Assembly: GCA_948567375.1 (NCBI GenBank)
Contig: OX419756.1
Location: forward strand, 73,112,333-73,176,332
Origin: Lunularia cruciata
Lineage: Eukaryota > Streptophyta > Marchantiopsida > Lunulariales > Lunulariaceae
Length of the DNA: 64,000 bases
Direction of reading: 5' to 3'
The translations under genes were made by a program, and so were the position numbers. Positions within the stretch are counted from its first letter, which is position 1. The number at the start of each line of letters is the position of its first letter. The notes under the pieces are model-generated. The model saw nothing but the letters and a program-made list of their open reading frames with translations. It was not told the origin of the DNA and ran no database searches. Below, one piece after another: positions 1 through 64,000 of this stretch.

Positions 1-1680
1 ATCTCTACTACAAATGCCTTCTCGCCCAGATAGTGCTTCTAATGCTTGGTTGCTAGAACAATGGCCAGCTCTTCTTGTTCTATGGTATGGTAGTTGCGCT
101 CTGCTAGTAACAACTTTTGAGAGAAATATGCAATTGGATGCCATCTGTCATGCCACTCTTGTTGTAGGACTGCTCCTATTGCTACGCTTGATGCATCTGT
201 AGCCAACTTGATTTTCCAAGGGTCATACCACTTCAAGATTGGTGCATGTAGCAGGGCGGCCTTCAATTCTTGAAAGGCCAACTCTTGTGCAATTCCCCAT
301 GTCCACTTCTTCCCCTTGCCAAGAAGTGCCGTTAAAGGCTGTGCAACCTTGGAGAAGTCCTTGACAAATCTACGATAGAATCCTATCAACCCCAAGAAGC
401 TCTTAAGTTGAGTCTGATCTTCTGGGGCACTCTATTTTTGAATGACCTCTATTTTATCTATCAATACTTGAATGCCCTCTGCACTTACTCTATGCCCCAA
501 GTAGTCTACTTCAGACTTGCCAAACTCACACTTTGAGATTTTGGCGTACAATTGATTTTGTCTTAGAATCCGGAGGACCTCTCGTAGATGTTGTTTGTGT
601 TCTATCATCGTGCTACTATATACTAAGATATCATCCAAGAAGACGATAATAAACTTATCCAAGTATTGACAAAATATGTCATTCATTAGACTTATGAAAG
701 TGGCACGTGCATTGGTGAGGCCAAAAGGCATCACAAGATACTCAAAGTGGCCATACCTGGTTTGAAAGGCAGTTTTGTACACATCCTCCTCTGCAATTTG
801 GATTTGATTGTAATCGCTCCGCAAGTCCAGTTTGGTGAAGTATCTTGCTCCATGGAGTTGATCAAATAGGTCATCCATGCAAGGTAAGGGGTATTTGTTC
901 TTCACTATTTGTTGATTGAGACCCCGATAGTCAATGCACATGCGCATTGTACCATCCTTCTTCTTCACAAACAAGGTAGGGGCCCCCATATGGTGATATG
1001 CTAGGTTGGATGAACCCTTTTTGTAGCATCTCCTCAATTTGAATCTTACACTCCTCTAACTCATGAGGTGATAGGCGATATGGGGCCTTACAAGGAGGTG
1101 TCTCAATTTTGTGATCTACTCGCCTTTTTGGTGGTAATCCTAAGGGTAGATCATCGGGTAAGACATCTTGAAACTCATCCACCACATCCTTCAATTTCTT
1201 AGGAATTTGTCCATTGAGTTGTGCACTCTAGACTTCTCTTATTAGACCCATAAAACATCTATCGATCTTATAAATAGTTGCCATCCCTATGACATATAGA
1301 GGCAGTTTCTGCTTGTGTGATTTTTCTTTAACCCCAATAATTGACCATCGGTGGTTTCTCACTACTTTTTTGCTCCAATCCACCATAGGGTTGTACTGCT
1401 CCATCCATGGCATGCCTAAAATTGCATCATAATGAGCTAACTATATCACTTGCCACTCAATTGCTTCTAGATATTCTCCTACAGAGAGGGTTACCCATCT
1501 AGGTAATGATTCAATCCTCTTTGTTTGCCCATTAGGTAACTCTACTTCTTCACTTCTATCTCTCTCTAGATCCATTCCCAATCTTATTGCAACAAAGCAA
1601 GACAAGAAGTTCTCTGTTGCTCCGGGATCTATTAATACTCTCACTTGATTACCTTCTAGGATTCCATTCACGACAATCAA
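1..1680 (-). pseudogene. pol of copy A: protease, RT, start of RNase H
   Basis: The aspartic protease segment (1680 to 1441) has the catalytic triad region as IDPGA instead of the usual D-S/T-G-A. RT follows with the palm motif FLDDILVYS near 620 and the [10 protein letters not shown] and VMPFGLTNA motifs upstream. The RT-RNase H connection begins with the [14 protein letters not shown] motif near 390. Stops and frame changes near 930-1230 and 1413-1441 break the polyprotein. Integrase and the 3' LTR would lie left of the window. Copy C shows the downstream domains. Confidence 0.85.
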
Positions 1681-1854
1681 TTGTAAGGTTGCCTTTCAAG
1701 ATCTTTGTGCATTATTCTTCTTCCTTCCCTTGCTTCTCTGCTTCCTTATTGAGCTAGTAAGGCCGCGAGGTACATTTACTAGCAATCTTTGTTTTCCAAA
1801 GTGATTTCCACCTCCTCCTCTTCAATGTGCCTCTCCATGTTGTTCAAAGATTGC

Positions 1855-2725
1855 CTATACAAAGGCCGAGTGCCTCTAGGGAAACGAGTGTGACAGTTGG
1901 TAGATATGTGTCCAATATGGCCACAATTGTAACAACGGCGTTGTTCTCCTCAAGGACTCCATCTCTTTGTTCTTCTACCCGTCCCTGCTCTCCTTGAAGC
2001 GGTCATGCTCCTCAATCCCAAAATCAAAGGTTGCCCAATTCCATCGGTATTGGTCCACCCATGTGTGGCATTTCTGCCCAATAATGTTGAGGTGGAACAA
2101 CTCCTTCACCTCCACCTAATGCTCTTGCTATTCTCTACGCACAAGCAATGGCTTCAAATACCGTGTGAGGATTTTGCACCATGACTTCTTGGCGAATCCG
2201 CTCTTTCAATGCTTGTTTGAAATTGTTGAGAGCCTTTGCTGGACTCATGTCGGTAATTGCAACTTGTAGATCCAGAAATGCCTCCACATACTCTTGTACA
2301 CTATTCTTCTGTCTCAATCCCCATAGTCGGGTTCGAACCATCTGCATAAAATCCACCGATTGGAAATTCTTCAACAATCCTTCTTGCATTGTTGTCCATG
2401 TGACCTCCCTTCTCTTTGCCAACATGGATTGTTCCTAAGCATCATACCATGTGAGGGCTTTATCAATCAAGTACCCACATGCAAACACGCCTGCAGCATG
2501 CTTCATGACCTCTGTTGAGAACAATCGGAAATATCGATTCATTCTCAAGATCCAATTTTCCACTACTCCCATCGTACGCTGCCCCTTGTAAGGCTCGATG
2601 TTGCAGATCTTCTTCATCCGGAGTAGCAATGTGGCTTCATTGTTGATAGGGTTTGTAGGCACGGGTGCCTCTCCAAGTACTTCAGTCGTAGGTATTGGGC
2701 TTTGAGATGACTCTTCTTCTTGCAT
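1855..2725 (-). pseudogene. gag of copy A
   Basis: The frame opens at a Met at 2725 and shows a retrotransposon gag (capsid) domain with the typical run around KNFQSVDFMQMVRTRLW. A CCHC zinc knuckle of form C-x2-C-x4-H-x4-C (CYNCGHIGHISTNC) follows at 1893-1934. In-frame stops occur near 2435 (a TAG directly after WYDA) and near 2135, so no full-length protein can be made. Gag would form the virus-like particle and bind element RNA through the knuckle. The region between 1,700 and 1,860 links to pol. Confidence 0.8.
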
Positions 2726-3439
2726 GGCTTGATCGTTCCTGAGGATCTACACTTGACTTTGTAATGTCTCCATGGTCATCTTAATCTCTCAAAATTCATT
2801 CAACATCCCTTGCATTCCTTGCACCAACTCTTGTAATTGCGGATCCATGGTTCCTGCAACACTCAATTGTTAATGTCTACTTCAATACAGAGTCAATATA
2901 ATCACTCTAGAAGGTGCACAAACTATCAGAACTACCATTGGGACCTCAGAAGTTATCACTCATTGATAATACTCCTCACCAAACTTCCTGACCACAAAAT
3001 CTCTAAACATCACTTTTGATCTCACTACATAACAGATTTCTACTTGTGTGTTGAAAGGGAGAGTATTTGGGACATTCATATCCATATTATCATAATAGAA
3101 TGTAGATTGTCAAATCCCACTCTCTGTCATATATCACCACAGGTAGAATCACCGAGTTTGGTGAGTTCATCACTTTGTCCATGAATTCTGCACCAAAGTG
3201 ATAAACTAGCAAGACCTTCATCTGCTCACGCTAGATGTACATAACCTTGATGTGGAATGGGTTTGAGAACGGAAAGCTAGGTGTGGGAAATTGTCCTCCC
3301 GGTGCATCCATCCCATCTGCTCTTCTAAAGTCCTTCCTAAGTCTAGCAATTACTCTATGTTCTCCACCTCAAATTACTCAATTTCAGTAGTTTATGCTAT
3401 TCAAGGAGGGGTGATCCACACTCTTGGACTAAAACACTT

Positions 3440-3451
3440 GCTCTGATACCA
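3440..3451 (-). other. Primer binding site of copy A
   Basis: One base after the LTR end the minus strand reads TGGTATCAGAGC. This is the usual plant LTR-retrotransposon primer site, complementary to the 3' end of initiator tRNA-Met. It fixes the LTR/internal boundary and the element's orientation. Confidence 0.9.
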
Positions 3452-3452
3452 T

Positions 3453-4158
3453 TGTAATACTCCAAAGAGAAGAGAGAAAACACAGATTGCGCACTCAAAC
3501 ATTCGATGCTCCAAAGGAGCACCTTCTCTTTATTATATAGGCAAAGAGGATCTCCTCCAAGGAAGCTCCACCATAGGATTAGGGACATAGATAGGTGATA
3601 TTTCAGCAAGCTCCACCCTTGGATTACTTACTTGGATGGGTGACATGTCTGGTCTAGGTCCTATCTGGTTGGTCAAACAAGCTTTGACCAAAGGGAATCT
3701 TTTAGAGAATCTTCATGCATGAATCTCAGAATCACGTAAGGTATCATTGGAAAGCTCTTGACAAGACATAGTAGGGGGAGAGAAGACCAGACTGTCCCAT
3801 TGGGGGGCCTAATTCATCCGTTTAGACCTCCAAAATTGCCTTCAAAGATTTCAAGTATATTTTGGTTCCTACTCTATTAGTAGAAGTCCCCTTTTGGTGA
3901 TACCTCATTCTGATCTATTTAGTCCATCATGTGTTACATCCTTCCAAATGTTACCAAACCAATTCTCACCTTTAAATCATATGTCTAGCTATTGGTTCTA
4001 AGGTTCTCAAGTCTATTTTGGTTTATGCCTTATTAGTAGAAGTACTCTTTTGGTGATACTTCTATCTGATCTATTTTGACCATCATGTATAACATCATTC
4101 TAGATGTTACCAAACCAAATTTCACATCTAGATCATATGGTTAACTCTTGGTATTACA
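3453..4158 (-). repeat. 5' LTR of copy A
   Basis: On the minus strand it starts TGTAATACCAAGAG and ends GGAGTATTACA, so it has TG...CA ends. It is homologous along its length to the LTR at 17048-17780. A TATATAA box lies at 3533-3539 (minus strand), in the same position as in the other LTRs of the family. Confidence 0.88.
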
Positions 4159-4243
4159 CCGAGTGTGCCACATGATATAGAGAGACTCACCTAGCAGTCT
4201 CATCTCTCTCTACATACAAGTACCTCTGTACTCGTATACCCGC

Positions 4244-5390
4244 CTATAATATTGCAGCTAGTCCGGTGCTAATCTCACCAAACAACTCCAATGGATATAT
4301 CTCCTCTACTGGATATTGCCAAGCAACGAGTGTGATATCTAGAGGGGTCAAAGTAATCGACTCTGGAAGCTCATCCTCACACTCATCTACCGATGGTACA
4401 AAGGCTCCACTCCAAGCCTGTTGCACCAATTGATCTGCATGTTGTTGTAACGCCTCCTCTAAACTCCACAATGGAACATCCAAGGTGGATGGAACAATCC
4501 CACTTGTACTCCAAATCCGAGTGATATCCCCTAGTACTGGAGTATCCTCTGCATGGGCATTCCCCTCCAACAAGTCACCAGGCCAAGTAATTGCACCATT
4601 GAAAGCTAAAACTGATGTTGCCATGGCCATGGACGATAGTGAGCCAAGACTACCACTATTGAAGCATACTGGTAGGCGACATACCCGTCCCTCACTAGAC
4701 TGCCAACCTGGTCTATAGGAGGTTATCTCCTCCTAGTAGTAAATATTGAAACCCATGGGGTATAACACGGCTCCCGCAACTAGCACATCATATGACTCAG
4801 TTGTTGTTGCAATAGCCTGAGCTCTCACCACCGGGCTATCAATCGGATGACCAGGCTGAACTTGGACAACAAGCTCCCCACGTGTGATGTATTGTGTCGA
4901 ACCACCACCTAGAGATGTCTAGATCTGAAATGGACACCTCTCCACATCGGTCTTCCGTAACTCCAGACCGACAACTGTAGCCTTCCCCAACATAAGAGGC
5001 TATGCACAAAGTCTAATAAAACTCTATGTGGTGTATAGACCTTCCTTAAAGGTCCCACCAAATGGAAAATTCCCCTCTGGTTATCCAATAGGACAACACC
5101 AGGTGTGAACCGTGCTCTTTCAAAGGCTGGTCTAGCTGGCAACTCCTCTAGTCTAGCCGCTATTGCCTTCCATAAACCACTAGTTGTTGAATGGATCCCA
5201 TGCTCCTCAACCAAGTCCACTCCACTATCGACCACCTCTACTTTAGTAGTAGGAACTGCATCATCCTTACTCTCAAAAAGCGTGGCAGCCAGCCAAAACA
5301 TTGGGGTTGGGTCAACTTCCAATGTAAACATGTCACTAGTTGAAAACAAAGGATGCCGCATAATCAGTTGAGCCGCCCCTAACATCATGC
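4244..5390 (-). pseudogene. Protease and start of DNMT domain, copy B
   Basis: The minus strand carries the protease-like region (about 5,390 to 4,750) and then a frame from 4630 to 4244. That frame ends in the methyltransferase motif I region, PLELFGEISTGLAAIL, equivalent to LLELFGGINTGLAAVL in copy D. Motif I binds S-adenosylmethionine in C5 methyltransferases. The second Gly of the glycine loop is Glu here. The chromovirus A insertion at 4158 removes everything downstream. B is thus a second, independent witness that the DNMT domain belongs to the element. Confidence 0.75.
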
Positions 5391-5479
5391 TAGACTTAGA
5401 CTATGTAGTAGTAGGTGGCTAACTAGCAGGTAGTCCATCATGCACTCCATCACCAACTACCACACCTGCATTGGGACGT

Positions 5480-7401
5480 CTAGGAACCATGGATGTTGTC
5501 TGTAATGCCTCAGATAGCATGAAAGACTGGGGAAGTCTGACCTGTCTCCCAACCTCTCCTCTCTATGGGTCCAACTCCACTGATGCTCCTCTAGGCTCTG
5601 GAGCATGTACTGTACTCCTAGTCACTGTTACAGATGCATCCACCTGTGCTACTCATTACATGAAGTCCAAAGCATCTCTATCACCAACATATGAGGTGGA
5701 AGCCTCAACATCCAAATCTGATCTCCTCTAAGCGATAGCCATACAAGCCTATCTTTGCTCCAACTGGTCAATCCAAGTAGCCATAACTGTATCAAAAGTA
5801 AGGGCAGGTACTACACCCCTACTAGGTGTAGATCCTCTACCACCACCTTGTCCTCCATGAATTGGAGCTCCTCCACTACCTGCCATAGTAGCCTTACCAC
5901 TCCATAACTCTGGGTGTAGGTCAAAACACCGTTCACTAGTGTGACCAAATCTAAGGCAATGCTCACATTGCCTCTGTGCTGGCTATGATGCACTAGAGGT
6001 ATCAAGTCCGCTGCCATGAGTACACTCTCTCCTATGGTGAGGTCCACCACAAGTCCAACAAGCAACACCACTACTAACTAGTTGCTGTTGACCCAAAAAT
6101 GAAGGTAAGGGTCTAACTACAATAGGCCTTCCACTCGCTCCGTAGGACCTGGGCTGTCCACTCTATCCTCAAAAAAAAATTGGGCATGGTGCACTTTGTT
6201 GCACTCTAGAAGAAGTAACAGCAATGGATGAGGTCTCCCTACCAAATCCAGATGTCACCATCCTCTCCTCCACCATGTTAAGCTCAATACGCTCAGCCAA
6301 ACCAAAGACCACTGCCAAAGTAGCCTATAACAATGTAGCATCATGAACTCTACATTGCAACTCCTTGTCTAGTATCCCATACCAAAATTGGATTGCCTGG
6401 GCCTTAATAACTCCCTAAGTGAAATTGATCAGCCACCTCATGCAAGTGTATGCCTTGTGTAAGCTCTTTCCAGCCTTCTGCTAGAACTCCTACAACCTTC
6501 TTTGCTTGTCAATCCGCACTCTTTGGTAGTTCTGCCTCAAACACAAGAAGAACTTCACCATGGGGTTAAACCCTGGTACCACACCACCTCCTATAGTGGT
6601 ACCTCCACTTGTAATAGCACTATCTCCAACTAGTGCACCTCCACTAGCTCCACTAGCTCCACCAACACTACTCAAGCTAGAACTCGTAAGTACAGCCGAT
6701 CTACTTTTGGCTACCAAACCTAAAGTGATAGAGATATAGTTTGGAGACCAATATTGTCTCCATAACTCAATCTCCTCCAAATGAGCTCTCCTGAACTCAT
6801 GGTATTCATCCATTGGTGGACCCTCTAGATGTTGAAACAACCCCTTCCATGCCATAAAGGGTGTGAACAAAGTCGAGTTCCGCATCTCTTGCAGATCACA
6901 CCAACTATCAAACTCCTGGATCAAGTCATCCAACTCAATGGTACCCACTGTACTAGAGTTACTCCTAGGGCCTTTGGAGGTCCTATAAATCTTGTCCATA
7001 TCCTACAACAACGGTGCAGACACAAGTGCACTCTCAACTGGATCAGCTCTTGTGTCAAACTCCAACTTAGAGTCAATCTCCTCACTCATTGGGACCTGAG
7101 ATACAAGCTGATACCAAGTACCACTTCAAGTAAACCCACTGCATATTGTAGGGCTATCTTCTTTAGAATCTCCAAAGAACTCCGTTGTGACAAAGTAACC
7201 GCAAATGCAACCGCAACTGCAAATTGCAACAACAAGTAGCCCACCAAGTGCCAACACTAACCAAGCACCACCAAGTGCAAACACCAACGGAGCACCACCA
7301 AGTGCCAATGCCAACCAAGCACCACCAAGTCCCAATACCAATTGAGCACTACCAAGTGCCAAAACTAACGTAACATTGTCCACTATTGTAAGTCTAACCA
7401 A
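5480..7401 (-). pseudogene. gag of copy B
   Basis: The minus-strand frame runs from the repetitive N-terminus through the capsid-like core (IELDDLIQEFDSWCDL, then FTPFMAWKGLFQHLEG) to the zinc-knuckle and Gly/Arg-rich tail region (about 5,830-6,080). It keeps CAG at 6532-6534 where copy E has TAG and copy D has TAA. It has TAG at 6415-6417 where D keeps CAG. Several other stops and shifts interrupt it. Gag would assemble particles and package RNA. The middle is well conserved with D, which supports a once-coding sequence. Confidence 0.75.
7243..7377 (-). repeat. 27-bp minisatellite in the gag leader of copy B
   Basis: Five units of 27 bp start at 7243, 7270, 7297, 7324 and 7351. On the minus strand they read as a nine-residue hydrophobic repeat of the type LGGAWLALA. 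Copy D has only about two short related units (25735-25780), so the array expanded in B. Confidence 0.8.
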
Positions 7402-7680
7402 GACAACTACACTAGGGGCAAGAGTGACCTATAACTTGCCATCACAACACATATTCTCATGATCTGCAAGTCATCACTTCTTGCTTCACTGGAGATAAAC
7501 AAAGATAGTCTGACTGGTCATCACTCTAACCTCACTATTGAGAGCACACCAGAGCACCAATACTCAAAATTCAGGGCACCTCACACAAACAAGATGCACA
7601 AACATGAAGCAAAGAATGGAAGGGGTCCAATCACAAGAATGCTAAACAACAACCCTCTATCTCATAAAGTAACACAAGAC

Positions 7681-7694
7681 TAACTCTATCACCA
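7681..7694 (-). other. PBS-like site of copy B
   Basis: Two bases after the LTR end the minus strand reads TGGTGATAGAGTTA. It aligns with TGGTAGCAGAGTCA in copy D and is a degenerate form of the initiator-Met primer site. Confidence 0.6.
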
Positions 7695-7696
7695 TT

Positions 7697-8632
7697 TGGC
7701 ATTTGATATAATTGGAGTACCTATCTACTTCTTGAGCTATGAGGATCACCGAGGATCGGACTCAAGTCCTTCTCGCCAAAATTTGATGTAACTCCTTCAT
7801 AAAATCTGACATTAAATCTAATGTAAAATTTGACATAAATCTCTAAAAATGGCTGACCACTAAATCCTCAGCTAACTCTTCACTTGAGCCAAATTGGAAA
7901 AATAAGTTTCATTCAATCTTCAATTTGCAAGGATCTGCTCCCAACTCCACCTTCAATTCCAGTTTTTGAGCTCAACTTGTAACAAGTTGGTCTTGAGCTC
8001 AAAATCACAACTACCGCTTGAAAATTGCTTCCTCCTTGGCTCCAAATTTTACCAACACTTCCGCACATACTCTCTCTTAGGGAAATCTGAACTACATGAT
8101 CGAGACACCATGATCCACCAAGCTTGGAGATACCACCAACACTCATAATTCTTGCATCCAATTTCCCCCTAATTCACTTCTCTAATGTAATCAGATCGTT
8201 TACAACTCAAATTAATCAAACTTAGATCAATACTTGATCTGATCTTCAACAACTTGCCAACAACAAGGCACTAATTACAGTCAAGCCACACCTACTCTAG
8301 CTAAGAGACTTCAGATGACGCTTGCTGGCTTTCTGTCCACTCTAGCCAGGAACTCAAAGGCTCAACATCAGAGAAGTGAGCTCTTTGGAGCTGCACTTCC
8401 AAGGTATACCCCTGATTTTGACCTAGTTCTCATTCCAATGGTCCCGCTGATGACACACCCAACGGTGCATACGGTGCAAGTGATGGTGGGCCCTGCCATG
8501 AAGTCAGTACCCTAAACTTGAAATCTGACGGTCGGAAAGTAGTTTATGAATAAATGCCAAAATGCCTCTAACTACTATCACTAGAACTCTAGTGTCTGAG
8601 CAATCTAGATGCAACACTACAATGGTGGGACA
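7697..8632 (-). repeat. 5' LTR of copy B, 5'-truncated
   Basis: On the minus strand it ends AATGCCA, like the LTR ending at 25407, and contains the conserved GCTCACTT-type stem-loop near 8370-8400. Homology to the D LTR starts near 8632, so roughly the first 200 bp of the LTR are missing. It also lacks about 200 bp near its 3' end that copies D and E share, including the tRNA-like block. Confidence 0.75.
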
Positions 8633-9673
8633 AATTCCATCAAGTTATATAGTTACAAATTAGTTATTCCATGTTTCCTAACCTTAGCAAATTATGTGAT
8701 GCATTATGTGCATCTCAATATTTGCTTGTTCAACATATAAATACCAAACATTAGTGTTATTAGTCAATTGGGACCATATAAACTAAAATAATATTAAAGA
8801 ATAGAGCCACATTTCTAATTTTACTTATTGTTTTTGAAGATGGAGCGTTAAGTTAGGTGCCATGGAGATTAGAATACAATTCAAGGATGGAGATTAATGA
8901 AGTCCTAGCAAGATGACTTCCACTATTGAAGCAATCATTATTCCATGCAAATTACATGACTTCTATGGAAGAATTTTTCCACCCTAATATGCAATTAGTT
9001 TGAAATGAAGCACACTACAATAAGACAATGGCTATTATTATGGAAGTTTGATAGAAACATAGAAAAGAGATAAAAAAAATAGGAATATGGCTTCACTCCT
9101 TATTCTATGGCTAGCAAATAAGAATTTACCAAATTGATAACTCTCTAGATCAAATACACCAACAATAGAGTAAAGAATTATGCCAAATAGATTGGATATT
9201 TAAAAGAATGATAACCATGTCAGTAATCATCCTTTCACATGAAATAAGTAAATAATTAAAGTGAATTTTGTATTAAGGTTCCATCTCAAGTTCAACAAAC
9301 TGGAAATAATGGTAAAATAGAGAGTCAAGATCAAAGAAATCCTGCATGAAGACAAAGGAAGAAACAAGAGAATCTCACATTGCCTTAATGTCTTGTATAT
9401 GAGTAACAATGCATATTGTCTTGTATTCTATTGAGAATCATGCTCCAATTTTGTTTGTGTACATTAATGGAGAAACAAAGTAAATCAACAAACTTTATAA
9501 CTTTATTACAACAATTACCTTTAATAGGAGAAAAAAAGTGACTTGGTAGTGCTAATGCTAAGCATAGTATGAAAGAAGTCTTAGGATGTGTGATGTGATC
9601 TGAGTAAATGGAAATTTTTAAAGGGCAAAGAGAAAAGAGTATTTGAGCTATACAAATTGATAAAATTTATGAA
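8633..9673. other. Spacer between inverted copies B and E
   Basis: About 1.04 kb of AT-rich sequence lies between the truncated LTRs of copies B (minus) and E (plus). I see no gene and no family 1 or family 2 sequence in it. Confidence 0.6.
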
Positions 9674-10648
9674 TTAGCTAGAATAGATGTGGCTTGATTG
9701 TAATCAATGCCCAATTGTTGGCAGAGTGTTGAGTGAATGATCAAGTACTAATTTGTTGAGGGTGATTTGAGTAGAAGAAGAAATAATTACACAAGAGAAG
9801 TGGTAGTCAAGGGGAAATGGAGTGCAAGAATTGAGGTTGTTAGTGGTATCTCCAAGCCTAATGGATCGTTGGTTCTTCGACAATGAATGGATTTCCTTGA
9901 GAGCGATTGTGGTAGAAGCTCTGTGTGAATTGATGCAGATTTGGCAATGGAGTAGATGAAGTGTGGAAGTGCTGGCTAAATTTCCTTGAGAATGGAGTCA
10001 ATTTGAGATAGTGATGTTTGATTTGAGCCCAAGAGGTGAAATTAGGGCCGATTTGGTGCAAGTTGCGCTCAAAATGCAAAATTGAAGGTAGAGTTGGGAA
10101 TCCATCTCCTCAAATTAGGGATTTGGAGATCCTTGTCCTTCTAATTTGGCTTGAGTGGAGATTTAATAAAAGATTTGATGATCAGCCAATTATAGAGGAG
10201 TTATGTCAAATTTTGCCCCAATTTTGGCTCAAGTTGGGTGAAGCTTGGCTAGATTTGGAGAGTGTTTGCCAAATTTAGAGAGGGTTTGAATTGGCAAGAA
10301 GAAAGGTCTCATTTGGCTAAATTTTAGCATAAGAGGCCACGAGGGCTAGCTTGTGAGTGTGAGGTTAACTAGTTTAGATGAGTTTTATTGGTCATTTTGT
10401 CAATTTTGTTATTTTTTGGCAAAATCTGCCCACCCCTCTAGATTGTGCATAATAGGGTTTGAACCTCAGACCTTTGGTTCCTAGACTGGTGCCCTAGCCA
10501 ACTAGTTCACCTTCACTTGTTGTCTTAGTGATTATTCCACAAATATCTATACACATGTAGTTTTAGCTAGGAAAGATAGTTTGATCCTATTCTTGGCGAT
10601 CTTGGTAGCTTGGGAAATAGGTAGACACTCCTATTATATTAAATGTCA
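9674..10648 (+). repeat. 5' LTR of copy E, 5'-truncated
   Basis: Homology to the D LTR begins at GCTAGAATAGATGTGGCTTG, about 45% into the LTR, and ends in AAATGTCA just before the PBS-like site. The first ~500 bp of the LTR are missing. An antisense tRNA-like block lies at 10445-10512. Confidence 0.75.
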
Positions 10649-10650
10649 AA

Positions 10651-10664
10651 TGTTGACAGAGTCA
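10651..10664 (+). other. PBS-like site of copy E
   Basis: TGTTGACAGAGTCA follows the LTR end after two bases. It aligns with the D site TGGTAGCAGAGTCA with a few changes. Confidence 0.5.
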
Positions 10665-10989
10665 ATCTAGTGTTGATTTATGAGATGGATGGTTTTGTTT
10701 AGAATTCTTGTGATTGGACTTCCTCCATTCTCTATTTCCTCTTTGTGCACCATGTTTGTGTGAAGTGGCTTGACTTTAGAACATTGGTGCTCTGGTGTGC
10801 TCTTAGTAGTGAGGATGGAGTGATGACTAATCAAACTACTTGTGATTCTCTCTGGTGAAGTAGGAAGTGATGACCTACAAACCGTGAGAGTACATGTTAT
10901 AATGACAAGTTATAGGTCACCCTTTTCTCTATCTAATTGTCATAATTAGAGCCACAATAATGGATGGTGTTCACTTGGTGGTGGTCCTT

Positions 10990-12660
10990 GGTCGGGTATT
11001 TGTAGTGGTTATGGTTACGGTTTGAGTTACTTTGTCATGACAAAGTTCTTTGGAGATTCCTAGAGGAGATAACATTGTAGTACATAGTGGGTTTACCCAG
11101 AGTGGCGCTCAACATTAGCATGTATCTCAAGTCCCAATGATGGAAGAGATTGCCTTTGAGTTGGAGTTTGATACAAGAGCTAATTTAGTTGAGAGTGCAC
11201 TTGGTGTGTCCGCACCATTGTTGTGGGACATGGCAAGATCTATGGGGCCTTTGAATACCTCAAGCCCTACTCTAGTACAATGGATACCATTGAGTTGAAT
11301 AATTTCATCCAAGAATTTGATAGTTGGTGTGATCTGCAATAGATGCGGAATCCAACTTTGCTCATATCCTTCATGGCATGGAAGTTTCAGCACTTGGAAG
11401 GTCCACCAATAGATGACTATCATGAGAGCTCACTTGGTGGAGATCAAGCTATGGAGACAATATTGATCTCAGACCTACATCTCTCCATCACTTCAAGCTT
11501 GGTTACTAAGGGTAGACCGGCAATACTTGTGAGTTCTAGTTTCAATAGCATTGGTGGATCTAGTGGAGGTGCACTAGTTGGAGATGGTGCTATTGTGGAG
11601 GTATCACTTAGGAGGTGGTATAGTACTAGGGTTTAACTCCATGGTGGAGTTCTTCTAATGCTTGAGGTAGAACTACCAAGGAGTGTTGATTGATAAGCTG
11701 AGGAGCTTGTAGGAGTTCCAATGAAAGGCTAGAGAGAGCCTATGCAAGGCATACACTCACATGAGATGGCTGATCAGTTTCACTTAAAGAGTTACTAAGG
11801 CCCAAGTAGTCTAGGGTATGGGATCTTAGACAAGGAGTTGCAATGTAGAGTATGTGATGTCGTGTTGTTACAAGCTACTTCACCTACTTTGGCAATAGTC
11901 TTTGGTTTGGCTGAGCGCATTGAGCTCAACATGATGGAAGAAAGAGTGGTGACATCTGGATTTGGTAGGGAGAACTCATCCACAATTATTACTTCTTCTA
12001 GAGTGTTATAGAGTGCACCATGCTATGTTGGCTTCAAAGATGGGTTGGACAGCCCAAATCCTACGGAGCAATTATAGAGCCTAGTGTAGCTAGACCTTAC
12101 CTTCATGTTTAAGTCAACAATAACTAGTAAGTGGTGGTGTTGCTTGTTGGACTTGTGGCAAACCTCACCACAAGAGAGAGTGCACTCAAGGCAATGGATA
12201 TGATACCTTGTGTGCATCACAGCCAACATAAAGACAATGTGACTATTGCCACAAATTTGGTCACACTAGTAACCGAGGTTTTGACCTTCACTTGGAATTA
12301 TAGAGTGGTAGGGCTACTATGGTAGGTGGTAGAGGAGCTCTAGGTCAAGGTGGTAGAGGATCCACATCTACTAAGGATGCAATACCTACAATTACTTCTG
12401 ATACCATCATGGCTACTTGGATTGAGCCATTGGAGCAACGATTGGCTAGCATGGCCACAACTCAAAGGTGATCAGATTTGGGTGTTAAGACTTCCACCTC
12501 TTATGTTGGTGATAGAGACATCTTGGACTTTATGTGTAGAGAAACAAAAGTAGATGCATCTATAATAGTGACTAGGAGTGCAATACGTGCTCTAGAGCCA
12601 CATAGGAGAGATAGGCTGGTAGATAAGTCAGACTCCCCCTTTCACATTATTTGAGGCACT
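10990..12660 (+). pseudogene. gag of copy E
   Basis: The capsid-like core is recognisable near 11,290-11,420 (IELNNFIQEFDSWCDL) but is broken by many stops, among them TAG at 11668-11670 and TAA at 11785-11787. The first zinc knuckle survives near 12144-12183 as CWTC...H....C. In the second, near 12,230-12,285, the last Cys has become Gly. The sequence then runs to the protease. It is non-functional and diagnostic by alignment to copies B and D. Confidence 0.7.
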
Positions 12661-12959
12661 ACAAATAACATCCATGGCTCCTGAAAGTCTAATGCAAGTA
12701 TGGTAGGTGGTGATGGGGTTCATGATAGACTACCTACTAGTCAGCCATATGCTCTTACACAAATTGAGTCTAGCCTGATTTTGAGGGCAGCTTAATTGAT
12801 TATACACTTCCTCTTATTTTCAACCAATGACATGTTTACAATGATAGTTGACCAAGTTGTAATGTTTTGATTGGCTGCCACACTTTGTGAGAGTAGGGAG
12901 AAATGGTTCTTGCTACTAGATAAGAGGTGGTTGTAATGCTGAGCTGGTTGAGGAGCATG

Positions 12960-13348
12960 GGATCCAATCAATGAGCAATAACTTATGGCAAGTAGTAGTA
13001 GTTAGATTGGAGGAGTTACCAATTAGACCTACCTTTGAGCAAGCACGTATCACACTTGGAATTGTCTTATTAGATAACCAAAGGGGGATTTTCTGTTTGG
13101 TGGGACATTCAAGGAAGGTCTATATGCCATAAAGGGTCTTATTGACTTTGGTGCACAACCCCTTATGTTTGGGAAGGCTATAGTTGTTGATTTGGAGCTA
13201 TAAAAGGTCAATGTGAAGAAGTGTTCATTTTAGATCCAAATATCTCTAGGCTATGGTTCTATGCAATACATCACATGTGTAGAGCTCATTGTCTAGATTC
13301 ATCTTGATCATCCAACTCAGAGCTTAGGCTATTACGACAATAACACAG
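12960..13348 (+). pseudogene. Protease segment of copy E, upstream half
   Basis: It aligns to the protease-containing stretch of copy D (VYTPQRVLLDSGAQPLMLGK region). The Asp-Ser/Thr-Gly loop is degraded to a DFGAQ-like reading near 13,150. Copy C then interrupts it, and the continuation (YDVLVGG equivalent) resumes at 17786. Confidence 0.6.
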
Positions 13349-13353
13349 CCATA
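13349..13353. repeat. Target-site duplication of copy C
   Basis: CCATA immediately precedes the 5' LTR and recurs at 17781-17785 immediately after the 3' LTR. Five bases is the usual duplication size for Ty3-type integrases. Confidence 0.9.
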
Positions 13354-13484
13354 TGTAATACCAAGAGTTAGCCATATGAATCTAGATGTGAAATTCGGTT
13401 TGGTAACATCTAGAATGATGTTATACATGATGGTCAAAATAGATCAGATAGAAGTATCACCAAAAGAGTACTTCTACTAATAGA
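13354..13484 (+). repeat. Remnant of 5' LTR of copy C
   Basis: It matches the first ~130 bp of the 17048 LTR up to CTTCTACTAATAG. It then changes abruptly to internal sequence matching copy A near position 1,835. Confidence 0.85.
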
Positions 13485-13542
13485 GATCTTTGAACAACAT
13501 GGAGAGGCACATTGAAGAAGAGGAGGTGGAAATCACTTCAGA

Positions 13543-13618
13543 AAACAAAGATCGCCAGGTAAATAGTAACAAACAAAGATCGCCAGGTAAATAGTAACAA
13601 ACAAAGATCGCCATGTAA
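13543..13618 (+). repeat. 28-bp tandem repeat, 2.7 units
   Basis: Units begin at 13543, 13571 and 13599 and contain AAACAAAGATCGCCAGG. Copy A has a single equivalent unit near 1,770-1,800, so the amplification is specific to C. Confidence 0.85.
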
Positions 13619-13707
13619 GGCCTCGCGGCCTTACTAGCTCAATAAGGAAGCAGAGAAGCAAGGGAAGGAAGAAGAATAATGCACAAAGATCCCGAAATGA
13701 AACCTCA

Positions 13708-15480
13708 CAATTGATTGTCATGAATGGAATCCTAAAAGGTAATCAAGTGAGAATATTAATAGATCCAAGAGCAACAAAGAATTTCTTGTCTCGCTCTGTT
13801 GCAATAAGATTGGGAATGGATCTAGAGAGAGATGGGAGTGAAGAAGTAGAGTGACCTAATGGGCAAACAGAGAGGATTGAATCATTACCTAGACGGGTAA
13901 CCCTCTATGTATGAGAATATTAGGAAGCAATTGAGTGGCGAGTGATACAATTAGCTCGTTATGATGCAATTTTAGGCATGCCATGGATGGAGAAATACAA
14001 CCCTATGGTGGATTGGAGGAAAAAAGTAGTGAGAACCCGGTCAATCATTGGGGTTAAAGAAAAATCACACAAGCAGAAACTGCCTCTATATATCATAAGG
14101 ATGGCAACTATCTGTAAGACTGATAGATGTTTTATGGGTCTAATAAGAGAAGTCCAGAGTGCACAACTTGATGGAAAAATTCCTGAGAAATTGAAGGATG
14201 TGGTGGATGAGTTTCAAGATGTCTTTCTCGATGATCTACCCTCAAAATTACCACCAAAAAGGCGAGTAGATCACAAAATTGAGACACTCTCGAGGAAGAC
14301 ACCTCCTTGTAAGGCCCCATATCGCCTATCACCTCATGAGTTGGAGGAGTGTAAATCTCAAATTGAGGAGATGCTACAAAAAGGGTTCATCCAACCTAGC
14401 GTATCACCATATGGGGCCCCTATCTTGTTTGTGATGAAGAAGGATGGTACAATGTGCATGTGCATTGATTATTGGGGTCTCAATCAGCAAACAGTGAAGA
14501 AAAAATACCCCTTACCTTGCATAGATGACCTGTTTGATCAACTCCATGGAGCAAGATACTTCACCAAACTAGACTTGCGGAGCGATTACAATCAAATCCA
14601 AATTGCAGAGGAGGATGTGTACAAAACTGCCTTTTGAACCAAGTATGGCCACTTTGAGTATCTTGTGATGCCTTTTGGCCTCACCAATGCACTTGCCACT
14701 TTCATGAGTCTAATGAATGACATATTTCGTCCATACTTGGATAAGTCTGTTATCGTCTCCTTGGATGATATCTGAGTATATAGTAGCACAATGACAAAAT
14801 ACAAACAACATCTATGAGAGGTCCTCCGGATTCTAAGACAGAATCAATTGTACGCCAAAATCTCAAAGTGTGAGTTTAGCAAGTCTGAAGTAGACTACTT
14901 GGGGCATAGAGTGAGTGCGGAGGGCATTCAAGTATTGATAGATAAAATAGAGGTCATTCAAAAATGGAGTGCCCCAGAAGATCAGACTCAACTTAAGAGC
15001 TTCTTGGGGTTGATGGGATTCTATCGTAGATTTGTCAAGGACTTCTCCAAGGTTGCACAACCTTTAACGGCACTACTTGGCAAGGGGAAGAAGTGGACAT
15101 GGGGAAATGCACAAGAGTTGGCCTTTCAAGAATTGAATGCCGTCTTGCTACATGCACCAATCTTGAAGTGGTATGACCCAAAACGTCCAATCAAGTTGGC
15201 TATAGATGCATCAGGCGTAGCAATAGGAGCAGTCCTACAACAAGAGTGGCATGACAGATGGCATCCAATTCCATATTTCTCTCAAAAGTTGTTACCGGTA
15301 GAGCGCAACTACCACACCACAAAATGAGAAGAGTTGGCCATCGTTCTATCAACCAAGCATTGGAAGCACTATTTGGGCGAGAAGGCATTTGTAGTAGAGA
15401 CAGACCACAAACCTCTAGTCTACCTTGAGATGCAGAAGGATCTATCTTGTTGCCAAATTTGGTAAGCAGAGTGGCAACAA
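13708..15480 (+). pseudogene. Protease, RT and RNase H of copy C
   Basis: The protease segment has its catalytic loop as IDPRA, with Gly lost. RT from 13942 shows [15 protein letters not shown], then [10 protein letters not shown] and [11 protein letters not shown]. The catalytic region reads SLDDI followed by a stop (TGA) in place of the FLDDILVYS of copy A. Further stops at 14635-14637 and near 14815 break the RT. The connection and RNase H part from 14848 stays open to 15325 ([19 protein letters not shown], then [16 protein letters not shown]). The sequence would have encoded the replication enzymes of a chromovirus. Confidence 0.85.
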
Positions 15481-15489
15481 CGCTTCAAT

Positions 15490-17034
15490 ATGACAATCAC
15501 CTATGTGGAAGGTAAGAATCAACTTGCAGATGCATTCACCCGCATGCCAATGGCAAACAACTTGGTGGCAGAGGTGAAGATTAACCCTAAATTCTGGCCA
15601 GAGATTCTGGCTACTACAAAAATTGATCCACAGATTGTAGAAGCGCAATCATCCAAAGGTATCACCAGCACCCAAGGACTCACCTTTTGGGATGGCAGAT
15701 TATGGATCCCAAATGTCACAGAATTACGCACCACCATTCTAGCAAAATGTCATGATTCGGCCCTTGGAGCTCTTGTCGGAGTGGACAAGACCTTGGATGC
15801 AATCAAGCGCCATTACTATTGGCCCAAGATGAGCAACAACGTGATGGACTACGTGAAGAGCTACCTATTGTGTCAACAGAACAAAGCTTCTAATCAAGCT
15901 CCTGCAAGGCTCCTCCAACCTCTCCCCACACCTACACAACATTGAGAACAAGTGAGTATGGATCTCGTATGTGAATTACCCAAGACCACTTCAGGGTTTG
16001 ACTCCATTGTGGTCTTTGTGAACCGGCTCAGCAAAATGATTCATGTATGCTCTACCACCAAGGACGTGACCGCTCTACAACTAGCTCAAGTATACTTAGA
16101 TGCAATCTTTGCTCACCATGGCTTGTCTAGAGTACTCATTACTGATAGAGGCACCCAATTCACCAGTTTGTTTTGACAAACAGTCTTTGGTTTCTTCAAA
16201 ACTAAGTTGGCCATATCCACAACTTACCACCCACAAATAGATTGCCAAACAGAGCGGGCTAATCGCACGATTGAAGACATGTTACGCAGCTTCACCTTAG
16301 AAGAGCAAGAAAGGTGGGACACCCTACTCCCGTTGGTGGAATTCGCTTACAACAATTCAGTGAATGCATCTACCCAGGTCACTCCGTTCTTCCTCATGTA
16401 TGGTGAGTATCCCTTCACACCTTCTAGCTTGATGAAGATCCATCCAGTGACTACCAAGGTTGATGCAATCAACATATTTGTTTCTAGAATCCAACAAGGT
16501 GTGGAGAGCGCCAAGCACAGGTTATAGATTGTGCAAAATCAACAAAAGCAGTATGTTGATGCACACCGTAGGCACATGGAGTTCAATGTTGGGGATCAAG
16601 TGTGGCTATCAACAACCAACCTCACATTAGGTGGATCTCGTAAGCTCAGACCTTGTTTTATTGGGCCTTTCTCGATTCTTAGTTGCATCAGCGCTATGGC
16701 CTACCACCTTGAGCTACCACCACACATGAAGATCCATCCATTGTTCCATGTCTTCCTACTACGCATATATGCTCCCCGATCAGGCCAAGGTCATTCCACA
16801 CAAGACATTTAACCTTGTCCGACACTCATTGATGTCATCAAGGAATATGAAGTGGAGCGGATTCTCCAAAAGCACATTCATGGTACTCGCCATCCACGGG
16901 TGGAATATCTAGTACAATGGAAAGGTTACCCCCTCTATGAAGCAACCTGGGAGCCCGATGCCAATTTGGCACATGCACCGGTGTTGGTGCAAGCATTTGA
17001 GCAACAATTGCATTACGAGGATGTTGCGTCTTAG
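15490..17034 (+). pseudogene. Integrase and chromodomain of copy C
   Basis: The integrase N-terminal zinc-binding region lies near 15,760-15,900. The catalytic core has Asp in VSMDLV, Asp in LITDRGTQF and Glu in DCQTERANRTIEDM (DDE triad). The core is interrupted by TGA codons near 15,944 and 16,175. A C-terminal segment around 16,700 (HPLFHVFLLRIY) leads into a chromodomain at 16,852-16,970 with YLVQWKGYPLYEATWEPDANL-like spacing. Chromodomains bind methylated histone H3 and steer integration. Stops at 16,525 and 16,810 separate the parts. Confidence 0.85.
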
Positions 17035-17045
17035 AAGGAGGGATG
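17033..17045 (+). other. Polypurine tract of copy C
   Basis: The purine-rich stretch AGAAGGAGGGATG sits directly before the 3' LTR and is the expected plus-strand primer site. It overlaps the end of the chromodomain reading frame. Confidence 0.75.
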
Positions 17046-17047
17046 TA

Positions 17048-17780
17048 TGTAATACCAAGAGTTACCCATATGATCTAGATGTGAAATTTGGTTTGGTAAC
17101 ATCTAGAATGATGTTATACATGATGGTCAAAATAGATCAAATAGAAGTATCACCAAAAGAGTACTTCTACTAATAGGGCAAAAACTGAGATAGACTTGAG
17201 AACCTTAGAACCAATAGCTAGACATATGATTTAAAGGTGAGAATTGGCTTGGTAACATCTGGAAGGATGTTACACATGATGGACTAAACAGATCAGAAAG
17301 GGGTATCACCAAAAGGGGACTTCTACTAATAGAGTAGGAACCGACATATGCCTGAAATCTTTGAAGGCAATTTTGGAGGCCTAAACGGATGAATTAGGCC
17401 TCGAAAATGTGCAACCTCCCCCCAATAGAGGCAAGGTTGGCCTTCCCTCCCCCCTGATTTGTCTCATTGATAGCTTTCTAACGGTACCTTACGTGATTCT
17501 GAGATTCCTACAGGAAGATTCCCTAAAAGATTCCCTCCGGTCAAAGCTTGTTTGACCAACCAGATAGGACCTAGACCAGACATGTCACCCATCCAAGTAA
17601 GTAATCCAAGGGTGGAGCTTGCTGACATGTCACCTATCTATGTCCCTAATCCTATGGTGGAGCTTCCTTGGAGGAGATCCTCTTTACCTATATAATAAAG
17701 AGAAGGTGCTCCTTTGGGGCATCAAATGTTTGAGTGTGCAATCTGTGTTTTCTCTCTTCTCTTGTCCTTGGAGTATTATA
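17048..17780 (+). repeat. 3' LTR of copy C
   Basis: This 733-bp LTR with TG...TA ends is the most complete family 2 LTR tied to its element. It matches the LTR of copy A and solo LTRs F and G. Confidence 0.9.
17689..17695 (+). promoter_or_regulatory. TATA box in family 2 LTR
   Basis: TATATAA is conserved at the same LTR position in copy A (3533-3539, minus), F (21247-21253, minus) and G (23540-23546). An AATAAA-like string overlaps its 3' side. It is the probable element promoter. Confidence 0.55.
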
Positions 17781-17785
17781 CCATA

Positions 17786-19060
17786 TGATGTGCCAGTTGG
17801 TGGAGTAATGTTATACCCTATGGGTTTTAATATTGACTATTAAGAGAAGACAACCTCTTAAAGACCAAGTTGGTAGTTAGGCAAGGGCCCGGTATGTTGC
17901 CTACCAATACGCTTTAGTAACGGTAATCTTGGCTCATTACAATCAAGGACTAGAGCATCAGTTTCAGCTTTTAATGGTTCCATTACTTGGCTTGGTGATT
18001 TATTGGAGAGGAATTCTCATGCAAAGGATATTCCAATACCAAAGGAAATCACTTGGATTTGGAGTATGAGTGGGATTGTTATATCTACCTTGGATGTTTT
18101 CATTGTGGAGTTTTGAGGAAGCATTACAATAGCATGAGATCAGCTGGTGTAACATGCTTGGAGTGGAGCCTATGTACCACTAGGAGACCAATGTGAGGAT
18201 GAGTCTTTGAAGTCTATAACATTGTCACCTTTGGATACCACACTCATTGATTGGCAATATCAAGTAGAGGGAGTATGACTATTGGAGTTGTTTGGTGAGA
18301 TTAGCACTGGACTAGTTGTGGTATTATAGGTAGATATAAAAATACAAAGGTACTTGTATGTGGAGAGAGACAAGACTGCTAAGCAAGTCTTTCTACATCA
18401 TGTGGCACACTTGGCCTATTGGTATCCTGAGTTCTTATCAATGTCAACAATTAGGGATTACCAAAAGACCCTACCAATAGATATTTCCTTGTTGGGAGCC
18501 AAGAGTTGGAGAGACATGGTCCCTTTCATTTAATGATTTTGGAGGACCATGTTAGGAATATACATATGTTGGACAAGGTTAGGATCTCCAAGATCTCCAT
18601 TTTGGTGTGTTTTAGGAGATGTTATGTATACTATGACATCTTTAAGTTTATCAACCCATTTCTCCAGCCTATATTTTGGAAAACATCCCTTTGATGGGTG
18701 ATTCTATACTCAGGTGGTGGTGAGTACACATTATATTGAGTTTCCTAAGCTCCCATGTTTTTTGAGAAGGAGGCCTTGGACTTATTTGGGACTCATAGTT
18801 ATAGCAATTGGTGGAACCCAACACCAATGAGAGGGAGCAAGTGATGGGTTTTCATACTAGCATTATTATTATTATAGTAGTGTTTGAGGCATCTAGATAT
18901 CTGGTGTTAGGTTGGGTTTAGGTTATGGACCTAAATTTTTTGACTAGGATTATGAGCCTTGGCTTTGCAGAGCAACATAGGATACGCTTGATAGGCATCA
19001 CCACCCATACATTTGTAAGCTCTATGCCTATCAAGACAATTTAGGCACTTATTGGGGTTT
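17786..19060 (+). pseudogene. DNMT domain of copy E
   Basis: After copy C the E frame resumes with the end of the protease and the linker, then the motif I region (LELFGEISTGLVVVL) near 18,285. YLYVERDKTA follows. In a shifted frame near 18,535-18,560 Pro-Cys is retained, but the following Gln codon is TAG. Motifs VIII-X (about 18,750-19,060) are only recognisable by alignment to copy D. Many stops make it non-functional. It confirms that the DNMT domain lies between protease and RT in the family. Confidence 0.7.
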
Positions 19061-19199
19061 GATGGATAGAGTAGGTAGGGTATTCTTGGGACCACAATGG
19101 CTACTAATGAGAGTAGTCTACTTGGGGTCCATCCAAGTGAGCGTGGTCTACTTGGGATGCAACTAGAGGACATATAGAGCTTGCAAACAAGCATAGGAA

Positions 19200-20760
19200 A
19201 TTTTCCACACTGAGATTAGGAACTCTAGTGGTTGGAGGCATGAAATTACTGCTCCCAAGAGCTCCATGTAGCAACCAATCAATTCATCTTCCACTCCTAC
19301 ATTAGTTATAGAAGATACTTGGGAGCCAGATCTTGAACCAAAGCTTATAAGAGGAGAGAGACGTAGAGTTTGGAGGCTCTTGAGGAGCTACACAATTTGA
19401 TTAGCCTTCAATATAAAGGATTTAGATGCTCTAAAAGGACCTAGTATTTGGATTCAGCTTACTAATGATACATTAGTTTTTTGACATCCCTACAAATATA
19501 GTGAAATGGAGAGAACATTGATTTAGAGCCAAAGCAGAAACCTTTTGAGAATGGTTTGGTAGAGATTTCACATGAAGAGTATGCATTAGCTATATTAATG
19601 CCAACCAAGAAGGATATGCATGGCAACTACATAAATAGGTTGATGGTAGAGATTACCATCCTAATAACCAACAAACTAGGGCTGATCAGTATGCCATGCC
19701 TTCATCTGAGGAGATCTTTGATGCAATTGGGCATGCAAAGGTCCTCAATACTTGGATTTTGAGTAGGATATGATCAATTGCTAATTAGGAAGGAGGATAA
19801 ATCCATGATAACATTTTGTGTTATTGATACTCACAGTAAGGGTGTATTATAGTAGTGGAGGTTATTATCTTTTGGGGTTAAAGAATGCTCTTGCCAAGTT
19901 CCAAAGGGGCATGGATAGGATCCTAACAAGATTGGATTTTACTTGGTGTTGTATTGATGACATTTTAGTCTATAACACTATTGTGGAGGAACAAGAGAGG
20001 CATTTGTTGGAGGTGTTTGAGAGATTGAGATCACATGGCCTCAAATTACATCTTGGGAAGTGTAGATTCTTCCATGAGCAAGTTGAGTATTTGGGTCACG
20101 CTATCTACCCTAAAGGACTTGGTGTTCAGCAGACCAAGGTGGAGTTTATTGCATGTATTCTTTAGCCTACAAATGTGAGTAGAGTGCAAGCATTCCTTAC
20201 ATTCAAAAACTTCTATTGTTGCTATGTGAGAGGATTTGGTGCTATTGCCAAGGCCTTGACAAAGCTGAAGAAGCTTACACAAGAGTGGCATTGGAGAGAT
20301 GAGCAAGAGAGAGCTTTTATAGAAATTAAGGACAAGTTGACATCTACCTCTATTCTTAGGAGATGGATCAAAGGACGACCATTCCAAGTTCACACCGATT
20401 AGAGCATGTTGGGACTTTGAGTTGTGCTTACCCAACATGATGATTAGGGGATGGAGTTTTTGGTGGCCTATGCTAGGTGCTTCAACAATTCAATGAGGCA
20501 AAGTATAGTTCATATGAGGAGTGCTTTGGCAATATTATGGGCAATAGCACATTGTTGATGTTACCTATTTGGTAGCCCCTTCACTCCATCATTGATCATC
20601 AACCATTGAAGTGGTTGATGGAGTCCGACAAGCTTTCTAGGAAGCTTTTGCACAATAGGCTCTGATTTTACAAGAGTATGATTATTCATGATTATTCATA
20701 AACTTGTGGTGTTGAACTATGATATAGATAGGTTGAGTAGAAACCCATGTCCCAACCAAT
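19200..20760 (+). pseudogene. RT and RNase H of copy E
   Basis: The longest open part (19818-20165) contains the palm motif as CIDDILVYN and the downstream thumb HGLKLHLGKCRFFHEQVEYLG. RNase H follows from 20175, with FQVHTD near 20,395 and the DHQPLKWLM equivalent near 20,600. Stops and small indels occur every few dozen codons. Where D reads YIDD, this copy reads CIDD. Confidence 0.75.
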
Positions 20761-20839
20761 AGGATCAAACTGGAGCACATTGATATGGTAAGATAGATGC
20801 TAGGTTGGCATGCATCTACCTTTCTATGTATATTTTTTG

Positions 20840-22854
20840 AGGCTTTGGTGGTATCTCTCTCAAGGCATCTCAGAGGAGTTATTGAGGTCATAGATGCAAA
20901 GGGTAGAGATGTTAGTATAGTTCAACAAGACATTCATGATGGATTGATTGTCTTTGCACTAGTGTTGTGGGTGGCATAAATGATGTCAAGGAGAGAACTT
21001 GTGTTCTTCAATGAGCTAGGCAGTTTAGATTAGAGGGTAGATACCTTCTACGTGTATGGGAGGATAGTAGAGTGCGAGTAATATACTTTCATCTTAGAGA
21101 CCATAGTTGGTATGTCATGCTCATGAGGAGCTAGGACATTTTGGAGTAAAGCATACATATATGTAATACTCCAAGGACAAGAGAAGAGAGAAAACATAGA
21201 TTTCACACTCAATCATCCGATGCCCCAAAGGAACACCTTCTCTTTATTATATAGACAAAGAGGATCTCCTCCAAGGAAGCTCCACCATAGGATTAGGCAC
21301 ACAGATAGGTGACATGCCAACAAACTCCACCCTTGGATTACTTACTTGGATGGGTGACATGTCGGTCCAGGTCCTATCTAGTTGGTCAAAAAAGCTTTGA
21401 TTGGAGGGAATCTTTTAGAGAATATTCTTGTAGGAATCTTAGAATCACATGGGTAAGGTACAATTGGAAAGTTCTTGACAAGACAAACCAGTGGGTAAGG
21501 TATAGTTGGAAAGCTCTTGATGAGACAAACCAGGGAGGAGGGAAGGTCAACCTCTCTTTTGTTGGAGGGGAATTTGCACATTTTCGAGGCCTAATTCATT
21601 TGTTTAGGCCTCCAAAATTGCCTTCAAAGATTTCAGGTAGAGTCTCCTATTAGTAGAGTGATTCTGAGATTCCTACAAGAATAGGAACCTACTATATTAG
21701 TAGAGTCTCCTTTTGGTGATACCTCTTTCTGATCTATTTAGTCCATCATGTGTAACATCCTTCCATATGTTACCAAACCAATTTTCACCTTTAAATCATA
21801 TGTCTAGCTATTGATTCTAAAGTTTTCAAGTCTATTTTGGTTTCTGCACTATTAGTAGAAGTACTCTTTTGGTGATACTTCTATCTAATCTATTTTGACT
21901 ATCATGTATAACATCTTCCAGATGTTACCAAACCAAATTCATATCTAGATCATATGGCTAGCTCTTGGTATTACAATATAGTTTACTTTAGAGTCATTAT
22001 TGGTGGCACTCACAATATGTAGACCAATGTACAACCATTTGTTGCCAGATGTGTGGTTTATGATTGAGTTAGAGCATCATCTAATGCTCCTACACCATAG
22101 TTATACCCATTACCTATCATGTGCTTGGGTTACTATTGGAGTTTGGACTTTATTGGACCTTTACCATTGACTATGATATATCATTGGTATGTTTTGGTTA
22201 TGGTAGAGCACTTCTCCAATTGGATTGAGTTGGTGGTATTTCTTGACAAGTCCAATCAAAGGATGGATTACTTATTGCAAGATTGGGTTTTAGTCATTTT
22301 GGTGCAATTGAGGTTTTGACTAATCAAGGTATAGAGTTCTTGGGGGAGTTTCAAGTCTTGTATGACAAGGCCTTGATTGATCATCAAACTACCTCTCAAG
22401 ATCACCTTGAGGTAGATGGCTTAGTAGAGAGAGTGGTTCAGATAGTGAAGAGGCCACTTGGGAGATTGCATAAGTATAGTTTGTATAGAGGCCACTTGGG
22501 AGATTGGGATCTCTAGTTACCTTGGTAGGCCATGGGCTATCAATTCAGCTGGCAAGCCTCCTTAATATCCTTCTCTCCTTACACTCTACTCTATGGATAA
22601 GATCCAGATTTACCAACAGCTATTTGTCATGATGCTACTATAATTTTGGACTTGGATGATCTAAACTTGTATGAGTGAGCAACGAGCAAATGCTGATAGC
22701 TTTTGAGAACTTGGCAATTGCTCAGCATAGGGATACCTTATGCTATGCTACTATTCAAGGAGGAGGTTATAGATCCTCAATCCATTGATTTCATCTAGGT
22801 CATTATGTATATCTATAGCAGACAACATCGACAACACTTGATGTTACTACACGC
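20840..22854 (+). pseudogene. Integrase of copy E, split by solo LTR F
   Basis: The zinc-binding HAHEELGHFG equivalent lies near 21,115-21,145, before LTR F. The catalytic core resumes at 21981, with SLDFIGPLPL near 22,140 and LTNQGIEFLGEF near 22,310 (Asp of the triad replaced by Asn). The region containing the third residue follows near 22,420. Stops and a 30-bp local duplication (TTGTATAGAGGCCACTTGGG region near 22,450-22,510) disrupt it further. Confidence 0.72.
21162..21975 (-). repeat. Solo LTR F (family 2)
   Basis: A complete family 2 LTR on the minus strand (TGTAATACCAAGAG... to ...GGAGTATTACA when read in its sense) with no internal sequence. It is flanked by ATATA at 21157-21161 and 21976-21980. 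The 814-bp length includes a duplicated stretch near 21,437-21,540. It interrupts the integrase of copy E. A solo LTR is the usual product of recombination between the two LTRs of an element. Confidence 0.88.
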
Positions 22855-22859
22855 TATTA

Positions 22860-23651
22860 TAATACCAATAGCTAGATATATTATCTAGAGGTGAAAATTG
22901 ACTTGGTAACATCTAGAAGGACGTTAGGTACCATAGGCTAGGTAGATTACATAGAGGCATTGCAGAAAGAGCACTTCTACTAATAGAGCAGGAGCTAAAA
23001 ACAACTTAAACTCTATAATAGTATAACTCAAGTTGTTTTAATAAAATAATATATATAATACTAAATAGTTAAACATGTGATCCAAAGGTGAAAATTAGAT
23101 TGGTTACATCTAGGAGGATGTTATAGATAATGGACTAAGTAGATCAAATAGAGGTATCACCAAGAGAGTACTTCTACTAATAAGGCATGAGCCAAGAATA
23201 GCCTGAAAACTTATATCAATTTTGGAGGCCCAAATGGATGAATTAGGCTTTGAAATTGTGCTTTTCCCCCTCCAATAAAAAAAAGGCTAACTTCTCCTCC
23301 CTTTAGGTTTGTCTCATTGAGAGCTTTCCAATAATACCTCACCCACATGATTTGGAGATTCTTACAAGAAGATTCCCTAAAGATTCTCTCCAATCAAAGA
23401 TGGTTTGTCCAACTAGATTGGAGTAGAACCAACATGTCACACATGCATGCAAATAATTTAAGGGTAGAGCTCACCAAATGTCACCAATCCATGTATCTGA
23501 TCCAAGGGTGGAGCTTCCTTTAGGGGAGTCCTCTTTACTTATATAATATAGTCAAGGTGCTTCTTTGAGGCATCGGAGGATTGACTGTAAAGCTTGTGTT
23601 TCCTCTCATGTGTTTCTCTTAAGGTCTCTTATCCTCATAAGATAACAATTG
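22860..23651 (+). repeat. Solo LTR G (family 2, diverged)
   Basis: A diverged family 2 LTR lies on the plus strand with the conserved blocks AATACCAATAGCT, TTGGTAACATC-like and TATATAATA. It is flanked by TATTA at 22855-22859 and 23652-23656. Copy E resumes on both sides between the integrase C-terminus and the PHD segment. The terminal dinucleotides are degraded. Confidence 0.72.
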
Positions 23652-23656
23652 TATTA

Positions 23657-23965
23657 TCTTGAGAGTGTGTGAGGTTTTGTCTTCTGAAGTCCTTGTGTTA
23701 GAAAGATGTGATGGTGTTGTTTGGAAGGACCATGTGTGCAATTGTGTACCATGCCACCTCCCAAACATTGATGGCACTATGGACCCAAACTTGGCACTTG
23801 TACATGTAGGCTTGCGATGTATGTTATGCGGATCTTTTGATGGAGTTGCCACTAGGTTAGTGTGTGATAATTGTTTGAGAGGATGGCATATGATATATGG
23901 CATATTTGACTCCTCTCCTTATGGTGGTTTAGGGACAATGGTTATGTACTAGATGTACTTGACAA
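23657..23965 (+). pseudogene. PHD-finger segment of copy E
   Basis: The reading VWKDHVCNCVPCHLPNIDG and then CMLC, CDNC and GWH matches the D PHD finger. The downstream CxxC pair survives in another frame (LCTRCT) after a frameshift near 23,905. It shows that the PHD segment is an old, shared part of family 1. Confidence 0.75.
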
Positions 23966-24129
23966 ATAGCTAGTTCACCCGCTATATGATATAGATTCAG
24001 ACAAGCGACTAACAATGGGGTTCAATAGCACTTGGCCTCTTGATCTTTGCACGCTATAGGATATACCATATACTTGGAGTAGATGGCTATCTAGAGTTAG
24101 AAGGACCTAACAGCCAACTAGGGAGTGAT

Positions 24130-25407
24130 TATGGTACTTTAGAGTTCATGTATGACTTATGGGTGAGTTGTGCTACTATAGTGTATGATGTGGTGTTGAC
24201 AATGATGTATGTTGCATAGCAATGTTGTCACGCCATTTGTAGTTCCACATCTAGCTGCTCGGACACTAGAGTTCCAGTGATAGTAGTTAGAGTTATTCTA
24301 GCAATTTCTCAAGGACTACTTTCCGACAGTCATATTTAGTGTTCGGGGTACTGACTTCACGGTGGGGCCCACCGTCACTTTGCACCGTTTGCACCGTCGA
24401 GTGTGCCATCAGCGGGACCGTTAGGGTTTCAATGCTAGCTCGAGTCTAGGGGGTATAGTTTCAAAGTGAGCTCCAGAGAGCTCACTTCTCTGATGTTGAG
24501 CCTTCGAGTTCCTGGCTATGGTGGACAGAGGCCGGCGAGCATCACCTGGATTCTCTATGCTTGAGTGGGTGTGGCTTGACTGTAATCAGTGCCCAATTGT
24601 TGGCAGTTTATAGAGTGACAGATCAAGTACTGATCTGAGTTGAGTTGAGTTGAAAGTGTTAAGCAATCTGATTACATCAGAGAAGTGAAGTCAGGGGGAA
24701 ATCGGGTGCAGGAATGTTGAGTGTTGGTGGTATCTCCAAGCTCGGTGGATCGTGGTAGCTCAATTCAAGTTCTATGTTTCCCTAGTGTGCAGAAGCTCGT
24801 TCAAGTGATTCAGATTTGGCAATTAGGCGGATGGTGTGCGGAAGCGCTGGCCAAATTTTGAGCAAAGAAGGAGCAATTTTTGAGCAGTGTTGTGATTTTG
24901 AGCTCATGAGGTGAAGGCAGGACCAATCTGATGCGAGTTGGGCTCAAAAAGTGAAATTGAAGGTGGAGCTGGGAAGCTCTTCTCATGAAATTGTGATTTG
25001 GAAAAACCCGTTTTGTCAATTTGGCTCGAGTGGAAAGTTAGCGGGGGATTTGGCGGACAGCCATCTTTAGAGGCTTTGAGGCATAGGGTTTTGGGCTATG
25101 AGAGGCTACGAAGGCCTAGCAAGCTAGCTTGCTGGCGTGAGGCTAGCTAGTTTAGAGTAGATCTTGGTCATTGGTTTGCAAAATCTGCCTTTCTTGCTAG
25201 ATTGTGCGCAACAGGGTTTGACCCCTAGATCTCTTGGTCCTAGACTAGTGCCCTAGCCAACTGGTCCACCCTCACTTGTTGTCCTAGTGACTGGGCCACT
25301 GTTATCTATACACATGTAGCTTTGGCTAGGAGAGGCAGTTTGATCCCATTCTTGGTGATCCTGGTAGCTTAGGACTTAGATACGAACTGCTTTTATGTCA
25401 AATGCCA
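24130..25407 (+). repeat. LTR shared by copies E (3') and D (5')
   Basis: 1278 bp, beginning TATGGTACTTTAGAG (TGTGGCACTTTAGAG at 33268) and ending AATGCCA. It follows the E PHD/PPT region directly and precedes the D primer site directly. The conserved inverted repeat AAGTGAGCT...AGCTCACTT is at 24464-24487. Confidence 0.85.
25203..25270 (-). other. tRNA-like block inside the LTR
   Basis: The minus strand reads like a tRNA: GTTGGCTAGGGCAC resembles the D arm/A box, and GGGGTCAAACCC (GGTTCAAACCC in copy E, 10445-10512) resembles the T arm/B box at roughly normal spacing. Anticodon and acceptor stems do not pair cleanly, so it is not called a tRNA gene. It is absent from the copy B LTR. Confidence 0.45.
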
Positions 25408-25409
25408 AA

Positions 25410-25424
25410 TGGTAGCAGAGTCAG
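25410..25424 (+). other. Primer binding site of copy D
   Basis: TGGTAGCAGAGTCAG lies two bases after the LTR end. It differs from the common initiator-Met site TGGTATCAGAGC at two of twelve positions. Confidence 0.65.
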
Positions 25425-25734
25425 TCCCGTGTTGTGTTATGAGATGGAGGGTTTTTGTTTAGATTTCTTGTGATTGGATCCCCTCCATTCTATGCTTCCT
25501 ATTTGTGCACCACGTGTGTATGAGGTGCCCTGACTTTTGAGCGTTGGTGCTCTGGTGTGCTCTTGGTGGTGAGGCTGGAGTGATGACCAGTCAGACTACC
25601 TTTGTTTCTCTCTGGTGAGGCAGGAAGTGATGACTTGCAGACCATGAGAGTGCGTGTTATGATGGCAGGTTATAGGTTGCCTTTCCCCTAGTGTAGTTAT
25701 CTCGGTTAGAGTTACATTAGTGGGTGGTGTCTAG

Positions 25735-27763
25735 TTGATGTTGGCACGTGGTGGTGTTGGCACTTGGTGGGGCACTTGCGGTTGCGACTTGTGGTTGCAA
25801 TTGGTGGTTCGGGTTTGCTGTTGCAGTTACGTGGTCACGACGGAGTTCTTTGGAGATTCCAGAGGAGTTAGCCCTACAATACGTAGTGGGTTTACTTGGA
25901 GTGGTGCTCGGTATCAGCCTGTATCTCAGGTCCAAGTGAGGGAGGAGATTGACTCTGAGTTGGAGTTTGACATAGGAGCTGATTCAGTTGAGAGTGCACT
26001 TGGTGTGTCCGCACCGTTGTTGTGGGACATGGACAAGATTTATGGGGCCTCCAAAGACCCTAAGCGTTACTCTGGTATAGTGGGTACCATTGAGTTGGAT
26101 GACTTCATCCAGGAGTTCGATAGTTGGTGTGATCTGCAGCAAATGCGGAACCTGACTTTGTTCACACCTTTCATGGCATGGAAGGGGTTGTTTCAGCATC
26201 TGGAGGGTCTGCCAATGGATGATTACCATGAGTTCAGGAGAGCTCATTTGGAGGAGATTGAGTTATGGAGACAGTATTGGTCTCCACACTATGTTTCCAT
26301 CACTTCACGCTTGGTGGCCAGGAGTAGATCAGCTATACCCACGAGTTCTAGCTTGAGTAGTGTTGGTGGAGCTAGTGTTGGTGCACTAGCTGGAGATAGT
26401 GTGGTACCGGGGTTTAACTCCATGGTTGAGTTCTTCCTATGTTTGAGGTAAAACTACCAAGGAGTGTGGACTGACAAGTTGAGGAGCTTGCAAGAGTTCC
26501 AGCGGAAGGCTAGAGAGAGCCTACGCGAGGCATACACTCGCATGAGGCGGCTGATCAGTTTCACTCAGGGAGTTACTGAGACCCAGGCAGTCCAGTTTTG
26601 GTATGGGATACTGGACAGGGAGTTGCGACATAGAGTTTGTGATGCTACGTTGCTGTAGGCTACTTCACCCACTTTGGCAGTAGTCTTTGGTTTGGCTGAG
26701 CGTATTGAGCTCAACATGGTGGAGGAGAGAGTGGTGACATCTGGATTTGGTAGGGAGACCTCATCCACGGCTGTGACTTCTTCTAGAGTGCAGCAGAGTG
26801 CACCACGCCCAGTTGGTTTTCGAGGATAGGGTGGACAGCCCAGATCCTATGGAGCGAGTGGAGGGCCTAGTGGAGTTAGACCCTTACCCTCATTTTTGGG
26901 TCAGCAGCAGCCAATGAGTGGTGGTATTGCTTGTTGGACTTGTGGTGGACCTCACTATAGGAGAGAGTGTACTCAGGGTAGCGGACCTGATACCTCTGGT
27001 GCATCACAGCCAGCACAGAGGCAGTGTGAGCACTGCCACAGATTTGGTCACACTAGTGACCGGTGTTTTGACCTACACCTAGAGTTACGGAGTGGTAGGG
27101 CTGCTATGGCAAGTAGTAGAAGAGCTCCAATTCATGGAGGACGAGGTGGTAGAGGTGGTGGTAGAGGATCTACACCTAGTAGGGGTGCATTACCTGCCCT
27201 TACTTCTGACACAACTATGGCTACTCGGATTGAGCAATTGGAGCAGAGATTGGCTAGTATGGCTATTGCTCAGAGGAGATCAGATTTGGGTGTTGAGGCT
27301 TCCACCTCATATGCTAGTGATAGAGATGCTTTGGACTTCATGTGCGGAGCAGTACAGGTGGATGCATCTGTAGCAGTGACTAGGAGTGCAATACGTGCTC
27401 CAGAGCCTAGAGGAGCATTAGTGGAGTTGGACCCACAAAGAGGAGAGGTTGGGAGACAGGTCAGACTTCCCCAGTCTTTCACGCTATCTGAGGCATTGTA
27501 GACAACATCCATGGTTCCTAGATGTCCCAATGCAGGTGTGGTAGGTGGTGATGGAGTACATGATGGACTACCTATTAGTCAGCCACCTACTACTACACAG
27601 GCTGAGTCTAGCATGATGTTGGGGGCGGCTCAGCTGATTATGCAGCATCCTTTGTTTTCAGCCAGTGACATGTTTACATTGGGGGTTGACCTAGCCCCAG
27701 TGTTCCGGTTGGCTGCCACAATGTGTGAGAGTAGGGATGGTGCAATTCCTACTATTGGAGCAT
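25735..27763 (+). pseudogene. gag of copy D
   Basis: The N-terminal part (to 26451) contains the capsid-like core IELDDFIQEFDSWCDL and FTPFMAWKGLFQHLEG. After stops at 26449-26451 (TAA), near 26,658 and near 26,829 (TAG) comes the nucleocapsid part. It has two zinc knuckles, CWTCGGPHYRREC (C-x2-C-x3-H-x4-C) and CEHCHRFGHTSDRC (C-x2-C-x4-H-x4-C), at about 26,931-27,066, then a Gly/Arg-rich tail. Further TAG codons at 27,499 and 27,763 precede the protease. Alignment to copies B and E indicates CAG or CAA at several of these stops. The product would form the particle and bind RNA. Confidence 0.85.
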
Positions 27764-27765
27764 AG

Positions 27766-28300
27766 GTGGTTGGTAGTGGAGGTGACTTGGTTGAGGAGCA
27801 TGGGATCCGTTCAGCAACCAGTGGTTTATGGCAGGCAACAACGGCTAGACTGGAGGAGTTGCCAACTAGACCGGCCTTTGAGAGAGTGCGGTTTACACCT
27901 AGTGTTGTCCTATTGGATAACCAAAGGGGGATTTTTTGTTTGGTGGGACCTTCAGGGAAGGTCTATACACCACAGAGAGTCTTGTTAGACTCTGGTGCGC
28001 AGCCCCTTATGTTGGGGAAGGCTGTAATTGTCGATCTGGAGTTACGGAAGACCGATGTGGAGAGGTGTACATTTCAGATCCAGACATCTCTAGGTGGTGG
28101 TTTGACACAGTACATCACACGTGGGGAGCTTGTTGTCCAGGTTCAGCCTGGTCATCTGACTGATAGCTCGGTGGTGAGAGCTCAAGCTATTGCGACGATA
28201 GTTGAGTCATATGATGTGCTAGTTGGGGGAGCAATGTTATACCCTATGGGTTTCAGCATTGACTATTGGGAGGAGATAGCCTCTTATAGACCTGGTTGGA
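27766..28300 (+). pseudogene. Aspartic protease of copy D pol
   Basis: The frame reads VYTPQRVLLDSGAQPLMLGK, with the catalytic D-S-G-A loop near 27,985-28,000. A YDVLVGGAMLYPMGF stretch follows, corresponding to the second hydrophobic loop of retropepsins (DIILGMDWL in Ty3). It cleaves the polyprotein in related elements. It is open and continuous with the DNMT N-terminus in one 390-codon frame (27766-28938), which shows that the protease and methyltransferase were one polyprotein. Confidence 0.8.
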
Positions 28301-29765
28301 AATCTGGTGAGGGACGGGTATGTCGCCTACTAGTACGCTTCAGTAGTGGCAGTCTTGGCTCACTACAGTCCGGGACCATGGCAACATCAGTTTTAGCTTT
28401 CAGCGATGTAGTTACTTGGCCTAGTGACTTGTTGGAGGAGAACGCCCATGCAGAGGATACTCCAGTACCAGAGGAGATCACTCGGCTTTGGAGTACGAGT
28501 GGGATTGTTCCATCCACCTTGGATGTTCCATTGTGGAGTTTAGAGGAGGCATTGCAGCAGCATGCAGATCAGTTGGTGCAGCAGGCTTGGAGTGGAGCCT
28601 TTGTACCATCAAGGGATGAGTGTGAGGATGAGCCTCCAGAGGCAATTGCTTTGACACCTCTGGATACCACACTCATTGCTTGGAAGTATCCAATAGAGGA
28701 GATATGTCTATTGGAGTTGTTTGGTGGGATCAACACCGGACTAGCTGCGGTGTTACAGGCGGGTATACAAGTACAGAGGTACTTGTATGTAGAGAGAGAT
28801 GAGACTGCTAGGCGAGTCTCTCTACATCATGTGTCACACTTGGCCTATCGGTATCCGGAGTTATTACCGATGTCAGCAGTCAGAGGTTACCAAAAGGCCT
28901 TACCAGGAGACATTTCTTTATTGGGGCGCATGACCTAAAGAGATATGGGCCTATTCACTTGGTGATTTCTGGATGGCCATGTCAGGGACATACACGTGCG
29001 GGCCACGGTTTGGGTCTTTAGGATCCTCGTTCTGGTGTGTTTTGGGAGATGTTACGGATACTACGACATCTCAAGGTTCATCAGTCTGTTTCTTTAGCTT
29101 ACCTTTTGGAGAACGTTCCATTGATGGGTGATTCTCGCACTATAGTGGTGGCGAGTACACATCAAGTCCATTCATGGATGGGACCTACTGTATTGTTAGA
29201 TGCAGCCAGAGTGGGATCACGGGCTCATCGTCTTCGTCTTTGGTGGACAAACTTCTTACCCAGAGAGGTTCTACAGTGTAGTTATGATGGGATTCAGCGA
29301 CTAGACCACATTCTTGTTGATGATATCTTGGATGCTGGATGTCAGTCTTAGACAGCGGTAGTGGCTGATAGGTCACCTATGGTAGTGGTGAACCTAGTTG
29401 GACAGCCTAGAGCTGCATTTCCCACACTCATGAGTTTCCCAAGCTCTCATGCTTTTTGAGAGGGAGGACCTGGACTTGTTTGGGACTCACAGTTACAGCA
29501 GTTGGTGGAGCCCAATGCTGATGAGAGAGAGCGGGCGATGGGTTTTTGCACAGGTATTACCGCTGTTCCAGCAGTGTCAGAGGCATCTAGGCATCAGGTG
29601 TTAGGTCAGGCTATGGACTTGAACTGTTTGACCTGGGTTGTGAGCCTTGGCTTGGCAAAGCAGCATAGGATGCGCTTGATAGGCATCACCACTTGGACAC
29701 TTGTGAGCCCTGTGCCTATCGAGACGATTCAAGCATATACTGGGGGCGATGGACCGAGTGGATAG
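28301..29765 (+). pseudogene. C5 cytosine DNA methyltransferase domain in copy D pol
   Basis: A linker of about 130 residues leads to motif I, LLELFGGINTGLAAVL (SAM binding, near 28,708-28,750), then YLYVERDETARR (motif II-like acidic residue). Motif IV, GWPCQGHTRAG, has its catalytic Cys codon at 28980-28982. Motif VI is ENV near 29,112, and motif VIII is AHRLRLWWTNFLPR near 29,220-29,265. Motif IX/X-like PNADERERAMGF and RHQVLGQAMDLN lie near 29,510-29,620. The order is canonical, not permuted as in DRM, and motif VIII resembles DNMT3. Breaks: one base lost in the G run at 28923-28926 puts motif I out of frame with motif IV. TAG occurs at 29019-29021 and near 29,348, TGA near 29,457, and TAG near 29,762. 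Family members methylate C5 of cytosine in DNA. Here the natural target is unknown. Confidence 0.88.
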
Positions 29766-31568
29766 GGTATTCTTGGGACACATCCAATAGCTACTAGGGA
29801 GAGTGGTCTACTTGGAGTCCATCCAGGTGAGCATGGGCTACTTGGATTACACCCTTGGTCCACATGGGATGCAGCTAGAGGACGTGTGGAGCTTGCAGCC
29901 AGAGTGGAGGGAGTTTTTCACACAGAGGTTGGGACCTCTAGTGGTCGAGAGCATGACACTATTGCTCCCAAGGGCCCAGTGTAGCAGCCAGTCAATACAT
30001 CTTCCACTCCTACTACACTTACAGAGGATACTCAGGAGCCAGATCTTGGACCCAAGCTTATTGGAGAGGAAAGACGGAGGGTTTGGAGGTTCTTGAGGAG
30101 TCACACGAGTTGTTTTGCCTTCAGTATGAAGGATTTGGGTGCTCTGAAGGGACCAGGTATACGGATTGAGCTGACTAGCAACACACCAGTTTTCCGACGT
30201 CCTTATCCATATAGTGAGATGGAGAGGACATTGATTCAGAGCCGGAGTAGTGACCTTTTTGAGGCTGGTTTGGTGGAGATTTCACATGGAGAGTATGCAT
30301 CAGCGACAATGATGCCAGCCAAGAAGGATATACATGGCAACTATACAGATAGGCGGATGTATGGAGATTACCGTCCTATCAACCGACAGACCAGGGCTAA
30401 TTGGTATGCCATGCCTACACCGGAGGAGATTTTTGATGCGATTGGGCATGCAAAGGTCTTCAGTACTTTGGATCTTCGAGCGGGATATCATCAGTTGCCA
30501 ATTAGGGAGGAGGATAAGTCCAAGACAACATTTTGGGCTATTGATCCTCACGGCAAGGATGTGTTATATCAGTGGAGGTTCTTACCATTTGGGTTGAAGA
30601 ATGCTCCTGCTGAGTTCCAGAGGGTCATGGATAGGATCCTAGCTGGATTGGATTTTGCTCGGTGCTATATTGATGACATTTTGGTTTATAGCACTACTAT
30701 GGAGGAGCATGAGAGACAGTTGTTGGAGGTGTTTGAGAGGTTGAGATCTCATGGACTCAAATTACATCCTGGGAAGTGTAGGTTCTTCCACGAGCAGGTT
30801 GAGTATTTGGGTCATACTATCTACCCCAAAGGACTTGGTGTTCAGCAGACCAAGGTGGAGGCTATTGCACATATTCCTCGGCCTACGGATGTGAGCAGAG
30901 TGCGAGCATTCCTTGGGTTGGAAAACTTCTATCGCCGCTATGTTAGAGGATTTAGTGCCATTGCCAAGGCCTTGACAAAGCTGACCAAGCTTACACAGGA
31001 GTGGTGTTGGGGAGATGAGCAGGAGAGAGCTTTTGTAGAGCTCAAGGAGAGGTTGACATTTGCTCCTATTTTGAGGAGACCGATCAGGGGACGACCATTT
31101 CAGGTTCACACTGATTGGAGTATGTTGGGGCTTGGAGCGGTGCTCACCCAGCATGATGATGATGGGAAGGAGTTTGTGGTGGCCTATGCTAGTCGCTCCA
31201 ACAATTCAGCGGAGGTGAAGTATAGTTCATATGAGGGAGAGTGCTTGGCAGCAATTTGGGCAGTAGCACATTTCCAATGTTACCTGTTTGGTAACCCCTT
31301 CACTCTCATCATTGATCATCAGCCGTTGAAGTGGTTGATGGAGTCCGACAAGCTTTCAGGGAAGCTTGCACGATGGGCTTTGATTTTACATGAGTATGAT
31401 TTCACGGTTGTTCACAGACCTGGAGTGGTGAACCATGATGCAGATGGGTTGAGTAGAAACCCATGTCCCAGCCAGCAGGATCAGACCGAAGCACGTTGGC
31501 ATGGTGAGACAGATGAGGAGATGGTGCCAGGTTGGCATGCATCGGCCTTTCTATGTATATTTGCATAG
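29766..31568 (+). CDS. Reverse transcriptase and RNase H of copy D
   Basis: A long open stretch with 491 codons after the Met at 30093. RT motifs in order are EAGLVEIS, MYGDYRPINRQT, STLDLRAGYHQLPI, FLPFGLKNAPAEFQR and the catalytic CYIDDILVYS (YIDD). The connection ENFYRRYVRGF leads to RNase H, with Asp in FQVHTDWS, Glu in YEGECLAAIW and Asp in IIDHQPLKWLM, then HRPGVVNHDADGLSR. Upstream, 29,766-30,092 continues the same polyprotein across a TAG near 29,983. It is typical of Ty3/gypsy pol. This is part of a broken polyprotein, not an independent gene. Confidence 0.9.
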
Positions 31569-31571
31569 GCT

Positions 31572-32753
31572 TTGGTGGTATCTCTCTCAGCGCATACAGG
31601 AGGAGTTATTGAGGTCACAGATCCAGAGAGTGAAGATATTGGTACAGTTCAGCAAGACATTCATGATGATGTCTTAGTGATGGGCTATCTTTGCACTAGT
31701 GTTGTGGGTGGCACAGTTGGGGCCAAGGAGAGAGATCGTGTTCTTCAGCAAACCAGATGGTTCAGATTGGAGGGTAGACACGTTTTGCGTGTATGGGAGG
31801 ATGGTAGAGTGCGAGTAGTACCACTTCCATCACAGAGACTACAGTTGGTCCGTCATGCTCATGAGGAGCTAGGACATTTTGGAGTAAAGTGTATGTATAG
31901 CTTACTCTAGAGTCATTATTGGTGGTGCGGCATGCAGACCAAGGTACAGCAGTTTGTTGCCAGATGTGTGGTTTGTGACCGAGTTAGAGCATCATTCAAT
32001 GCTCCTACGCCACAGTTACACCCATTACCTATCATGGGATTGGGTTATCATTGGAGTTTGGACTTCATTGGACCTTTACCGCTGACTGTGAGACATCATC
32101 GGTATGTTTTGGTGATGGTGGAGCACTTCTCCAAGTAGATTGAGTTGGTGGCACTTCTTGATAAGTCTAGTGAAGGGACAACTTACTTGTTCTTGGATCG
32201 AGTTCTTAGTCATTTTGGTGCACCAGCTGAGGTTTTGACTGATCAGGGTACAGAGTTCTTGGGAGAGTTTCAGGTCTTGTGTGACAAGGCTTTGATTGAT
32301 CATTGTACTACATCCCGAGATCACCCTGAGGCAGACGGCTTAGCAGAGAGAGTGGTTCAGACGGTGAAGAGAGGATTGCGAAAGTATGGTTTGCAAAGAG
32401 GCCACTTGGGAGATTGGGATCTCCAGTTACCTTGGTTGGCCATGGGCTATCGGTTCAGCCGGCAAGCCTCCTTAGCATCCTTCTCTCCATACTTTCTACT
32501 CTATGGACAAGATCCAGATTTACTTGCAGCCATTTGTCGAGATGCTATTATAGTTTTGGACTTGAATGACCCCGATGTATGGATGAGCGCATGTTCTCAG
32601 CAGGCAGAGATCTTTCGAAGAGTGATGCCGATGGCCTTTGAGAACTTGGCGATTGCTCAGCATAGAGATACTTTACGCTATGCGACCATTCGAGGAGGAG
32701 GTTATAGACCCTCAATCCGTCGATTTCATCCATGCGACTATGTATATCTATAG
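31572..32753 (+). pseudogene. Integrase of copy D
   Basis: The N-terminal zinc-binding HHCC site is seen as HAHEELGHFG and CVVC. Catalytic residues are Asp in WSLDFIGPLPL, Asp in LTDQGTEFLGEF and Glu in ADGLAERVVQTVK, with about 34 residues between the last two (DDE type). TAG codons near 31,908 and 32,137 interrupt the core. At the second, copy E has TGG. Two TAG codons at about 32,752-32,757 separate it from the PHD segment. Integrase joins element cDNA to host DNA. Confidence 0.85.
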
Positions 32754-32798
32754 TAGATAGCACCGACGACACTTGATGTTTCTACAGGCCGCACTATC

Positions 32799-33098
32799 TT
32801 GAGAGTGCGTGAGGTTTTGCCATCTGGAATCCTTGTGTTAGAAGGATGTGATGGTGTTGTTTGGAAGGATCATGTGCGCAATTGTGCGCCATGCCACCTT
32901 CCAAACATTGATGGTACTATGGACCCAAGCTTGGCACTTGTACCTGCAGGCTTGAGGTGTATGTTATGTGGCTCTTCTGGTGAAGCTGCTACTATGTTAG
33001 TGTGTGATAGCTGTTTGAGAGGATGGCATATGGCATGTATGACTCCTCCCCTCACGGTGGTTCCTCAGGGACAGTGGTTATGTCCTAGATGTACTTGA
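32799..33098 (+). CDS. Integrase C-terminal tail with PHD finger, copy D
   Basis: The frame continues the integrase C-terminus (VREVLPSGILVLEGCDGVVW) and ends in a C4HC3 PHD finger. That has CMLC at 32958-32969, then CDSC, the RGWHMAC block giving His and Cys, a conserved Trp (GQWLC) and the last pair CPRC just before the stop. PHD fingers usually read histone H3 tails. The position is that of the chromodomain in chromoviruses, so a targeting role for integration is inferred. It is open in this copy. It probably belonged to the pol polyprotein, since the only breaks upstream are TAG codons. Confidence 0.85.
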   Translation: MRVREVLPSGILVLEGCDGVVWKDHVRNCAPCHLPNIDGTMDPSLALVPAGLRCMLCGSSGEAATMLVCDSCLRGWHMACMTPPLTVVPQGQWLCPRCT

Positions 33099-33252
33099 CC
33101 TATAGCTAGTTCATTCTTTATATGGTATAGATTGCAGACAGGCAACTAACGATGGGGCTCCATAGCATCCGGCCTCCTGATCTTTACCCATTAGAGGGTA
33201 TACCATATACTTAGAGTAGATGGCTATCTGGAGTTAGAGGGACCTAACCGCC

Positions 33253-33267
33253 AGCTAGGGGGGCGAT
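33253..33267 (+). other. Polypurine tract of copy D
   Basis: The G-rich stretch AGCTAGGGGGGCGAT lies directly before the LTR start TGTGGCAC. It marks the internal/3' LTR boundary. Confidence 0.7.
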
Positions 33268-33824
33268 TGTGGCACTTTAGAGTCTATGTATGACTTATGT
33301 GTGGGTTGTGCTTCTATAGTGTATGGTGTTGACAGCGATGTATGTTGTGTAGCGATGTATATACGCACGATAACTGTCACGCCATTTGTAGTTCCGCATC
33401 TAGCTGCTCGGACACTGGAGTTCCAGTGATAGTAGTTAGAGTTATTCTAGCAGTTTCTCAAGGACTACTTTCCGACAGTCAGATTTGGTGTTCAGGGTAT
33501 TGACTTCACGGTGGGGCCCACCGTCACTTTGCACCGTTCACACCGTCAAGTGTGCCGTCAGCGGGACCGTTAGGGTTTCAGTGCTAGCTCAAGTCTAGGG
33601 GGTATAGTTTTGAAGTGAGCTCCAGAGAGCTCACTTCTCTGATGTTGAGCCTTTGAGTTCCTGGCTATGGTGGACAGAGGCCGACGAGCATCACCTGGAT
33701 TCTCCATGCTTGAGTGGGTGTGCCTTGACTGTAATCAGTGCCCAGTTGTTGGCAGTTTATAGAGTGACAGATCAAGTACTGATCTGAGTTGAGTTGAGTT
33801 GAAAGTGTTAAGCAATCTGATTAT
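33268..33824 (+). repeat. 3' LTR of copy D, truncated
   Basis: It matches the first ~545 bp of the LTR at 24130 and stops at CAATCTGATTA, where the full LTR continues CATCAGAGAAG. The inverted repeat GAAGTGAGCT...AGCTCACTTC is at 33612-33637. Confidence 0.88.
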
Positions 33825-34351
33825 TGTGGCACTTTAGAGTCTATGTATGACTTATGTGTGGGTTGTGCTTCTATAGTGTATGATGTTGACAGCAATGTAT
33901 GTTGTGTAGCGATGTATATACGCACGACAATGTAGATATGCATGATCACAACATTTGTAGTATCAAAGCTAGATTGCTCAGACACTGGAGTAGTAGTGTT
34001 GGTAGTCATAGACATTTTGGTAGTTACTCATCGACTACTTATTTATGGTCCAATTTCATGGTAGGACTACAGATCACCATCACTTGCACCGTTGGATGTG
34101 TTGTAAGCAGTGCCGTTAGGGCTAGAGAGAGTGTAGCTTTAGTGTAGCTCTAGAGAGCTCACTTCTTTGATGTTGAGCCTTTGAGTTCCTGGCTATGGTG
34201 GACATAGGCTGGTGAGTGTCACTTGGAGTCATTTAGCTAGAGTGGGTATGGCTTGATTATAATCAATGCCCAATTTTTGCTAGAGTGTTGAGTGAATGAT
34301 CAAGTACATATATGTTTGAGGGTGATTCAAGTTGAAGACGAGCTGATTGAT
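33825..34351 (+). repeat. Second truncated LTR unit
   Basis: It restarts at TGTGGCACTTTAGAG and runs about 527 bp. It ends at GAGCTGATTGA, the same LTR position at which the preceding unit ends. It is more diverged than that unit. Confidence 0.8.
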
Positions 34352-34460
34352 TGTGGAACTTTAGAGTTCATGTATGACTTATGTGTGGGTTGTGCTTCTA
34401 TAGTGTATGATGTTGACAACAATGTATGTTGTGTAGCGATGTAGATAAGGACAACACTTT
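34352..34460 (+). repeat. Third LTR fragment
   Basis: It restarts again at TGTGGAACTTTAGAG and keeps about 110 bp before similarity ends near GTAGATAAGGACAAC. Confidence 0.75.
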
Positions 34461-34790
34461 AGCTAAGAGCATCAAAGAGAGTTATAGATCTTTTATCTTT
34501 ATCCACAACAAACTCCTTTTTTTTGAGATTTAAGATGAGGAGGAAAAGGTAGAGTTGTTTTTCTCACCTTCTCTTGGGAGAGGATTTGCTTCAGCAAGAA
34601 GAATTAATCAAATTATGTCATCAAGTGGCACTTTTTTTACTTCCTCATTTTCTCTTTATTCTATAAAGAAGAAAAGTACCCAAATTGTGTTCTCTTTGAC
34701 ATGATATATATACATCATAATAAGGAGAGTGAAAAGGGGAATCATTTGTACATTTGGAACATTTCATATTGTCATGGTGTTTCTTTCATC

Positions 34791-34960
34791 TTAAAGAACA
34801 TATATGAAATGTCCTTCCTTGATCTAGTAGATGAACATTTTGTAGAAAAGGATGAGCACTAGAAAATTTGCTAGCTCCAGCAAATTATCTAGTGCTCATC
34901 CTTTTCTACAAAATGTTCATCTACTAGATCAAGGAAAAACATTTCATATATGTTCTTTAA
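34791..34960. repeat. Near-perfect long hairpin, 82-bp arms
   Basis: Arms 34791-34872 and 34879-34960 are complementary at 79 of 82 positions around the 6-base loop AGCTCC. The outer ends are TTAAAGAACATATATG and its complement. It could be a foldback element (MITE-like) or a young small-RNA precursor. No family can be assigned from sequence alone. Confidence 0.9.
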
Positions 34961-35748
34961 CTTTACCTCAAAAACAAATTTTGTTTGTTTTTGTTTCAGA
35001 AGTTGTGTAAGTACCCTAGGAGCTTACATTAGTTTTATAAAGAGAAAAATATACATTGGGTTTCCAAGGAATATCAAGTGTTTCTATTTATTTTTTGTTT
35101 GGTGAACACTAGAACCAATTAGAGGGTGGTATGATAGTTTGTAGTTCTAATTTCAAAAATATTTTCTGTTGGAAAAGATGAACCAAAAAGATCCTGAAAG
35201 ATACATCATCAAATGAGATTGAGATTCATCCACCACAAATGCACGGAGAAAATTTTCTTCTTAAGAGTGGTTTAATAATTTTTTCCTAGCTCATTACAAA
35301 GAGATGCAAAAGTGCAAATATTTCAAGCAAGAGAAATTTATTACAACCAAGTAATCTTAGCCTAAAGAAAAGGATAAGCTCTGAAACCTTTTGTCTTTTA
35401 GAACTTGTACGAGGCATTAGAGAAAGTGATAGTCTTGAGTTAGTATTTCCAAAACATAGTATGTAATTTGCATGCATACACAAAATGCTGTATATTAGGT
35501 TTCAATTTCCTATTTACGGAAGTCAACAATAAAACCATATTATTTTTCATCGGATAGTCCGCTACAAATCACTTGTTTGTTTGAAGATACCCCAAATTTT
35601 TTTTTTCCGAATTCAGGTCATCTCTATGATCAAATTCTTTATTTATGAATTACTCGGTCTAGCTTTTCAGGGATCTCATGAACCAATTTATGAGTCCATT
35701 CAATTCAATTCTGTTTTGATTGTCTATCGGTGTCCTCACCGTCTATAC

Positions 35749-35784
35749 AATCTACCTATTGTAAGGATTTACAATAGGTAGATT
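35749..35784. other. Perfect stem-loop, plastid 3'-end style
   Basis: The arms AATCTACCTATTGTAA and TTACAATAGGTAGATT surround the loop GGAT. Such 16-bp perfect stems are typical of plastid mRNA 3' ends. The surrounding 35,540-36,130 sequence also looks organellar in base use, so a plastid-derived insert is possible, but no organelle gene was recognised. Confidence 0.5.
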
Positions 35785-36130
35785 TATTTCGGGCAGCGAT
35801 TCCGTAATTCCTTAAATTGAAACTCTATTAAATACAAGTTCTTATATCATACTTGAACTGGAATAGGTCATGATAATTTATCATAGTATAAAAGTCTTGT
35901 CCTTTTCTTTTACTTTTCAAAGAGAAAGATGGACCAAACGCCTTATACAAGTATCCTTCTTTATGCTGGTGTCTTCATCTTCTATCAATCTCCAAAAGCA
36001 GTTTGGTTGAATGGATGTACATCCATAGACAGAAGGCCCAAAATACGACAAATACAAAACTACAGAAAAGCTAAACAGAAGTCAAACGAGAAACTACACT
36101 TCGTAATGCCATAATTTTAATGCTTTAGTT

Positions 36131-37146
36131 TTTTGAGAAAAGGCGACCGCGTAGAAAACACGAATGATGGGAAGACCCCATCATCAATACTTTAGTTGAT
36201 ATACTTCATGGTAGTTCCTACTGTGTCGTCCACCTTGTGGATATCCGAGGTACCTCTTTTGGAAAAGAATGTGCGAGCAAGATTTCATGTTAAAGTGAAG
36301 CATATCTTCTTGTTGAACCTTACTTGATAGTCGACTTTTTTCTCTCACTTGATAGTCGAATGGAGGAAAAAGTCAAACAAGATTTAAGTCAAACAAAAAT
36401 TTGATTTGAAAGATTTGACCTTAGCGTATCACACCGTTGAATTGTGGGCACAATTGATTCCCCCACGATCAAAATATCCACTTCAAATTAATAATGGAGG
36501 GGATCCACCCCTCGTCGATGCCGTTCAATCAAGTCTTGATACAAATGCCGAAAAGTTGTGGCTGCTAGAATATTCTAATCAGCTAATCAACCTCGTTGAA
36601 TCCAATGTTTCTTCATTCGATCTCCATAAGGCATGCAGTTCCTCGCCTTTGGGATTCTCTTCGTGCGAGGAGACGGGCGGAAGTCTCTATCGGTCATTGT
36701 CATTGGCTATGACGGCCTCCTTTTGGTCAGCTGAGAACCGGTCACTATCATAGCGGTATGGGCCAGGACGAATCTCAACGTACATTACGGAAACTGAGAC
36801 CTCTGAATATTCCGTCTGGATTTAGTGAAGCGAAAGTGCATGGAGCCGGGAGATCAGTGACTGTGATTGCTCCATGGCCCTGACAAGAATGAAGTATCTA
36901 CTGATAGAAGATCAGATAATTGAGTCCAATGGTGGGAAGAATATAGTTCGAGACCACCGCGAAATCCCCTCAAGCACGTTGACAGACTAGGCCGGGATGT
37001 ACCCGCATGGTCTTCTTACACTGTGCTTTGACGACACACATTTGGTGACAAAAACATTGAAGAATACTTCATTTTTGTCAACAGCAGAGGAAATTGATTG
37101 TGCATAGGAAAGTTTCAAAGTTTGCAACGTAATATAGGCAGCTGCG
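36131..37146. other. Upstream region of the fibrillin gene
   Basis: No gene is supported here. It contains a directly repeated ACTTGATAGTCGA at 36322-36334 and 36347-36359 and a copy of the dispersed GGGGTCTTCCC repeat. A moderately GC-rich stretch (36,400-36,980) without a convincing frame lies nearer the gene. The promoter of the gene at 37147 should lie here. Confidence 0.4.
36134..36188 (-). repeat. Dispersed GGGGTCTTCCC repeat, copy 1
   Basis: The minus strand reads GATGATGGGGTCTTCCC, then a CGTGTTTTCTACGCGG-type block. Only the 3' half of the repeat is present. Confidence 0.6.
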
Positions 37147-38127
37147 ATGGCAGCCTTGAGTGTCGTCTCGTCGGTAGCGCTTGGCCGGTTGAAAACATGC
37201 AACGTTGGGGTGGTCGATGAGGCTAAAGCTCAGAAATGCTGGGGCCCCAGCAATTGCAGGACGACTACAGAGTTGAGGAGCCAAGGACTCGTTTCAAACA
37301 GTTGGGCCCATAGGAGAGTTTTGCGACCCTGGGTAGTAAGAGTATCGGGTGAGGGATTGCTGACTACTGACCCGGCATCAGGTGTAGATTCTGAATCAGA
37401 AAGGGAAAGGCTGGAAGCACAGTTGTTCGCACAAATCGAAGCTTCGCCTGGAAACTTGAGTGAGGACTGTATTGCCACTATTGAGGAGTTGGGGAAGTTT
37501 AACCCTAATCCGGAGCCTCTGGCGAGAGATCCGGAGCTGACTGCAGGTTACTGGCATCAAATTAGAGGTACTCCCAGAGGAACAGGAAGGAAAGGGGAAG
37601 GGAAGCAGGAAGTTGGCTATGTAGGTGCCTCTGTAACTCTTGGAAGAGCTACGTTCAATGCTTTCAAGCCCGGTAATCTCGACATCGTGTTGGGCGAGGT
37701 GTACAATTATGTGGGAAAACTTGGTGCGGAAGACGAGAGTACTTATGAGCTTGTGATCATGTTCTCTACGAAGAACCCCAAAGGAGAGGACCTGCCACCG
37801 ATTGAAGGTCTGATTATCAACACAGCTGAGCAGCATGTCGAGAGCTCCTCAAGAATGGGAATAGAATTCTGTCGTGCAAAGATTCGGCCCTGCTATCCGG
37901 ATAGGGATCTTGAGGCATGGAAAGAAATCTTTGGCGAGTATAATTCTCAAATGGACGATATTGGACAGGTATTTTGGGAAAATCCACAGCCTCACAAGGG
38001 TCATTTGGACTTTATTTACATTACAGACAACAAAGTAAGGATAACGAAGGGCAATCTGGGGGGCTACTTCGTGGTTAGGAGGGTGGAGGCACCACCGGCG
38101 TTTCTCGACACCGCCAGGAAAGTGTAG
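37147..38127 (+). CDS. Plastid lipid-associated (PAP/fibrillin-type) protein
   Basis: A single uninterrupted frame of 326 codons. The start GCGATGGCA is in good plant context and is the first Met of the frame. Residues 1 to about 75 are rich in Ser, Arg and Val and poor in acidic residues, as in a chloroplast transit peptide. The mature part carries PAP/fibrillin landmarks: an N-terminal helix ending ELGKFNPNPEPLARDPEL, then the GYWHQIRG block equivalent to the family GxW motif. The C-terminal GHLDFIYITDNKVRITKG strand pair is near residues 285-305. Fibrillins coat plastoglobules or bind thylakoid lipids and help in stress protection. The subfamily is uncertain because the central region is long and diverged. 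A possible poly(A) signal AATAAA lies at 38467-38472. Confidence 0.78.
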   Translation: MAALSVVSSVALGRLKTCNVGVVDEAKAQKCWGPSNCRTTTELRSQGLVSNSWAHRRVLRPWVVRVSGEGLLTTDPASGVDSESERERLEAQLFAQIEASPGNLSEDCIATIEELGKFNPNPEPLARDPELTAGYWHQIRGTPRGTGRKGEGKQEVGYVGASVTLGRATFNAFKPGNLDIVLGEVYNYVGKLGAEDESTYELVIMFSTKNPKGEDLPPIEGLIINTAEQHVESSSRMGIEFCRAKIRPCYPDRDLEAWKEIFGEYNSQMDDIGQVFWENPQPHKGHLDFIYITDNKVRITKGNLGGYFVVRRVEAPPAFLDTARKV

Positions 38128-38505
38128 CATCGTTCTTTAGCCTCGGTGCCATAGGTTGCTGTTTCAAAAATGTTTGATCTCCAGGCTTGATTCTGAGCCA
38201 GATCCAATCAATTTCCAAGAAATTCTTTGTCTCATCCATTTACTGAGAACTTCTATGCTGGCACTGAGAGTTTGAGTTTCTTCATGTTGGCCTAAGCCTC
38301 ATCAATGCATAATTCTTTGCTCTAGATCCATGTCTAGAGTTCCTACACGACGATGAAAGGATACGGAATATCATAGTAGTCCAAATGAACGGTTGTATTG
38401 AATTTGTATTTTAAGCTTCTTCAAAAGCTCAAAACCACTCTAGCATGGTCCACATATCAAGTGTTTAATAAAAAAAAATGATTTGTTGTCTTAACACATT
38501 TTCTC

Positions 38506-38542
38506 CAGCATTGCTATATATCCTTCTTATATAGCAATGCTG
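38506..38542. other. Perfect 15-bp stem-loop downstream of fibrillin gene
   Basis: CAGCATTGCTATATA and TATATAGCAATGCTG surround a 7-base loop. It begins about 380 bp after the stop codon and 33 bp after an AATAAA, so it may lie beyond the mRNA end. Confidence 0.8.
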
Positions 38543-41239
38543 TGGGTTTAGCCAAATCTACGGGGTCCATTCTAGACTTGTGTCCCCGGCCATGCTCCTT
38601 GCAGTAGAACCGGAACACTCGAAACATCGCCATAGACACCGAAGGACTCTTCCTGTGTTTGAGGCATGACCAGGATATCCTTTTTTTCTACCCTGATCTT
38701 TATAATGCTTTTGAGGGTTTCTGTTCATACAATTTGTGGTCTGAAATATTCGTAGCATCATTAACCTTATTTCCCGAATTTCTGTGATAGACAATATGGT
38801 CCTCGTCTCGATGGCTGCATGTATGTTCTTTTGCTGCTGTCAATCTCTATAATTTCAATTATTAATATATTGCAGATTACTAACGCTATTCCTTTTGTAG
38901 GTTGAATTGAGCTTTTGCTGCACTGCACTGCATCCACACTTATCACTCCTATCTTCTCTTCTTCCCGCGATTGCCTTGCCTTACATTCAGTCATCTGTAC
39001 TACCGTTCTTTTGTGAATCATATCACAATGCATGGAATGCATGGACTTCGTTGTCCATTGCTTCGATTCTTTGTTGCTGCTCTTTGAATGAAACGATTAG
39101 TTTCTGGATCGGAATCACATCCTAGTTAGTTAGTTACCTTACCGTTCATGGTTGCTCCTCAGTTCTGTGACCGACTGTTGTTAAGTTCGACTAGTAGCAT
39201 CATTTATCCGAGGAGCATAGATGGCCAACATTTTGGAAGACTTTGGAACGTGTTGGAAACGGGCTCAAGTCTGTTGGTGAAGATGAGATGGTCCTACCGT
39301 TGGAGAAGCACCGGGCGCCACATGTCTAATATCCAAAGCATACATGAAACCCCAGCGGCTCCTTTAGAATGTACATGAAATGCAAATGTACATTAAATGT
39401 TGAAGGCGTGAAGTCTGTTGATTCATAGCTTTGGATGTTTCGCGCTCTTAAGATCACAGTGGTTGTACTCAAGGGACGACGACTGTCACTAACAGAGGTG
39501 CTGCCACACGTTTGAATATGCGTTATCATATCTTTCTTACTGTAATCATTAGTAATAATCTCTAGACATGGTTTTAAATTCATCAACGAGAAGGAACTGG
39601 TTAGGCACAATTCCCTTCCGACTGGTGACTTCCCACTACATACACAGTAAGAGACTTTCACGTCCTTTTAAGTCAAAAGTTGGAACTAGCTAAAGGTATC
39701 CAGCCATTTGCTGTACTTGATAAAGGGTTTTATCCGCATACTTGTACTTTGCGGGCAAGTAATACACTGTACTGGTGATGGTGAGTCGATACAATGTGTA
39801 ATCGAAACTGATACTGTAAGAAGCCCTTCGAGAGATGTTGCGAAGCAGGCGGCCTTACAATGTTACAAAATTCCCTAAATTGTTGCACACACTTGTGATG
39901 AAAGCATATCAAAACAAAACTATGACGCAGTATACCACTGGCAAAAATTGTTGAATTTTACCAGACTATTATAGAAATTCTTATTATTTTCATGTCTCCC
40001 TTTCTGACCATTGTGTTTCTGTTCCGATTCACTCTCTTACCAGTAGAGTAGACTTTCTAAAGGTTTTATTTAACTTGTTCAAACAGGCCTCTTGACCTTG
40101 GGTTGCAGAGGTCGCCGTGCCGAATAGTTTAGTCAACACTCGCTAGATTACTTGTTTTACGCAGGCAAAGTTGCATATTTCCAACTACCGATAGGGTTTA
40201 GGGTCCAACTACGAAACCAACTAAAGCAGTTTCACAACTTAACCTCACCCAACAATGGTGGGTATGACTCCTTAAATGGCCCGGCTTTACACTTTCGCCA
40301 ATCGCGACTGGATTTAGAAGCAAAAACTCTCGCAAAGAAGTTGCGAATATCTATGCTAACTAGATCAGGATAATACCACTTACCGCTTTATACCGTTCAA
40401 TTGGCGTCTACAATGATGCAAAAGAGTTGCTCCTAATGCTTCGTTGACGCTGTCGAAAATAGATGTGCTTTGATGCAATTGCCTAAAATTAAAGAATATG
40501 AAGCCGACCTGATATGATGAATTATATCGTCGAGCTGCAGCGGGCCAGTTCTCTTAAGGGTGATCACAGATCTTGTGCAGCTCACTTCCCATGTTTCAAA
40601 TGTTTGAGATGCTTTATAGCAAATTGGCCCATTACCATAATGTTTTTTACTAATATGCATATAGCCTGTACAAGATTGAATATCCAAACGCTTCATAAGT
40701 ACAATAAGGAGAAAACATTCTCCTCAAGCTCGATTCGTGGATGGATTCCGCGATGATAATCTAACTACTTCTCAGTCTACACTAACTATATAACTTCATA
40801 TTTTCTAAACATCAAATGTTTTGGTCAGCTAAATATCTTCTGCTAGAACCAATGTCAACGTATGTACAAGATCATATAACAGAATCAGACAGCTACAGTA
40901 GTGCTTAAACTGCCCATCATTTAGGTGTGACTACCTGACAATTCCATGATGGGCAATAAATGCTACTGCCCAAAATACCTTTTCACTTCTCTCCAGCTTA
41001 CATCTCGCTCTCTTCACCTTCCATCCCGCCATCACTGTAAGTTGTAAACCTCGAAGATTTGATTCAATAACGAACAGATTCCCTGTTTGAGACTGGGAAG
41101 TAACTAGTGCTTGACCTCGGTACTAGTTCCATTTTCCTCATAACATGTAGACTCTGAAGCTGATGGATACTGAAGCAATCGTCTGTTACAAAGTGTACAC
41201 CGAAACGAATGTACTGCCGAAGTTGCGAACTCCGCCACA
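38543..41239. other. Intergenic region between the two plastid-protein genes
   Basis: No frame in this 2.7 kb shows a family motif or a convincing start. Short Met-initiated frames up to 130 codons are scattered on both strands with no shared codon bias. The last ~200 bp should hold the 3' end of the minus-strand gene. Confidence 0.5.
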
Positions 41240-42263
41240 TCACTTCGATTCGTCAAAGAAGAGCCCATCAATAAGGTTGTCAAGGGCTGAATCTACCATG
41301 TTCTTGTAGTTTCTCGACATTAGAGAAACCACATCAGCCTTCGTCCTCCATGCAAAAGCAAAAGTTGCAGCCGATAGAGTTGCTACAGCACACAGTGCTG
41401 CTGTACCTTCTAAAGCTCCCAAATCAATACCCTGGAACACGCTCTCTCCAGTGAAGAACTCCACTCCGATTGCGATTGATAGTGCTAACTGTAAAACAAA
41501 ACCAAAGAAGAACAACTTAGCAAACAATAATAACAAGCAAATCGTCCAGATCCGCTTCTCACATATTGACAGTTAGAATTCATACCCAAAAACATTAACT
41601 GGAGATTCATAAGAATAATATAAGCGAAACAAGAAGGAAGCTTCATCTTGCTAATTATGCAGGAACTGAGGTACATGAAAGAACAAACCAAATAGAAAGC
41701 AACTCGAGGCTTACCATAGCTAGCCTGCCGGACAGAATTTCCCAGTTGCGCACTTGCTTCGACGCTTCCACACTGGCGGCCAGAAGCTCAAACACGGAAG
41801 TACCACCAAATCCTGTCACAACTCCTTCTCCACCGGCCTCACCAAAAGCCCTGAGGGTGGCAAAACGTGGGGGCTGGATGGGCGACTTGTTCTTGGTTCT
41901 TGGACTTAGACGCTCGGCCTCCGAGATAATCTTGGCTATGTCCACCGCATCCAAAGCTCCGTACATCTCCTCTTTCCTACTCTCCGACGCATCCTTCATA
42001 GATTGGAATACTTTAGAATTCTCCTTGTCACTCCCCTCTCCCTGTTGAGCGACAATTGCATGTCTACTAACTGAATTTGTGCTTCGGTTGCCGCACGACG
42101 TCGATGAGTGTTTCAAATGACCAACCTTCTTAACTCCAAACTGCGGCACAGTTCCAGAAACAGAGGCCAAAGACGAGCAAGGACATCCCCTACGATCTGG
42201 AAGAAAGCCCACTCCACCCACGAGCGTCGATCCCGATATTAAAGACCCAACAGAAGCTGCCAT
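41240..42263 (-). CDS. Two-helix light-harvesting-like (SEP/LIL type) protein
   Basis: Two exons: 42263-41715 (183 codons) and 41488-41240 (82 codons plus stop). The 226-bp phase-0 intron 41489-41714 has GTAAGC and TTTTACAG ends. The N-terminus starting MAASVGSLISGST is Ser/Gly/Val-rich, as in a plastid transit peptide. An upstream in-frame Met at 42287 adds eight residues. The splice joins NWEILSGRLAM to LALSIAIGVEFFTGES and creates the chlorophyll-binding ExxxGRxAM helix of the LHC superfamily. A second hydrophobic helix follows (EGTAALCAVATLSAATFAFAW). Two helices indicate the stress-enhanced or light-harvesting-like class, which sits in thylakoids and helps photoprotection. Total 265 residues. 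Confidence 0.85.
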
Positions 42264-44353
42264 CGAATAATCCTGCTCGGTATGCAATCTTCAACAATCC
42301 CCAAAAGAGCTCTTTCTTAACAATCCAAATGGTTGATCAAATCTTCAGCGAACAGAATCCAGACTCACCCACGAAACCACAAATACTCCGATTTTTGCCC
42401 GAACCGAAACTCTTCGAAGCACTTAACCGACAGGGAAAAATCTGTCAACAAATCGCGACGTGTAGTTTAGTGGTCGAATTCCTCGGAAAAATTGGAAGGA
42501 GATCCAATTCCTTTGGAAATAACAGCCTAGTCGGCGGCAGAGGTCCTGAAAGTGTCGAGTGTCTTGGAAGCCAGGAACAAGGAGAAGAAGAAGGCGTCAA
42601 CGAGAGAACCGCGTTGAAAGGCGACGGAAGGGGTTCGTACTACGTGGTCGCTGGAACGAGGAATCAGCTAACCATGGTTAGGTACGCGCTTTTGAGTCCT
42701 TTTGCCTAATTTAGACCAAAAGGTGCGACGTGTTCGCTTCTCTTTCTGACGTAAAGCGCTTGGGGCATTTAACTTAGTAAATGTCCCGAGTAAAGGCCGA
42801 CCAAAGTTGCGTTCATGAACGGCGGAGGTGGGTATACGTAGTCGTTTCAGTAGTTGCGATGACCGGCACCGTCAGGCCGCTAGACTGCAGAACTTCCCCC
42901 CTGATGACTTGGTTCAAAATTCTCCGTCTTGGTCACGTTCTTTAACCGAGGACTAGGGGTAGGGTAAACTTACTATCTCACTCTAGCTGTTTATCTATTC
43001 AATAAGCCCTACTCCAGAGAAACTGGAGGCCCTTCAAACACCCGTCAAATTGGATAAGAAACAGGTGTCGACCTGGCAGTCCACCAAATAACACTACTCA
43101 GGCCAAGCCCCATGTATTATTATTCAGGACGTGGGAGACGAAAACCCACGGTCTGCCCACCCCGAGCGTCCAGGATTCCTTCTTGCCATATAGTCAACTC
43201 AGGTTTAACAGGTGCTTAACATAATGTAATTAATTAGCAAACTCCAGCTTAAATCTAAAATGGTTCAAGGTCAAACGTTCACTGCACCATTTTAGATGAC
43301 GTGCATGCCGTTAACCCACACGTCAGCCCTAGACGTAGAATAGCAAGTAGAGCGGAGGTTTATCTCAACCAAGGATGTACTACACATATTCGACAGGAAA
43401 GGCAAATATTCGGAACAGATCCACGGAAACCAATTGTTCCGATGGCTGCTATTGTCCTGATTTGCTGGCTTGAGTCATGTCACTAGGGTGCAAACTATCA
43501 CCAAAAAGTACATGGAAAATTTTGGAGGCGAGCGCAGCAATCTCTCAGTTGGAATGTTCAAGGTAACGAATTGAAAACAAATCTCATGTCAAAGTACCAG
43601 ATGGAATATATAATTTTATTTCTAAGTTAACCCCGCAATCTTACCGAAATGAGTAACAAATTAGATTGTAATGATCTTTATGACTTTTCATATACTGTAG
43701 TCAAGCACGATGGTGCCATCATGTGGCTCCAGCATGGGACCATATGATGGTCAAATGCTGGAAACACTATTATATTGAATTCTGTTACCATGTACTGTGG
43801 GGATAATATTCCATCTACATTTCATGATACTTGATACCTGGGATTCAGCCAATAGGTTCCAGAGTACAATTGACAGTCCTGTCAGCATGTGGAGGTCTTC
43901 ATCTTTAGAGTACATCGAGACCTGATTAGAAGCTAATAGCAAAAGGTCGATACAAATGTCCGGCTCGTTGCTGCCAGAAAAGGGTCCTCTTCGAGAAGTT
44001 AACGAAGGGGCGGAATGCACCCCAGCGCCGGCGACAAGTGGAAGATAGGGGCTGACTGTTCAGAATGCAACTAGAGCAGGGGTGAAGCTAACTAGACCAA
44101 GCAGCTCAGTACGACAGAAATGATGCTCTAGTCCCATCCTTCACCACGTGTCTGTACAGCTCACCAGCAAATCCGACTTGACTACATGTGAGTTCCACGG
44201 CGACACCCGCAGCCGCCTGTTGAGATGCATGTTTTGCATGGTTGGTTGACATTGTGCCCAGGTTAACTGGGTTCTCTTTTGCAACTGCCTAGTTTCAGTG
44301 GAGAACTTGTAGCCTGGAAGTGCACGTCACCCTCGATTGAACACGATATTATA

Positions 44354-44455
44354 TTATTGGGGTTTAGCTCTATTGTATCTTTTATGTCTTCTTCTTGTAC
44401 GGTTTGGATGGGATCTTCCCACTCTTCTTGTTGTCACACGCGGACGCTTTCTTAC
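44354..44455 (+). repeat. Dispersed GGGGTCTTCCC repeat, copy 2
   Basis: TATTGGGGTTTAGCTC, CTTCTTGTACGGTTTG, GGGATCTTCCC and GTCACACGCGG occur in this order. It carries both halves of the repeat. Confidence 0.65.
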
Positions 44456-47400
44456 CATATGCATGATACATCGGTGTTGCATAACGTACTTAGTCAACAA
44501 TGACCTTCAGACTTCCCATCATGGATTCCCTGGGCCAGACCGTGCCACCCTGTATAGTATGTCTCCTACATGCGATAATGAGTCCAGAGAATGAATATTA
44601 TAGATTATTTATTTATTTTCTAAAAATATAGTTAAATATTACTTTCATAATATATAAATTAATATTTTAATATTGGAATTAATATTTTCCTATTAGAATA
44701 TAATCACTAGTGGTTTATATAGAGTTAAGTGTCAGGGGTGAAATGCTGACTTGTGTATTGAACGGTGCCTCTGTAAAGATGAGTCTTCGTTGCTTTTACA
44801 TTTAAATGTAAAGAATCAAAATAGAGATACATGATGCACAAATTTTCTCTCAGAATGCCGAAGTACTTGAAGATAATGATAATTTTCTAAATCAACAAAT
44901 AAATGGAATAATAATCAGCCATCGACCTTCTACATATATAAGATCAAATTCTATATTTAATAAATATTTAAATAAATTTTTTTCCATAATTAGATTAATC
45001 ATATAAAATATTTTTTGAATTATATCGGATTTATTAACTTCTTGATAAACACAGAAGATTTATTCATAATAAAGATTTCATTAAAGACCATCACGATATG
45101 AAGGTCTACATGGAAATCACTGAGCCAACTAGGGACCATAACTGTTGTGGCAACTTTTACCTTCGCCTTTAGGAGGTCACTCGAGAGTAAATCTGCAGAG
45201 AACAAGACTATTATGTTTCGTTTATCAAAATCATCTTTGCTCCCCTCGTTATGAAGTTGATGCCTTCAACACATCATAATAATATGTTAGATGTGACAAA
45301 GGAACTTACATTCGAATCGATATATCGCTGAAATACAAACATACAAGTAATTTCAGGTAATTTCAAGCAAACTTTGAGGTATGCTATTAAATTTTTTTTG
45401 AGATTATTTAGTTTAAATATCGCAATCTATCTGGCCGCTAAATATGGACTACCTATTCAATAATGGAAAGTCGAGTTTATAATACTGGATATGAATTTTT
45501 ATGTATACCCTATTTGATTTTTCAGATTTAAAATGGTTTTAAGTGATTAAAGATGGTTTAAATAAAAAATTTAATTCTAGTATTAAATTTTTTATTTCAA
45601 GAGTTGTATATTTGAGTTCGGATACTATGCAATTGAAACTAAATATACTATATTTAATATCAAATTAAATTTTAATGGAAGCTATCTTCTTAGTTTTAAA
45701 ATAAATAAAATGGGCCTCATGAGTATCTCAGAATAGTACAAAGGTAAAATTATATACAGTCAAAAATCTCAGGTGAAACATATATTTAGATAAACCATAT
45801 AAGTTATAGAAAACCTTACTGCATGCAAATTTATATTAGACTTTTACTTCTTACAGGTTTATTAGGGTAGAATCTATTAAGTATTGAACCATACTTGCCG
45901 TGACGAACCACCGGGTATAAAAATAGAGTTGCTACGGAGCCGGTACATTAGCTTAGGCAATAAAACCAAAATGGGTAATTAGAACACGAGCTATAAATGG
46001 GGGTGTTATGGGAAGGGAGAAGGGGAAGGATACGCGGCTTGGTTACAGGATTTACTGAAGTGCAGCTGGATAAGAACTTAACGAAAAACAAAGGAAATAT
46101 TCTGAATCACTATCAGCACGGGCCATTTAAATAAATGTCAAGATAAATTTAGAATACATATCACAACCCCTAAGGTAGAAATAATATTAATTATTTAATT
46201 AGTAGTATGAATCATTTCATCAAATGTAATATAACTAAAATTTAAAATCATAAAAAAATTAAAAAAGTCTATTATCCTTTTTTGAAATCCTTGTAATTTA
46301 AAAGGGAATTATTACTATCAAGTTATAAAAATGTACCAAAAGTGAATTTCTAAAAATGCATTAAGCTTTAAATACCTTTACAGAATGGAGTAATTATAAA
46401 TAAAAGTCTAGAGTTTGAAAATTATACTCATAATTCTAAAGTAGAATTACTAGTAAAGTAGTCAACTACCATGTAATTAAAAAGCTGAAATTCTAAAGGC
46501 ATCTCAAAATGTGACTCAACATTTAGACGAACTTCCAACCAAAATATTTATGAATGATAGTTTATAAGCTTCATCTTTACATAAATCGGATCTTCCACCT
46601 TGATGCATGCGTAACATGCTTCTTAGGTGCTTTCTTTTTCCTTTTAGAAAAACTCCAAAACTACCATTCTTGTTACCTCTTTTTGTAGAATCTTGGCAAA
46701 TCTTGCAGAATTTGACAAGGAGAACAATTAGAAGAATAATATGTGCATCATTTCTTTTTTGTAAATCTCCTTGCAAGATTCACAAGCCAATTACATGAGC
46801 TTGATCTTGTTGGCTCTTTTTCTCCGCAAGTACAGTAGATAAGGAACTTAAAATTTTTGTTTGGCGTTGGAACTCAAAAATTGGTCAAGAAATAATCAAG
46901 TCATCATCATTTGGTCGTGTAACTAGTGACATTTTTCTTTTGATAAAACCTTCTCTTTGCTCCTTCCTTCAGTGTACCATGTTCTTTAATTGTGGAATAT
47001 GGAATCATTAAACCCATATATGGTTTGGAATGATGCTTTACAAACCTCTTTGAAAACAAACTTAAACAAGCCTTGGTATCTCTGCTCATCCTCGATCTTT
47101 TGATATGTTCAAACTTCTTGTCTATATGACTCCAAAGTACTCATCGCTTGCTTCTAACATTGCATTCTTGACAATATTATTACAACATTTCTTTTGAAAA
47201 TATAGCCTTGTGAGAATTTTCTCCAAGCTTTATGAGTGGTGTGCTTTGCAACATGTTGTTTCTTTTCTTATTGTACTTTTTGGATAAATTCTTTATATAC
47301 CCTTTTCACCATGTTGTAGTGTCTTTTTTATAAGGAAACAAGAAATGTTCCTTCTTCATCCTCCTCCTCCAAAATAACTTCAAAATATCCATAAGAATAA

Positions 47401-48251
47401 TATCATAAACCAGCATCATAACACTCTTTATAAGCCATCCCATCAGGAAGGGAGATCAACCCACAAACTGCAAAAGGTCTTTTGTACAAAGATGAGAACT
47501 ATAGTCCAGAAAGAGCTCCTTAGTAGCCATTACAGTATAACCTTCACCCAACCTTCAATGAAAATTGCACTGTTGGCATAGGAAGAGTTATCATTCTTAT
47601 GGATAAAGCTAATCTTTCATCATTTGTAAGAAAATAAATACTTTGTCCAAGCCAAAGTGACCTTGTAGAAATTTTCGATTCTCAAGCATGGAGGGAAGGA
47701 GCAACACTAATTTCATGCATATTACTGATCAGTATAATATTTCACTTTGGTTGATCTAGGGTTGGATCCATATACAAATGTTTGTGATCTTGTGACTAAA
47801 GAGAGAAGCTTCCAACCGCTTTATCGATTATATTAAAGCCATTTGTTAGAATAGAAGGTTCAACCTTGGCTAAGTTATAGTTTCAACACAATGATGTAAA
47901 CCAATGAGAGTTCAACATGGTACACTATTAAGGTTTTTTCTGTAGAGATTATCAAATACAATGATTAAGGCTGTATAAATTGATAGAATAAAATGAGGTT
48001 ATTTAAAAATAGATGAAATACCCTATGAGAATCATAATAACTAAGTTAGAATTACAAAATAAATGAAGTTTTATGCTCTACAAATGAACCTAAAGGACTC
48101 TCTAAAGTAAGTTTTAAAACATTGTTAAAGAGTAAAATGAAGCTTTTAATATATTATATTTATTATTTCATCTGAAGATGCAAAGATCAAGTGCTATATA
48201 CTGTATTATGAACTCCCAATTTCATATAAATTATCAACTCAAAATAATAAC

Positions 48252-48280
48252 AAAAGAAAGAAAGAAAGAAAGAAAAGAAA
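48252..48280 (+). repeat. (AAAG)n microsatellite
   Basis: About six AAAG units in an AT-rich region. Confidence 0.85.
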
Positions 48281-49489
48281 TAACGAACCAAAGTTACTCT
48301 CATGAAGAATGATTCAATTCAAATGTTTGAGTTGATTCTTACAAGCAATATTTCAACATGTATATTCTAGAAAAATTTATATAGAAAAGCTTTAATAAGT
48401 GAAAAAAAGAACATACTTTGAGTGATAAGACAAAGATAAAATCAAATAAAAAGTGAAATTTTAAATAAAAAATTTTAAAAGATAAGATAACAGAAAAAAA
48501 TTTAGATAAGAAGAAAAAAGGCAAGAGGAAAAGAAGAAGCTATTAAGATCGAATACATTGAGTGTTATGAGAAAAATCAAATCACATAAAATGTTAGAAA
48601 ACTAGCAAAATCAGGAATATACTTGAGTGAATAAGATGGTATGAACTCAAAGATAATAAAGAAGAATTTGAAGAATTACTGCTTTATCTCGAGAACCATG
48701 TCAAGCGTTTGAGAGAGCGGTTAACATGGAGGATGAAGAACTAGATATATATGGTGGCATCGGTAGAAAGTGCAAACAGTTTTTCCAAGTTCAAATAATG
48801 CGTGGGATGAGATTTAAAACAAAGTCAGATATTCACGAGTTTGAGAAAATCTCGTTGCTTTTTGAACCACGTAATTGTATGCTTATTTTACTTGGGAGGG
48901 GATCTGACCGTCATTCGGCTGTGTTGTGTACCCTGGTCTTGGACCGGTTTCTGCGCACCATTGTTAATCTACCGGTAAATTCTTATATCGATATTCCCTA
49001 CTTCAAGCTTAAGCTAGATATCCTGATGGTACTTGTGTCCGTGTCTAGCGCTCGCGCTGCGTTTGTGCGTCCCACAAGTTCGTTACAGTAAACTTGTTGA
49101 TTCCTGTGCTACTGGACTTTACATACCAGTCATTCCATGACATTGATTCTTTGTTTAAATTTGCTGTCCCTGGTCGCGCGTACTAAACAAGAAAGACGTA
49201 AGAACTCGTGACGCTTTTGCTTTGTCAATATCGATTATCTGATTCATTCGTGAATTACTTGCATTCCTCTCTTTACTTGTATCTGTAAATTAGATTCATT
49301 GATGTACTTGAGGAGTTGAAAAGCTCATGGAGTAAAAACTCACAATTAATGTCATACGGTAAGGCCTTCTCAGGATTGCAATATGGCATTTCACTGAACG
49401 TGTACAAGCCAGGCGAGAAAGGCGAAGAATGCCATGTTTCATCAAATGTATACATCCGCAATTTCACTTCCTAAATCTGGGCACAACAC

Positions 49490-49830
49490 TCCAATTCTTT
49501 GATGAAACTTCGAAAGAGTGTATTTCTGGTGTACCCGCATCTTATACCCGTTACGAGTGATTGCATTATACCCTTCTATTGCAGAGTGTCTTGAATATAG
49601 GACAGAACGTTGGCCATTTCCCCGATATACACTTCACGTGGCCTGAAAATAGGCCCCCGATTCGGAATTCGCGGTGAATTTCCTTGCCATGGTTTCGACA
49701 GATGTCGAGCTTTAAGTTTTGTAGGAAATTCCACTGTTGCAACGATCATCTCCACTATCTCCTCCTTGGGGAGCGCACTAAGTGCAAGAAGCTCCATACC
49801 AGTGGTATCGCTTAAGAGTAAGGGATAAAA
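49490..49830 (-). pseudogene. F-box protein relic 1
   Basis: The minus-strand frame reads LSALPKEEIVEMIVATVEFPTKLKARHLSKPWQ, matching the F-box helix arrangement (LPxEhhxxIhxxhxxxxhhxxRxVSKxWR). It is close to the F-box of relic 2. Near 49,480-49,530 it already resembles the 3' end of relic 2 (GGGCACAACACTCCA block), so the middle of the gene is deleted. F-box proteins select substrates for SCF ubiquitin ligases. This copy is probably dead. Confidence 0.55.
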
Positions 49831-50946
49831 TGGATGAGACCTGCAGGAATCTCTTCCAGAAACACAGTTGATTGAAAAATTGCCCCGATAATCTGAATTC
49901 CATGCACTTCAACAGTTACTTTTCACTACCGCATCTGCTCTAAGGTTATTCATATAAGTCAAGTCAGTAGTCAAGCTCCTGATTGGAGTCGGTTGTCGAG
50001 ATCAAGTAGCTATATGTTAAGAAGCGCAGGTTATTGCTCGCTCTTCAGTTCACGTCGAGATCCCCCTCGCCTTCCGAACACTTCGTCGCTTGTAACCCCC
50101 GTCTTCAGTTATTATTCCTTTTACGACAGGATGAAGCTTAAATTTCGTTTTCTCGACCCCTTGGCCATAGGCAGGCCAGATCAATAAATTGATGGAACTG
50201 TAAGTATAACCAGCTTTAGGAGAAATCTAGTAGGAAGATGATGTAGAGTAACTTCAGTTAACAAATTTGGCAATCTATGCGGCTACACCTGTCTGGGCTT
50301 TCATGATACTATGTGATGTGTATAAGATCTAAGTTTTAATTTTAGTATTTCATAAAATAATGTAAATCTAAATAAGTGAACATTAAAACCAAAAAAATGT
50401 ATTTTTTATTTGAGTATACATATCATATTAGACTTAATACATAATCTATAACGTAACATATTATATCAACTTACTATTGGAAAACTCAATCTGCGAAGAA
50501 AAAGTATACAATGTGAAAAGGACTTGGCATATCTTTTGACAATTTGACGTTGGTACTTGCATCTAGCTATAGATTTTCGTGTTCGATATATGTTAGGATT
50601 GAGTTACAACAGTAGCTTCTCGTGAAGGTTATCATTGATAAAATATTGGGATTGAGAAAATAAAATATCAACTGTCTGCTAACATAGTTTTTTCAATCAC
50701 ATAAGTTTGAAAAAAGTTCACATGAGCTAAAATATAATTTGTGACCACGAATCTCAGATTTAAAGGAAAGAGAAGGTGATACAGAAATAGTTTATGTATT
50801 TCTCTATCCCTGAGAAAGAAACGAACACAACTGACGTGATTGACAGCGACATTGTGTTCAACTGATCTTTTTTGTATTCGCAAGATCCTATGGATGTAGT
50901 GGATCCACGAGTTGCTTTCCATGAGTCATTTAGCTACTAAAGATAA

Positions 50947-52376
50947 TCATGATGGCGTCCTGAAGATTGCAACGTCGTTAGATGCTGAACGTGTCCAGCC
51001 CAGGCGAGTAAGAGAAGGTACCCATGTCACACCACTGCATTGGTCAGCCATTTCTCTTGGTGTATGGGGCACAACACTCCAGCTTTTTGAAGAAACTTCG
51101 TATGAGTATATCTGAAGTTGACGAGGATCCTTCGAGAAACAGGTGTAGATATGATTTTTATGTGAGTTAAAGTGAGTTAATCTGCGTAGATCCTCCAACT
51201 TATAGCCTGATTCGATCACAGCTTCATGGACTGATTCGCTCGCTGATACCTCTTCTAGTACCTCGGTACCCATGACAAGCACACATATTTTGATCGTCAG
51301 GTAGTACATCTGTGTATCCTCGCTCGGACAAAATCCCGTTACGGAGACGGTCATGACTTGGGAATCACATAAGCAAATGCTGCAGGCAATATACATCTGC
51401 TCGGCAGACCGAGCTGCTCTATTCCTGCAGCAGTATCTGTGGTCTGAAAGTACGTTTTTTGCAATTGTGTATTTTCTCCATTCCTTCGTACAGCCATTGC
51501 ACTTACGTAGGGAAATAGGCATGTTCATCTCGAATTGAACGGACTCTTCATTTTCGTCCTCATTTGACGACCAGTGATAATAGTCATGATCACGAGACAA
51601 CAAGACGTAGAATTCATCATCATCGGTGACGGGACTGATTGATTCCATGATACAACGGCTACCCACCATCATGATCGTATCCAAACATATACTGCTTTCG
51701 AACCAACTGCCGACATTGGATGTATACACATGAACTTTGAGATGTACGCTATTATATGTCAGGTCATCTGTATTGACATAGGACGCCTCATCTCCCTCAA
51801 TGGGTTCAACATCTTCGGCCCATTCTCAACAATGGCCCACAAGAACTTTGCATTCATCAACCTCGACTCTGAACGTTTGCTTACTTCCCAACTCGACGAC
51901 AAGATCAGCATCTCTGAGTGTTTCCTATGAGAAGTAAGATAGACTTTTGAGGTTTCCAGTGATAATGTTCTCAGTAGTAGCTAGAGAACCATATCCGTGA
52001 TCCACAATCTTGCACAACAGCGCTCCAGAAATTACATGAACACCCCACCGTAAGAGATAAGCAGTTCTAGCAGAAAGGTCAACGTCCGATCGAGATAGCT
52101 CCATATTGTACCAGCTTTTAGTCGCAGCATTAGAACCCACTATCCCAGGACGGCGTTCCAATACAGGACAGAATGTTGGCCACTTGTCGGAAACAGAAAT
52201 CACCTGGTTCTGAAAATTCGAGCCCGGGGTTCGGAGACCCCGGTCAGCTTTGATTTCCATCGTTTGGAAAGACACCTGGCTTTGAGAATTGAAGGAAATT
52301 CAATTCTTGCTATGATCATCCTCACCAGCTCCTCGGTGAAGTCCTCTGGAAGTACACGATCTGCAGAAACCTCCAT
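50947..52376 (-). pseudogene. F-box protein gene or relic 2
   Basis: From the ATG at 52376 the minus strand encodes LPEDFTEELVRMIIARIEFPSILKARCLSKRWK, an F-box. Similarity continues in another frame (SDKWPTFCPVLERRPGIVGSN, then MELSRSDVDLSA) and past a TAG at 51925-51927. A TGA follows near 51,822. It then runs into a 260-codon frame (51729-50947) with YIACSICLCDSQVMTV and a C-terminal YSYEVSSKSWSVVPH block reminiscent of kelch/galactose-oxidase-like F-box partners. One frameshift and two stops suggest a pseudogene. An undetected intron near 51,925 is the alternative. F-box proteins recruit targets to SCF E3 ligases. Confidence 0.55.
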
Positions 52377-53295
52377 GATACCAGTGATAGTGCTGAGTAC
52401 GGTACTGAATCTAGTGAACTAGAACTGGACAAACATACACGTTCTCGCTAAAACACTGTGTCTTGAGGACTTGCTCCGTGAGTCACAACCTCTTGAATGG
52501 AAAGAGTAATTTGCATTACCGATATATGGTTTTAAGTCAAGCTTATTCATCTCATTGAAGCCAGTCGGCGGTCGAGTTCATGGGGCATTTGAGAAGTTGG
52601 TGCACTCCTAGATCTAGTGGCTATGGACTGTATTCATGGGTCCCTCTTCAGTTATTTATAACTCTCACTTGCAGTTTGTGGGAGGAGAATGAAAGTGTAA
52701 TATACAAATTTAGCATAAGGCTAGTGTATGAATCTTAGATACTTCGAGCGTGGTTTTAGAGCAAGTTAGAATATTACAAGAGATTCTGAAAGGCGGTGAC
52801 GGCAAGAATAGGATACAAGAAGTAGGATAACAAATGGATGGAAGATAAAACAAAGATAAAACACAAGAAGGAATATGGGGCTAACCCCAGTAGTATAAGA
52901 AATTCGTCATACTGCACCTAAGCTATTTAAGCTATACAAATCATATGGTCTACTTACAACCGATTCTACACTATTATTATACTACATCTATGTTACTATC
53001 TACAGAATAACAGCATTTCTATTGACGTCCATGGGGTGAGAGTTTTACAACGATCAAAGGTAAAGAAAGTTAAATCTCAATACAATTGCATTCCGCATCA
53101 ACTGCGTAGCTTGGATTGAGAGCCAGCATTAACAACAACTCATTGTCAACTAAGAGTCTAAGGCACTCTGGTGCATGGTCCAAAGGGGTACTGTTAAGTC
53201 CATCTACGTGACATTGCCAGAAGTTTGGCTCTACCGTACCTTGGTTGGTTTCAAAGTCAATAGCCTGCTTTAACCATAGATCTAAGTTCTTTACA

Positions 53296-53375
53296 ATGAA
53301 AAATGACGACCATGTAGAATAACAAGAAGGACGAGACGACCCATCAATCCGTACAAGGAAAAGACATAGTGAGGC
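53296..53375 (-). repeat. Dispersed GGGGTCTTCCC repeat, copy 3
   Basis: The minus strand reads CTTTTCCTTGTACGGATTGATGGG and then a diverged CTTCTTGTTATTCTACATGG block. It lies 270 bp from copy 4 in the same orientation. Confidence 0.55.
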
Positions 53376-53387
53376 AAAAGACGTGAA

Positions 53388-53419
53388 ACTGTCAAAGTCA
53401 CTGCAGTGACTTTGACAGT
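53388..53419. repeat. Perfect 32-bp palindrome
   Basis: The half-site ACTGTCAAAGTCACTG is followed without spacer by its exact reverse complement. The centre is the PstI-like hexamer CTGCAG. Confidence 0.9.
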
Positions 53420-53644
53420 GTACTGGACAGCCGATGAAATGGATTGCCGATCTAACACTCAACTTGGCATTGATAGTACTTGAATATGATATTAAAACAT
53501 GATGAATGGGAAGTGCATCTCTGCTTTCACTGATCTAGCAATCTCTTAAAATCACAACAGATTACTACTGCATCAATGTACTGCTAGTGTAGTAGCTCTA
53601 GAGATGTAGACTTCTACACTAACTGCAGATTCTTACAGAACAGT

Positions 53645-53725
53645 AGGGGAAGGCTTACCGCGTGTGAGAACAAGAAGGATGGGGAGACCCCATCAAGCCA
53701 TGCAAGGAAAAGACAGATAAAGAAA
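53645..53725 (-). repeat. Dispersed GGGGTCTTCCC repeat, copy 4
   Basis: The minus strand reads TCTTTTCCTTGCATGGCTTG, GATGGGGTCTCCCCATC and TTGTTCTCACACGCGG. Confidence 0.65.
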
Positions 53726-55396
53726 AATAGGATTTTTACAGAAACTGGAGATAGGCTTGTATTGTGTATCAGTGTCGCTGTAACACAATTCCTAAACCCT
53801 AAAAATTCTGGTACAGTATACTTTAGTGAATGTCCCAATTTCTTGTGTAAAGTGAGCTCCTTCTGCGTTGGAGTTTTGAATCTTTGTCCACCGAGGTCAT
53901 GATTAGGAGAGAGAGTTACTAGACTGTGCAGTTGCTTTACGTTGACTGTTCAATCAAATGTTTTCCTGTTTTTTTAGTTATGCGATGGATATCAGAGTGC
54001 GAGTTCATTCTTGGAGCTCATAGAAAGGAAAGGCAAAGGCCATGGTCATCATCGACTTAAATCGTTTGTGAAAGTGGAGACAGAAGTATAGTACTACCCG
54101 AGGAACGACAAAAGAGCTAATCCCGGACTTTCTACATCGTTAACTAAGAAGTTGGCATCAAGCATATGTTCTACATGATTGTTTGTTAAGAAAATACCGG
54201 GGGAAAAGAAGACCATAGATTGATCCTGTGGACTGAGTCTTCCTACACCAATGCATGAGGCAGAGGCAGGAACTTGTAATTGTTCCACGTGCAGCTATTT
54301 CTCATCTGACTAAAATTGAAGATTTCCGTTTAACACTTGTTGTTGAAGAGCGATGGACGGTTTGTAGTTGATATCCTGGTACCATACACTAACTCTGTCT
54401 TGAATTGCACTTTAATTTGATATCGAGATTCTCAGGCTCTCCCTTCTTAGAGGTCTTTTTATTAGACAGTATCCTCCGGATAAAATTTATCTCCTTAAAT
54501 ACAAGTAATTTCCCTCAAGTCCAGAATAACTAGTTAGGACTATTTTCCCTGTGAAGAATTGATGCATGAGTATATGGATAGAGTCTTTAGATTTGCATTT
54601 CCATTTAAAATTTCACTATTTGGTCACCACATGTTACCTGAAAAACAGACCCATGCTTTCTTTCCTCCGTGAAGATTACTCTTTCTGGCACAACTTTACT
54701 GCACTCTGCCATATCCATATGCTCTACCATTTATGCATTTTAGTTTAAACAGAAAACTTAAAATTTCAAGGGAACGTCATGGGATGCCTCTTGAGGAAAA
54801 TTGAGCAATTGATTTTTCTAATGCAATTATTGTTATAAATATTACGTGGTATCGAAGTAACTATTTGGGAAACACCTATATAAGAAGTAGGCCTCTGTTT
54901 TGCTTAAGAATTGCTATATCTTTAATGGTATGCATGTCTACTCTCCATATGAAATCGATGTATTTTTTAATTAAAAGTTTATATTTTTAAATGGATGAAA
55001 GCTAAAATTCAGATAAGTTTAGGTTGATCATCTTATAAATTAAGTTTAAGAAATATTTTTGAAACCAGCCTAAAACTCAATGCTAAAATGCTGGAAATTT
55101 TATACATATGATAGTACAATGATGAAATAATATTCAGTGAGTGTAAAAGAATAAAACATAGAGGTGAAATGGATTTCATTTTTTCCGTAGAAAAATGATA
55201 ATTACTCAATTTTTAGTCAGAGAAAGGTTTTTAAATATTCCATATAAGATAACAGTATTTATACTTTCATGGTATTTTAAGAAAATGTCAATGTACTCTA
55301 TGCTGTTATAACAAAACATGATTTCAAATTAAATGTAATTATATTTGGAATTTACCATTATTGTGTTCACTGTTGTACCAAATCTTCACTTTTGTC

Positions 55397-55512
55397 TTTT
55401 TAGGTAATATATCATAGAATATTTTCATGTTAAGGAAAAGATACCTCTTGCTTGTTTTTAGGTAATATATGATAGAACATTTTCATGTTAATGAAAATAT
55501 ACCTCTTGCTTG
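55397..55512 (+). repeat. 58-bp tandem duplication
   Basis: Two units beginning TTTTTAGGTAATATAT and ending CTTGCTTGT differ at a handful of positions. Confidence 0.85.
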
Positions 55513-55844
55513 TGTATTCTTTGGAGGTATCTTTGCACCTGCCATAGAACAAAGAAGACAGATTATTTTGATCTACGTTTGCATCCAAAATAGATACTAA
55601 GAACTGAAGTACAAAGAGTCTTTCCCCCAAAGATACTACTCCAAACAGTCTTCAACTTTGAAAGAATTTTACTAGGTGCACTTTGGGGCTGATAAATTTG
55701 TGATTATGTATCCAAATGAAGCTAACTTTAACTCATTACAAGCTTCTTCTAAAGAGATTTCTATTGACACCAACATCTGAGTGTTTGGAAGTTTATAGCA
55801 AAAGTCACAAGCATTTAAAGTCTTAGATACCTTTGGCAACAAAA

Positions 55845-55990
55845 GGGCCTTTGGAGTTGTAAATGCCTTTGGCATGGGAGGCCTTTGGAGTTGTAAATAA
55901 CTTTGTAGTGGTAAACAACTTCAGCCTGTAAAGCCTTTGGAATTGTAAGGTCATTTTTAGTTGTCACCTTCAGAGTTGTAAGTCCAAAGG
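55845..55990 (+). repeat. Degenerate repeats of CCTTTGGAGTTGTAA
   Basis: Five or six imperfect copies of a ~15-bp motif occur at irregular spacing. There is no coding sense. Confidence 0.55.
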
Positions 55991-58799
55991 AATTTAAACT
56001 TCAAATTGTCTTTGGAGAAGATCTAACATATTCCCTTACATGTGTAAAATGTCTAATTACCCTGAACATTATTAGGATAAGATAAGGTCAAAAGTTAGAA
56101 TTAGCAATGTATAATGTAGATGCAAACATAAGCTCTATGTGGATTTCTACGAGAAGATCCCTTTCGGGTTGAGCCAAAGAAAGAAAGTATTTAAGCCTTA
56201 AGCCCAATGTTAATTAAGTTCACTTTTTTGTAATCAAGGCTTAGAAAAAATACTTGCAAGTTCTTTGATTGCATTTGAGTATCAATTTTATGTCTTTGTG
56301 AGTAGTGGCAAGGAATTTTGTAGCATGGATACATGTGCTTGAGTGTAGCAAAAACATTCATAGCTGTATGGGGTGTGTGATCCGTGGGGTTTTAAACGGG
56401 CAAAGCAATGCATTGAAGGATTAGAGCTGAGCTCAAATGTGTTAATTGTCAGTCATACTCTTTGGTATACTTTTAGTACATGAAATAAAAAGCTTTAAAT
56501 AGCCAAAATATTTTCAATGATTATTCTTCTAAACCAATTGCATTATATTTTTACTTCTATTATTCAACAATCTATGTTTTTGCCAAGAAGTCATTATCAT
56601 TAAAAAATCATCTTTGGCCTTCAAAATTGGTGAAGGAGTCATTATCATCAAGTAAGATTATATTTGATGAAAAATTAATTTTTTCTTATGGTCAAGATAT
56701 AATTAATATAAGAATATAACACTGATATTGGATGATAAAAATTAAATATGAGTCTTCAACTGTCATAATTTTTGTCAAGGAATTTCTTATCCTTCACTCT
56801 TTTAGAATATATAATATGTTTGTGTTTAATATCTCAAATCTCAGTTAGAATTATAATATTCTTCACCTTAAGTCTCCATGTAGACTTCATTCACAATGAG
56901 TGCATTATGGCATTTTTTTATCTCAGGTGTATTTTTGGATAATAGATGTATTAAATGTTTATGCTTATGAATTGCTATAGATTATGTAGATACAGATATA
57001 TATTGGTTAATATCAAGGGACTTCTTGTAATGACTAGGTGTTATTAAAAATTGTACTTATGAATTGCTATAGATAACATTTATAGTGGTTAATTTCAAGG
57101 AAATTCTTATAATGATTTGGTATCATTCAATGATTTGTAATAATGTGATAAGAATGGGTCAGTCCTATGAGGATACAAGTTGATTGGGTAAAAATGAGAT
57201 AAAGCAGAACAAAAAGGACATTCTATTGTTGTGTATTTAACCTCTTGGGCAAAGTCATTCCAAAAAAGAATGTAATATCATCACCCTAGCACACTACAAA
57301 AAGATAAAATCACAAGTAATAAAATTCATCATAAATTTAATCCAAAAGATTCTTAAATGTGATGGTTCATTTATAATGAAGGTCACTTCAACTCACAGTT
57401 CCTTTACCTTCCTCTTTGGCACAAATGGCCTCCAAGTCTTACAAGTAATATTTCTAGAATGCACATACAAAGATGGAGTAAGGTCATCCATGGATCCAAT
57501 TTGTGACTACTACGACCATGAAGTAGCATTCTATCCATTCCAAAAGACAAAGACATCACACGAGTCACAACCAAAGCATGCCACTTATTCTATAGTTTCA
57601 TGTTACTATATGATACTCAAGGCATTCAATAGTCTATCATCGTATTGAACTTGATCTCTATAGAGCACCTAGAGATGGACACTCTAATCCCACACAAATA
57701 ATTCCTTTCACTCAAGTGCTTTGGCCCCTCACTCAAGATTCTTCATTCTACTCAAGTAAGCAAACAAGTAAAAAATCATACAAACAAGGCATTTACTAAT
57801 ACACATACACAAACTAGATTATCTTGAGGGTATAAATGTCACTTACTATAATAAGTAAGCATAAAAGAACCTGGTGGACATCAAGCCTAAGCTTTTTATA
57901 CATTTCATTCTTAGTCACCAAAGAAATCAAGTGGTAAAATGTACTAGAAATCTTCTAATTACATCTGAGGCACTCAATGCTAATCACATCTTATCTACGT
58001 ATCTTAACCTAATCTAGATCTTAAGTAGGTATGGACCTTGTGGTATGGACATCTTAGCCTCTTGACTTGTTGTCTATTTTGATTATGTTAGGTGACATGC
58101 TAACACAAGATCTCCATATCGTAGTGTAACTAGTTATGTCCAAAATACGTATGGATATGAAGAGCCTTGTGCTACAACTACAAAAAAATGCATCTTAACT
58201 ACAAAGTAGGCCATAGTCGTTCTATACAAAGGTAATTGGTACTTGGTTTGTATGAAGTCCTCTGAAATTCAAGGCATACAAGTGTTAATCTTGTCTTCTT
58301 TGAAGTTTTTACTTTTATACTTCATGAGCTAGTGGCACCTACAACAAACTACCATGTCCTTTACATAGTTGGATGTGCTCTAAGAATTCCTTTCTATAGC
58401 CTTCAAAGGCTTGTAAAAAATTGGTTGTGGAGTGTGCTTGTAGTTTGATTTCCAATACCGTGAGTTGGTCATTCATATACACCTTCCTTTCCAGTGAATT
58501 AATTTGTATCTTGAGATCCTTCAGCTTCTTACTTTGTGGGTTTTTGGTTGCAGTTTATTCAAATTTTTCAAGGAGTTGGGTGACTATGTGCCTTATAGTT
58601 GCAAGTAACTCCATCCATTTGTTCTCCTAGTTTTATCATTCACTTTGGAGCTCTACACTCACTTTGTCACAAAACCTTATCTTCAGCTCATTTTCTTTCT
58701 CTTGTTGTCACTTTAGACTCATAGTGAGCTCCTCGATACAAAAGTCTATAATTCCCTTCAGATTCTTGTAGTGGGATTCTACAGCAGAGATCTTCACAT

Positions 58800-60545
58800 T
58801 GGCCTCCTCCATCTCTGTTCATAATGATGTCTCCTCTTTATCATGTGCCCATATTGGTCTTTGTGTTGGGCTTGTTGTTTGGAACCCTATTGTTGAGGGT
58901 TAGAAATTTGCTTGCAACCATCATAGGACTACCTTGTATTGCTCTTGTCTTGCCAATGATTCTTTCTAAAATTTATCCAACATATGATCTTTTTCTTTGC
59001 AATCCTTTACTTCCTTCTTGAGCTCTTGCTTGATTTGATCAAGCTCACTATGATCTTTTGCCTTTGTTTGGGCAAGCTTATGCAAGTGTCATACAAGTTT
59101 TATTGGGTCATTAATACTAAGACCTAGTTCATGGTAGAATGTCACAAAATCCTTGAGCGCCTCCATCATTGGCATAACCATATTTATAATTTATAAGGCC
59201 ATTAGCCATGAGTGAGAGTTTCTTTCACATTTCATACATCATAAGATGTCATCCATTGTCCTTGTGTTCTTTGTATGCTCTTTTTTTGGTGGCTAATGAT
59301 CCAGAGGTTGATCTTTATGATCTTTCTCCTTCTCTTTGTTTGTTGTAGCCATATCATCAACCTTCTTTGCATTTTACCCGTTGTATATTCTTCTTCTTGT
59401 GGACTCTTCCTCCTTTGTCTTGAGAGCTTTTGTTGCCATGGGTGATGCTTTACCCAAACAGAATTTGTGCTCAGCTTGCCTTGTTAAAACAACCCAACCT
59501 CATTGTTATCAGCACCTAGGATAAGGTTAAGAATGTTGAATGCCTTCTTTGACCCTTTCTTTGGTTCCAAACAAGGAACTTCAACAAAGATTATGGTTTG
59601 TGTTTGTTGAAAATTTCTTTAGTTTGGAAATAAGGATCTCCTCATCTTCTTCCAATATCATTTTCCATGCGTCTAGAGCCTTCATCACTTCCTTGCCTTC
59701 ATTGGCCATCTAGAATGATTGTGCTTTATTGTTCAGATCTCCAACATTCACCTCATCTCCAACCACAGGCAATAAAATATGAGCAAAAAGTTTGCCACTC
59801 TCCAATCCCTCATTGTGTCCCAAACAGACCTTCTTTTGTTCAAATGCAGTGCATGAACTTGAGTTTCTTGATTTGTCCATAACTTCATTGTTGTACTCAT
59901 TTTCTCCTTGGCTTCCACATTCTCTTGCAGATACATCTATTCTATGGGAAATTCATTTCTACTTCTTGGAAGCCTGAATTTTGGGTCACATTGCTTGCAC
60001 CTTCTTACAAGCATTCATCATATTGTAGTACTCATGTACTAATATCCATTTATTTGTATGATCATACCCCTTTGTTTGCCTCATGGTATTTTATTATTCC
60101 CTTACATAGGTATGGATGCTCATTGAAATATGTTGGATGGTGGAAGTGGTCAGGGTAGTTTGCCTTATCTTCTTCCATAAGAAGACTCATTCTTATGTAG
60201 AAATGCAAAACAAATTGGATTGAGATCATAGCTCCTCCTTTGGTCATGTTTTCCAACAACTTGCTCACACGTTCTTGAAACTTTTTGCCAAGCTTATATA
60301 TTTCTGTTCATGTAGACGTTGGAAGAAAATTGCTTGGTTCAAGTTTATGTATGCTTTTCTTTTCTACCTGAAGAGTTTCATGTTTTTCTTTTGTGATGAT
60401 GTCTTAGGCAAGATCTTTGAGGTCATCAATTTGGTATTTGTTTGTTGATTTTCCAACAAAAAATGAGTCTTCAATTCTGGCTTTGAGACTCTCACTTAGA
60501 CTACCACACGGACTGGCTATGTAAATTTGACCAAATGGAGTGCAC
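58800..60545 (-). pseudogene. Decayed coding relic with coiled coil
   Basis: The minus strand from 60,545 reads as protein with only a few stops for ~160 codons, including SKLLENMTKGGAMISIQF and MEEDKANYPDHFHHPTYFN. Much further down, near 59,090-58,970, comes a charged coiled-coil stretch (ELDQIKQELKKEVKDCKEK). Stops are frequent between. Codon-like composition suggests a dead gene or the gag-like gene of an unclassified mobile element. I do not recognise the family. Confidence 0.4.
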
Positions 60546-61439
60546 TCATGTGTCAACACTTGTTGCTAGTGGTCTTCTATCTACAAGACAATATTTCCTC
60601 TCAAGGTTTTATCACTAACATGGGTATTAATGAGGATTACTTCTGTAGGGATATGTCTAAGAGACTCATTGATTGTAGATTGCTGCATATTTTTTATTTC
60701 TTTTATAATTAGAGAAATGTTAAATAAACATACCAATCTTAGAACAACAGTACAGGAATAATTATGTTGATAACTTGATTTTGTGGGTATGTTGAACTGT
60801 TGTTGCACGGTTCCCTGGATGCCTTCCGGTGTAGGAAAGTATAGTGGAAGACATTTCTTGTGTTTGGATGTTTGGTGACCTGTGACACTTGAATCAATCC
60901 AACTACAAGGCACGATAAACATTTGTAGTCTTTGTCCACAAATAGGACACAACCTTGTAACATATACACAAAACCAAGCCAAAATAATATTTAATATAAG
61001 TATTAATATATTTATTTAAGGAAATTTGCGTATGTATTTAATATTTCTCTCCAATTATTTTCTTCCCGTCTTTACTATAATGTGCCCCCTTAATTTTATG
61101 TGTAAAATATGATCAATTCTTAATTTGTAATCCTGTACTGGGATCAACTGCTGTTCAGTACTGTAAAAATGTGTTGAAAGTAGAGACAAACAAATTTTCA
61201 ACTTCATAAGAATTTTAGGCAAAGTAGGCAACGTTAAATTCAAGTTGTTCGAGATCAACTAAGTCTCAACGCTAAACTCAAGTTGTTCCGGGTCTTGGCT
61301 TCTAACATTCATCTGGTGTTAGTTGCAACTCATATATGATGTTTTGGTTTAGTTTCCAGTACTTAGGCCAAAGTCCCGTTCAAGATTTCTTCACAGCCCC
61401 GACAAGTTAATGCATTCCAACTCTATTCATAGTCTGATT

Positions 61440-61533
61440 GTTACATGCATATGGTGCGCAACTCAGACATAATTAACATTATCTTTGTTACATGCATATG
61501 GTGCGCAACTCAGACATAATTAACATTATCTTT
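61440..61533 (+). repeat. 47-bp tandem duplication, exact
   Basis: Two units starting GTTACATGCATATGGTGCGC are identical. Confidence 0.92.
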
Positions 61534-61711
61534 GCTGCGAACACATTCAGCACACTATTCATCTCGATAGACGTACCTACGCAGCCATCAGATTTCAAAA
61601 TAGCATGCTTTACAGACGATACTAAAGTTAACAGTCGCCCTCTTATGCCAAAATTATGTTATTCCGAAGAGACTCAACTGCAGGTCACCATGCACAACCT
61701 TGTAGGGTACA

Positions 61712-61848
61712 CGTAGTTTCCACTTTTAGTTAACATGTAGGTCAGGTTATGGATTCTACAGCATTGCAATGATCAATCTCCGTAGTTTCCACTTTTAGTT
61801 AACATGTAGGTCAGGTTATGGATTCTACAGCATTGCAATGATCAATCG
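61712..61848 (+). repeat. 69-bp tandem duplication, near exact
   Basis: Units begin CGTAGTTTCCACTTTTAG at 61712 and 61781. They are identical to the end except for the last few bases. Confidence 0.92.
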
Positions 61849-61859
61849 TCGTCGATAGC

Positions 61860-62330
61860 TACCCATGATGCAATTAGAGACATAGTGTTTGCTATGGCAC
61901 GAGAAAGTGGATACTTGGCTTGGAGGGAGCGTTCGTATGCGTTGCAGATGACACGTGTCAGGGTAGACTTATATTTGGTCCGAGATGATCAGGTGATAGT
62001 AGTGGATGTCGTGGTCACGGACCCTACGCGGGATACCATTTCGGAGGGAGTGATTACCCATCCCCCTGGATGAGCGGCGAGTGCAACAGCAGGTCGCAAG
62101 GTCTCCAAGTATAGGGGCATGCAGCGAGGTCACCTCTTTGTTCCTCTAGCCTTGGAGTTATATTGAGCGATGGACACGACATTTGACACATTTGTCAGGG
62201 AGTGCGCGAGAGCTTATCATGTTAGGCGTCAGGGGTACCCCTCTCACTCTCATACTTTGTAGCATATTTTAGACAGCGTGTGTCCATTGCTTTACAGAGG
62301 GTAGTGGCTGGTGCAATCCATAAGAAAGCA
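61860..62330 (+). pseudogene. Relic of an RT-associated nuclease-like domain
   Basis: The frame from 61885 reads TRVRVDLYLVRDDQVIVVDVVVTDP, then (after a TGA near 62,071) KVSKYRGMQRGHLFVPLALE and TFDTFVRECARAYHVRR. The pattern of Asp in RxDL, Asp in VVDVxVxDP, a KY and FxPLAxE matches a PD-(D/E)XK-like domain often found C-terminal to reverse transcriptases of non-LTR-type elements in plants and protists. No RT is seen upstream. It is GC-richer than its surroundings, as expected for a late insertion. Confidence 0.4.
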
Positions 62331-62439
62331 ATCACATTAGGTGATGTTTCTTCGGATGTTCCAATTGTGTGTAGACAGTACGACTTGCATAGCTCGGATA
62401 TCTTAGGTGCGATAGTGCAGATTTCTCATACAGACTCTA

Positions 62440-62540
62440 TTGGGGCTTAGCCCCATGTTACCTTTTTTGTCTCTCACTTGTACGGCTTGATGGGGTCTTC
62501 CCCTCCTTCATTTTTCCTACACGGTGGCCTTTTTCTTCTT
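62440..62540 (+). repeat. Dispersed GGGGTCTTCCC repeat, copy 5
   Basis: TTGGGGCTTAGCCCCATG, CTTGTACGGCTTGATGGGG, TCTTCCCCTCCTTC and CTACACGGTGGCC occur in order. It is the most complete copy in the window and directly follows the nuclease-like relic. Confidence 0.65.
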
Positions 62541-63099
62541 CTTTTTTTGATAGTGTTTAAGAACTATACATCACATAAACATAGTGATGATTTTCATCTA
62601 GTGAGTCTCTTGAGAGCTGCATCTCATAAACGGTTTCTTAGTGTTGAAGCCTACTAATCAACCCCAAGTTTCTTTCAAGGCTCTTTTGATTTCTATACTA
62701 TATTGATAACGTTATAATGTAAGGGAATGATTGCGCAAGTTTACGATCCATTATGAATGGACTTATCAGGATCGAAACAATTTGGCAATACGCTAAATAT
62801 TCACTGGTAGTATCTTGATACCCGAGAAGCATTGGATTTATTGTAGACAGCTGGAACTCGTTTCATTCGAAGTTTAGGCCTAAGTCTGAATCCTAGTTGT
62901 CCACTTTGGCTGATTCTCCTAAAATTTAGAGGAGGCGTTGCAACTTTGAGCAGTAGTACTCTCAGATTAGGTGAAGTAGTTCCTCAAATGGACCCGGCAA
63001 TTACGGCGGTCCTGGACCCCGAAACAACTCCAGCCCCGCCACAACTTGGCAAGTTTCCGATTGCAAAATGGCCGGCACTTTGTCACACCAAGATAATTA
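62541..63099. other. Region 5'-flanking the NLR relic
   Basis: No gene is called. The minus strand near 62,930-63,060 may contain further LRR-derived sequence, too decayed to assign. Confidence 0.35.
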
Positions 63100-64000
63100 T
63101 TACAGGATTTGCAAAATTGATTTACCTCCACCCATGAGTAAGTCTAACCTCCGCGGGATCAAGCGGAAGAGTGGATTGTGGAGAAGTTGCTCGAATGATT
63201 CCGGCAATGATTGCAATTTCTCACACCAACATAGATCTAGCAGTTCCAAGTTGGCTAAGTTTCCATAATTTCCAAAACTGCTGGGAAGGGTTGCAATTCT
63301 GAACACCCTAGCATGTTCAGTTTCTTCAGGCGAAGAAGATTTTATTCAAATTAATTCAGATTAAGGAAACATCCTGATATAACTGATACATTGGGAAAAA
63401 TGAATTGCTGAAGGAAACGGAAGAGTTTGTGAAGGAAACAGGAAATACCTTGTAGTTACCATCCAGTGGATTGCGCTCAACTATTCTACCTTTCTCCAGT
63501 GCAATTCTGATGCCCAAAGTTCCAAGATGCTCGTGCATTCGAGGCTCAAACTCACCGTCCTGTTTATCGATCTTTCCACTATATACAAGAGATCTGTCTA
63601 TTAAGACTTGCCACCTGTTGTGTGCGTAGCCGTACGTGGATGGCCACGCCGTCATTACCTATTCAGAGCTGAACCACTTAAACTTCCTCCAATATTGCGG
63701 TCGACTCGTGTCAGAATACTGATTCTCAACGCGTCGTGTAGATATAGTCGCCGCATCAAGAAACATTTCCAACTCCTGTGTTCCACGATTGTCGATTATT
63801 ATTAGCTTACCCCATACTTGCTCCTCCAGACCACTCAACCTTTTTGAGTCTACTGCTTGCAGAGCTTTGGGAATTTCTTCCCACATCCATTTGTCAGTTT
63901 TCCCTCTCAGTAACCTTCCTATCACCTCTAGGGTCAGGGGCAACCCTGCACATCCTGCCGCAATTTCCACTACTATCTCCTCCAACTCAATTGGAGGTTC
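63100..64000 (-). pseudogene. NB-ARC/LRR resistance protein (NLR) gene or relic, 3' part
   Basis: The minus strand enters from beyond the window end in the NB-ARC domain: EEIVVEIAAGCAGLPLTLEV carries the GLPL motif. GKTDKWMWEEIPKAL follows, then the ARC2-like segment ELEMFLDAATIST. A TAG at 63659-63661 interrupts, but the same frame continues to MHEHLGTLGIRIALEKG, the MHD-region motif. A possible splice donor (CTACAAGGTATTT) ends this exon near 63,448. A leucine-rich part follows at 63,330-63,100 (LPSSFGNYGNLANLELLDL, then CEKLQSLPESFEQL) with at least one frameshift. NLRs are intracellular immune receptors. The MHEHL form and LRR style recall bryophyte NLRs. Most likely a pseudogene. Confidence 0.65.

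What the first reader, a model, noticed from the sequence alone, without database searches (positions are those of the whole stretch)
28700..29640. Ty3/gypsy retrotransposon with a built-in C5 cytosine DNA methyltransferase
Seen: between protease and RT of copy D lies a ~300-residue region with SAM-binding motif I (LLELFGGINTG), catalytic motif IV (PCQ, Cys at 28980-28982), ENV, an HRLRLWWTNFLP motif VIII and motif IX/X-like blocks in canonical order. Known: C5 methyltransferases share these motifs, and DNMT capture by retrotransposons has been reported for dinoflagellates and charophyte algae. Inference: a land-plant Ty3 family has captured a DNMT3-like enzyme, which could methylate its own new DNA copies or host chromatin, either to limit damage or to mark insertions.
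Basis: partly seen in the sequence, partly recalled or inferred. Interest (0 to 1): 0.95.

Follow-up and report, generated by a model that had tools for sequence, protein, structure and literature searches.

The report
Jumping gene carrying a DNA-methylating enzyme
A plant genome holds well over a hundred copies of a retrotransposon that carries its own DNA-methylating enzyme, in an unusual layout that suggests the enzyme is made together with the particle protein and could mark each new copy before it inserts.

Summary
Between protease and RT of copy D (28681-29690) lies a DNMT3-type C5-methyltransferase domain, broken in this copy. A genome search scored 120 relatives, full length within a residue and 96-100% identical, out of 13,638 candidates; 73 of 120 have no stop in the match. 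(1) The DNMT ends the gag-PR frame, before an ancestral stop: TAG in 67 of 68 rows, followed by the plant-virus readthrough motif CARYYA in 65 of 68. (2) The second frame is RT-RNaseH-integrase and ends in a PHD finger. (3) It has no ordinary LTRs but split direct repeats, A-coding-B-A-B, with 4-bp target-site duplications at the outer ends in 13 of 15 copies. The closest known thing is KnitGypsy-Dnmt3 of Klebsormidium nitens (PMC5890265, abstract and passages): Gypsy domains, Dnmt3, the same DIRS-type repeats. So this is a new variant of a known kind; PHD finger and UAG arrangement are not mentioned in that paper's main text. The DNMT shows modest purifying selection, on few sites. Self-methylation, readthrough and origin are inferred. 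The host has DNMT3 and DRM genes and is perhaps a liverwort.

The parts
24226..24679 (+). Repeat A1 (left split repeat) of copy D; here also the last A of the older element B in front of it (tandem)
   Evidence: blastn of A from L013, 93.9%; tandem arrangement
26143..27096 (+). gag-like region and two CCHC zinc knuckles (by motif and position; no Pfam hit)
   Evidence: tblastn of L013 segments; open in frame 1 in pieces
27907..28296 (+). aspartic protease (LLDSGA; by motif and position, no Pfam hit)
   Evidence: tblastn 91.5%; motif read directly
28681..29690 (+). DNMT3-type C5-methyltransferase domain, broken in this copy (frame change, three stops)
   Evidence: PF00145 E 6.1e-7; PDB DNMT3A; copies
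28705..28728 (+). motif I (CLLELFGG), SAM binding
   Evidence: aligned with DNMT3A in L013
28977..28985 (+). motif IV PCQ, catalytic Cys 28980-28982
   Evidence: Cys kept in 68 of 68 rows, but the rows were chosen by a match here
29109..29117 (+). motif VI ENV
   Evidence: E, N and V kept in 68 of 68 rows
29226..29246 (+). motif VIII HRLRLWW
   Evidence: its two arginines are kept in 61 and 53 of 68 rows
29523..29624 (+). motif X block (ERERAMGF ... GQAMDLN)
29982..29990 (+). conserved stop TAG and readthrough-type context CAGCCA, between the gag-PR-DNMT and RT-IN frames, same frame on both sides
   Evidence: TAG 67 of 68, TAA 1 of 68; CARYYA 65 of 68; older copy B has TAGCAACCA
30285..31409 (+). 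reverse transcriptase and RNase H
   Evidence: RVT_1 3.3e-32, RT_RNaseH 1.7e-34
31785..32684 (+). integrase (H2C2 and rve)
   Evidence: Pfam on L016: H2C2 2.6e-18, rve 1.2e-12; mapped to D
32865..33095 (+). PHD finger at the C-terminus of the second frame
   Evidence: PF00628 2.2e-10 on L016; CHD4, KMT2D, KDM5, PHF21A and ATXR5 PHDs in PDB; mapped
33257..33266 (+). polypurine-like AGGGGGGCGA just before B1
   Evidence: read directly
33267..33370 (+). Repeat B1
   Evidence: 98.1% to B of L013
33375..33823 (+). Repeat A2
   Evidence: 92.7% to A of L013; 95.5% to A1 of D
33824..33929 (+). Repeat B2, right end (GACA)
   Evidence: 98.1% to B of L013; A2-B2 seen in 16 of 18 long copies
18252..19002 (+). 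DNMT pieces of older copy B, many stops
4163..4321 (-). truncated DNMT start of copy A

Best explanation
This is an abundant, recently amplified Ty3-type retrotransposon family whose gag-PR frame ends in a DNMT3-family C5-methyltransferase. A stop, UAG in a readthrough context, separates it from RT-RNaseH-integrase-PHD. The element lies in the genome as A1-coding-B1-A2-B2, bordered by 4-bp target duplications, as a DDE integrase would leave. Most likely working: every gag-PR precursor carries the DNMT, and a minority of ribosomes read through UAG to make the enzymes (context shown, readthrough inferred). Particles thus hold DNMT at about Gag dose. The DNMT methylates the new double-stranded cDNA, probably at CG (inferred from family). 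The internal B1-A2 junction (GACA-G-TGTC) serves as template to complete or join the outer ends before integration (inferred from layout). The PHD finger, of a type that in several relatives reads unmodified H3K4 (recalled), steers integration to silent chromatin (inferred). A copy that arrives methylated and lands in silent chromatin does the host little harm. I put the identity and anatomy at about 0.97 and this working model at about 0.4.
For: PF00145 and DNMT3A matches. Motif IV and VI residues (C; E, N, V) kept in 68 of 68 rows (rows chosen by a match at motif IV). Non-C>T variants in the DNMT: N:S 81:27 for singletons, 7:11 for variants in 3 or more of 51 gap-free rows (Fisher p 0.004); outside the Pfam-matched stretch 64:17 against 4:9 (p 0.0009); with doubletons added to the shared class p 0.002 and 0.007. 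TAG 67/68 with CARYYA 65/68; TAG+CARYYA occurs 3 times among 1193 TAGs on the window's + strand, two of them the junctions of copies D and B. Pfam domains of the second frame. Split repeats in 16 of 18 long copies and 4-bp duplications in 13 of 15. A1 to A2 identity 90.3-99.7%, median 97.8%, in 13 long copies. 120 of 120 scored copies full length within a residue. Two retrotransposon DNMT3s of DIRS type methylate CG de novo in yeast (PMC5890265, passages). CG-to-CHG decay ratio 1.3 in the family against 0.8 in one DNMT-less pair, a hint only.
Against: No activity data. C-to-T decay is high at CG and CHG (about 6-9% of sites) and low at CHH (1.1%), which host enzymes alone explain; a DNMT-less Ty3 pair in the window shows high CG and CHG and low CHH decay too (0.18, 0.23, 0.03), and CpG O/E of five copies (0.44-0.50) is no lower than that control's (0.37). 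Selection is not seen for C>T variants (p 0.36) nor in the tail after the DNMT. In the 19-row set the DNMT's shared variants are less constrained (7 N to 10 S) than those of the other segments pooled (7 to 30). The two arginines of motif VIII are kept in only 61 and 53 of 68 rows. KnitGypsy-Dnmt3 DNMT gave no activity in yeast, judged inconclusive by its authors. RNA after the UAG folds no better than shuffles (z 0.85). I recognised no canonical tRNA primer site after A1 (read by eye).
Confidence: 0.5

Rival explanations
1. The DNMT domain was useful once but is now a passenger: copies spread on RT and integrase and the DNMT is decaying.
For: DNMT shared non-C>T variants 7 N:10 S against 7:30 for the other segments pooled in 19 rows, 18 for gag; 54 of 68 rows have a gap or stop in the DNMT.
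Against: N:S falls from 81:27 in singletons to 7:11 in shared variants; 73 of 120 best copies have no stop in it (hand count); motif IV and VI residues are kept, although the rows were chosen by a match at motif IV. Breaks are at least as common elsewhere: RT+RH open and gap-free in 4 of 19, IN 6 of 19, gag 6 of 18, DNMT 9 of 19; but these copies were picked for long open frames at the DNMT.
Confidence: 0.2
2. The DNMT acts in trans on host chromatin, or shields cDNA from host DNA sensing and nucleases, rather than marking the insertion to stay silent.
For: High copy number would give a large dose if expressed. The authors of PMC5890265 propose host effects and protection for related elements (passages).
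Against: No clear CG signature of the family was found, in a small comparison inside the window and 68 rows. K. nitens, with fewer such elements, has a plant-like methylome.
Confidence: 0.3
3. The stop is simply a two-gene boundary, and the second frame starts from its own ATG or a spliced RNA.
For: Stop codon present in 68 of 68 rows; no stimulating RNA structure. Some plant Ty3 groups separate gag-pro from RT by stops (recalled).
Against: Same frame on both sides; the second frame opens directly after the stop and its first Met is codon 48 in L015; CARYYA follows in 65 of 68 and in the older copy B.
Confidence: 0.2
4. The split repeats are an artefact: ordinary LTRs with rearranged or tandem copies.
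For: Copy D is joined in tandem to copy B; one copy, L027, ends at B1 and lacks A2-B2.
Against: Perfect 4-bp duplications (13 of 15) border exactly TGTC...GACA, with different flanks on several chromosomes; the same layout is reported for KnitGypsy-Dnmt3.
Confidence: 0.03

Closest known systems
KnitGypsy-Dnmt3 of Klebsormidium nitens (de Mendoza et al. 2018, PMC5890265; abstract and passages seen, figures not)
   Same: Gypsy domain set, intronless Dnmt3-type DNMT of non-permuted order, DIRS-type repeats (A-coding-B-A-B), purifying selection on the DNMT, a divergent Dnmt3 clade
   Different: Here: high copy number in a genome that appears to be a land plant's; PHD finger after the integrase; DNMT on the gag-PR side of a conserved UAG-CARYYA. 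The paper places the DNMT in the Pol ORF; its main text has no hit for PHD or gag. Sequences could not be compared.
SymbioDIRS-Dnmt3 of Symbiodinium (same paper, passages)
   Same: Dnmt3 in a retrotransposon with A-coding-B-A-B repeats; CG activity shown in yeast
   Different: Tyrosine recombinase, not DDE integrase; different retrotransposon class
Ngaro/PAT-type tyrosine-recombinase retrotransposons with split direct repeats (recalled; term seen in the listing)
   Same: Repeat layout
   Different: Here an rve integrase and 4-bp target duplications
Chromoviruses (Ty3 with a chromodomain after the integrase; recalled)
   Same: A chromatin reader at the integrase C-terminus
   Different: PHD finger instead of chromodomain; DNMT; split repeats
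Type I readthrough of tobamoviruses (UAG-CARYYA; PMC5382211, passages)
   Same: UAG plus CARYYA
   Different: Here in a retroelement between DNMT and RT; readthrough not measured

Membership tests
C5-cytosine DNA methyltransferase, DNMT3 family | Significant profile match | tested here: met
   PF00145 over cut-off; DNMT3A E 4.6e-11
C5-cytosine DNA methyltransferase, DNMT3 family | Motifs I, IV, VI, VIII, X in canonical (not DRM-permuted) order | tested here: met
   (X block weak by itself)
C5-cytosine DNA methyltransferase, DNMT3 family | Groups with eukaryotic DNMT3 in a tree | tested here: inconclusive
   With DNMT3/DRM 96/95 in 16 rows and 92/94 in 17, but nearer the phage enzymes in 14 rows (89/88); long branch, odd composition, few references
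C5-cytosine DNA methyltransferase, DNMT3 family | Methyltransferase activity | not testable with these tools
   needs assay
Ty3/gypsy retrotransposon | gag, PR, RT-RNaseH before integrase (rve) | tested here: met
   gag and PR by motif and position only, no Pfam hit
Ty3/gypsy retrotransposon | RT groups with Ty3 in a tree | not tested
   no reference RT set on hand; domain order only
Ty3/gypsy retrotransposon | Two identical LTRs at both ends | tested here: not met
   Left end has A only, right end B-A-B
Ty3/gypsy retrotransposon | Target-site duplication by DDE integrase | tested here: met
   4 bp in 13 of 15 copies with both ends
KnitGypsy-Dnmt3 kind | Gypsy domains + Dnmt3 + A-coding-B-A-B | tested here: met
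   against the description
KnitGypsy-Dnmt3 kind | Sequence kinship with the K. nitens element | not testable with these tools
   No eukaryotic sequence collection on hand; protein database switched off
DIRS/tyrosine-recombinase retrotransposon | Tyrosine recombinase instead of DDE integrase | tested here: not met
   rve and H2C2 found; no tyrosine recombinase family in the scan of both frames at E up to 0.1
Type I stop readthrough | UAG-CARYYA | tested here: met
   64 of 68 rows have both, a further row has TAA+CARYYA
Type I stop readthrough | Measured readthrough | not testable with these tools
   needs reporter

The most novel reading that the evidence does not exclude
One ancient plant lineage of integrase-bearing, split-repeat retrotransposons has carried a DNMT3 writer and a PHD reader since before land plants and Klebsormidium parted. 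It makes the writer at Gag dose through a suppressible UAG, pre-methylates its own cDNA in the particle and aims it at unmodified-H3K4 chromatin: a selfish element that silences itself on arrival.
Probability: 0.25. Interest if true: 0.85.

Novelty: new variant of a known kind. Interest (0 to 1): 0.64.

Why it matters
It widens a finding reported for one charophyte alga to an apparently land-plant genome in which the family is abundant and recent. That turns the question of why a transposon would methylate DNA into one that can be tested on many natural copies. If the element is kin to KnitGypsy-Dnmt3, the 'independent acquisition in K. nitens' becomes an ancient shared one. The UAG predicts DNMT dose (Gag level, not Pol level), and the DNMT plus PHD pair predicts where and in which state new copies land; both are checkable. 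The integrase-bearing split-repeat layout also poses an open question about how the ends are made.

Tried and rejected
Host DNMT3 as direct donor: the host's two DNMT3-like genes (L001, L004) do not hold the element's DNMT inside their clade; a joint clade is not rejected (AU p 0.145; 0.23). With a first set of six phages, picked as best hits to the element, the DNMT stood nearer the phage enzymes (89/88); adding phages picked by the host DNMT3 moved it to the eukaryotic side (92/94 with 17 rows; 96/95 with 16 rows). I dropped phage PCA1 from the last tree because the frame I read held 13 stops. Phage origin: 628 phage records match at E up to 1, 26-34% identical in the 15 rows listed and over little more than half the domain in 14 of these 15, as any C5-methyltransferase might. 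IMG/VR and GTDB scans gave no confirmed relative. Self-methylation signature: none clear beyond the host pattern. RNA structure after the UAG: none. Rfam: no match in the window at gathering score. Structure prediction was not run: window pieces lie in two frames, and genome loci are not among the sequences its rule names. LTR dates in years were not given because C-to-T decay is strong and no rate is known. An early reading of A as a plain 450-bp LTR was wrong. Not done for want of the busy genome server: counts of the junction patterns and PHD copies. Blasia pusilla as host: 377-390 Mb (PMC13182070, passages), too small.

Full report
What was checked. The frame-0 piece, with X at three stops, passes the Pfam DNA_methylase cut-off (6.1e-7), and its best solved relatives are DNMT3A chains (1.3e-5). 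The motif I piece lies in another frame and alone gives no Pfam match and only a weak DNMT3A match (0.4). So copy D is broken inside the DNMT. The same genome (565.8 Mb, 74 contigs, unnamed) gave 123 scored PF00145 places. I fetched 77 of the 123: 71 are copies of this family, four (L001-L004) are host methyltransferase genes by my reading, and two (L069, L079) did not match the family; 46 were not fetched.

Copies. The 71 are 18 long copies (two as 20-kb pairs, sixteen at 10 kb), 40 stretches of 1.4 kb, nine of eleven stretches chosen as odd, and L005-L008. With the three window copies, 74 sequences match the DNMT+tail DNA, and 68 span it; the six that do not are L068, L070, L072, L073 and window copies A and B. 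Median pair identity of the 68 is 96.4%. Fourteen of 68 have an open, gap-free DNMT. A later search with the L013 DNMT scored 120 of 13,638 first-look candidates, L013 included, every one full length or within a residue of it at 96-100% identity; 73 of 120 show no stop by my hand count of the listing. By position ten of the 71 are among the 120, so about 180 copies are in hand from the two searches, and the true number is surely higher. All samples were picked by similarity, so they favour well-kept copies, above all at motif IV; the 18 long ones were picked for long open frames.

Anatomy. First frame: gag with two CCHC knuckles, protease (LLDSGA), linker, DNMT (335 aa), tail of 98 aa, then TAG. 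It is open for about 1,428 aa in both 20-kb pairs, and one search lists open frames up to 1,448 aa. Second frame, same phase: RT, RNase H, H2C2, rve, and a PHD finger at the very end (1,037 aa open in L015 and L016). The stop is TAG in 67 of 68 rows and TAA in one, and the next six bases fit CARYYA in 65 of 68. The older copy B of the window has TAG-CAACCA. Because T and A, and G in CHH context, change little in this family, retention in so many copies shows that the stop is ancestral, not that it is selected. The argument for readthrough is the context: only 3 of 1193 TAGs on the window's + strand are followed by CARYYA, two being these junctions. UAG-CARYYA is the type I readthrough signal of tobamoviruses (PMC5382211, passages).

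Ends. The copies do not have ordinary LTRs. A repeat A of about 455 bases begins the element (TGTCACGCC...). At the right lie B1 (106 bases), A2 and B2, ending ...CGCACGACA, in 16 of the 18 long copies and in copy D; L027 ends at B1, and L019 shows B1 but no A within the stretch. A polypurine-like run stands before B1. Of 16 copies whose two ends were set side by side, one (L011_12) has no left A; of the other 15, 13 have perfect 4-bp duplications bordering TGTC and GACA (L015 and L023 do not). L018 and L019 could not be read at the left end. The junction B1-A2 reads GACA-G-TGTC in the clearest copies, that is, the right and left ends of the element face to face, which is what one would expect if it templates the joining or completion of ends. 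That step is inference. A1 against A2: 90.3-99.7%, median 97.8% in 13 copies; in most only part of A1 was in hand, and the L022 figure was left out because it compared a different piece.

Selection and decay. Variants were sorted by frequency, single ones standing for change after insertion. Leaving out C>T and G>A, nonsynonymous to synonymous is 81:27 for singletons and 7:11 for variants in three or more of 51 gap-free rows (p 0.004); doubletons (4:4) lie between. In all 68 rows it is 120:39, stops included, against 8:16 (p 7.5e-5). Outside the Pfam-matched stretch it is 64:17 against 4:9 (p 0.0009); with the doubletons (4:1) added p is 0.007. For C>T and G>A there is no difference (p 0.36), as expected if many recur by decay, but this also means that the case rests on few sites. 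The 98-aa tail shows no constraint. In the 19-row set the DNMT looks less constrained than the other segments (shared non-C>T 7:10 against 7:30 pooled). C-to-T decay hits CG 6.7-8.6%, CHG 5.6-5.8% and CHH 1.1% of sites. A DNMT-less Ty3 pair, older, also decays at CG and CHG far more than at CHH; the CG-to-CHG ratio is 1.3 in the family and 0.8 in that one pair, too little to single out self-methylation.

Kinship. The host has two DNMT3-like genes and a frame with permuted, DRM-like motif order (PDB matches of L001), so it is a streptophyte and not, by recalled knowledge, an angiosperm. Eight contigs of 60-85 Mb make up nearly all of it. Size and Ty3 bursts resemble Lunularia cruciata (580 Mb; PMC9985172, passages), but that is a guess from size alone. 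In a tree of 16 rows the element's DNMT sits with DNMT3A, host DNMT3 and DRM against eight phage enzymes (96/95; the program warns of the element rows' composition); two earlier trees gave 89/88 for the phage side and 92/94 for the eukaryotic side. Its branch is long, and the origin is open.

Compared with the known. The library paper of 2018 (abstract and passages) reports for Klebsormidium a Gypsy element with Dnmt3 and repeats 'the same as that of a DIRS retrotransposon'. That is this kind of element. I could not compare sequences. Four paper searches (listings, showing 30 of 49; open-licence PMC only) showed by title and abstract start no other DNMT-bearing Ty3 element; most subscription papers are not held. 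The PHD finger and the UAG-CARYYA with the DNMT on the gag side are not mentioned in that paper's main text (no hit for PHD or gag, one unrelated hit for stop codon); its figures were not seen.

PHD. The finger is closest in PDB to CHD4, KMT2D, KDM5A/B, PHF21A, DPF and, lower, ATXR5. Several of these read unmodified H3K4 (recalled), like the ADD domain of DNMT3 (recalled). That the element pairs a DNMT3 writer with such a reader is shown by sequence.

Noticed in passing
window 9677-24679 and 24226-33929: Older copy B (its 5' half is what looks like a separate gag-PR copy at 11-13 kb, apparently split by other insertions) shares its last A repeat with copy D: a tandem pair A-coding-B-A-coding-B-A-B.
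   Followed up: partly
window 33946-34456: A solo A-B repeat (A 68%, B 91% to L013) directly beyond copy D, as recombination between A repeats would leave.
   Followed up: no
window 2-1794 (minus) and 13599-15400: A second Ty3 family (RT 33-38% identical to copy D's), two copies 92% alike, one apparently inserted in copy B; used as decay control.
   Followed up: partly
L027 (C1:73639138-73649137): A copy ending at B1 with its own 4-bp duplication, no A2-B2: either B1 x B2 recombination or a one-unit insertion.
   Followed up: no
L001, L004, L002, L003: Host DNMT3-like (two), permuted DRM-like and a further C5-methyltransferase exon in the same genome.
   Followed up: partly
window 37138-38127 (+), 41655-42290 (-), 50947-51825 (-): Open frames in the right half of the window (CpG O/E 0.64 for 36-64 kb against 0.43 overall); not identified.
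   Followed up: no
L023 A2-B2 junction: Carries CATCA between A2 and B2, as after A1, where other copies lack it; may tell how the ends are joined.
   Followed up: no
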